Positions 1 through 38,889 of a stretch of 38,889 nt of DNA are shown here, in pieces; position 1 is the stretch's first letter, and each line of letters starts with the position of its first letter. The notes under the pieces were generated by a model, which saw nothing but the letters and a program-made list of their open reading frames with translations, did not search any database and had not been told where the DNA came from. The stretch is from positions 1 to 38,889 of the forward strand of contig VGLJ01000045.1 in the NCBI GenBank assembly GCA_016866775.1, given 5' to 3'. The stretch comes from Candidatus Rokuibacteriota bacterium. GTDB lineage: Bacteria; Methylomirabilota; Methylomirabilia; Rokubacteriales; CSP1-6. Both the position numbers and the translations under genes were made by a program.

Positions 1-99
1 TGCCTGCGCGCGGAATACCAAGAGATCCGCGACTTCGGGCCGTATGCGGTGTGGAAAGACGTGGAGCCGGGGGCGGGAGTTGAACCCGCGACCTACTGA
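1..99 (+). other. Open frame running in from the left edge
   Basis: Frame 1 is open from base 1 and stops at 97-99, inside the tRNA-Thr fragment. The first 19 codons have ordinary protein-like composition; the rest reads through the tRNA remnant and gives the artefactual string VEPGAGVEPATY typical of translated tRNA genes. It may be the 3' end of a gene lying outside the window whose natural end was replaced when the tRNA fragment arrived, or it may be non-coding. I do not recognise a family. Confidence 0.2.
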
Positions 100-106
100 T
101 TACGAA
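58..106 (-). repeat. tRNA-Thr 3' fragment, left copy of a 49-bp direct repeat (att-like)
   Basis: These 49 bases are identical to 28206-28254. They hold nucleotides 31-75 of the intact tRNA-Thr(CGU): anticodon loop, 3' side of the anticodon stem, variable region, T arm, acceptor 3' strand and CCA, plus 4 bp downstream. The 5' half of the tRNA is absent here and identity stops at the start of the anticodon loop. A displaced tRNA 3' end in direct orientation is the footprint left when a tyrosine-recombinase element integrates into a tRNA gene. Confidence 0.85.
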
Positions 107-722
107 GCCGTTTCGAGCGTTTTTCGCGGGTCATCGTCCGTCCTGCTCCGTCGCCGTCAGTCTATCCCATCTATGCGCCAGTGCTGGCGGGACTCGCGAC
201 GAGTGGACGCGACGGACCAGGACGGACGTAGACCACCGCCGCCGGGTGAGTCGCACCGGGATTGACACCGGCAGCGCCGAACCGATCGAGGCCCTCGGGA
301 GTCCCGTTGCCTCTGAGTCCCAGAGGGTGCGGGCCCGATTCGTGTCCGGTTCGGCGCATCGACCAAAAGGCTCCCGAAGTAGCTCGTGGTCAGCCCTCAT
401 GTCACTCGGCACCTCATGCGTTAGCGTGGCGCTTGCGCGGTCCGGACACATCGAGCCTCCTGGAAGCGGAGGCCTTCGACTTCGCCCTCGAATCGCACGC
501 TGCGCTTAGCCCGTTCGACTTCCGCTCCGCCGGTGGGGTGCCGGGCCAACGCCGCGAGACCGCGACGGGCGTTCGCTTCGCTGTTCCGGCGGCCGACCTC
601 GCACTCCGCTTCCGAAGGGTATTCAACCCATTGCCGCGCCGCGCACAGCGCGGAGGCAGGAGTTTCCACGCGCGAGGCTCTGGGACAGGCCGGTCGTGGA
701 AGAATCCCGCCAGTAGGTGCGG
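107..722. other. Region without a convincing gene
   Basis: Open frames exist on both strands but none has recognisable domains or a good ribosome binding site, and they overlap each other in all registers, as expected for GC-rich DNA. The stretch holds the inverted-repeat structure at 136-227, a small hairpin (CCTCTG/CAGAGG near 311-327) and, toward 722, the point where amidase similarity is lost on the minus strand. It probably represents the decayed left end of the island. Confidence 0.5.
136..227. repeat. Long imperfect inverted repeat with nested hairpins (cruciform-like)
   Basis: The arm at 136-154 and the arm at 209-227 are inverted copies matching at 18 of 19 positions, with a further GTC/GAC pairing just inside. 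The 54 bases between the arms contain two more hairpins: CGCCAG-TG-CTGGCG and ACTCG-CGA-CGAGT. Folded as single-stranded DNA or RNA this gives a long stem carrying two inner stem-loops. It sits 30 bp inside the left tRNA repeat. A recombination-protein binding site, a transfer origin, a structured RNA and an old transposon end are all possible. Confidence 0.5.
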
Positions 723-875
723 GTTCGCCTGCCGCCGCGCCAGCTCGCACGTGGGGGTGATGAAGGCGTGCGTCTGCGCGTCGAAGGCCTCGACACGACG
801 GATGAGCGTCTCGACGAGCTCGACCGGGGAGAGCTCCCGTGCGGCGATCGAGAGGTCGGGGAGCTCGGCGGCCAT
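723..875 (-). pseudogene. Amidase (amidase-signature family) N-terminal remnant
   Basis: Reading from 875 toward 723, about 51 residues match the start of amidase-signature enzymes (GatA/AtzF-like), with the typical pattern LSPVELVETLIRRVEA followed by AFIT. Similarity then ends abruptly, although the frame stays open to 414 with Arg/Ser-rich composition. The Ser-Ser-Lys catalytic region, normally about 80-180 residues in, is missing, so no activity is expected. It lies 33 bp downstream of the B12 regulator gene on the same strand and may once have been cotranscribed with it. Confidence 0.6.
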
Positions 876-908
876 GGCGCGGCGATCGTCCGTCGGCGAC
901 CGGCTCTG

Positions 909-1832
909 TCAAGGGACGCCAACGTCGCCACGCTGCACGCTTACCAGCCGATCGAGCGGCACCTCGAGCGCCTGCGCCAGTCGCAGGAGCGCGCCGATGG
1001 TGGGGTTCTGCTTGCCGTGCTCGAGGCCGCTGATGTACGTGCGGTCGAGGCCCGCCTCGTCGGCGAGCTGTTGCTGTTTCCAGCCCCGGGCCGAGCGCAG
1101 CTCCTGCAGGCGGTGGCCGAGGCGTTCGAAGTAATCCTCCGCCGTACCCGGCGATGCCGGCACGATGGCAGTGAGTTGCCGTGCCTCGTGCACGCCGGCG
1201 CGCGCGTCCAGGGCGACCGCGTCGACGCCGAACATCGTCGCCGCCCGCGGGCGCCCCCGCAAGGCGGCGCCGCCGGCGAGGAGGCGGGGCGGAGGGGTCA
1301 CGCGACGCAGGGCCGCCGCGACCGCGCTGAGGGCCGGCAAGTATTCCGCCTGCGTGACCGAGAGCGCGACGAGATCGGGCGTGCGACGGGCCACGAACTC
1401 CGCGAGGTCCGCGGTAGGCGTGCTGGCGCCCACGTAGTCGATCGCCCAGCCGTCGATCAGGAAGACGTCGGCGACCATCCGCAGGCCCACGGCGTGCGCC
1501 TCGCCTTCCACGCATGCCAGCACCGCCCGCCGGCCGGACACGGGTCGCACGGTCAGGCGCTCGCGCAGTCGCTCCATCTGACCCAGCGTGATCTCGGTCG
1601 CCAGGTGCTCGTCGGCCACCGAGAGCCGGCGGGCGCGCCACCGCGCGCCGATCTCTGCCTGGGCGGGGGCCAGAAGATGCAGGTAGATCTGCTCCGTCGT
1701 CAAGCCGCGAGCCCGTGCCTGCTCGACGATCCCGTCAGCGCCTGCCGCGTCGCCTCGCAGCGACGCGGCGAGGTATCGCCGATCGAGCGCCCCGCGGCCG
1801 TTCGTCCCGCCTCTTCCGTCTCGCCTTCTCAT
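909..1832 (-). CDS. CarH-like cobalamin-binding regulator with C-terminal XRE helix-turn-helix (copy 1)
   Basis: 307 aa. Residues ~17-95 form the helical B12-binding cap with the W-x9-EH signature of CarH/LitR photoreceptors (W65, E75, H76). Residues ~102-225 form the Rossmann B12 domain with E111-x-H113-x-x-G116, whose histidine is the expected lower cobalt ligand. Residues ~238-297 are a Cro/C1-type (XRE) helix-turn-helix. CarH proteins carry an N-terminal MerR-type helix-turn-helix, so the order and type of DNA-binding domain are reversed here. The residue after the Trp is Arg66; in Thermus CarH that place is the His forming the light-state bis-His adduct. The gene is divergent from the fasciclin/photolyase/carotenoid operon. 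Inferred role: dark repressor released by light on adenosylcobalamin. The start is uncertain: an AGGGAGG lies almost against the ATG. Confidence 0.9.
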   Translation of the reverse strand: MRRRDGRGGTNGRGALDRRYLAASLRGDAAGADGIVEQARARGLTTEQIYLHLLAPAQAEIGARWRARRLSVADEHLATEITLGQMERLRERLTVRPVSGRRAVLACVEGEAHAVGLRMVADVFLIDGWAIDYVGASTPTADLAEFVARRTPDLVALSVTQAEYLPALSAVAAALRRVTPPPRLLAGGAALRGRPRAATMFGVDAVALDARAGVHEARQLTAIVPASPGTAEDYFERLGHRLQELRSARGWKQQQLADEAGLDRTYISGLEHGKQNPTIGALLRLAQALEVPLDRLVSVQRGDVGVP

Positions 1833-1903
1833 GCCTCCCTCATGCCGATTATGTGCGACAAGCTCGCCGCTCTCTCTCCTTGCCGAGCGTTCCGGCTGAG
1901 GCG

Positions 1904-1961
1904 TGTGTAGTTTATATTTGACACTTGGGGTTCATTGTGTAGTCTATATAAGACTTCGACC
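1904..1961 (+). promoter_or_regulatory. Promoter/operator P1 of the light operon
   Basis: An AT-rich island in GC-rich DNA. A perfect -35 box TTGACA is at 1918-1923 and a -10-like TATATA at 1945-1950, an over-long 21-bp spacer. Two similar boxes lie 32 bp apart, about three helical turns: GTAGTTTATATTTGAC at 1907-1922 over the -35, and GTAGTCTATATAAGAC at 1939-1954 over the -10. The second contains the inverted repeat AGTCT-ATATA-AGACT. The block aligns without gaps to the promoter in front of operon 2 (14139-14196). A TATAAA on the minus strand (1916-1911) could serve the divergent regulator gene. Confidence 0.7.
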
Positions 1962-1974
1962 ACATAGGTCGAAG
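1954..1974 (+). promoter_or_regulatory. 5' UTR hairpin before the fasciclin gene
   Basis: CTTCGACC and GGTCGAAG form a perfect 8-bp stem with a 5-nt ACATA loop. It lies between the putative start of transcription and the strong AGGAGGAGG ribosome binding site at 1980-1988. It may stabilise the mRNA 5' end or contribute to regulation. There is no U tract, so it is not a terminator. Confidence 0.5.
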
Positions 1975-1993
1975 CACCCAGGAGGAGGAACCG

Positions 1994-2488
1994 ATGCGCA
2001 GCGTACCCTTCGCCCGTCTCGCCGTCGCAGTCAGCACACTGGCCCTGGTCTTCGGATCCGCGACTCCCGCGCGGACCGCAGACGCCAAGAAGGACATCGT
2101 CGACACGGCCATCCAGGCCGGCAGCTTCACGACGCTGGCCAAAGCCCTTACCGCCGCCGGGCTCGCGGAGACCCTGAAGGGGCCGGGTCCGTTCACCGTG
2201 TTCGCGCCCACGGACGCGGCCTTCGCGAAGCTGCCGGCGGGCACCCTGGATGCGCTCCTCGCCGACAAGGCGAAGCTCACCCAGGTGCTCACCTATCACG
2301 TGGTCCCCGGCACCGTCATGGCCGCCGACGTGGTCAAGCTCTCGAGCGCCAAGACTGTCCAGGGTCAGAGCGTGAAGATCACCACGAGCGGAGGCGTGAA
2401 GGTGGACAGCGCCAACGTCGTGAAGACCGACGTCGTCGCCAGCAACGGCGTCATCCACGTGATCGACGCCGTGATCCTTCCGCAATAA
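1994..2488 (+). CDS. Secreted fasciclin (FAS1) domain protein
   Basis: 164 aa. An N-terminal signal peptide (~1-29, basic start, hydrophobic core, cleavage near ARTADA) precedes one FAS1 domain (~32-164) with the H1-like motif [11 protein letters not shown] and the H2-like ending [13 protein letters not shown]1 proteins are extracellular or periplasmic and mediate adhesion or ligand binding; some bind carotenoids. The start has an excellent ribosome binding site (GGAGGAGG). It is the first gene after promoter P1, so it should be the most strongly transcribed product of the putative light operon. Its specific role here is unknown. Confidence 0.9.
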
Positions 2489-2561
2489 CGCCAGCCCGAT
2501 CCGTCCCGCCGCCGAGCGCCGGCGGGACGGATCGGATCCATCCGAAGGTGAAGGAGTGCGG

Positions 2562-3947
2562 GTGAGTTCTCATCCAGAGCCAGGAAGCGGGCGCACGACC
2601 GTCGTGCTCTTCACGCGCGATCTGCGCGTGCACGACCATCCGGCGCTCTCGGAAGCCGCGGACGCGAGCGCACGGGTCGTCCCTCTCTTCGTCCTCGACG
2701 ACGCCCTGCTCGCGACCCGGTACGCGCGGCCCAACCGTCTTCTGTTCCTCCTCGAGGCGCTCGCGGACCTCGACGGCTCCCTGCGAGCGCTCGGCGGCCA
2801 CCTCGTCGTCCGCCGGGGCGATGCCGTGCGCGAGGTCCTCGCGGTCGCACAGGCCGCCGGCGCGCACTGGGTCTTCGCAAGCGCCGACGTGAGCGCCTAC
2901 GCGCGGCGTCGCGAGCGACGTCTGGCCGCCGCCTGTGCCGAGCATGGCGTGGAGTTCCGGACGTTCCCGGGAGTGACGGTCGTGGAGGCCGGTGCGGTGC
3001 GACCAGCCGGGGGCGATCACTTCCGAGTCTTCACGCCGTACTGGCATCGATGGCGAGCGCTGCCGCTGCGCCCCCTCGCGCAGCCGCCCCGGCGCATCGC
3101 GGTGCCCGATGGGCTCGCGCGCGGCGTCGTGCCGCGGCTCTCGGAGCTCACGGTCGGGGCGGCGTCGCCCCAGGTGGTCAGCGGGGGCGAGACGCTCGGC
3201 CGCGCCCGCCTCGAGGCCTGGTGTCGCGACGGGCTCGCCCGCTATCCCGATCGGCACGATGTGGTTGCCATCGAGGGCACGTCGCGCCTCAGCCCCTATC
3301 TGCACTTCGGCTGTCTGTCTCCGGTCGAGGTGGCATCGCGGTGCCTCGCTCGTGGGGGGAGCGACGCGTTCCTGCGACAGTTGTGCTGGCGCGATTTCCA
3401 CCATCAGGTCACTGCCGCCTTCCCCGCCATCGCACGCGAGGAGTATCGCCCGCGCGGCGAGCGCTGGGCGGACGACGCGGAGCTTCTGGCCTCGTGGACA
3501 GCCGGACGCACCGGCTATCCCCTCGTGGACGCCGGCATGCGCCAGCTCGCCGCGGAAGGCTGGATGCACAACCGCGCACGGCTCATCACCGCGTCGTTCC
3601 TCCTGAAGGACCTCGGCCTCGACTGGCGGCTCGGCGCCCGACACTTTCTCGACCTGCTCGTCGACGGCGACATCGCGAATAACTCCGGCAACTGGCAGTG
3701 GGTGGCCGGCACGGGCAACGACACACGGCCCAATCGCATCTTCAACCCAGTCCGGCAGGCCCTGCGATTCGATCCCGAGGGCGCGTACGTCCGGCGCTGG
3801 GTGCCGGAGCTCGCCACGGTGACCGGTGCGCGGGTCCACACCCCGTGGCGATTGCCCGCCGCGGAGCGAGAACGGCTCGACTATTGCGCGCCGCTCGTGG
3901 ATCACGACGAAGCCGCAGCCGCTTTCCGCCGCCGGCGGTCCACATGA
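2562..3947 (+). CDS. phr: Deoxyribodipyrimidine photolyase / cryptochrome family
   Basis: About 461 aa, the usual length for class I photolyases. The N-terminal alpha/beta antenna-cofactor domain begins with LFTRDLRVHDHPAL, and the C-terminal helical FAD domain (~200-455) contains WRDFHHQ, the WMHNRAR helix and the conserved WQWVAGTGNDTRPNRIFNP block. It uses blue light and FADH- to split UV-induced pyrimidine dimers. I chose GTG 2562 because AAGGAG (2551-2556) is then 5 nt upstream; the in-frame GTG at 2556 overlaps that motif. It is second in the operon behind P1; phr is one of the commonest targets of B12/MerR light regulators. Confidence 0.95.
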   Translation: MSSHPEPGSGRTTVVLFTRDLRVHDHPALSEAADASARVVPLFVLDDALLATRYARPNRLLFLLEALADLDGSLRALGGHLVVRRGDAVREVLAVAQAAGAHWVFASADVSAYARRRERRLAAACAEHGVEFRTFPGVTVVEAGAVRPAGGDHFRVFTPYWHRWRALPLRPLAQPPRRIAVPDGLARGVVPRLSELTVGAASPQVVSGGETLGRARLEAWCRDGLARYPDRHDVVAIEGTSRLSPYLHFGCLSPVEVASRCLARGGSDAFLRQLCWRDFHHQVTAAFPAIAREEYRPRGERWADDAELLASWTAGRTGYPLVDAGMRQLAAEGWMHNRARLITASFLLKDLGLDWRLGARHFLDLLVDGDIANNSGNWQWVAGTGNDTRPNRIFNPVRQALRFDPEGAYVRRWVPELATVTGARVHTPWRLPAAERERLDYCAPLVDHDEAAAAFRRRRST

Positions 3948-3966
3948 GGCCTGCGAGGAGCAGCCC

Positions 3967-4452
3967 ATGATCATTCGTCCCATCCGCACGCTGCACCGGG
4001 GGCAGTGGGTGCCGCGGAGCCTGCATGAGGTCTTCGATTTCTTCGAGCGCCCGGAGAACCTCCCGCGCATCACGCCGCCGTGGCTCGGGTTCCGCATCCT
4101 GACGCCGCCGCCGCTCACGATGCGGTGCGGACTCGTGATCGACTACACGGTCCGCGTGCTCGGGATGCCGACGCACTGGCGGTCCCAGATCGCCGAGTAC
4201 GACGCCCCGCACGGCTTCCGTGATGTCCAGGTCATCGGGCCCTACCGGCTCTGGGACCACCGGCACCGGTTCCGGCGTGAGAACGGCGGGACGCTCATCG
4301 AGGACTTCGTGGTCTACGAGCCGCCACTCGGTCGGCTCGGCGCGGTCCTCGACGCCCTCGTGATCCGGCGCCAGCTCGCGGCGATCTTCGAGTACCGCCG
4401 ACAACGGATCGAGGAATTCCTGGGCGCCAGCGTGCCGGTGAACGCGCGATGA
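3967..4452 (+). CDS. SRPBCC-family (START/Bet v1-like) protein
   Basis: 161 aa. Starts like FEDRPENLPRITPPWLGFRI (here with FERPENLPRITPPW) are typical of a bacterial SRPBCC subfamily often found next to TIGR01777 epimerases and photolyases. The fold is a helix-grip cavity for hydrophobic ligands; no catalytic residues can be assigned. ATG 3967 has GAGGAG at 3954-3959 upstream. It starts 19 bp after phr and overlaps the next gene by 4 bp. A second SRPBCC domain, fused to an epimerase, occurs in operon 2 (17940-19319), so the two may act on related lipid or isoprenoid ligands (inference). Confidence 0.85.
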   Translation: MIIRPIRTLHRGQWVPRSLHEVFDFFERPENLPRITPPWLGFRILTPPPLTMRCGLVIDYTVRVLGMPTHWRSQIAEYDAPHGFRDVQVIGPYRLWDHRHRFRRENGGTLIEDFVVYEPPLGRLGAVLDALVIRRQLAAIFEYRRQRIEEFLGASVPVNAR

Positions 4453-5900
4453 GCGTCGAGGCGCGCGTGGACGCTCCCGCGACCGCCGCGCGTACGGGCC
4501 GGCCCGCGTGGGCGGGGACGCCTGTCGCTGCACGCGCCGGCGTGATCGCGCGGAGCGCAACGCTCCTCGCGGCGGAAGCCGACACGCTCGCGGCGGAGCT
4601 CTGCGCGGCGGGCGGACGGCCCGGGGGCGAGATCTGGAGCGCCGAGATCGTGCCGACGCTCGACGCGCTCAGCTGGCTCGCACGCGCAGGCGCAGAGGCT
4701 CTGCAGCCGCGGCCGCTCGGACGCGCGCGCCTGCAGTGGTACTTTCGCGCGACGAGGCACGAGCTCCACTGGGAGCCGCGCGGCGTCGTCGGCATCGTCA
4801 CGCCGTCCAACTCGCTGCTGTTCCTGGCCGTGCCCCAAGTCGCGGCCGCGCTGGTGGCGGGCAACGCCGTGCTGTGGAAGCCGGCCCCGGCGGGCGCCGC
4901 GGTCGCGCGCAGGGTCGCGTCGGTTCTCGCGCGCGCCGGCCTGCCGTCAGGCGCCCTACAGGTCGTGCAAGGGGGCGCCGACGTGGCCCGCGAGATCGTC
5001 CTCGCCGGAGTCGACCTGCTGCACTTCACCGGCGGCACGCGCGCCGGCCTCGAGCTCTATCGACTTCACGCCGCTCGCGGGCGCCCGGCTGTCCTCGAGC
5101 TCTCGGGTCGCCACGCCGCGCTCGTGCTCGACGATGCGGACGCGGCGCTCGCCGCGCGCGGCATCGCGTGGGGCAAGCTCGCCAACGCGGGGCGCAACTG
5201 TCTCTCCGTCCAGCTCGTGCTCGCCGAGCGATCCGTCGCTCCCGCCGTGCTCGACGCGCTGGCCGTGACGCTCCCCGCTCTCGCGCCGGACGGTCTCGCG
5301 TTGCCATGCCCCCCGGACGAGGCCGTGCGCCTGACCGCCATCGTCGAGGATGCACAGGCGCTCGGCGCGCAGCTCGTCTGGGGCTGCGCGGGCGGCGCGG
5401 CCCTGCTCGCGGGCGTCCGGCCCGGGATGCGCGTCGTGGACGAGGAGGTACAGGGGCCGGTGCTCGGCCTCGCGACCGTGGCGTCCCTCGACGAGGCGAT
5501 CGCATGGATCAACGCCGCGCCCTTCCGCCTGTCGGCCTCGATCTGGAGCGGTGACCCGGCGCGCGCCCACGCGATCGCGCGCCGCCTCGACGTCGGGCAG
5601 GTGTGGATCAACGAGCAGCTCCAGCCGGCGGCCCACCCGGAAGTGCCGCTCGCCGGCCGCGGCGCAAGCGGGTTCGGCGCGAGCCGCGGCCTCGCCGGCC
5701 TCATGGAAATGGTCACGCCGAAGGTGATCTCGACGACGCCGCTCCGCGCCCGGCGCCGCCACTACGCGGCAGCCGGCGCCGCGCCGGTCGACCTCTTTCG
5801 CGCCACGATCGCTGTCGCCTTCGCCCGCGGACACCGGCGCCTCACCGCGCTCGTCGCGGCGGCGCGCGCACTTGCACGTCTGGCGGGAGGTGTCCGGTGA
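4449..5900 (+). CDS. Aldehyde dehydrogenase, probably carotenoid-aldehyde oxidising
   Basis: 483 aa. NAD(P)-dependent ALDH fold with N121 (TPSNS), K144 (WKPAP), general base E217 (LELSG) and nucleophile C251 in a GRNC context. Such enzymes oxidise aldehydes to acids. The local motif SRGLAGLMEMVTPK near the end resembles the carotenoid-aldehyde group (AldH of the staphyloxanthin pathway), and the gene lies between carotenoid-type genes, supporting oxidation of a terminal apocarotenoid aldehyde. About 50 residues after that motif (basic, Ala-rich) extend beyond typical ALDHs and may form an amphipathic membrane helix. It overlaps both neighbours by 4 bp (ATGA, GTGA), indicating translational coupling. 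Confidence 0.88.
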   Translation: MSVEARVDAPATAARTGRPAWAGTPVAARAGVIARSATLLAAEADTLAAELCAAGGRPGGEIWSAEIVPTLDALSWLARAGAEALQPRPLGRARLQWYFRATRHELHWEPRGVVGIVTPSNSLLFLAVPQVAAALVAGNAVLWKPAPAGAAVARRVASVLARAGLPSGALQVVQGGADVAREIVLAGVDLLHFTGGTRAGLELYRLHAARGRPAVLELSGRHAALVLDDADAALAARGIAWGKLANAGRNCLSVQLVLAERSVAPAVLDALAVTLPALAPDGLALPCPPDEAVRLTAIVEDAQALGAQLVWGCAGGAALLAGVRPGMRVVDEEVQGPVLGLATVASLDEAIAWINAAPFRLSASIWSGDPARAHAIARRLDVGQVWINEQLQPAAHPEVPLAGRGASGFGASRGLAGLMEMVTPKVISTTPLRARRRHYAAAGAAPVDLFRATIAVAFARGHRRLTALVAAARALARLAGGVR

Positions 5901-7276
5901 GCGGCGTGCTGGTGATCGGCGGCGGATTCGCGGGGCTCGTCGCCGCCGCCGCGCTGGCGGCGCGGGGATGCCGGGTCCGCGTGCTGGAGGCGGCGGCCGA
6001 GGTGGGCGGCAAGGCGCACGCGATCGAGGCCGCGGGCGCACGCGTGGACCTGGGGCCGACGATCCTCGCGGACCTCGAGCCGCTCCGTGCCCTGTTCGCC
6101 GCCGCGGGCGTGGCGCTCGAGAACGCGGTGTCCCTCACGCGCCTCGATCCGGGACTCGTGGCGACGTTCCCCGGCGATAAGCGACTCGTGCTGCATGCCG
6201 ATCCGGCCGCCATGGCGGACCATCTCGCCGAGCTCGGGCCCGCGGCGCGAGACGACTGGCGGCGTATCGGCGAGCTCGGTGCGCGTGCCGCGCGCCTGGC
6301 GGCGCACTTCTACGCGAACGGCGACGTCGCGGGCCCCCGGGACTTCCTGCGCTTCGTGCTGGGTGGGGGCGTGCGGCTGGACGACGTCGCCACGTTCGCG
6401 CGTCACGGCTCGCTCGCCCGCTTGCTCGAGGCGCACGTGCGCACGCCGGAGCTGCGGCGGCTCCTGGGCCACTGCGCCCGGTTTCTCGGCCTCGACGCCG
6501 ACCGCGCGCCCGCCGTCACGCTCGTCATTCCCCATCTCTTCGCGACGGCGGGCATCTGGTACCCGCGCGGTGGGATGGCCGCGCTCGCGCGCGCGGTGCG
6601 CGATCTCGCGGTGAAGCACGGCGCCGAGGTGGAGACCGGCGCTCCCGTCGCGCGGCTCGAGGTCGCGGATGGTCGGTTCCTCGCCGCGGTCACCCGCGAC
6701 GGCCGCCGGATCGCGGCCGAGGCATGTGTCGCTGCGGTCGATCCCGACAGCACCGGGCGCTGGCTCGCGATGCCCGAGGCCTCCGTCCCGAGCGAGCCGG
6801 CGTACGCCGCCCGCGTGGCCTGGTGGGTCGTGGAGGGAATGCCTCGACGTCCCATCCACCACGCGTTCCACTTCGACGCCGAGGACGCTCACCCGCTCTA
6901 CGTCGCGGTGCCGTCGCTGACGGACCCGACGCTCGCCCCCAGCGGGGTGAGCGTGCTGTACGCGCTCCTGCACGGCCGGCCGGGCGTCGCGGCTGGTCCT
7001 GCCTTCGCCGAAGAGGTTCGCGCACGTCTGGTCCGTGCCGTCTCGTGGCCCACGGGTCGAGTCCTTGCACATGGCGTCGCCGGCGGCGGCGCGTCGTGCT
7101 ACGGCGCGGCGATCGGCCCGGGGCTGTTCGCCGGCTTCCGCCCGTCGCAGCACGTGCCGGGGGTCGCGAACCTCGTGAGAGCGGGCGGCGGCGTCTTCCC
7201 CGGTCCCGGCCTGGCGAACGTGACCCGGTCGGGGCTCCGGGCGGCGGAACTGGTCGCCCCGGGAGCGCGGACGTGA
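5897..7276 (+). CDS. CrtI/CrtN-type carotenoid desaturase or oxidase (first copy)
   Basis: 459 aa. The N terminus is an FAD-binding Rossmann motif (VIGGGFAGL, then ARGCRVRVLEA and GGKAHA), and the C terminus is the CrtI-family flavin motif with GGGVFPGPGLANVTRSGL. Members desaturate phytoene, dehydrosqualene or squalene, or oxidise terminal methyl groups (CrtP/CrtNb). With a second homologue at 9194-10729 the likely split is one desaturase and one terminal oxidase, but sequence reading cannot say which is which. GTG 5897 overlaps the ALDH stop (GTGA). Confidence 0.88.
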   Translation: MSGVLVIGGGFAGLVAAAALAARGCRVRVLEAAAEVGGKAHAIEAAGARVDLGPTILADLEPLRALFAAAGVALENAVSLTRLDPGLVATFPGDKRLVLHADPAAMADHLAELGPAARDDWRRIGELGARAARLAAHFYANGDVAGPRDFLRFVLGGGVRLDDVATFARHGSLARLLEAHVRTPELRRLLGHCARFLGLDADRAPAVTLVIPHLFATAGIWYPRGGMAALARAVRDLAVKHGAEVETGAPVARLEVADGRFLAAVTRDGRRIAAEACVAAVDPDSTGRWLAMPEASVPSEPAYAARVAWWVVEGMPRRPIHHAFHFDAEDAHPLYVAVPSLTDPTLAPSGVSVLYALLHGRPGVAAGPAFAEEVRARLVRAVSWPTGRVLAHGVAGGGASCYGAAIGPGLFAGFRPSQHVPGVANLVRAGGGVFPGPGLANVTRSGLRAAELVAPGART

Positions 7277-8064
7277 TCCCGGCGCGGCGATCCCCGGCGA
7301 TGTTGTTCTTCTTCGATCGGTACGTCGAGCGCTACCTGCGGCGGCGGTTCCATCGGGTGCTCCTGTGGCAACCGCTGGACGTCCCCGCGATCCTCCGCGT
7401 GCGGCCCCTCATCTTCGCGATGAGCCACGCCTCGTGGTGGGACGTGCTCGTCGGTTACGCCCTCGCCCGGCGGGTGATCGGCGTCGAGAGCTACGCGCCG
7501 ATGGACGAGGCGCAGCTCGCGCGCTACCGCATCCTGACCCGGCTCGGCGTGTATTCGGTGGACCGCGGCTCGTTCGGCGGCGTGCGGGAGTTCCTCCGCT
7601 ACACGACGGGGCTGCTGCGTGAGGGCGGCGCGCTCTGGATCACGCCGCAAGGCGAGATCGCGCCGCACTGGCGGCGGCCGGTGCGCTTCCAGCCGGGTCT
7701 CGGCCACCTCGTGGCCCGCGTGGGACGCGTCGCCGTCGTGCCCGTCGCCGTCGCCTACGAGTTCCTCGAGGAGCCGCGTCCCGAGGTGCTGGTGAAGCTC
7801 GGCGCCCCGCGCGTCTTCGAGCACGGCGGCGATCCGGAGCGGATCACGTCGGTGATGGAGCAGGACCTGGAGGCCGAGCTCGATACGCTCCGCGCCGCCA
7901 TCCTCGCGCGCGATTTTACCCGGTTCGCCGCGCTCGTCGCCGGCCAGACCTCGACGAGCGTTGTCTACGACCGGGTGCGCGCGCTTCGCGCGTGGATCAC
8001 GGGACGCCGTGACCCGCAGCGCCACGGCGACATCGTCTCGGACCCGCGGAGACTCGCGCGATGA
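7273..8064 (+). CDS. PlsC-like acyltransferase
   Basis: 263 aa from GTG 7273, which overlaps the preceding stop; ATG 7300 is an alternative. It has the glycerolphosphate-acyltransferase motif H-x4-D (H52, D57, SHASWWD) and a PQGEI block in place of the usual PEGT-R motif. Family members move acyl chains to lysophospholipids or other hydroxylated lipids. Its position between the desaturase and glycosyltransferase genes suggests it acylates a carotenoid glycoside, as CrtO does in staphyloxanthin synthesis, though CrtO is a different protein family. That substrate is an inference. Confidence 0.85.
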   Translation: MIPARRSPAMLFFFDRYVERYLRRRFHRVLLWQPLDVPAILRVRPLIFAMSHASWWDVLVGYALARRVIGVESYAPMDEAQLARYRILTRLGVYSVDRGSFGGVREFLRYTTGLLREGGALWITPQGEIAPHWRRPVRFQPGLGHLVARVGRVAVVPVAVAYEFLEEPRPEVLVKLGAPRVFEHGGDPERITSVMEQDLEAELDTLRAAILARDFTRFAALVAGQTSTSVVYDRVRALRAWITGRRDPQRHGDIVSDPRRLAR

Positions 8065-9188
8065 CCGTGCTCGCCCTCGCGGTCCTGAGCCTGGCCCTCG
8101 CGGTCGCCGCCATCGTCGCGAAGAACCTCACGGTGTTTCGCCGGGCTCCCGCGGCGCCTGGACACCTGCCGCCGGTGTCGATCCTCCTTCCGGTGCGGAA
8201 CGAGGCGGAGGCGATCGAGGCGACGGTGCGCGGGGCGTGTGCGCAGACGGCGCCGGGCGAGGTGGTGGTGCTGGACGACGAGTCGACCGACGCGACGCCC
8301 GCGATCCTCGCGCGGCTCGCGGGCGAGCTCCCGCGACTCCGCGTCGTCCGCGGCCGCCCGCTGCCTCCCGGATGGGCGGGCAAGGCGTGGGCGTGCTGGC
8401 AGCTCGGGGCCGAGCATGCCCGGCACGGCTGGCTCATGTTCGTCGACTGCGACGTCCGCCTCTCGCCGGACGCCGCGGCGCGCGCGCTCGCGGTGGCCCG
8501 CACGCAGGCCGCGCCGTTCGTCACGGCCTTCCCGCGGCAGCGCACGCTCACGACGGGCGAGGCGCTCGTGGTGCCCCTGATCCACCTCGTGCTGCTCTCC
8601 TGGCTGCCGATCTGGCTCGTGCGCCGCGTGGCCCTCCCGAGCCTCGTCGCCGGCTGCGGCCAGCTGATGCTCGTTGCACGCGACGCCTATCTCGCGGCCG
8701 GTGGGCACCGTGCGATCCGCGGCACGCTCCACGACGGGCTGATGCTCGCCCGTCGCATGAAGGCGACCGGGGTGGCGGTCGGCGTGTTCGACGGCAGCGA
8801 CGTCGCGACCTGCCGGATGTACGTGGGCTTCAGCGCGACGTGGCGCGGGTTCACGCGCAACGCCTACGAGGCGCTCGGCTCGCCCCCGGCCCTGGCCACG
8901 ATGGTCGTCCTCAACGGGGCGCTCTTCGTCCTGCCGTTCGTCGCGCTTCCGTGGACGCTCGCCACCACCGGGCTCGGGATCGCCACCGCAGCCTGGGCCG
9001 GCCCGGCCGCGATCGCGCTCGCGATCCGCGCGACGCTCGCGCACCGCTTCGGCGCGCCCGCGTGGACCACCCTGGCGACGCCGCTCGCAGTGACGCTGAT
9101 GCTCGCGATCCAGGTGCACTCCTACGTCAACACCGTCCGCCGGCGCCCGGTGACGTGGCGCGCGCGAGTCTACGCAGGGAAAGGATAG
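8061..9188 (+). CDS. Family 2 glycosyltransferase, CrtQ-like, membrane-bound
   Basis: 375 aa. One N-terminal membrane helix (~2-22) precedes a GT-A domain with VSILLPVRNE, the nucleotide/metal motif D129-C-D131 and the GWAGKAWACWQLG block seen in CrtQ and HpnB-type enzymes. Several hydrophobic helices follow (~190-210, ~285-350). CrtQ glucosylates 4,4'-diaponeurosporenoate; HpnB-like proteins act in hopanoid pathways. Operon context with two CrtN-like enzymes and an aldehyde dehydrogenase favours carotenoic acid glycosylation. It overlaps the previous gene by 4 bp. Confidence 0.87.
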   Translation: MTVLALAVLSLALAVAAIVAKNLTVFRRAPAAPGHLPPVSILLPVRNEAEAIEATVRGACAQTAPGEVVVLDDESTDATPAILARLAGELPRLRVVRGRPLPPGWAGKAWACWQLGAEHARHGWLMFVDCDVRLSPDAAARALAVARTQAAPFVTAFPRQRTLTTGEALVVPLIHLVLLSWLPIWLVRRVALPSLVAGCGQLMLVARDAYLAAGGHRAIRGTLHDGLMLARRMKATGVAVGVFDGSDVATCRMYVGFSATWRGFTRNAYEALGSPPALATMVVLNGALFVLPFVALPWTLATTGLGIATAAWAGPAAIALAIRATLAHRFGAPAWTTLATPLAVTLMLAIQVHSYVNTVRRRPVTWRARVYAGKG

Positions 9189-9193
9189 GGACG

Positions 9194-10729
9194 ATGGCCT
9201 CCTCGGCAGTGATCGTCGGTGCTGGACTCGGCGGGCTCGCGACGGCCGTACGCCTCGCGGCACAGGGCTGGCGGGTGCGCGTCTTCGACAAGAACTCGGA
9301 GCCCGGCGGCCGCATGAGCACGGTGCGCGTCGGGAATTTCACCTGGGACTGCGGACCGACGCTGATCATGATGCCCGAGGTCCTCAGGGAGCTATGGGCG
9401 GCAGCCGGCCGGCGGCTCGACGACGACGTGGAGCTCATGCGCATGGACCCGCACTACCGGGTGGTGTTTGGTGGGAGGCGCCACCTCGACCTGACGGGTG
9501 ACCTGCCGCGCATGGTCGCGAACGTCGAGGCGTTGGAGCCGGGCGGCGGCGCGGGGTACCTCACGTTCCTTTCCGCCGCCGAGCGGCTCATGGGCCGGAC
9601 GCGCGGCCCCATCATCGAGCGGACCTTTCGAGGTCCGCGCGACGTCACGCGACCGGACGTGCTGCGCGCGCTCCTCCGCGCGCGGCCGCGTGCGACCGTC
9701 GCGTCCATGGTCGCCGAGCACTTTCGCTCGGACGCCCTGCGCCACGCCTTCTCCTTCCAGACGCTCTACCTCGGCACGCGCCCCGACGCCACGCCAGGCG
9801 CGTACGTGATGATCCCGTTCGTCGAGGCGGCGCTCGGCGTGTGGTATCCGATGGGTGGCGTGCACCGGATCGCGCTGGCGATGGCCGGACTTGCCGAGAA
9901 GCTCGGCGCGGAGATCCATCTCGAGACGCCGGTGAGCGAGATCGTCACCGAGCGCGGGCGAGCTGCCGGTGTCGTGCTCGCGGAGGGACAGCGCGTGGCG
10001 GCTGACGTCGTCGTGGCCAACGCCGACTGGGGATATACGCAGCGCGAGCTGCTGCGCGCGGGCGAGCGTGTCGGACGACGCGACTGGGGCGCCTCCGGTG
10101 TCCTCTTCCTCCTGGCCGTGCGCGGGCGGCTCGAGGGGCCGCACCACCAGTTCCTCCTCGCGGGCGACTTCCGAGGCAACCTCGACGACATCTTCCAGCG
10201 CCGGCGCCTGCCCGCGGATCCATCCATCTATGTGTCGCGACCGACCGCCACCGACCCCTCGCTGGCACCCGCGGGCACCGAGCTGCTCTACGTGCTCGTG
10301 CCGACGCCGACGCTCGAGAGCGGCGTGGACTGGGACGCGGAGCTGCCGGCATTCCGCGAGCGGGTCTTCGCGCGGCTCGCGCAGGCCGGCTTCGCCGACC
10401 TGTCCGGACGCATCGTCGCCGAGACGACGCTCACGCCGGAGACATTCGGCCGCCGGTACAACCTCAGCCACGGCTCGGCGTTCGGACTCGCCGCGACGCT
10501 GCTCCAGTCGGGCCCGTTCAGGCCGACGATCCGCTCCCGCCGCTACGCGGGCCTGTATCACGTCGGCGCGAGTGTCCATCCAGGCGGTGGCGTGCCGATC
10601 GTGACGACCGCGGGACGGATGGTCGCCGAGGCGATCGTTCATGACCACGCGACCCGAAGGATGCCCGCGTCCCGGCCGGCGGCTGCCGTCGCCGACGAGC
10701 ACCTATGGTCAAGCTCACCGTCCTCGTAG
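9194..10729 (+). CDS. CrtI/CrtN-type carotenoid desaturase or oxidase (second copy)
   Basis: 511 aa from ATG 9194, with AAGGA at 9181-9185. The N-terminal FAD motif VGAGLGGLATAVRLA is followed by GGRMSTVRVGNFTWDCGPTL, a pattern of phytoene/dehydrosqualene desaturases, and the C terminus has HVGASVHPGGGVPIVTTAGR. This copy keeps the desaturase pattern better than the 5897-7276 copy, so it is the better candidate for the polyene-forming step. The last ~25 residues are low in conservation and overlap the next gene by 25 bp. No phytoene or dehydrosqualene synthase is in the window, so the carbon backbone (C30 or C40) must come from elsewhere. Confidence 0.9.
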   Translation: MASSAVIVGAGLGGLATAVRLAAQGWRVRVFDKNSEPGGRMSTVRVGNFTWDCGPTLIMMPEVLRELWAAAGRRLDDDVELMRMDPHYRVVFGGRRHLDLTGDLPRMVANVEALEPGGGAGYLTFLSAAERLMGRTRGPIIERTFRGPRDVTRPDVLRALLRARPRATVASMVAEHFRSDALRHAFSFQTLYLGTRPDATPGAYVMIPFVEAALGVWYPMGGVHRIALAMAGLAEKLGAEIHLETPVSEIVTERGRAAGVVLAEGQRVAADVVVANADWGYTQRELLRAGERVGRRDWGASGVLFLLAVRGRLEGPHHQFLLAGDFRGNLDDIFQRRRLPADPSIYVSRPTATDPSLAPAGTELLYVLVPTPTLESGVDWDAELPAFRERVFARLAQAGFADLSGRIVAETTLTPETFGRRYNLSHGSAFGLAATLLQSGPFRPTIRSRRYAGLYHVGASVHPGGGVPIVTTAGRMVAEAIVHDHATRRMPASRPAAAVADEHLWSSSPSS

Positions 10730-11238
10730 CGGGGCTGCTGGCGATCGCGGTGCACGTGCGTGGCGGGGACGCGACGGTGCTGCCGGCGCTCAGCCTCCAG
10801 GACCAGGAGGGCCGTCACCTCGCGCTCATCGACCTGCGCGGCCGGGTCGTCATCATCGTGTACGGGACCCGCGAGCGTGTGGACGCGCACATCGCCTGGG
10901 GGCGCCGCCTCGAGCACGCGCTGATCGCGCACGGCGTGTATCGCGGCACGGACGCGCTCGAGCAACGGCCGGTGACGATCCTCGCGCTGGCGCAGATGGG
11001 CGGCATCCCCTCGACCTTCCGGCCGATCATCCGCACCGTCGTCCGCCAGCACACGCCCGCGGACTTCTCGCTCTGGCTCGACTGGGACGATCGCATGAGC
11101 GTCCTCTTCGGGGCCGACCCCACACGCTCCTCCGTGGTCGTGGCCGACCGCGCGGGCCGCGTGCGCCTGGTCACGACGGGGTCGTCGAGTGACGCGGCAG
11201 TGTCGCGCGTCGTCGAGGTCGTGCTCGGGCTCCTGTGA
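10705..11238 (+). CDS. Exported thioredoxin-fold protein without cysteines
   Basis: 177 aa. A signal sequence (~1-21) is followed by a peroxiredoxin/YtfJ-like region: LPALSLQDQEGRHLALIDLRGRVVIIVYG matches the start of AhpC/TSA-type domains, and VVVADRAGRVRLV the later beta-hairpin. No cysteine occurs anywhere in the protein, so classical thiol redox chemistry is impossible; a structural or ligand-binding role is more likely. It overlaps the desaturase gene by 25 bp and the cytochrome gene by 4 bp. Confidence 0.7.
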   Translation: MVKLTVLVAGLLAIAVHVRGGDATVLPALSLQDQEGRHLALIDLRGRVVIIVYGTRERVDAHIAWGRRLEHALIAHGVYRGTDALEQRPVTILALAQMGGIPSTFRPIIRTVVRQHTPADFSLWLDWDDRMSVLFGADPTRSSVVVADRAGRVRLVTTGSSSDAAVSRVVEVVLGLL

Positions 11239-13142
11239 CCGCGCTCGCGGGCGCGCTCGCCTTCCTCACCCTCCTGCTCGTCACGGCGCCGGCGGCCGCC
11301 GACGGCGACGTGGTCTACCGCGCGCGCTGCGCGGTCTGCCACGGCACGGAAGGGCGCGGGGACGGGCCGGCCGCGGGACTGCTCGCGCCGCGTCCCCGCG
11401 ACTTCACGACGGGACACTACAAGTTCCGCTCCACACCGACCGGGAGTCTGCCGACGCTCGCCGACGTCGTGACCACCACCGCGCGCGGGTTGCGCGGGAC
11501 GAGCATGCCCGGCTTCGGCGATCTGCTGGCGCCGGGCGAGATCGAAGCAGTCGCACGCCACGTCCTCGCCCTCGCCCCGCCGGCCGCGCATCGGGCCGCG
11601 CCACTGCCGCTGCCGGCCGTCGCGCGCGGAGACGGCGCCGCACTGTTCACACGCGCCGGCTGCGGTGAGTGCCACGGGGCCGATGGACGCGGGAGCGCAT
11701 GGCGCACATCCGGCGCGCCCCCGTGGGGCGGGCGCCCGGCGACGCGGCTCGACGAGCCGTGGACATTTCGAGCGGGAAGCGACGAGGTGTCCGTGGCGCA
11801 ACGCATCCTCACGGGCCTCGACGGCAGCGCGATGCCCGCGTACGCGGACGCGCTGAGCGGCGCGGAGGCGCGCGCGCTCGCGCGCTACGTCCGCTCCCTC
11901 GCGCGCCCACCGATCTGGGAGGAGCGCGATCCCGCGCGCGTCGCCACGGCGGGCTTGGCCACCGACCCTCGCGAGCGCGGACGCTACCTCGTGCACGCGA
12001 TGCAGTGTCCGCTCTGTCACACGCCGATCAGCGCCGAGACCGGCGCCTATGACACGCAGTATTTCCTCGCGGGAGGCATGCGCGTCAGCGCGTGGCCATG
12101 GGGCGTCTGGTACAGCCGCAACCTGACGCCCGACGTCGCGACGGGGCTCGGCGGCTGGAGCGAGGACGCGATCGTTGCGGCCGTCACGCGCGGGGTGCGT
12201 CCCGACGGCGGCCGGCTCGACCCGATGGCCATGCCGTGGCCGTGGTTCTCACGGCTCAGTCCAGGCGATGCGCGCGCGATCGTGGCGTATCTGCGGTCGC
12301 TGCCGCCGATGCCGAACGCGGTGCCGCCCCCCGAGACCATTTCTTTCGGGGAACGTGTCGGCGGCAAGCTCGCGGCGCTCGCGGGCGCGGAGGCCGCGGT
12401 CGCTTTCTGGGGGGGCAACGCCGCGCGCACGCACGACCTCCCGGACGTGGTGCCGCTGGGCCGCCGCCGTGCCGCGCGGGCGCTCGGCTGGGGCACGCTG
12501 ATCCTCGCCCTCGGCGCCGGCGCCTTCGCGCTTCGACGACCCGGCGTCCGGTGGCGACGCCGCTTCGTCCTGCCGTGCGCCGTCGTGGCGATCGCCGCGT
12601 GGGGCGTGCTCGGTGGCTGGCCTCCGCTCGCGCTCTTGAGCCCGGAGCAGACGACGCGCTGGCTCTTCCTGGGCACGCCGGAGCTCCCGGCGTCGCTGAC
12701 AGGCGCGCCACGCGCGCTCGTAGAGCGGGGCGAGTACCTGTCGACGGTCGCGCCGTGCGGTCTCTGCCACACGCCGGCCGACGCCTTTGCCGGATTTCTC
12801 ACCGGGCGGACGCTCGCGGGCGGCATGGAGGCCCGATGGCGCGTGTACGGACGCACGGTCTCGAGCAACCTGACGGCTCACCCGGACGGGATCGGCGCGG
12901 CGGACGACGCCGGACTGCTGCGCGCCATGACGAGCGGCGTCGGGCGCGACGGCCGGGCGCTGCACTGGCAGGCGATGCCCTGGGACCTCACCTCGAACTG
13001 GTCTGAAGAAGATCGGCGCGCGATGCTGCGCTACCTGCGCGCGCTCCCGCCCGTGCCGGGCCGGATGCCGTCATCGCGTCCGCCGCGCACCGACGATCCT
13101 GCCGCCGACACCTTCTCCTTCGGCGACGTCGCGATCCGGTAA
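11235..13142 (+). CDS. Membrane-anchored four-heme cytochrome c
   Basis: 635 aa from GTG 11235. A signal peptide (~1-22) is followed by four CxxCH heme sites at C32-H36, C143-H147, C258-H262 and C508-H512, each in a class I cytochrome c-like domain with downstream Met-containing loops. Two membrane helices (~412-433 and ~443-468) separate the first three domains from the fourth, placing both parts on the periplasmic side. It probably passes electrons between a membrane donor and periplasmic acceptors. As last gene of the operon it could take electrons from the carotenoid oxidases or other oxidations; that link is inferred. It ends 10 bp before the convergent second regulator. Confidence 0.88.
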   Translation: MTALAGALAFLTLLLVTAPAAADGDVVYRARCAVCHGTEGRGDGPAAGLLAPRPRDFTTGHYKFRSTPTGSLPTLADVVTTTARGLRGTSMPGFGDLLAPGEIEAVARHVLALAPPAAHRAAPLPLPAVARGDGAALFTRAGCGECHGADGRGSAWRTSGAPPWGGRPATRLDEPWTFRAGSDEVSVAQRILTGLDGSAMPAYADALSGAEARALARYVRSLARPPIWEERDPARVATAGLATDPRERGRYLVHAMQCPLCHTPISAETGAYDTQYFLAGGMRVSAWPWGVWYSRNLTPDVATGLGGWSEDAIVAAVTRGVRPDGGRLDPMAMPWPWFSRLSPGDARAIVAYLRSLPPMPNAVPPPETISFGERVGGKLAALAGAEAAVAFWGGNAARTHDLPDVVPLGRRRAARALGWGTLILALGAGAFALRRPGVRWRRRFVLPCAVVAIAAWGVLGGWPPLALLSPEQTTRWLFLGTPELPASLTGAPRALVERGEYLSTVAPCGLCHTPADAFAGFLTGRTLAGGMEARWRVYGRTVSSNLTAHPDGIGAADDAGLLRAMTSGVGRDGRALHWQAMPWDLTSNWSEEDRRAMLRYLRALPPVPGRMPSSRPPRTDDPAADTFSFGDVAIR

Positions 13143-13152
13143 CGAGGCGGGC

Positions 13153-14061
13153 TCAGCGCCGCACGGGCCCATCGCCGTTGTCGGCACCGGGGACGACAAG
13201 CCGATCCAGCGGCACCTCGAGCGCGCGCGTCAGGCGCAGCAACGCGCCGAGCGTCGGGTTCTGCTTGCCGCGCTCGAGACCACTGATATAGGTGCGATCG
13301 AGCGCGGCTGCTTCCGCGAGCTGCTGCTGCGTCCAGCCTTTGCCCGAACGGAGCTCCTGCACCCACCGTCCGAGGCGCTGGAAGTAGTCCTCGCTCGTTA
13401 CTCCCACGGGCGGCGGTCCCGCGATCAGACGCCGCGCCTCGTGCATCCCCGATAGCGCGTCGGCCGCGACGCCGTCGACGCCGAGGGTCGCGGCCGCGCG
13501 CGGGCGACCGCGGAGCGCGGTGCCGCCGGCGAGGATCTTCGGGACCGGGGCAACACCGCGAAGGGCCGTCGCGGTGGCGCTCACCGCGGGCAGGCGCTCG
13601 GGCTGCGTCACCGACAGCGCGACGAGGTCGGGATGCCGGCGCGCCACGAAGTCGACGAGGTCGCCGACGGGCGTGCTCGCCCCGAGGTACGCGACCGCCC
13701 AGCCGTCGATGAGGAGGAAGTCGGCGAGCATCCGCGCGCCGATCGCATGCCCTTCCCCTTCGACGCACGTGACGACGGCATGGCGGCCGAGATCCGATCG
13801 TGGAACGAGATGCGCGCGCAACCGGTCCATCTGACCGAGCGTGATCTCCGTGGCGAGGTGCTCGTCCGCGACCGAGAGGCGGCGGGCGCGCCACAGAGCT
13901 CCGACCTCGACCTGGGCCGGCGCGAGCAGATGCAGGTAGATCTGCTCCACGCTCCATCCGTCCCGCTGCGCCTGCTCCACGAGCGCGTCAGCGCGCGCGG
14001 CGTCGCCGCGCAGCAGCGCCTCCAGGTACCGTCGGTGTCGCTCGTCACGTCCGCTCGGCAC
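13153..14061 (-). CDS. CarH-like cobalamin-binding regulator with C-terminal XRE helix-turn-helix (copy 2)
   Basis: 302 aa. Same architecture as the protein at 909-1832 and about two-thirds identical by eye over the whole length: W57-x9-E67-H68, E103-x-H105-x-x-G108, and the XRE domain at ~232-290 with the recognition stretch LDRTYISGLERGKQNPT. The residue after W57 is Arg58. The start is GTG 14061, with GGAGG 5 nt upstream. It converges on the cytochrome gene and diverges from operon 2. Near identity of the recognition helix in the two copies predicts that both bind the same operator, which agrees with the matching boxes found at both promoters. Confidence 0.9.
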   Translation of the reverse strand: MPSGRDERHRRYLEALLRGDAARADALVEQAQRDGWSVEQIYLHLLAPAQVEVGALWRARRLSVADEHLATEITLGQMDRLRAHLVPRSDLGRHAVVTCVEGEGHAIGARMLADFLLIDGWAVAYLGASTPVGDLVDFVARRHPDLVALSVTQPERLPAVSATATALRGVAPVPKILAGGTALRGRPRAAATLGVDGVAADALSGMHEARRLIAGPPPVGVTSEDYFQRLGRWVQELRSGKGWTQQQLAEAAALDRTYISGLERGKQNPTLGALLRLTRALEVPLDRLVVPGADNGDGPVRR

Positions 14062-14138
14062 GCGTCCTCCGTCGCCGATGTGGGGGTCGTCCAGGTCGCC
14101 GCCGCCAGGTCCCGTCGTGACCGTTCCCGGCTGATGCT

Positions 14139-14196
14139 ATTGTCTAACATATTTGATATACGAGTTCCAGTAAGTAGTATATGTACTACTTCAACC
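14139..14196 (+). promoter_or_regulatory. Promoter/operator P2, matching P1
   Basis: Aligned without gaps to 1904-1961 it is identical at 36 of 58 positions by hand count. The best parts are ATATTTGA-y-A (14149-14158, holding the -35 TTGATA at 14153-14158) and GTAGTATATGTAC at 14174-14186, which sits 21 bp after the start of the -35, exactly as in P1. The downstream box is an almost perfect palindrome: AAGTAGTA (14172-14179), TATG, TACTACTT (14184-14191). It lies between divergent regulator copy 2 and the 14228 gene and should be its operator and the promoter of operon 2. Confidence 0.7.
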
Positions 14197-14227
14197 GGAG
14201 CCCGCACGGGGTGAGAGGGAGACCGCA

Positions 14228-14428
14228 ATGGAGACGACCACCTGGCCGCAGATCGCCGAGGGACTCTACAGCTTCCTGACCGGACGCGGCGCGACGATCG
14301 AGTACGAGTTCGAAAACGTCGAGGTCCGTGTGCCACGCGATACCGGCCACGATGCACCGCAGGCGCGCTGGAACATCCACGGCACGGTCCGCGTGAGGAC
14401 ATCCGAGCCGCGAGAGCGCCTCGGATAG
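14228..14428 (+). CDS. Small hypothetical protein
   Basis: 66 aa with no signal peptide or membrane helix. It is acidic in the first half (Glu-rich around YEFENVEV) and polar throughout. GAGAGGGAGA lies 5-14 nt before the ATG. It is the first gene behind P2, only ~32 bp from the palindromic operator, so it should be controlled by light/B12 if the model is right. I do not recognise a family. Confidence 0.6.
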   Translation: METTTWPQIAEGLYSFLTGRGATIEYEFENVEVRVPRDTGHDAPQARWNIHGTVRVRTSEPRERLG

Positions 14429-14495
14429 CCACGATCGCGGCGCGCTGCCGACGCGACTCGGCCGCGCGCCCATGCACTCTGAGGAGGAGGTCAGC

Positions 14496-14819
14496 ATGCA
14501 TCGCAGGTCCTTCGTCAAGATCGCCGTGCTCGCCGCCACCGTCGTCTCAGCGTCGGCGAGGGAGGCGATATCCCAGACACCGAAGGGAGCGGCTCCGGGG
14601 CCCAGGCTCGATCCGAAGGATCCCCTGGCCGTGACACTGGGCTACGTGGAGGCGCCGACCAAGGCCAACACGAGCAAGTTCCCCCAGTACAAGTCCGATC
14701 AGAAGTGCAGCAACTGCCAGCTCTACCTGGGCGCGGGACCCTCGGCGCCCTGCAGCATCTTCGGGAACAAGCAGGTGCCCGCGGGCGCCTGGTGCAGTGC
14801 CTGGGTCAAGAAGGTCTAG
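14496..14819 (+). CDS. High-potential iron-sulfur protein (HiPIP)
   Basis: 107 aa. A twin-arginine-type leader (HRRSFVK then a hydrophobic run) precedes a short mature domain with four cysteines C71-x2-C74-x11-C86-x13-C100 and the closing GAWCSAW, the HiPIP arrangement for a [4Fe-4S] cluster. HiPIPs are periplasmic one-electron carriers; Tat export of the folded holoprotein fits. An in-frame ATG at 14472 exists, but GAGGAGGAGG at 14481-14490 directly precedes ATG 14496, so I use the latter. It could exchange electrons with the four-heme cytochrome of operon 1 (inference). Confidence 0.9.
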   Translation: MHRRSFVKIAVLAATVVSASAREAISQTPKGAAPGPRLDPKDPLAVTLGYVEAPTKANTSKFPQYKSDQKCSNCQLYLGAGPSAPCSIFGNKQVPAGAWCSAWVKKV

Positions 14820-14863
14820 CGTGTCCGCCCGCGTGCGCGGGATCCTCGGCGTGCGCGTGGGCG

Positions 14864-15049
14864 GTGCCGCTGGTGACCGGCCTGCGCGGGGCGTCAGCGA
14901 TGATCCGGGTCCGCGCCCGGGGCGTGACGCTGCTGACGACCGGTCATGGGATGACGCGCGTCACTCCGTTCGGGATGCTGCTCGCGGGCCTCGCGGTCGT
15001 CGCGAACCGCGCGCGCACCTCGCGGCCGAACGCTGGAGCCGGCCGATGA
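14864..15049 (+). CDS. Possible small protein, coupled to the SDR gene
   Basis: About 61 aa if started at GTG 14864, 49 aa from ATG 14900. The frame ends in TGA at 15047-15049, giving the ATGA overlap with the SDR start at 15046 that is characteristic of true gene pairs here. A mildly hydrophobic stretch (FGMLLAGLAVVA) could be a membrane helix. There is no clear ribosome binding site and no recognised family. It could equally be leader sequence. Confidence 0.3.
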   Translation: MPLVTGLRGASAMIRVRARGVTLLTTGHGMTRVTPFGMLLAGLAVVANRARTSRPNAGAGR

Positions 15050-15794
15050 TCGACGCGGAGACGGCCTTCGTCGTCCTGGGAGCGACCGGCGGAATCGGCT
15101 CTGCGCTCTGCCATCGCCTCGCGGAGTCCGGTGCGCGACTCGTCGTAGCGGCGCGCGACCACGCGCGCGTCGCGGCGCTGGCCTCGAGCCTCGGGGCGGA
15201 GCCGTGTCGTCGATGCGACCCAGGTCAAGGAGGTCGATGCGTGCGTCGCGTTCGCGACGCAGCGATTCGGCCGCGTCAGCGGCATCGCCAGCTGCGTGGG
15301 ATCGCTGCTCCCTGAAGCCCGCCCACCTCACGACGGAGACCGAGTGGGCGACGACGCTCGCCACGAACCTGACCTCGGCCTTCGCCGCCACTCGCGCCGG
15401 CGCCCGCGCCATGCTCGAGACCGGCGGCTCGATCGTCCTCGTCTCGTCGGCCGCGGCGCGGCTGGGGCTCGCCAACCATGAAGCCATCGCGGCCGCCAAG
15501 GCCGGCATCATCGGCCTCGTGCTCGCGGGGGCTGCGTCGTACGGGGCGCGGGGCATCCGGGTGAACGCCGTGGCGCCGGGACTCGTGCGCACGGCGCTGA
15601 CGGAGCGGCTCACCGCCAGCGACGCGGCTCGCAAGGCCTCGATCGGCATGCACGCGCTCGGCCGCCTCGGCGAGCCCTCGGATGTTGCCTCCGCCATCGC
15701 CTGGCTGCTCGACCCGGCGCAGAGCTGGGTCACAGGCCAGGTGCTCGGCATCGATGGCGGGCTCGCCAGCGTACGCACGCGGGGAGGCGCCTGA
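15046..15794 (+). pseudogene. Short-chain dehydrogenase/reductase, two frameshifts, no catalytic Tyr
   Basis: The N-terminal cofactor site is GATGGIGSALC and the C-terminal half ends with the usual DGG. Protein similarity passes through three frames: frame 1 to about 15200, frame 2 (VVDATQVKEVDACVAFA) to about 15310, then frame 3 to 15794. Each jump is explained by one extra base (near GAGCCGTGTCG, and CTCCCTG). In the YxxxK position the sequence is IAAAK within NHEAIAAAK, so the catalytic Tyr is absent; SDR relatives with that motif exist, so this is probably ancestral, not decay. Assembly error or genuine inactivation are both possible. Confidence 0.75.
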
Positions 15795-15832
15795 GAGTCC
15801 GGGCGCTGCAAGCGGACTCGAGGAAGGACAGG

Positions 15833-16462
15833 ATGCTGCGCGACATCGTCTACTACACGCAGGTGCTCCTCGAAGCGGCGGTCGGGGTCATCGGGATCCG
15901 GCCTTACGAAGAGCCGCGCTATGCCGTGCTCGCGACGCTGCCCGACGGCGTCGAGATCCGCCGCTACGCGCCTCGGCTCGCCGCCCAGGTCGCCGTGCCC
16001 GCAGATGGGGCGGCAGCGCGGAACGAGGCCTTTCGCATCCTGTTCCGCTACATCACGGGCGGGAACGTCGCGGCGGAAAAGATCGAGATGACGGTGCCCG
16101 TCGCCACGAACGCGCGCACCGAGAAGATCGCGATGACCGTTCCCGTGGAATCCGCATCGAGGGACGGCGGTCTCCAGATGCAGTTCTTCCTGCCCGCGCG
16201 ATATACCGCCCAGACCGCGCCGCGCCCGGCGGACGAACGGATCAGAATCGTCCCGGTGGCGGAGGAAACGGTCGCCGTCCTGCGCTTCTCCGGGAGAGGC
16301 ACGGCGCAGGAGCTCGCGCGGCGCGAGGCGGAGCTGCTCGAGGCGCTCGCGACGACGGCGTGGCGGCCGGCGGGCGATCCTGCGATCCTCTTCTACGACG
16401 CACCGTCCACGCTTCCATTCCTGCGCAGGAACGAAGCCGCCGTCCGCGTTGATCGCAGATGA
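15833..16462 (+). CDS. SOUL-family heme-binding protein
   Basis: 209 aa with the SOUL/HBP pattern: EEPRYAVLATLPDGVEIRRYAPRLAAQV at the start, the repeated KIEMTVPV and KIAMTVPV blocks, and a late AVLRFSGRGT strand. Proteins of this family bind heme or tetrapyrroles without known catalysis. Light-responsive clusters often carry SOUL genes, perhaps to manage photoreactive porphyrins. AGGAAGGACAGG precedes the ATG. It overlaps the following gene by 4 bp. Confidence 0.9.
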   Translation: MLRDIVYYTQVLLEAAVGVIGIRPYEEPRYAVLATLPDGVEIRRYAPRLAAQVAVPADGAAARNEAFRILFRYITGGNVAAEKIEMTVPVATNARTEKIAMTVPVESASRDGGLQMQFFLPARYTAQTAPRPADERIRIVPVAEETVAVLRFSGRGTAQELARREAELLEALATTAWRPAGDPAILFYDAPSTLPFLRRNEAAVRVDRR

Positions 16463-17943
16463 GGGAACCCCACTCGACCGTGCTGGTCACGGGCGCCACC
16501 GGCTACGTCGGTGGCCGGCTGGTGCCGCGGCTGCTCGACGCCGGGTACCGGGTGCGATGCCTCGCGCGCTCGGCGCCCAAGCTCGCGGCCCGTCCCTGGT
16601 CGGCGAACCCACGCGTCGAGATCATCGAGGCGGATCTGAACGACGTCGGCGCCGTCGCGTCCGCCATGTCCGGCTGCCAGGCCGCCTACTTCCTCGTGCA
16701 CTCGATGGTCTCGACCGGGACGCGATATGCCGAGGCCGATCGGCAGCTCGCCGAGCGGTTCGCGGCGGCGGCCGGGCGCGCGGGGGTCGAGCGCATCATC
16801 TATCTCGGCGGCCTCGGCGAACGGGGCCAGGGACTGAGCAAGCACCTCGCGTCGCGGCGCGAGGTGGAAGCGGTGCTGGCCGCGGGTCCCGTGCCCGTCA
16901 CCGTCCTCAGGGCGGCGATGATCATCGGATCGGGCTCGGCGTCGTTCGAGATCCTGCGTTACCTCGTCGAGCGGCTGCCGGTGATGGTGACACCGCGGTG
17001 GGTCACGACGGTGTCGCAACCGATCGCGATCAGCAACGTCCTGACCTATCTCGTCGACTGTCTCTCCGTGCCCGCGACCATCGGCCGGACGCTCGACATC
17101 GGCGGCCCCGACATCGTCACCTACCTGGACCTGATGCGGATCATGGCGGAGGAGCGTGGCCTCCGCCGACGGCTCGTCATCCCGGTCCCGGTACTCACGC
17201 CGCGGCTGAGCTCGCTGTGGATCCATCTCGTCACCCCGGTGAGCCATCGGATCGCCCGGCCGCTCGCCGAGGGACTGCGCAACCCCGTCGTCTGCCGCGA
17301 CGACGAGGCCGCGCGCCTGATGCCCCAGCGGTTGCTCGGGGTACGCGAGGCCATCCGCGTGGCGCTCGAGCAAGTCGCGCACCGCGAGGTCGAGACCGGC
17401 TGGTACGATGCCGGGCCGATCCCTGGCGACCCCGACTGGGCGGGGGGCACGGTCTTCACCGATCGGCGCGAAGTCGAGGTCGCCGCGAGCCCGGACGACG
17501 TGTTCGCCACCGTGTCGCGGATCGGCGGCGAGACTGGCTGGTATGGCGTGGGATGGTTATGGAAAGTCCGCGGTGCTCTTGACCATCTCGCCGGTGGGCC
17601 CGGATTGCGGCGCGGGCGTCGCGACGCCTCGCGCGTTGCATTCGGCGATGCCATCGACTTCTGGCGCGTGACGGGCGTCGAGCCGGGTCGGCGGGTGGCC
17701 CTGCGTGCCGAGATGCGGCTGCCTGGTGAAGCGCTCCTGGAGTTCTCGATCGAGCCGTCGGCCGCACGCCCCGACCGATGCCGCCTGGTCCAGACCGCGC
17801 GGTTCTTGCCTCGCGGCTTGCTCGGCCTCGCCTACTGGTACGTCGTGCTGCCGATGCACACCGTGGTGTTCGGCCGCATGCTCAACGGGATCCGACGCGC
17901 CGCTGAGGCCTTGGCGACGTCGAGGAGCCACCAGGTCGCATGA
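16459..17943 (+). CDS. NAD(P)-binding SDR with C-terminal DUF2867 domain
   Basis: 494 aa. Residues ~1-300 are an atypical SDR/NmrA-like domain with VTGATGYVGGRLVPRLL as dinucleotide site and YFLVHSM in place of the usual catalytic centre. Residues ~325-490 match DUF2867 (EVEVAASPDDVFATV, GWYGVGWLWKVRG, YWYVVLPMHTVVFGRML). The fold of the second half is SRPBCC-like. Activity is unknown; a role with membrane lipids or quinones has been suggested for related proteins but is unproved. It is coupled at both ends by 4-bp overlaps. Confidence 0.88.
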   Translation: MREPHSTVLVTGATGYVGGRLVPRLLDAGYRVRCLARSAPKLAARPWSANPRVEIIEADLNDVGAVASAMSGCQAAYFLVHSMVSTGTRYAEADRQLAERFAAAAGRAGVERIIYLGGLGERGQGLSKHLASRREVEAVLAAGPVPVTVLRAAMIIGSGSASFEILRYLVERLPVMVTPRWVTTVSQPIAISNVLTYLVDCLSVPATIGRTLDIGGPDIVTYLDLMRIMAEERGLRRRLVIPVPVLTPRLSSLWIHLVTPVSHRIARPLAEGLRNPVVCRDDEAARLMPQRLLGVREAIRVALEQVAHREVETGWYDAGPIPGDPDWAGGTVFTDRREVEVAASPDDVFATVSRIGGETGWYGVGWLWKVRGALDHLAGGPGLRRGRRDASRVAFGDAIDFWRVTGVEPGRRVALRAEMRLPGEALLEFSIEPSAARPDRCRLVQTARFLPRGLLGLAYWYVVLPMHTVVFGRMLNGIRRAAEALATSRSHQVA

Positions 17944-19319
17944 CACGACGGACGTTCGTGCGCCGCTCGCGTCTCGAGGCGCCCGCCGACGCGGTCTACC
18001 GCTGGCACGCGCGCGCGGGCGCGCTCGAGCGCCTCAGTCCGCCGTGGACTCGTGCAGTCGTCGAGTCACGCAGTGGCGGCATCGAGGACGAAGGCGCGCG
18101 CGTCGTCCTGCGTGTCGGGCCGCTGCGCCAGCGCTGGGTGGCCGAGCACACCGGGGCTGTGCCAGGCCGCGAGTTCCACGACCGCCAGGTCGAGGGGCCG
18201 TTCGCCCTGTGGGAGCACACGCACCGGATGCAGCCCGAGGGTGACGCCGCCTGCACGCTGGAGGACCGGATCGAGTACGCGCTCCCCGCGGGCCGGGTGG
18301 GCGACCTCGTCGGCGGCCCGAGCATCCGCGCGATGCTCACGAGCCTGTTCGCCTACCGGCATCGCCTCACGGCCGACGACCTTGCCGCGCATGCGGCGTG
18401 TCATGGAGAGCGCGCGATGAAGGTGGCCATTACCGGTTCGAGCGGACTCGTCGGCAGCGCGCTCGTCCCCTTCCTCACGACGGGCGGCCACGAGGTCGTG
18501 CGACTCGTCCGCCGCGCACCACGGGCTCCGGACGAAGCGCGCTGGGACCCCGAGGCAGGGACCGTCGATGTGCGATCGCTCGAAGGCGCCGACGCGGTGG
18601 TGCACCTGGCCGGCGAGAGCATCGCCGAGGGGCGCTGGAGCGGGGCGAAGAAGGCGCGGCTGCGGTCGAGCCGGATCGGGCCGACCCGCCTGCTGGCGGA
18701 GACGCTCGCGGGACTGCGGCGGAAGCCGAAGGTGCTCGTCTCGGCCTCGGCCATCGGCTACTACGGCAACCGCGGTGACGTGGCGGTCACGGAGAAGGAC
18801 GCCCCCGCGGCCGACTTTCTGGGCCGGCTGTGCGTCGAGTGGGAGCAGGCGACCGAGCCCGCCGCCTCGGCAGGCATCCGAGTCGTGCACCTGCGGACTG
18901 GCATCGTCCTGAGCCCGACGGGCGGCGCGCTGGGCAAGCTGCTCCCGCTCTTCAGGATGGGCTTCGGAGGCGTGGTGGGCCCGGGCACGCAGTACATGAG
19001 CTGGATCGCGCTCGACGACCTGCTCGGCGTGATCCACCATGCGCTGGACCGGAACGACCTGGACGGACCGGTCAACGCGGTCGCCCCGGAGCCCGTGACG
19101 AACCGCGTCTTCACGACAACGCTCGGCCGCACGCTGCGCCGTCCGACGATCGTCCCCGTCCCCGCCTTCACCCTGCGCGCCGCCTTTGGCGAGATGGCGG
19201 ACGCTGCGCTGCTCGCGAGCACGCGCGTCCGGCCGGAGCGGCTGCTCGCCACCGGCTACCGCTTCCGTTTCCCGGAGCTCGAGGGCGCGCTCCGACACCT
19301 CCTGGGCAAGAAGGCGTGA
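17940..19319 (+). CDS. SRPBCC domain fused to a TIGR01777-type epimerase
   Basis: 459 aa. Residues ~1-150 are an SRPBCC ligand-binding domain (LERLSPPWTRAVV, GPFALWEHTHRM). An internal Met at 160 begins a complete TIGR01777/YfcH epimerase with VAITGSSGLVGSALV, VVHLAGESIAEGRWS, SASAIGYYGNRG and the C-terminal LLATGYRFRFPELEGAL block. The two families are usually separate, often adjacent genes; here they share one frame. No ribosome binding site is obvious before codon 160, so a single fusion protein is likely. It overlaps its neighbours by 4 bp on both sides. Confidence 0.88.
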   Translation: MTRRTFVRRSRLEAPADAVYRWHARAGALERLSPPWTRAVVESRSGGIEDEGARVVLRVGPLRQRWVAEHTGAVPGREFHDRQVEGPFALWEHTHRMQPEGDAACTLEDRIEYALPAGRVGDLVGGPSIRAMLTSLFAYRHRLTADDLAAHAACHGERAMKVAITGSSGLVGSALVPFLTTGGHEVVRLVRRAPRAPDEARWDPEAGTVDVRSLEGADAVVHLAGESIAEGRWSGAKKARLRSSRIGPTRLLAETLAGLRRKPKVLVSASAIGYYGNRGDVAVTEKDAPAADFLGRLCVEWEQATEPAASAGIRVVHLRTGIVLSPTGGALGKLLPLFRMGFGGVVGPGTQYMSWIALDDLLGVIHHALDRNDLDGPVNAVAPEPVTNRVFTTTLGRTLRRPTIVPVPAFTLRAAFGEMADAALLASTRVRPERLLATGYRFRFPELEGALRHLLGKKA

Positions 19320-20363
19320 GCCCAATCGCGCTCACTCTCTTCCCCTTCGCCGACTACTGGTGGCTGTACGCCGCCTTCACCGGCGGCGTGCTGGTCCTGC
19401 TGGCGGTCGATCTCGGGCTCTTCCATCGCGACGCGCACGAAGTCGGGTTCCGCGAGGCGGCCGTGTGGAGCGCGGTGTGGATCGGTCTCGCGCTGGCCTT
19501 CAGCGGGGCGCTCTACCGGTACGCGCTGTGGAGGTTCTCGAACGACCCGCGCCTCGGCGGCGTGCCCGGATTCGACTCCGCGGCGGCCGCGTGGCAAGTC
19601 GCGCTGGAGTTCCTGACGGGCTTCATCGTCGAGAAGTCGCTGTCGGTCGACAACGTCTTCGTCTTCGTGCTGATCTTCGGCTACTTCGCGATTCCCGCGA
19701 AGTACCAGCACCGCGTCCTCTTCTACGGCATCCTCGGAGCCCTCGTCTTCCGGGCGATCTTCGTCGGCCTCGGCGCGGTGCTCATGCAGTTCCACTGGGT
19801 GGTCTGGCTCTTCGGCGCCTTCCTGATCTTCACCGGGCTCAAGATGGCTATTCGCGCCCGAGAAGGGGCTCGACCCCGACCGGAACCCGCTCATCCGCCT
19901 CTTCCGGCGGTTCGTGCCGGTCACGGCCCGGCTGCACGGCCAGCGCTTCTTCGTGCGGGAGCGCGGCGTGCTCGCGGCCACGCCGCTCTTCGTGGCCCTG
20001 CTCTTCGTCGAGATCACGGACATCATCTTCGCCGTCGACTCGGTGCCGGCGATCTACGCGCTCACCGACGAGCCCCTGATCGTGTTCGCGATCCTGGGCC
20101 TGCGGGCGCTCTACTTCCTGCTCGGCGGCGCGGTCACGCGCTTCCACATGCTCAAGTACGGACTCGCGCTCGTGCTGATCTTCGTGGGCTTCAAGATGGC
20201 CTGGCTCAACGACCTCTGGGCGGGGAAGTTCCCGATCACATGGTCGCTCGGCATCATCGGCTCGCTGATCGCCGCCTCTGTCGTGCTGTCGCTCGTCGTG
20301 GCCCCGCGGCCGCCCGCCACGCGACCGGGCCGCGCCGCGAGCGCGCCCGGCACGAACGGTTAG
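19316..20363 (+). pseudogene. TerC/Alx-family membrane protein with one frameshift
   Basis: From GTG 19316 the frame encodes several membrane helices with the TerC motif EKSLSVDNVFVF. At about 19845-19855 similarity moves to another frame, and 19852-20363 completes the family (APEKGLDPDRNP, then FVEITDIIFAVDSVPA and the final helices). One extra base in GATGGCTATTCGCG explains the jump. TerC/Alx proteins are linked to metal (Mn2+, tellurite) resistance or export. The intact remainder suggests either very recent inactivation or an assembly error. The end overlaps the convergent split-barrel gene by 4 bp. Confidence 0.85.
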
Positions 20364-20797
20364 CCGCCTTGCATCCGCTCCGTGTAGTCCCAGGAGACCA
20401 GGCGCGTCGGCGTGATGCGGATCGCCACCTCGTCCGCCGCGCCCGCGAGGAGCTGCCGTGCGAGCCGCGAGTCCGTGGCTCCGAGGTAGCGCTCGATCAG
20501 CTCGCCGAGCAGGCGCCCGCCCGCGTCGCGCGCCACCTGCGCGCGCCCTTGCCCGCGGACCCCGCGATACGGCGGGGCATCGCGCGCCACCTCGAACGCG
20601 CAGCGCGCGTCGCGCTCCAAGTGCCGCACCACGTGTGCGCGCGGCCGGCTCGCGCACCAGAGCGCGCCGTCGCGATAGAGGAACCACAGCGAGAGCACGA
20701 GCGGCGATCCCGACGCCGTGAGGCAGGCCAGCCGTACGGGGACCACCGTGTCCCGCAGATGGCGCTCGACCTGCTCGAAGGTATAGGGTCCGCTCAT
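20360..20797 (-). CDS. Pyridoxamine-phosphate-oxidase-like flavin/F420 split-barrel protein
   Basis: About 145 aa from ATG 20797 (20812 and 20806 are in-frame alternatives). The split-barrel pattern is visible: FEQVERHLRDTVVPVRLACLTASGSPLVLSLWFLYRDGALWCAS, followed by RCAFEV and VRGQGRAQV strands. Family members bind FMN, F420 or heme and act as reductases or oxidases on varied substrates; the substrate here cannot be read. Its ATG overlaps, on the other strand, the ATG of the DUF523 gene, so the two starts share bases and no 5' spacer exists between them. Confidence 0.8.
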   Translation of the reverse strand: MSGPYTFEQVERHLRDTVVPVRLACLTASGSPLVLSLWFLYRDGALWCASRPRAHVVRHLERDARCAFEVARDAPPYRGVRGQGRAQVARDAGGRLLGELIERYLGATDSRLARQLLAGAADEVAIRITPTRLVSWDYTERMQGG

Positions 20798-21776
20798 GCG
20801 CACCATGGGCACGCCGCAGTCTAGCGCTCCCGACCGGATCCGGCTCGGCGTGTCGGCGTGCCTGCTCGGCGAGGCCGTGCGCTACGACGGCGGGCACAAG
20901 CACGATCGGTTCCTCACCGACGTCCTCGGCCCCTACGTTGAGTGGGTGCCGGTGTGTCCGGAAGTCGAGATCGGACTCCCCATCCCTCGGGACACGCTGC
21001 GGCTGGTCGGGAGCCTGGCGGCCCCGCGCCTCGTCCAGGAGAAGACGGGCGAGGACCTGACGGCCCGGATGCAGCAATACAGCGAGGACCGCGTGCGCGG
21101 CCTCGCCGAGCTCGAGCTGGACGGCTACGTGCTCAAGCGCGCGTCGCCCTCATGCGGGCTCTTCCGCGTGCGCGTCTACCGGGACAACGGCATCCCCGCC
21201 GCCGACGGCCGCGGCCTCTTCGCGGCCGCGCTCGCCACGGCCCTGCCGGCCTTGCCGATCGAAGAGGAAGGACGGCTCACCGACCCGGCGATCCGGGAGA
21301 ACTTCATCGAGCGCGTCTTCCTCGCCGCGCGCTGGCGCGCGTTCATCGCCACGCGGCCCCGGTCGCGCGACCTCGTAGCCTTCCACGCCGCCCACAAGTT
21401 CGCCGTCCTCGCGCACAGCCCGGCGCACTACGCTCGCCTGGGCCGGATGGTCGCCGCTACCGGACGCGTGCTCGGTCGCGCGCAGCTCGAGGCCTACCAC
21501 GCCGCGCTCATGGAGGCCTTCGCCGTGCGCGCGACGCGCGGGCGGCACGCGAACGTGCTCCAGCACCTCGCGGGCTATTTCAAGCGCGACCTCGGTCCGG
21601 ACGAGCGGGCCGAGCAGGTGGAGGTGATCGACGAGTACCGGCGCGGCCTCGTGCCGCTCGTCGTGCCGCTCACGCTGGTCAAGCACCACGTCCGCCGCCT
21701 GGGCGTGAGCTACCTCGCCGACCAGGTGTACCTCAATCCGCATCCGAAGGAGCTGATGCTCCGCAACCACGTGTGA
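20796..21776 (+). CDS. DUF523-DUF1722 fusion (YbgA type)
   Basis: 326 aa. The N-terminal DUF523 (~17-160) has the expected cysteine motifs: GVSACLLGEAVRYDGG, PVCPEVEIGLPIPR and RASPSCGL. Single-domain relatives (TudS) are [4Fe-4S] thiouracil desulfidases. The C-terminal DUF1722 (~190-320) contains FHAAHKFAVLAHSPAHY. In E. coli the homologue ybgA sits directly beside phr, and the pair recurs in light-induced LitR/CarH regulons, so presence here supports the light-response reading of the locus. The biochemical role of the fused protein is not established. Confidence 0.9.
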   Translation: MRTMGTPQSSAPDRIRLGVSACLLGEAVRYDGGHKHDRFLTDVLGPYVEWVPVCPEVEIGLPIPRDTLRLVGSLAAPRLVQEKTGEDLTARMQQYSEDRVRGLAELELDGYVLKRASPSCGLFRVRVYRDNGIPAADGRGLFAAALATALPALPIEEEGRLTDPAIRENFIERVFLAARWRAFIATRPRSRDLVAFHAAHKFAVLAHSPAHYARLGRMVAATGRVLGRAQLEAYHAALMEAFAVRATRGRHANVLQHLAGYFKRDLGPDERAEQVEVIDEYRRGLVPLVVPLTLVKHHVRRLGVSYLADQVYLNPHPKELMLRNHV

Positions 21777-22081
21777 CCCTCGGCCCGGGTCGGGTCCACG
21801 GGCGCCGTCGAGATCCGGCAGGCCGATGTCGATCTCGGCCGTCGCCGGGCGCTCCGCGAGCGCCAACCGAATTCCCTCTCGGCTTGAGACCCCCTGCCCC
21901 GGCCCGGTCGTTACATGCCGCCGGTGGTCGCCGCGCTGATCACCGGCGCGGTGGCGGAGCCGACGAGCAGATCGGGATTGCGCACGCGCAGCGAGCTACT
22001 GAAGTAACCCTCACCGTCTCAAACAGCCGCTAACGTCATTTATCAGAAGCAGACAGCGACCTCGGTGAGGTGAAGGTGACA
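21777..22081. other. Intergenic junction with a possible gene remnant on the minus strand
   Basis: No complete gene is visible. On the minus strand, 22010 down to 21911 is an open frame of about 33 codons (…VRNPDLLVGSATAPVISAATTGGM then TAA) that looks like the natural C terminus of a protein whose upstream part is gone; a stop lies just before it. The break falls near 22015-22020, where the mobile-element remnant begins. I do not recognise the family. Confidence 0.3.
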
Positions 22082-22276
22082 ATGGTGAGGCTCCTGACGT
22101 TTGCCGAAGCGGCGCACCGCGCGTCCAATTCTCAGGCATGGTGGCGAAAGCTTGCGTCGCGCCGCCAAATCGCTGTCGTGAAGCTCGGACGTAGCGCGCG
22201 GCTGCGAGAGGAAGACGTGGCACAGATCATCCGTGATGGCGTGCGTCCTGCTCGCGTGGATTCACCATCGCGGTGA
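22082..22276 (+). CDS. Excisionase-like small helix-turn-helix protein
   Basis: 64 aa. Pattern LTFAEAAHRASNSQAWWRKLASRRQIAVVKLGRSARLREEDVAQII fits the MerR-like winged helix of excisionases (HTH_17), in which xVxKLGRSxRLxxxDVxxxI is diagnostic. These proteins bend DNA for excision or act as small regulators in integrative elements. GAGGTGAAGG lies upstream. It overlaps the primase-like start (GTGA), an arrangement found in phage-satellite and plasmid replication modules. Found with the primase stub, it marks element-derived DNA inside the light-gene island. Confidence 0.7.
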   Translation: MVRLLTFAEAAHRASNSQAWWRKLASRRQIAVVKLGRSARLREEDVAQIIRDGVRPARVDSPSR

Positions 22277-22526
22277 TTGACGCGCCCGACCGGATTCACA
22301 GAACGGAGAGCGGCGCAGTGATCACGCTCGATGACGTCCTGCCGCGGCTCCAAGGCGCGCGACACTGCGGGCGCGGTTGGATCGCGAAGTGCCCGGCTCA
22401 CCGCGACCGCCGACCATCGCTGAAGGTCGACACAGGCGTTGACGGCCGCGCGCTTCTGCACTGCCACGCGGGCTGCTCGTATCACGAGATCGTGCGCGCG
22501 CTGAACCTCGGCCGGCCGTCCTCGAC
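22273..22526 (+). pseudogene. Phage/plasmid-type primase, zinc-finger N-terminal stub
   Basis: About 85 residues from GTG 22273 carry the zinc-binding module C40-PA-H43 (CPAHRDRRPSL) and C64-x3-C68 (LLHCHAGCSYHEIVRAL) of CHC2-type primases of phages and integrative elements. Similarity ends at RPSSTT, right before the -10 hexamer of the amidohydrolase gene; the toprim and helicase parts are missing. The frame stays open beyond as an overlap with the next gene. It is a truncated gene left by deletion or recombination, not a working primase. Confidence 0.7.
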
Positions 22527-22532
22527 TACAAT
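22527..22532 (+). promoter_or_regulatory. -10 hexamer of a probably leaderless promoter
   Basis: TACAAT lies 8 nt before ATG 22541, with no ribosome binding site between. Transcription starting ~7 nt after a -10 box would begin at or next to the start codon. The same spacing recurs before genes at 28662, 29237, 30170, 33317, 33905 and, on the minus strand, 33245 and 38438. Confidence 0.45.
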
Positions 22533-22540
22533 CCCAGGCC

Positions 22541-24157
22541 ATGGCGAGCCCCGACTCCGTCTTCGTCAACGCCACCATCCACACCCTCGACACGACGCGC
22601 CCGCGCGCGAGCGCGCTCGCCGTGCGCGACGGCCGGCTCATCGCCGTGGGCGACGTCGACGACGTGCGGCGCGCCGCCGGCCGCGACGCTCGCGTGGTCG
22701 ACCTCGGCGGGCGCACCGTCGTGCCCGGCTTCGTCGAGTCGCACTGCCACTTCCTCTACTACGGCCTCACGCTCGACCAGGTCGACGCGCGCACGCCGCC
22801 CAACACGTCGATCACCGACATCCAGGCGCGGGTGAAGGAGTTCGCGCGCCGGCTGCCGCCGGGCACGTGGATCCAGGGCTGGGGCTACGACGACACGCTC
22901 GTGGCCGACATGCGTCATCTCACGCGCCAGGACCTCGACCCGGTGGCGCCCGATCATCCCGTGTACCTCCGCCACATCTCCGGGCACCTCGGCTACGCGA
23001 ACAGCGCGGCCCTCCAGATCGCCGGGCTCGGGCGCCACGCGAAGTCGGAGTCGGGCGGCCACGTCGTGCTCGACCGCGCGGGCGATCCGACGGGCGAGGT
23101 GCACGAGCGGCCGGCGCAGGAGCTGATCACCCGGCACATCCCGAAGGTGGCGTACGACGACCTGCGCGAGGCCGCCCGCCGCGCGACCGACGTGTTCGCG
23201 CGGGTGGGCGTCACGTCGTTCCACGACGCCGGGGTGGGGTTCTCCGCGGGCGTCGACGACTTCCACGCCTACCAGGACGCGGTGGCCTCCGGCGACGTGC
23301 CGCTGCGCGCGACGCTCTTCCCGCACTACGTCCTGGCCGACCGGCTCACCTTCCACTCCGGCTTCGGCAACGACTACCTGCGCGTGGGCCCGCTCAAGCA
23401 CATCGCCGACGGGTCGATCCAGGGCCACACGGCCGCGCTGTGCGATGCGTACGCCGACCGGCCCGGCCAGACCGGCCTGCACGTCATGAATCACGGCCAG
23501 CTCGTCGACAGCTACCGCGCCGCCCACGCGCGCGGCTTCCAGCTCGCCACGCACGGCAACGGCGACGCCGCCATCGACTCGATCCTCGAAGCCTACGAGA
23601 CCGTGCTGCGCGAGAAGCCGCGGGCCGATCACCGCTTCCGCATCGAGCACTGCCAGATGGCGACGGAGGCCCAGCTCGACCGCATGCAGCGGCTCGGCGT
23701 GATGGCGTCGTTCTTCGCGGTGCACACGTACTACTGGGGCGACCGCCACCAGCGCCTCTTCCTCGGGCCCGGCCGCGCCCAGCGCATCGATCCCCTCGCC
23801 TCCGCCCTCGGCCGCCAGATCCACTTCGCGCTGCACTCCGACTGCCCGGTCACGCCCGTGAATCCGCTGATGAGCGTGTGGTCGGCCGTCAACCGCATCA
23901 CCCGCGAGGGCAAGGTGCTCGGCCCCGAGCAGCGCATCCTCGTGCGCGACGCGCTGCGGGCGTTCACGATCGACGCGGCGTACCTCGCCTTCGAGGACCG
24001 CGACAAGGGCACGCTGGTACCCGGCAAGCTCGGCGACTTCGTGGTGCTCGACCGCGATCCGCTCGCCGTCGAGCCCGAGACCATCCGCGACATCCAGGTG
24101 CTGCGCACGGTGGTCGGCGGCCGCGATGTGTTCGAGGCCGACGCGGCCGCGCGCTGA
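22541..24157 (+). CDS. YtcJ-like metal-dependent amidohydrolase
   Basis: 538 aa. N-terminal beta-sandwich (VFVNATIHTLD … GRLIAVGDVDDV) and TIM barrel with metal motif ESHCHF, later histidines in LATHGNGDAAI and RIEHCQM, and the acidic HSDCPVTPVNP, then the C-terminal GTLVPGKLGDFVVLDRDPL strand. Family members hydrolyse amide or related C-N bonds of varied small molecules. The ABC importer genes 34 bp downstream suggest import followed by hydrolysis of an amidated substrate (inference). Confidence 0.93.
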   Translation: MASPDSVFVNATIHTLDTTRPRASALAVRDGRLIAVGDVDDVRRAAGRDARVVDLGGRTVVPGFVESHCHFLYYGLTLDQVDARTPPNTSITDIQARVKEFARRLPPGTWIQGWGYDDTLVADMRHLTRQDLDPVAPDHPVYLRHISGHLGYANSAALQIAGLGRHAKSESGGHVVLDRAGDPTGEVHERPAQELITRHIPKVAYDDLREAARRATDVFARVGVTSFHDAGVGFSAGVDDFHAYQDAVASGDVPLRATLFPHYVLADRLTFHSGFGNDYLRVGPLKHIADGSIQGHTAALCDAYADRPGQTGLHVMNHGQLVDSYRAAHARGFQLATHGNGDAAIDSILEAYETVLREKPRADHRFRIEHCQMATEAQLDRMQRLGVMASFFAVHTYYWGDRHQRLFLGPGRAQRIDPLASALGRQIHFALHSDCPVTPVNPLMSVWSAVNRITREGKVLGPEQRILVRDALRAFTIDAAYLAFEDRDKGTLVPGKLGDFVVLDRDPLAVEPETIRDIQVLRTVVGGRDVFEADAAAR

Positions 24158-24191
24158 CCCCGTGCACGACACCCATGAGGAGGCTTCTGAC

Positions 24192-25793
24192 ATGAGAGCA
24201 CCGCATCGTCCTCGCCTGGCCGCCGTGGCCGTCGCAGTGCTGGCGCTCGCGTCGATCCTCGCGTTGCCGGTCACCGAGGCCGCGGCGCAGGCGCGGGGCG
24301 GGACGCTCAAGATGAGCTATCCCGAGCCGACCCACCTGAACCCGGCCATCGTGTCGGGCACGCCGACCGGCATTCCCGGCGTGCAGCTCTTCGCCGGGCT
24401 CGTGCTCCACGACGACAAGTTCCAGCCGCAGCCGTACCTGGCCGAGCGCTGGACGATCTCGCCCGACGGCCGGACGTACACGTTCCACCTGGTGAAGAAC
24501 GCCACGTTCCACGACGGCAAGCCGATCACCTCGGAGGACGTGAAGTTCTCCATCGAGACGGTGAAGGCCAACCACCCGTTCGGCGTGGCCATGCATCGCG
24601 CCCTGGAGGCGGTGGAGACGCCGAACCCGTCGACGGTGGTCTTCCGGATGTCGCACCCGAACCCGTCGTTCATGAGCGTGGTGGCGCCGATCCTCCTGCC
24701 CGTGCTGCCCAAGCACGTGTACGGCACCGGCGACGACATCAAGAAGCACCCGGCCAACCAGAAGCCGGTCGGCTCGGGACCGTTCAAGTTCGTGGAGTGG
24801 CAGCCCGGGCGGCACCTGATCCTCGAGCGCTTCGACAAGTTCTTCAAGCCCGGCCGGCCGTACCTCGACCGCGTCATCTTCGAGTACATCACCGACCCCG
24901 CCGCGCGCCTGGCCGCCATCGAGACCGGCGCCATCCACCTCCTGCCCTACAACTACGTCGGCGTGGGCAACCTCAAGCGCGTGGAGCAGCTCGCGCACCT
25001 CGGTGTGACCACCAAGGGCTACGAGGCGATCGGGCCGCTCTTCTGGCTGGAGATCAACCTCCGCAAGAAGGAGCTGTCCGACGTGCGCGTGCGGCAGGCG
25101 CTCAACCACGCGCTCGACAAGCAGCTCATCCTCAAGGACATCTTCCTCGGCTACGGCAAGGTGGCCGACGGGCCGCTCGTGTCCGCCAGCCCGTTCTACA
25201 ACCCGAAGATCCGGCGCTACGAGTACAGCCTCGACAAGGCCAACAAGCTGCTCGACGAGGCCGGCTACAAGCGCGGGGCCGACGGCACGCGCTTCAAGCT
25301 GGTGCTCGACTTCATCCCCGGCACCGCCGACACGCAGTCGGTCGGCGAGTACATCCGCGAGCAGGCCAAGAAGGTCGGCATCGACATGACGCTGCGCGCG
25401 AGCCCCGACTTCCCGACCTGGGCCGGACGCATGGGCCGCTGGGAGTTCGACCTCTCGCTCGACGCCGTCTTCAACTGGCCCGATCCGGTCGTCGGCGTGG
25501 AGCGCACCTACATCTCCAGCAACATCAAGCAGGCCGTGTGGACGAACGTGATGGGCTACAACAACCCCAAGGTCGACGAGCTCTTCGCGCAGGCCCAGCG
25601 CGAGCAGACGCTGGAGAAGCGCAGGGCCATCTACCACCAGGTGCAGGACGTGCTCACCGCCGAGCTGCCCATCATCTGGCTCAGCGAGATCGGCTACACG
25701 ACCGTGTGGAACAAGGACTACGACGGCATCCCCACCAACATCTGGGGAACCATGAGCCCGTTCGACACGGTGCACTGGAAGAAGGCGAAGTGA
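24192..25793 (+). CDS. ABC transporter substrate-binding protein, peptide/opine/nickel family
   Basis: 533 aa from ATG 24192, with GAGGAGG 11 nt upstream. A signal peptide (~1-35, cleaved near AAAQA) precedes a family 5 solute-binding protein: GGTLKMSYPEPTHLNPA, the lobe motif YTFHLVKNATFHDGKPITSEDVKFSIE, and VRQALNHALDKQLI. These proteins bind oligopeptides, opines, glycosides or nickel chelates in the periplasm. With two permeases directly downstream it forms the membrane part of an importer. Confidence 0.93.
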   Translation: MRAPHRPRLAAVAVAVLALASILALPVTEAAAQARGGTLKMSYPEPTHLNPAIVSGTPTGIPGVQLFAGLVLHDDKFQPQPYLAERWTISPDGRTYTFHLVKNATFHDGKPITSEDVKFSIETVKANHPFGVAMHRALEAVETPNPSTVVFRMSHPNPSFMSVVAPILLPVLPKHVYGTGDDIKKHPANQKPVGSGPFKFVEWQPGRHLILERFDKFFKPGRPYLDRVIFEYITDPAARLAAIETGAIHLLPYNYVGVGNLKRVEQLAHLGVTTKGYEAIGPLFWLEINLRKKELSDVRVRQALNHALDKQLILKDIFLGYGKVADGPLVSASPFYNPKIRRYEYSLDKANKLLDEAGYKRGADGTRFKLVLDFIPGTADTQSVGEYIREQAKKVGIDMTLRASPDFPTWAGRMGRWEFDLSLDAVFNWPDPVVGVERTYISSNIKQAVWTNVMGYNNPKVDELFAQAQREQTLEKRRAIYHQVQDVLTAELPIIWLSEIGYTTVWNKDYDGIPTNIWGTMSPFDTVHWKKAK

Positions 25794-25815
25794 CCACTCC
25801 GCGCGCCGGAGCCTG

Positions 25816-26790
25816 ATGGGTCTCGGATCGTTCGTCGGGCGCCGGGCACTGGGGGCCTGCCTCCTCGTGCTCGGCGCCATCGTCCTCAACTTCCTGCTCA
25901 TCCACCTGGCCCCGGGCGACCCGGCGCTCATGCTGGCCGGCGAGGCCGGCGGCACCAGCGAGGAAGCGCTCAGGAAGATCCGTGCCGACTTCGGCCTCGA
26001 CCAGCCGCTCGCCGTCCAGCTCCTCGTCTACATGGGCCGGCTGGCCCGGGCCGATCTCGGCTTCTCGTACTTCTACAACCGCCCGGTGCTGGCCCTCATC
26101 GCCGACCGCGTGCCGCAGACGCTGCTGCTCGCCCTCACCGCGCTGACGGTGGCGTGGGTCGTCGGCGTGGGCTTCGGCGTGCTGGTCGCCCGCAAGCCGG
26201 CGTCGCTCGGCGGCAACGCGCTCGCCGTGGTCTCGCTGCTCGGCTACGCGATGCCGGTGTTCTGGACGGCGATCATGCTGCTGCTGCTCTTCGCCGTGAA
26301 GCTGCCGTGGTTCCCGACCCACGGCATGGTCACCGTCGGCGGCACGGGCGGCACGCTCGCCCAGGCCCTCGACGTGGGCCACCACCTGGTGCTGCCCGCC
26401 GTCTCGCTCAGCATCATCTTCGTGGCGCTCTACAGCCGCCTGACGCGGGCGAGCATGCTGGAGGCGCTCGCCTCGGACTTCATCCGCACCGCGCGCTCCA
26501 AGGGCGTGCCGGAGTCGCGCGTGCTGCTCAAGCACGCGCTGCGCAACGCGCTGCTCCCCGTCGTGACGGTGGCGGGCATCCAGCTCGGCCAGGTGCTCGC
26601 CGGGACAATCCTCGTGGAGACGGTGTTCAGCTGGCCGGGGATGGGGCGGCTCGCCTACGAGTCCATCCTGCGTCGCGACTATCCGCTGCTGCTCGGCATC
26701 CTCCTCTTCTCGTCGGTGGCCGTCGTCGTCTTCAACCTCGTCACCGACGTCTTCTACGGCGTGCTCGACCCACGGATCCGCCACCGGTGA
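25816..26790 (+). CDS. ABC transporter permease, DppB/OppB-like
   Basis: 324 aa. Six predicted membrane helices; an N-terminal GDPALMLAGEAG stretch as in DppB, and the EAA loop at ~220-245 (EALASDFIRTARSKGVPESRVLLKHALRNALLP) that contacts the ATPase. The 22-bp gap to the binding-protein gene and the GTGA overlap with the next permease indicate one operon. Confidence 0.93.
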   Translation: MGLGSFVGRRALGACLLVLGAIVLNFLLIHLAPGDPALMLAGEAGGTSEEALRKIRADFGLDQPLAVQLLVYMGRLARADLGFSYFYNRPVLALIADRVPQTLLLALTALTVAWVVGVGFGVLVARKPASLGGNALAVVSLLGYAMPVFWTAIMLLLLFAVKLPWFPTHGMVTVGGTGGTLAQALDVGHHLVLPAVSLSIIFVALYSRLTRASMLEALASDFIRTARSKGVPESRVLLKHALRNALLPVVTVAGIQLGQVLAGTILVETVFSWPGMGRLAYESILRRDYPLLLGILLFSSVAVVVFNLVTDVFYGVLDPRIRHR

Positions 26791-27632
26791 GCCTCGGGCG
26801 ACGGCTGCGCTGGGTGCGGGCGAACCTCGCCGCCTGCCTGGGCCTGGTGCTGCTGGCGGGGGTGCTGGGGCTCGCCACGCTCGGGCCCGTGCTCCATCGC
26901 GGCGACCCGTGGGAGCGCGTGGGCCGTCGCTTCGAGACGCCGGGCGGGCGCTTCGCGCTGGGCACCGACCACCAGGGCCGCGACGTCCTCGCGGGCATCG
27001 TCGTCGGCGCGCGCACGTCCCTGCTCGTGGGCGTGGCGGCCGCCGCCATCATCCTCGTCATCGGCGTCACCGTCGGCGCGGTGGCCGGCTACCACGGCGG
27101 CCGCCTCGACGAGGTGCTCATGCGGGTGACGGAGTTCTTCCAGATCCTCCCCGCGTTTCTCTTCGCGATGGTGCTGGTGGCCATCTTCTCGCCCAGGATC
27201 GCCGTCATCGTGCTCGCCATCGGCGTGTCGAACTGGGCGGGCACGGCGCGGCTGGTGCGCGCGGAGTTCCTGTCGCTGCGCGAGCGCGACTACGTGGTGG
27301 CGGCGCGCGCGCTGGGCGTCGGCGACGCGCGCATCATCCGCCGCGAGATCCTGCCCAACGCGCTGCCACCCGTCATCGTGAACGGCTCGCTCACGGTGGG
27401 CGTCGCCATCCTGTTCGAGACGGGCCTCTCGTTCCTCGGCCTCGCCGACCCCAACGTGATGAGCTGGGGCTACATGATCGGCAGCTCCCGCATCTACCTG
27501 CGCGACGCCTGGTGGCCCGTGACGTTCCCGGGCCTCGCCATCGCGGGGAGCGTGATCGGTCTGTCCCTCTTCGGCGACTGGCTCAACGACGTGCTGAACC
27601 CGAGGCTGAAGGAGCGCCGCCAGACGGCGTGA
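26787..27632 (+). CDS. ABC transporter permease, DppC/OppC-like
   Basis: 281 aa from GTG 26787, overlapping the stop of the preceding gene. The N-terminal helix, the DppC motif HQGRDVLAGIVVGARTSLLVG, and the EAA loop REILPNALPPVIVNGS are clear. No DppD/DppF ATPase gene follows; the next gene is a truncated phosphatase at the island edge, so the ATPases were lost here or are encoded elsewhere. Confidence 0.93.
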   Translation: MSLGRRLRWVRANLAACLGLVLLAGVLGLATLGPVLHRGDPWERVGRRFETPGGRFALGTDHQGRDVLAGIVVGARTSLLVGVAAAAIILVIGVTVGAVAGYHGGRLDEVLMRVTEFFQILPAFLFAMVLVAIFSPRIAVIVLAIGVSNWAGTARLVRAEFLSLRERDYVVAARALGVGDARIIRREILPNALPPVIVNGSLTVGVAILFETGLSFLGLADPNVMSWGYMIGSSRIYLRDAWWPVTFPGLAIAGSVIGLSLFGDWLNDVLNPRLKERRQTA

Positions 27633-27648
27633 GATAGTGTCCTGGAAC

Positions 27649-27941
27649 ATGAACGCCGTCCGAGCTCTCGTGGTCGTGGCGGTCGCCGCGTGGCTGACGT
27701 CGACGGCCCACGCCCAGTCGGCCGATGCCGTGTGGGACGCCATCACGCTGCCCGGCAGCGTCGTGGTGGTGCGGCACAGCTACGCGCCCGGCGGGTTCGA
27801 TCCGCCCGATTCGAAGCTGGAGGACTGCTCGACGCAGCGGAACCTCGACGAGAGCGGGCGCGCGCAGGCCGCGCGCATCGGCGAGGCCTTCAAGCAGCGG
27901 GGCATCACCGTGGGCGAGGTGCTGTCGAGCCCGCGCTGCCT
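27649..27941 (+). pseudogene. Truncated exported histidine phosphatase
   Basis: A signal peptide (~1-22) is followed by the start of a histidine phosphatase/phosphoglycerate-mutase domain: VVVVRHSYAPG holds the catalytic Arg-His, then RNLDESGRAQAARIGEAFKQRGI and VLSSPRC. Similarity ends at SSPRC, about 98 residues in, where a 13-bp tandem repeat begins. The second half, with the other catalytic His, is missing, so the product cannot be active. The break lies between this gene and the integrase stub. Confidence 0.75.
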
Positions 27942-27966
27942 GTACCAAGGGCCTGTACCAAGGGCC
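27939..27966. repeat. 13-bp tandem duplication at a gene break
   Basis: The unit CCTGTACCAAGGG occurs twice in direct succession (27939-27951 and 27952-27964). It sits precisely where phosphatase similarity stops. A short tandem duplication at a truncation point is consistent with an illegitimate recombination scar. Confidence 0.6.
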
Positions 27967-28006
27967 AACATGAACGCGGACGGGCACCGACGGTTGCCGA
28001 GCGCCG

Positions 28007-28156
28007 ATAAGGGCCTTTGTCGCCTACGCTCAATTTCTGGCTCTCTACGGGCACCTGTCGCCAGGACACCGGTTGAGCGCGATCGAGCGGCTCGCGAGCC
28101 GTCCGGCCAAGGCCGAAACAGCCGTCGCCGTCGGTACGGAGTCGCACCGTGATTAG
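28007..28156 (+). pseudogene. Tyrosine recombinase (integrase) C-terminal remnant
   Basis: The frame ending at TAG 28154-28156 reads FVAYAQFLALYGHLSPGH then a basic/alanine-rich tail. Y-x-H-L-S-P-x-H is the end of the catalytic domain of many phage-type integrases, in which the Tyr of YxHLS is the DNA nucleophile. Nothing upstream of about 28007 continues the similarity, so the Arg-His-Arg part is gone. The stop lies 50 bp from the tRNA-borne repeat, exactly where integrase genes of tRNA-targeting elements usually end. The assignment rests on a short stretch. Confidence 0.5.
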
Positions 28157-28205
28157 CACCAGCGGATTTCGCCGGAATCGCTGCTGTGTTGGAAGTGCGC
28201 GAAAT

Positions 28206-28254
28206 GACGTGGAGCCGGGGGCGGGAGTTGAACCCGCGACCTACTGATTACGAA
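28206..28254 (-). repeat. Right copy of the 49-bp direct repeat (att-like)
   Basis: Identical to 58-106 and in the same orientation. It begins at the first base of the anticodon loop and runs through the 3' end of the tRNA plus 4 bp. Here the repeat is joined to a matching 5' half, so this copy keeps a functional tRNA. Confidence 0.85.
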
Positions 28255-28284
28255 TCAGTTGCTCTGCCTCTGAGCTACCCCGGC
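28210..28284 (-). tRNA. tRNA-Thr (anticodon CGU)
   Basis: 75 nt including an encoded CCA. Acceptor stem GCCGGGG/CCCCGGC, D stem GCTC/GAGC, anticodon stem ACTGA/TCAGT with loop TTCGTAA (anticodon CGT), five-base variable region, T stem GCGGG/CCCGC with loop TTCAACT, discriminator T. It decodes ACG. All stems pair perfectly, so the gene should be functional. Confidence 0.95.
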
Positions 28285-28332
28285 GCCGACCGACAAGAAA
28301 CCGTACCATACGCCCGCGGAACTCGCGCGGGT

Positions 28333-28361
28333 TTGACACGTGGACGTGCCCTTCCTACGCT
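28333..28361 (+). promoter_or_regulatory. Promoter of the 28368 gene
   Basis: A perfect -35 TTGACA (28333-28338) is followed after 17 bp by TACGCT (28356-28361), 6 nt before GTG 28368. There is no room for a ribosome binding site, so the transcript is probably leaderless. Confidence 0.5.
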
Positions 28362-28367
28362 CGCCGC

Positions 28368-28652
28368 GTGTCGGTCGCGCTTCCCCTCGCGCTGCTCGCC
28401 TACGCCGCCGTCGCGCTCGTCCAGGGCTGGTGGCTCTCGGCCGCCGTCGCTCCCGTCGTCGCGTGGCTGCTGTGGCGCCGGCACGCCCGCGCGCGCTTCA
28501 CCGCCTACGTGTTCCTCTCGGTGCTCGCCGTCCGCGCGCTCGTCATCGCCTCGTGGCCGCTCGCGCTCTTCGCGCTCGGCGCGATCGGCGCGCTCCAGCT
28601 CCCCGCCGCGCGGCGCGCGTGGCCGCGCCTCACCCGCGGACGGGTACGCTAG
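28368..28652 (+). CDS. Small integral membrane protein
   Basis: 94 aa with two or three hydrophobic segments (~3-35 and ~45-80) separated by a basic loop (WRRHARARF), and a basic C-terminal tail. It begins at GTG 28368 right after a promoter. No family recognised. Confidence 0.65.
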   Translation: MSVALPLALLAYAAVALVQGWWLSAAVAPVVAWLLWRRHARARFTAYVFLSVLAVRALVIASWPLALFALGAIGALQLPAARRAWPRLTRGRVR

Positions 28653-28661
28653 AATGCCGGC

Positions 28662-29159
28662 ATGAAGTTCCTGTGCCTCGACTGCGACGAGCCCATGAAG
28701 CTGCACTCGACGGCGGGGCCCGACGAGGGCTCGCTGACGGTCACCTTCCGGTGCCCGGAATGCGGCTTCCGCGTCGCGATGCTCACCAATCCCTTCGAGA
28801 CGCAGATGGTGAAGAGCCTCGGCGTCAAAGTCGGCGGCAGCTCGGCCCCCGCGCAGCCCTTCGAGCACATCACGTCCTCGATGGCGGGAGCCCGTCCCGA
28901 CGCCTTCGAGGGCGACGTCCCGGCGGCCACCGACGCCACGGGGCGCGGCTGCCCCTTCGGGGCGATGCTCAACGACTCGTCCGGCGCGGCCGATATGACG
29001 ATCACATGGAGTCCCGAGGCCGCCGCCCGCGTGGAACGGATCCCTTCGTTCATCCGGCCGATGGCGAAGAAGGCCATCGAGCGCTTCGCGGAAGCCCAGG
29101 GACATCCCGTCATCACCGAGGCGGTGATGGACGAGGCTCGCGGCGCGCTCGGCATGTAA
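28662..29159 (+). CDS. Zn-ribbon protein with PCP-reductase-like C-terminal domain
   Basis: 165 aa. The N-terminal zinc ribbon has CLDC (C5, C8) and CPEC about 25 residues later. The C-terminal ~55 residues (WSPEAAARVERIPSFIRPMAKKAIERFAEAQG … ITEAVMDEAR) match the small domain found at the C terminus of the light-independent protochlorophyllide reductase B subunit, also present in non-photosynthetic bacteria. There is no catalytic assignment. A -10-like TAGAAT (28650-28655) is 6 nt upstream of the ATG and there is no Shine-Dalgarno sequence. Confidence 0.75.
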   Translation: MKFLCLDCDEPMKLHSTAGPDEGSLTVTFRCPECGFRVAMLTNPFETQMVKSLGVKVGGSSAPAQPFEHITSSMAGARPDAFEGDVPAATDATGRGCPFGAMLNDSSGAADMTITWSPEAAARVERIPSFIRPMAKKAIERFAEAQGHPVITEAVMDEARGALGM

Positions 29160-29186
29160 CGCGGGCCTGCGCCTTCGCCGCGCGCT

Positions 29187-29219
29187 GGGCCCAAAATGCT
29201 TGGCCGTCCTTTGGGGCCC
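29187..29219 (+). terminator. Hairpin after the Zn-ribbon gene
   Basis: GGGCCCAAA (29187-29195) pairs with TTTGGGGCCC (29210-29219), with one bulged G. It lies 28 bp after the stop of the upstream gene and 4 bp before the -10 box of the next. It may end upstream transcription; the U tract is poor, so efficiency is doubtful. Confidence 0.35.
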
Positions 29220-29236
29220 CCTTAGAATTGCCTCCG

Positions 29237-30151
29237 GTGTTCGCGACCCGCTTCGTCCTGTTGTCTCTCATCGCGCTCGCGGTCCTCGGCCCTGACGTCG
29301 TCGCCGCGCAAAGCGCCCGGCCCCTGCCCGGGCTCAGCGCCGAGTGTCTCCTCCTGATCGACGCCGAGGGCAAAGTCGTCTTCGCCAAGAACGCCGAGGA
29401 GGACCACGCCCCCGCGAGCCTCGTGAAGATGATGTCGCTCTACCTGGCGTTCGAGGACATCGAGCGCAACCGGGCGCGGCTCGAGGACCTCGTCTACATC
29501 TCGCGCCATGCCGCGCAGACGCCGCGCTACCGGATGGGGCTCCGTGTCGGCGAGGAAGTGCCGCTGCGCACGGTGATGGAAGGCGTGGCGATCGCGTCCG
29601 CCAACGACGCGGCGACCGCGCTCGCGGAACACCTCGCCGGTGACGAAGGGCAATTCGTCGCGCGCATGAACGACAAGAGCCGTGAGCTCGGTCTCGCGCA
29701 CACGCGCTTCGCGAACCCGCACGGGCTCCCCGATCCTCTCCAGCGGACGACGGCGCGCGACATGGCGACGCTCATCGGCCGCCTGCTCGCCGACCATCCC
29801 GACGCGCGCACGATGCTCGGCGGCCAGACGTTCATCTACGCGGGCCGGGTCTACGCGCGGCACATCTTCCTCTTCCACGATCCGGGCGGCGTGCAGGCGC
29901 TCAAGACCGGCTTCACGCGCGAGGCGGGCTACAACCTCGCGGTCTCCGCGTGGCGGAACGGCCAGCAGTTCCTGATGATCGTGCTCGGCGCGCCGACGCG
30001 GCAGGCGTCGTTCCTCGACGCGAAGACGCTCCTGCTCCACGGCTTCGTCGAGGCCGGGATCGAGGCGCCGAAGCCCGTGACGCACCCGAAGGCGACGAGG
30101 GGCAAGCCGACGAAGGTCCGCACGCGCCGCGCCACCGCCACCTCGCGCTGA
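29237..30151 (+). CDS. D-alanyl-D-alanine carboxypeptidase (DacA/PBP5-like)
   Basis: 304 aa from GTG 29237. A signal peptide (~1-24) precedes a penicillin-binding S11 peptidase domain with S61-x-x-K64 (SLVK), S121-A-N123 and K223-T-G225, the full catalytic triad of motifs. It trims the terminal D-Ala of peptidoglycan stem peptides in the periplasm. It is shorter than E. coli PBP5: the C-terminal beta domain and membrane-anchor helix are absent and replaced by a basic tail. TAGAAT at 29223-29228 lies 8 nt before the start. Confidence 0.92.
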   Translation: MFATRFVLLSLIALAVLGPDVVAAQSARPLPGLSAECLLLIDAEGKVVFAKNAEEDHAPASLVKMMSLYLAFEDIERNRARLEDLVYISRHAAQTPRYRMGLRVGEEVPLRTVMEGVAIASANDAATALAEHLAGDEGQFVARMNDKSRELGLAHTRFANPHGLPDPLQRTTARDMATLIGRLLADHPDARTMLGGQTFIYAGRVYARHIFLFHDPGGVQALKTGFTREAGYNLAVSAWRNGQQFLMIVLGAPTRQASFLDAKTLLLHGFVEAGIEAPKPVTHPKATRGKPTKVRTRRATATSR

Positions 30152-30169
30152 TCCGCTAGACTGACCGCC

Positions 30170-30823
30170 ATGGCTTCCGTCCGCGGCTACGTGTTCGACG
30201 CCTACGGCACGCTCTTCGACGTGCACGCGGTCGTCGAGGCGGGGCGCGCGCTCACCGGCGATCCGATGGCGCTGTCGCTCGCGTGGCGGCAGAAGCAGCT
30301 CGAGTACACGTGGCTGCGCGCGCTCATGGGACGCTACGAGGACTTCTGGACGGTGACCGAGGACGCGCTGCGCTGGGCGCTCGCGCGCCTGGGTCTCCCC
30401 GCCGGCGAGAGCGACGTGCGGAGCCTGATGGACGCGTATCTCTCGCTGGCGTGCTTTCCCGAAGTGCCCGCGGCGCTCGCGGCCCTGCGCGGACGCCCGC
30501 GCGCGATCCTCTCGAACGGCGCGCCGACGATGCTCGCGGCCGCCGTGGCGTCGAGCGGCCTCGCCGAGCACCTCGACCACGTCTTGTCGGTCGACGCGGT
30601 GAAGACGTACAAGCCGTCGCCGAAGGTCTACGCGCTGGGCCCCGACGCGCTGGGAATCCCGGCAGGTGACTTGTTGTTCGTGTCGTCGAACGCGTGGGAC
30701 GTGGCCGGCGCAAAGTCGTTCGGCTACCAGGTCGCCTGGTGCAACCGCACGAACGCCCCGGCAGAAAACCTGGGCGTCAAAGCCGACTATGTCATCCGCT
30801 CGCTCACCGACCTCCCCCAGTAA
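30170..30823 (+). CDS. Haloacid dehalogenase, type II (HAD superfamily)
   Basis: 217 aa. Catalytic nucleophile D10 in VFDAYGTLFD, motif II Ser in AILSNGAP, Lys in KTYKPSPKVY, and SSNAWDVAGA for motif IV, as in L-2-haloacid dehalogenases. It would hydrolyse 2-haloalkanoic acids; phosphatase activity cannot be excluded. The cap domain is a helical bundle (~20-90). TAGACT (30157-30162) is 7 nt before the ATG, suggesting a leaderless message. Confidence 0.9.
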   Translation: MASVRGYVFDAYGTLFDVHAVVEAGRALTGDPMALSLAWRQKQLEYTWLRALMGRYEDFWTVTEDALRWALARLGLPAGESDVRSLMDAYLSLACFPEVPAALAALRGRPRAILSNGAPTMLAAAVASSGLAEHLDHVLSVDAVKTYKPSPKVYALGPDALGIPAGDLLFVSSNAWDVAGAKSFGYQVAWCNRTNAPAENLGVKADYVIRSLTDLPQ

Positions 30824-30910
30824 CTGCGGTTCACGAGGTAAGCGCCGGGATATTCCACCGCTCCGAGCGCGGGCTTCGCCCGCGCAATCCGTGTTGCTAG
30901 GGGGAGGCAG

Positions 30911-30949
30911 AACGAAAAAAGCGAGCCGCATGGCTCGCTTTTTTTCGTT
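30911..30949. terminator. Strong bidirectional terminator
   Basis: AACGAAAAAA-GCGAGCC-GCAT-GGCTCGC-TTTTTTT-CGTT forms a 7-bp GC-rich stem with a 4-nt loop, flanked by an A run on one side and a T run on the other, so it can terminate in both directions. It separates the plus-strand HAD gene from the minus-strand SWIB-like gene. Confidence 0.9.
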
Positions 30950-30980
30950 CGTCGGAAGGGGGACGAAGTCCCCCTCCGAG

Positions 30981-31142
30981 TTACCTCTTTCCGGCGAGCT
31001 TCTTCCGCTTCACGTAGGCCCAGATCTTCTTCGTCATGTCCGACGGACCGATCGGCGAGCCGCCGAACACCGACTCCATCGTGTCCTTGCAGCCCTTGAA
31101 GTTGATCGAGTACCCCCCGAACGCTTTCTTGCTCTTCGCCAT
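30981..31142 (-). CDS. 53-aa SWIB-like small protein
   Basis: A short basic protein with a good ribosome binding site (GAGGGGAGG 4 nt before ATG 31142). The first half is Lys/Gly-rich; the second, GPSDMTKKIWAYVKRKKL, resembles the helix of SWIB/MDM2 domains (…EVVKKLWEYIKENNL). Small SWIB-like proteins occur in several bacteria, some near chromatin or recombination factors, but their job is unknown. It ends facing the bidirectional terminator. Confidence 0.65.
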   Translation of the reverse strand: MAKSKKAFGGYSINFKGCKDTMESVFGGSPIGPSDMTKKIWAYVKRKKLAGKR

Positions 31143-31245
31143 GGCGCCTCCCCTCGTGAGTGTGCAGCCCGCCGGCTGCGGAACCTGGGGGTATTCCTAC
31201 CACATCTAAGAGGGGCGCAACAGGGAAAACACTATCCGTGGGGGG

Positions 31246-31277
31246 CCCTCCCCGGGCGTGAAAATACCCGGGGAGGG
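31246..31277 (-). terminator. GC-rich hairpin after the luciferase-like gene
   Basis: CCCTCCCCGGG and CCCGGGGAGGG form a perfect 11-bp stem with a 10-nt loop, starting 8 bp after the stop of the minus-strand oxidoreductase gene. There is no immediate U tract, so Rho-assisted termination or mRNA 3' protection is more likely than simple intrinsic termination. Confidence 0.55.
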
Positions 31278-31285
31278 TACGGCTG

Positions 31286-32428
31286 CTAGCGGCCGGTGAA
31301 CGCGGGCATCACGTCGCGCGCGAACCAGCGCAGCTGATCCTTGAACTCCTTCGGCCCGAGCCCTTCGGCCCAGTGGATCATGAAGTCCTCGAGGCCCGGA
31401 TACTTCGCCTCGATCGACTTGATGCCGTCGATGACGTGGGAGGGCGGCCCGCAGAACCACGCCTTCTGCTGGATGCCGTCGGCGAGGTTCGGCGTGCGCG
31501 CGGGCGCGCCCGGCGAGCCCCAGGTGCGGCCCTGCTCATCGGCGTAGCGCACGAAGCCGAACGGCGCGAACCACTTGTAGCGCTCGTCGTGCGACGGCTC
31601 GACGCGCCGCTTCGCCTCCTCCGGCGTGTCCGCGAGGTAGAGGCCGGCGCCCCAGATCATGTCCTCGCCGAGCTGCTTCTTCTTGCCGTATTTCGCGCAC
31701 GCGTCACGGTACGCCTTCACGACGTCGTCGAGGATCTTCTCGCCGTTGAGCGTCACCATCGCCTTGAAGCCCTTCGAGGCCATGTAGTCGATCGACTTGC
31801 TGCTGGCGATCGGCATCCAGATCTCGACGGGCAGGCGCTTCGGACGCGGCACGCAGGTGATCTCGCGGAGCTGGTAGCCGCGGTACTCGACGGGCGGCGG
31901 CACGTCGTAGTGCTTGCCGTGGTGGCTGAACGATTCCTCGTTGAAGCACTTCAGCATCAGGTCGATCTGCTCCTCGAACAGCTCCCGGTTCGCCGCCTGG
32001 TCGATGACCGGCGCGCCGAAGCTCTCCACCTCGCGCGAGTGATAGCCGCGGCCCACGCCCATGATCACGCGGCCGTCGGTGACGATGTCGGCCATCGCGT
32101 AGTCTTCCGCGATCCGGATCGGATGCCACATCGGGATCACGTTGAACGCGCAGCCGAGCTTCAGGCGGCGCGTCTGCGTGGCGAGCCACAGCGAGAGCTG
32201 GATGAGGTTCGGGAAGCACTCGTAGCCTTCGTGCTGGAAGTGGTGCTCGGCCGTCCACAGGGCGTAGAAGCCGAGGTCGTCCATGAGCTGGGCGACGTCG
32301 CGCGCGCTGAAGAACGGCTCGGCGAGACGGTCGTTGCCGTAGCGCCGCGCGTCGGCGGGCGTGCCCTGCAGGCCGATGTTCTCGAGCTCGGTTTGACCGA
32401 CGTAGAGCACGTGGAAGCGCTTGATCAT
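31286..32428 (-). CDS. LLM-class (luciferase-like) flavin/F420-dependent oxidoreductase
   Basis: 380 aa TIM-barrel protein with WTAEHHFQHEGY, the LKLGCAFNVIPMWHPIRIAEDYAMADIVTDGRVIMGVGRGYHSRE block and the VEIWMPIASSKS strand typical of bacterial luciferase-like monooxygenases. These use reduced FMN or F420 on varied substrates, which cannot be told here. GGGGGAGAAGGA precedes ATG 32428, so this gene, unlike several neighbours, has a normal leader. The SDR gene 16 bp upstream is on the same strand, giving an SDR-LLM operon. Confidence 0.92.
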   Translation of the reverse strand: MIKRFHVLYVGQTELENIGLQGTPADARRYGNDRLAEPFFSARDVAQLMDDLGFYALWTAEHHFQHEGYECFPNLIQLSLWLATQTRRLKLGCAFNVIPMWHPIRIAEDYAMADIVTDGRVIMGVGRGYHSREVESFGAPVIDQAANRELFEEQIDLMLKCFNEESFSHHGKHYDVPPPVEYRGYQLREITCVPRPKRLPVEIWMPIASSKSIDYMASKGFKAMVTLNGEKILDDVVKAYRDACAKYGKKKQLGEDMIWGAGLYLADTPEEAKRRVEPSHDERYKWFAPFGFVRYADEQGRTWGSPGAPARTPNLADGIQQKAWFCGPPSHVIDGIKSIEAKYPGLEDFMIHWAEGLGPKEFKDQLRWFARDVMPAFTGR

Positions 32429-32444
32429 TCCTTCTCCCCCCGGA

Positions 32445-33245
32445 CTATTGTGCCGTCCATCCGCCGTCCACCACCAGCGTGGTACCGGTGACGTAGGCGG
32501 CGCCCTCGCTCGCGAGGAAGCGCGCGACGGCGGCCACCTCGTCGACGGTTCCGCGGCGGCCGAGCGGCACGAGCGCGCGGATCAGCTCCATGTTCGCGCC
32601 GACGCCGCCCATCACCGCCGGCGCGTCGGCCGCGAGGATCGCCTTCGAGTTCGTGCGCAGGCCCGTCTCGATCGGACCCGGGCAGATCGCGTTCACGGTG
32701 ACCGCGTGCGCGGCGCCGATCGTGGCCGCGAGCTGGCGCGTGAGCCCGACGACGCCGTGCTTCGACGCGACGTACGCGCTGCCGCCGCCGCCGCCGATCA
32801 ATCCCGCCACCGACGCCATGTTGATGATGCGGCCGGCGCCGCGCGGCACCATCTCGGCGAGCGCGCGCTTGCAGCCGAAGAACGTGCCGGTGAGGTTGAT
32901 CGCGACGACGCGCTCCCACAGCGACGGCGACATCTCGTCGGCGCCCGCGTAGCCGTCGAGCACGCCGGCCGCGTTCACGATGATGCCGAGCGGGCCGAGC
33001 TGCCGCACGGTCTCGCCGACCGCGCGATCCACGTCGTCCCAGCGGCTGACGTCGGCGGGAATGAAGGTCGCGCGCCCGCCGGCCCTGGCGATGAGCTCCA
33101 CCGTCTGCGTGGCGCCGTCCGCGAGCATGTCGACGACGGCGACCGGCGCGCCGCCCTCCGCGAGCCCGCGCGCGATCGCGCGCCCGAGGCCCGAGCCGCC
33201 ACCGGTGACGAGTGCCGCGCCCGCGACGAGCCGCTGGTCGATCAC
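32445..33245 (-). CDS. Classical short-chain dehydrogenase/reductase
   Basis: 266 aa from GTG 33245. It has TGGGSGLG for the cofactor, NAAG, catalytic Ser in INMASVAG, and Y-x-x-x-K in AYVASKHG, ending with the usual TLVVDGGW. VVDM after the second strand suggests NAD(H) preference. TATCTT (33257-33252 on the minus strand) is 6 nt before the start. It probably converts a hydroxy/oxo group on the same substrate route as the luciferase-like enzyme. Confidence 0.92.
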   Translation of the reverse strand: MIDQRLVAGAALVTGGGSGLGRAIARGLAEGGAPVAVVDMLADGATQTVELIARAGGRATFIPADVSRWDDVDRAVGETVRQLGPLGIIVNAAGVLDGYAGADEMSPSLWERVVAINLTGTFFGCKRALAEMVPRGAGRIINMASVAGLIGGGGGSAYVASKHGVVGLTRQLAATIGAAHAVTVNAICPGPIETGLRTNSKAILAADAPAVMGGVGANMELIRALVPLGRRGTVDEVAAVARFLASEGAAYVTGTTLVVDGGWTAQ

Positions 33246-33316
33246 GACCGAAAGATAGCACGCGCCCGATGCGTGAAAATCGCCGGAACCCGGCCCTCAC
33301 ACGCTACGATTGGCGG

Positions 33317-33876
33317 GTGAGGGAAGTGACCTACCGCGCGGGCGACGTCCTCTTCAGCGAGGGCGACTACTCCACCGACGCCTACATCCTCCGGCGCGGA
33401 CGCGTCGAGGTCTACGTGACGCGCCGCGGCGGCGATCGGCGGCTCGCGGTGCTCCACGAGGGCGCGGTGTTCGGCGAGCTGGCCCTGATCACCGACCAGG
33501 TCCGCACCGCCAGCGTCCGCGCGCTCGACGACGCCCAGCTGCTCGCCATCGACCAGGACGGCTTCCTCGAGCTCTGGCGCCACCACCCGGAAGCGCTGCT
33601 CCCGCTCCTGCGCGTGATCTTCGAGCGCGTCCGCGACATCGTGAGCCTCGCCAACGAGCTCTCCCTCGAGGAGAGCAACCGCGCGATCGGCCGCTGTTTC
33701 CTCATCGACCGCGGCACGCGCACGGGCACGTTCGTGAACGGCGAGCGCGTGGGCGGGGCGCGGGCCCCTCGCGGGTGGAGCTGGCGGAAGGCCGCTCCGA
33801 AGTGGCCGTCGGCGGTCCCCGCAGCCCCTATCGCTTCCGCGTGACCGTGAAGGCCGCGGGCACCGCCGCCACCTGA
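33317..33876 (+). pseudogene. Cyclic-nucleotide-binding domain with degenerate FHA tail, frameshifted
   Basis: From GTG 33317 (TACGAT at 33305-33310, 6 nt upstream) a cNMP-binding/Crp-like domain is clear: AGDVLFSEGDYSTDAYIL, the phosphate-cassette-like FGELALI and a following helix. After ~125 residues comes IDRGTRTGTFVNGERV, the middle of an FHA domain, without the preceding FHA strands, pointing to an internal deletion. At ~33755 the natural continuation (VELAEGRSEVAVGG … YRFRV) lies in another frame ending at 33876. A regulator with a phosphopeptide-binding tail has evidently decayed, or the assembly has an error. There is no helix-turn-helix. Confidence 0.65.
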
Positions 33877-33904
33877 GCTTGACGCGCGCGCTACGATGAG
33901 CGCG

Positions 33905-34225
33905 ATGGGGCGGTATCGGCGGCATCGCACGTCCGGAGTCCTCCTCTTCGTCCTGCTCGTCCTCCTCGTGGGCGTCGAGCGGCACCTCGCCGAGGCGCAC
34001 CTCAACCTCCGCACCGTGGCCGTCGGCCTCGAGAGCAACGACACGCTCGACGGCGACGAGCTCCGCGTCCGCCTCATCGTTCTCAACGACGACAAGCCTC
34101 CCCGGCTGCCCGACGTCAGCAGCGCGCTCCCGTTCGAGCGCGTGCACCCGATCGCGCAGCACTGCGCCTCCCTCGCGCTGGGCCGTCCGGCCCCGCGCGG
34201 GCCGCCGTCGCTCTCCGCCGCGTAG
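33905..34225 (+). CDS. Small membrane-anchored hypothetical protein
   Basis: 106 aa from ATG 33905, with TACGAT (33892-33897) 7 nt upstream. A basic N terminus and one hydrophobic helix (~10-25) suggest an anchor or uncleaved signal; the rest is polar, with an Asp/Glu-rich middle. No family recognised. Confidence 0.5.
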   Translation: MGRYRRHRTSGVLLFVLLVLLVGVERHLAEAHLNLRTVAVGLESNDTLDGDELRVRLIVLNDDKPPRLPDVSSALPFERVHPIAQHCASLALGRPAPRGPPSLSAA

Positions 34226-34310
34226 CCCCGTCGTCCCCATCCACTCACACGCGGAGAAGAGGGGTATGGGGTCCTCCGGTTGTGGGGCCCCATCTCCAAA
34301 GGAGAGCTCT

Positions 34311-36381
<2,071 letters not shown>

Positions 36382-36411
36382 GGAAAAGCGAGTCGCCGCG
36401 TCGGGTACCCG

Positions 36412-36880
36412 AGCGGGCGGGATACCAGCGCCCTTTCGCCATGTCCTCGACCTGGACGACCTTCTCGGTCGCCGGGTCGAAGACCGTCGTGGTCTTGAGG
36501 CCCCGGAACGGGTCGAAGCCGAGGTTGCCGCCGCTGATGAGCAGCCGCCCGTCGGGGAGGAACGCCATGCTGGTGCAGAAGAGGTCCCACGCGGTCGTCC
36601 CGACGGTCGTGAACGCGCTCGCGGCCGGATCCCAGATCGCGTAGCGATACGTGGGCTGATTCGGGTCGTTGCTCGAGCCTTCGATCATCAGCACCTTGCC
36701 GGTGTTCAGCACGGCGACGTGGATCGGGCTCACCGGCGACAGGTAGGGCAGCGTCGACCACTGCCCGGTGACGTTGGGCTGCGCGTTCGTGACGAGCGGC
36801 ACGGCGAAGATCGTCGCGAGCAGCGCCAGGAGGGGGACGAGCGAGCGGAGTGGACCTCTCATGGTCGTACGGAGATTCAC
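36412..36880 (-). pseudogene. Truncated galactose-oxidase-like (Kelch propeller) protein
   Basis: From GTG 36880, a signal peptide (~1-33) is followed by GQWSTLPYLSPVSPIHVAVLNTGKVLMIEGSSND and LPDGRLLISGGN, the first blades of secreted galactose/glyoxal oxidase-like propellers. After about 156 residues (KGRWYPA) similarity stops; the frame then enters the antisense of thiC and ends at 36248. Full-length proteins have 450-900 residues, so over two thirds is missing, including the copper ligands. The break is only ~30 bp past the thiC stop. Confidence 0.75.
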
Positions 36881-37004
36881 GAGACGTGCCGAGCCCTCCG
36901 GCGCTCACAATGCTCGTGTCGAGGCGGCGCACGTGCAGGCCGTTGCGGGAACTGACGTCCGCCGTGCAACCCGCTGCAGCCTCGTGCGCTTCTCGCTGGG
37001 CGGG

Positions 37005-38438
<1,434 letters not shown>

Positions 38439-38465
38439 CGGGCCAGTGTACCGCGGACTGCTTCG

Positions 38466-38771
38466 TCACCGTTTGTCGGTGCCGCGCAGGACCCCGACCA
38501 CTGCGTCGATAACTTGCCGCCAAGCAGCCGCTTGCCGTGAAGAGCTTCCCGGGCGAGCATAGCTGTCGAACCGCAGCGAGCCAGAACTGAAGCTGGATTG
38601 CTCCAGTCGGATGGCGCGCGGGTCGCCGTAGGGATTGCTGGTGATTTGACAGAGGATCCAATCACCGCGGCCGGCGTCAGCAAGGGCGATGGCCCGCCGG
38701 AGCTTCGCCTGAGAGAGATCAGACAAGGGAAACGGAACGAGAACTATTCCGCCCGCTGAAGGTGCGACCAC
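38466..38771 (-). pseudogene. MazF/PemK-type toxin, frame-disrupted
   Basis: From GTG 38771, GGIVLVPFPLSDLSQAKLRRAIALAD and WILCQITSNPYGD are the N-terminal strands of MazF/PemK mRNA interferases, and SLRFDSYARPG is the conserved RP-containing strand. The next block should be KLFT; it exists (GKLFTAS) but in another frame, and the last helix (VIDAVVGVLRG) is back in the first. Two compensating indels fit, leaving ~15 wrong residues between. The frame stays open, so a product may be made, but toxicity is doubtful. Confidence 0.65.
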
Positions 38772-38889
38772 GCGGCATCTTCCTCGGGACGGCTCCAGTC
38801 GGCGAGCGCACGTTCGCTGAGCACTGCGGTCTCCTCGCTTCTGGGTGCGTCTTCAAGGATCGTGACGAGCGCTCTCCGTGGCCCCGGCA
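38744..38889 (-). CDS. Antitoxin C terminus (partial, runs off the window)
   Basis: The frame ends in TAG at 38746-38744 and is open to the window edge. Its C terminus, LSERALADWSRPEEDAAWSHLQ, matches the tail of antitoxins commonly encoded directly before MazF-type toxins (…LSEPALAEDWxRPEEDEAWAHL). It overlaps the toxin start by 28 bp, the usual coupling for such pairs. Confidence 0.6.
   Translation of the reverse strand, partial: PGPRRALVTILEDAPRSEETAVLSERALADWSRPEEDAAWSHLQRAE

Follow-up and report, generated by a model that had tools for sequence, protein, structure and literature searches.

Elements that have lost their integrase and kept their att sites are known as cis-mobilisable elements (CIMEs). 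Genomic islands that lie in tRNA genes and carry tyrosine integrases have been catalogued in Islander (PMC4383910). The island described here was found in a window of 38,889 nucleotides, the window being the whole stretch of DNA that was analysed. With the Islander islands (PMC4383910) it shares an intact tRNA, a displaced 3' fragment in the same orientation and an integrase remnant beside the tRNA, and like the islands of Islander class A it has a duplicated block that extends to the anticodon loop. Unlike them, it retains only the last 40 codons of the integrase, and a motif was noted at both of its inner ends. Since only 40 codons are left, the integrase-gene test of Islander would probably miss this island. 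Like a CIME, the island keeps both att copies, together with candidate arm sites, without a working integrase gene. The remnant itself resembles the family PF00589 (Phage_integrase) in having the C-terminal box with the nucleophile Tyr, H-L-S-P and an A-x-E-x-L helix, and differs from it in being a pseudogene without the other catalytic residues and without the stop codon of its relatives. An integrase fossil in a tRNA island is of an ordinary kind; this locus adds two features, a motif paired at its ends and a repeat where the integrase was cut.

A short frame occupies 28007-28156 on the plus strand, with the translation IRAFVAYAQFLALYGHLSPGHRLSAIERLASRPAKAETAVAVGTESHRD and a TAG stop at 28154-28156. 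It is separated by 53 bases from tRNA-Thr(CGT) at 28210-28284 on the minus strand, the 3' end of which points toward it. The whole frame had been taken for an integrase stub in the initial annotation. The bases up to 28031, which encode IRAFVAYA and supply one base of the Q codon, are within an 82-bp dispersed repeat, so the integrase similarity starts only after the repeat, at about 28032; the assignment stands for about 28032-28156 and fails for the first eight codons. The feature is therefore given as:

28032..28156, plus strand: tyrosine recombinase pseudogene, last 40 codons and stop, nucleophile tyrosine included (homology, profiles, DNA alignment)

We consider it highly likely that this segment is the dead 3' end of a tyrosine-recombinase gene whose integrative element inserted at the anticodon loop of tRNA-Thr(CGT). 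The tyrosine of the stub aligned with the invariant Y249 of alignment A1, and H251, L252, S253 and P254 were likewise matched. The invariant R248 and A250 of this alignment are L and G in the stub, the arginine that precedes the tyrosine in most relatives being replaced by leucine. The catalytic R...K...H-x-x-R residues are absent, as the coding region for them is missing.

Profile searches of the stub against Pfam, NCBIfam and PHROGs found no integrase family, giving 0 families in Pfam and PHROGs and one unrelated weak family in NCBIfam. A match to the PF00589 profile was lacking in the stub and anywhere on the window's contig, C45. The initial annotation had held that an absence of similarity to integrases in a profile search would speak against its reading. 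The blank result in the general libraries counts against the integrase in this sense, and other evidence was therefore sought; with family-specific profiles and with relatives the fragment did match. Matches to the 48-residue stub at E<=0.1 were present in 16 of 57 genomes of the same family, its own genome counted, and the three best outside matches (E 6.9e-7, 7.9e-7 and 6.7e-6) all aligned to the very end of the stub. From the stub matches, 19 outside loci were fetched and their frames read. Most of them were tyrosine recombinase C termini, for example RYAHLSPxHRxxAIERL; L046, L048, L049 and L050, with weaker matches, were not integrases, and L053 was of another subtype. PF00589 was matched by L037 (2.2e-33, over 280 residues up to the contig edge) and by L041 (7.4e-24), and L037 matched phrog_1 as well. 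When the L037 integrase was used to search the genome of the window, 28037-28141 matched its last 35 residues with 49% identity and E 0.02, a reciprocal match that is weak on its own. With the same query no close relative of this integrase subtype was found elsewhere in the assembly; the matches other than the stub were 26-38% identical to it, and a helper integrase for the site, as a CIME would use, was not seen.

Two profiles made from integrases placed the stub above all of 20,000 shuffles. The first, built from 24 integrase C termini, scored it at 32.3 bits against 11.0 for the best shuffle, with a circularity in that 14 of the 24 had been found via the stub itself. The second was built from integrases of named public genomes and is less circular, its signal being correspondingly weaker: the stub scored 12.7-13.2 bits, the best shuffle 10.3, and among 659 six-frame stretches of the window the stub had the best match (E 0.005, compared with 12 for the next). 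These public integrases had been found with an alignment of five relatives, which were themselves first found through the stub. They were the best 80 of at least 516 confirmed stretches, with a readable stop in 79, and 55 of these 79 were located within 400 bases of a tRNA.

The similarity was also seen at the DNA level. The segment 28032-28209 aligned with the integrase 3' ends and downstream DNA of G015, G030, G026, G024 and G054 with 62-71% identity over 118-164 nt, with E-values of 2.5e-11 to 4.7e-16 that apply to those five relatives' sequences only, and the best alignment score was reached by 0 of 1000 mononucleotide shuffles. The alignment continued past the stop in all five relatives and reached 28198-28207 in four, leaving no more than about 11 bases to the tRNA. 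The initial annotation had noted the Y-x-H-L-S-P-like tyrosine recombinase end of the frame and its placement where integrase genes end, and this reading is supported by the family-specific evidence. The TAG that ends the frame in L037, L038 and L051 is TCG in the window, where the frame is four codons longer; the frames of L040 and L041 stop a few bases further on, in another frame. Given that the stop codon used by the relatives has been lost, the integrase gene of the window looks dead.

G024, G030 and G054 each have an integrase of this kind next to a tRNA-Thr(CGT), oriented as in the window. The genes beyond the tRNA in G024 and G030 match those to the right of the tRNA in the window, which indicates the same chromosomal site. 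The integrase genes of both are broken in frame in their contigs, and the intact homologue next to tRNA-Thr for which the initial annotation had suggested looking was not seen in the relatives. In G054 the integrase and the tRNA-Thr that has the right-hand neighbour gene of the window are on separate contigs, so this integrase may sit at a second tRNA. A 45-base match to the tRNA 3' part, with no whole tRNA called, follows the integrase end in G015, and the neighbour of the integrase in G026 is tRNA-Lys. The stub could be explained by chance instead, as a short frame without coding function in which a Y-x-H-L-S-P string occurs by accident, and its 40 codons and the lack of any curated library profile would fit such an origin. 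This is extremely improbable, given the DNA similarity across the stop toward the tRNA in five relatives and the scores above every shuffle with two profiles, and it is largely contradicted by G024 and G030, which have integrases in the corresponding position next to tRNA-Thr. With high probability the stub is what remains of the integrase of the tRNA-Thr island, and its proposed role as a trace of the enzyme behind the island is supported by the relatives' integrases, the DNA similarity and the tRNA-Thr synteny. A 40-codon scrap that is invisible to general profile libraries can be confidently named through synteny and DNA similarity to relatives.

The island at tRNA-Thr is real, as seen from the duplicated tRNA 3' part, the flank genes at the tRNA in three relatives and the motif at both ends. 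Its borders are:

28203..28284, minus strand: tRNA-Thr(CGT), its 3' part holding the inner att copy, attL (tRNA call, duplication)
55..112, plus strand: outer att copy (attR), repeating tRNA-Thr between the anticodon loop and the 3' end (duplication)

Positions 55-112 and 28203-28260 are 95% identical over 58 nt in the same orientation, the duplicate ending at the anticodon loop, and the repeat search of the window had one outer att copy among the families listed. The tRNA duplications of the window and of G030 finish at the same ..TACGAA. Window bases 1-127 are an exact 127-base overlap with the reversed end of contig C103, which was for this reason taken as the left neighbour, the join resting on a k-mer overlap. 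This overlap is a graph junction on the outer att copy and possibly reflects strain variation at the site. On the other side, the PCP_red gene right of the tRNA (28662-29159) was present in 47 of the 57 family genomes, with tRNA-Thr(CGT) beside it in 18 of 30 fetched loci, the window's own included. Larger stretches were taken for 15 loci, and the 14 that had tRNA-Thr were searched with the proteins of C103 and the window. Homologues of C103 genes and the tRNA were on one stretch in 11 of these 14. Three of them were empty sites, with gaps of 487 bp (G042), 941 bp (G011) and 1449 bp (G043) from the C103-type flank genes to tRNA-Thr, and the other eight had 5.0-13.9 kb there. With gaps of such varied length, and about 28.1 kb here, the site is a hot spot. 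Integrase-like frames were found in only two of the 14 loci, which speaks against the preferred reading: one of another subtype on the 3' side of tRNA-Thr (L130 of G004), and one, also of another subtype, on the other side of the tRNA, with a further weak stretch 4 kb away (L134 of G014).

Between these borders the following segments were distinguished:

717..21776, no strand assigned: island cargo (Pfam; GC3 0.79-0.94 in 13 genes measured)
22082..22276, plus strand: excisionase-like HTH_17 gene (TIGR01764 3.2e-4 and HTH_17 1e-4, both weak, below the curated cut-off; phrog_1840 2e-4)
22318..22540, plus strand: mobile-element DNA primase, N-terminal zinc-finger part (phrog_6088 1.1e-11, profile 2-65 of 772)
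22541..27939, plus strand: segment of host-like composition with a whole amidohydrolase, an ABC peptide transporter and the 5' half of a histidine phosphatase (Pfam, GC3, NF004842)

The stub had been called the best direct trace of mobility. It is indeed an integrase remnant, but not the sole trace, as the excisionase-like gene and the primase fragment occupy 22082-22540. Over 55 residues the excisionase-like gene shares 45% identity with a frame that lies within the G030 element; no match was obtained when a G030 frame was examined as a helicase. The primase similarity stops near 22509, and there is a homologue in L150. The search query ended at 22536 and a whole amidohydrolase follows from 22541, and from these two facts together the primase appears to have been cut. 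The measured genes of 22541-27939 have GC3 values of 0.95-0.98, compared with 0.91-0.97 in ten flank genes and the range listed above in the 13 cargo genes before 21.8 kb, the ranges of cargo, segment and flank overlapping slightly. A composition step was accordingly seen within 21777-27939, GC3 rising from the cargo values to 0.95-0.98 at the amidohydrolase gene.

The two ends of the island carry copies of a 23-bp motif:

28138..28160, plus strand: DNA motif across the integrase 3' end, candidate arm-type site (conserved in relatives' loci)
247..269, plus strand: far-end counterpart of this motif, candidate arm-type site (3 mismatches when compared with 28138..28160)

The motif around the integrase stop region, GGAGTNGCACCGTGATTNGCACC, is present, with up to 5 mismatches allowed in its 23 bases, at six of the 19 outside loci (L036, L037, L038, L040, L041 and L051). 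Its far-end copy is 134 bp further into the island than the end of the outer att copy, and two motif matches were obtained in 0 of 100 shuffles. With a weight matrix made without the far site, 247-269 scored 21.2 bits, whereas the next place in the window had 9.8; when the first 800 bases were shuffled by mononucleotide 2000 times, this score was never reached. A second copy was sought in six contigs of relatives. In the G030 element, which has 7.5 kb and the same layout as the window island, the 3' part of its own tRNA is duplicated (98% over 51 nt), and two overlapping motif copies (oriented L241, 1993-2027) lie about 140 bp from this duplicate; 21 of the 23 bases at 247-269 are identical to a site at the far end of this element. 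G024 has a weaker second motif (17.9 bits), with no second att copy found. In L243-L246 neither a second att copy nor a second motif above 12.3 bits was found, and these contigs, like that of G024, may stop short of the far end. The end motif is a putative arm-type site that the integrase would bind, and the pair provides candidate arm sites for this integrase family. These results bear on whether the stub could be left from an older, different element, the 28-kb island having been brought by another integrase at the same tRNA. Such a succession would suit a hot-spot site where other DNA takes up 5.0-13.9 kb in eight of the 11 relatives, and also the composition shift at about 22.5 kb. It is nevertheless unlikely, because the motif tied to the integrase subtype of the stub is at both island ends, the far copy is like the far copy of the G030 element of the same subtype, and the window repeat search has one outer att copy among the families listed.

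The left end of the stub is marked by two features:

27940..27952, plus strand: 13-bp duplication of the left tip of the repeat (sequence)
27953..28031, plus strand: dispersed repeat joining the truncated phosphatase to the integrase stub, 82 bp, of which 79 bp here (12 genome places)

The initial annotation had seen a truncated phosphatase and a 13-bp tandem before the stub, fused by a deletion. Both exist, the phosphatase matching NF004842 at positions 6-101 of 209 only and stopping at 27939, and the tandem being CTGTACCAAGGGC twice within 27940-27966, but the junction is the 82-bp dispersed repeat. Nearly identical copies of this repeat occupy 12 places in the genome of the window, one of them of only 38 bp. 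Among 60 genomes of the order, the full repeat query gave matches in this genome and in G025 (3 matches) only; when the right-end pattern of the repeat was searched in four genomes, G024 also had one. For this pattern no exact match was obtained in genome_contigs or viral_contigs, where the own or near genomes may be absent, and no blastn match in plasmids. Two other identities, a known RNA and a stable hairpin, were tried for the repeat and rejected: in the five loci searched against Rfam only tRNA passed the gathering score, and the folding of four sequences gave stabilities no greater than those of shuffles.

Four copies of the repeat were tested for a cut left-hand gene, namely that of the window and those on C39, C40 and C126, and in all four the match of this gene to its family breaks off at the repeat or no more than 8 residues from it. 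The cut genes are the phosphatase, an amidohydrolase (1-144 of 289), a lipoyl ligase (1-41 of 200, below the Pfam cut-off and 2.6e-6 in NCBIfam) and an ABC permease N domain (1-75 of 114). Among the other eight copies, some adjoin whole-looking genes or contig ends. Neither the lost half of the phosphatase nor that of the integrase turned up elsewhere in the assembly. Apart from the truncated gene, the phosphatase search of the genome gave one match, a nearly full-length paralogue on C4 (19-197 of 209), hence not a separate C-terminal half of the window's phosphatase, and a close integrase N-terminal part was likewise not found in this genome. The integrase might have been cut by plain slippage between the 13-bp tandem units, with the dispersed repeat uninvolved. 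The tandem is present, as this would need, but it is the tip of the 82-bp repeat, and the left-hand gene match also stops at most 8 residues from the repeat at C39, C40 and C126; we regard slippage as quite improbable. The dispersed repeat is a candidate cause of the integrase loss.

The history that we prefer, with the stub as the remnant of the island's own integrase, would run as follows. An integrative element very probably entered at the anticodon loop of tRNA-Thr(CGT), and its integration rebuilt the tRNA at 28210-28284 and displaced the old 3' part to 55-112, about 28.1 kb off. Originally the element may have carried excisionase, primase and integrase in that order. A rearrangement ending in the dispersed repeat may then have removed the integrase 5' part, and the same event may have swapped the middle from primase to integrase for the host-like DNA of 22541-27939. 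The island now looks fixed unless an integrase acts in trans.

Six copies of the repeat are followed, at nearly the same internal point (AAGGGCCTTT), by an insertion sequence-like end of either of two kinds, one at four copies and the other at two. The first of these ends, of 18 bp, has five occurrences in the genome, all at the repeat, that on C126 being at the right-hand piece only. The short peptides of the insertion sequences beside the repeat had no match in Pfam or NCBIfam; we presume that these insertion sequences resemble the IS1595 family. It is conceivable, though doubtful, that the 82-bp repeat represents a small dispersed element family of this lineage, undescribed as judged by the database and literature searches made here, at which insertion sequences of two kinds preferentially land and whose copies are rearrangement end-points that truncate genes and strand islands. 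The integrase of a related element could then still act in trans and move an island so stranded, with its two att copies and candidate arm sites.

The cargo at 717-21776 includes, by Pfam, two B12-binding HTH regulators, a fasciclin, a photolyase, an aldehyde dehydrogenase and an FAD oxidoreductase, which we take to be CrtI-like, as well as cytochrome c, SOUL, DUF2867, TerC and others. The combination of photolyase and B12-binding regulator presumably resembles CarH/LitR clusters; a literature search for LitR with photolyase and fasciclin found nothing. The stub points to the entry route of this light-response-like block of photolyase, FAD oxidoreductase and B12-binding regulators, and the loss of the integrase would be why the block now looks fixed. 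The two copies of the B12-binding regulator lie amid the photolyase, FAD oxidoreductase and SOUL genes, which looks like light-response cargo. This regulator gene is present in two diverged copies, at 909-1829 and 13153-14061 on the minus strand, with 72-79% DNA identity in four blocks.
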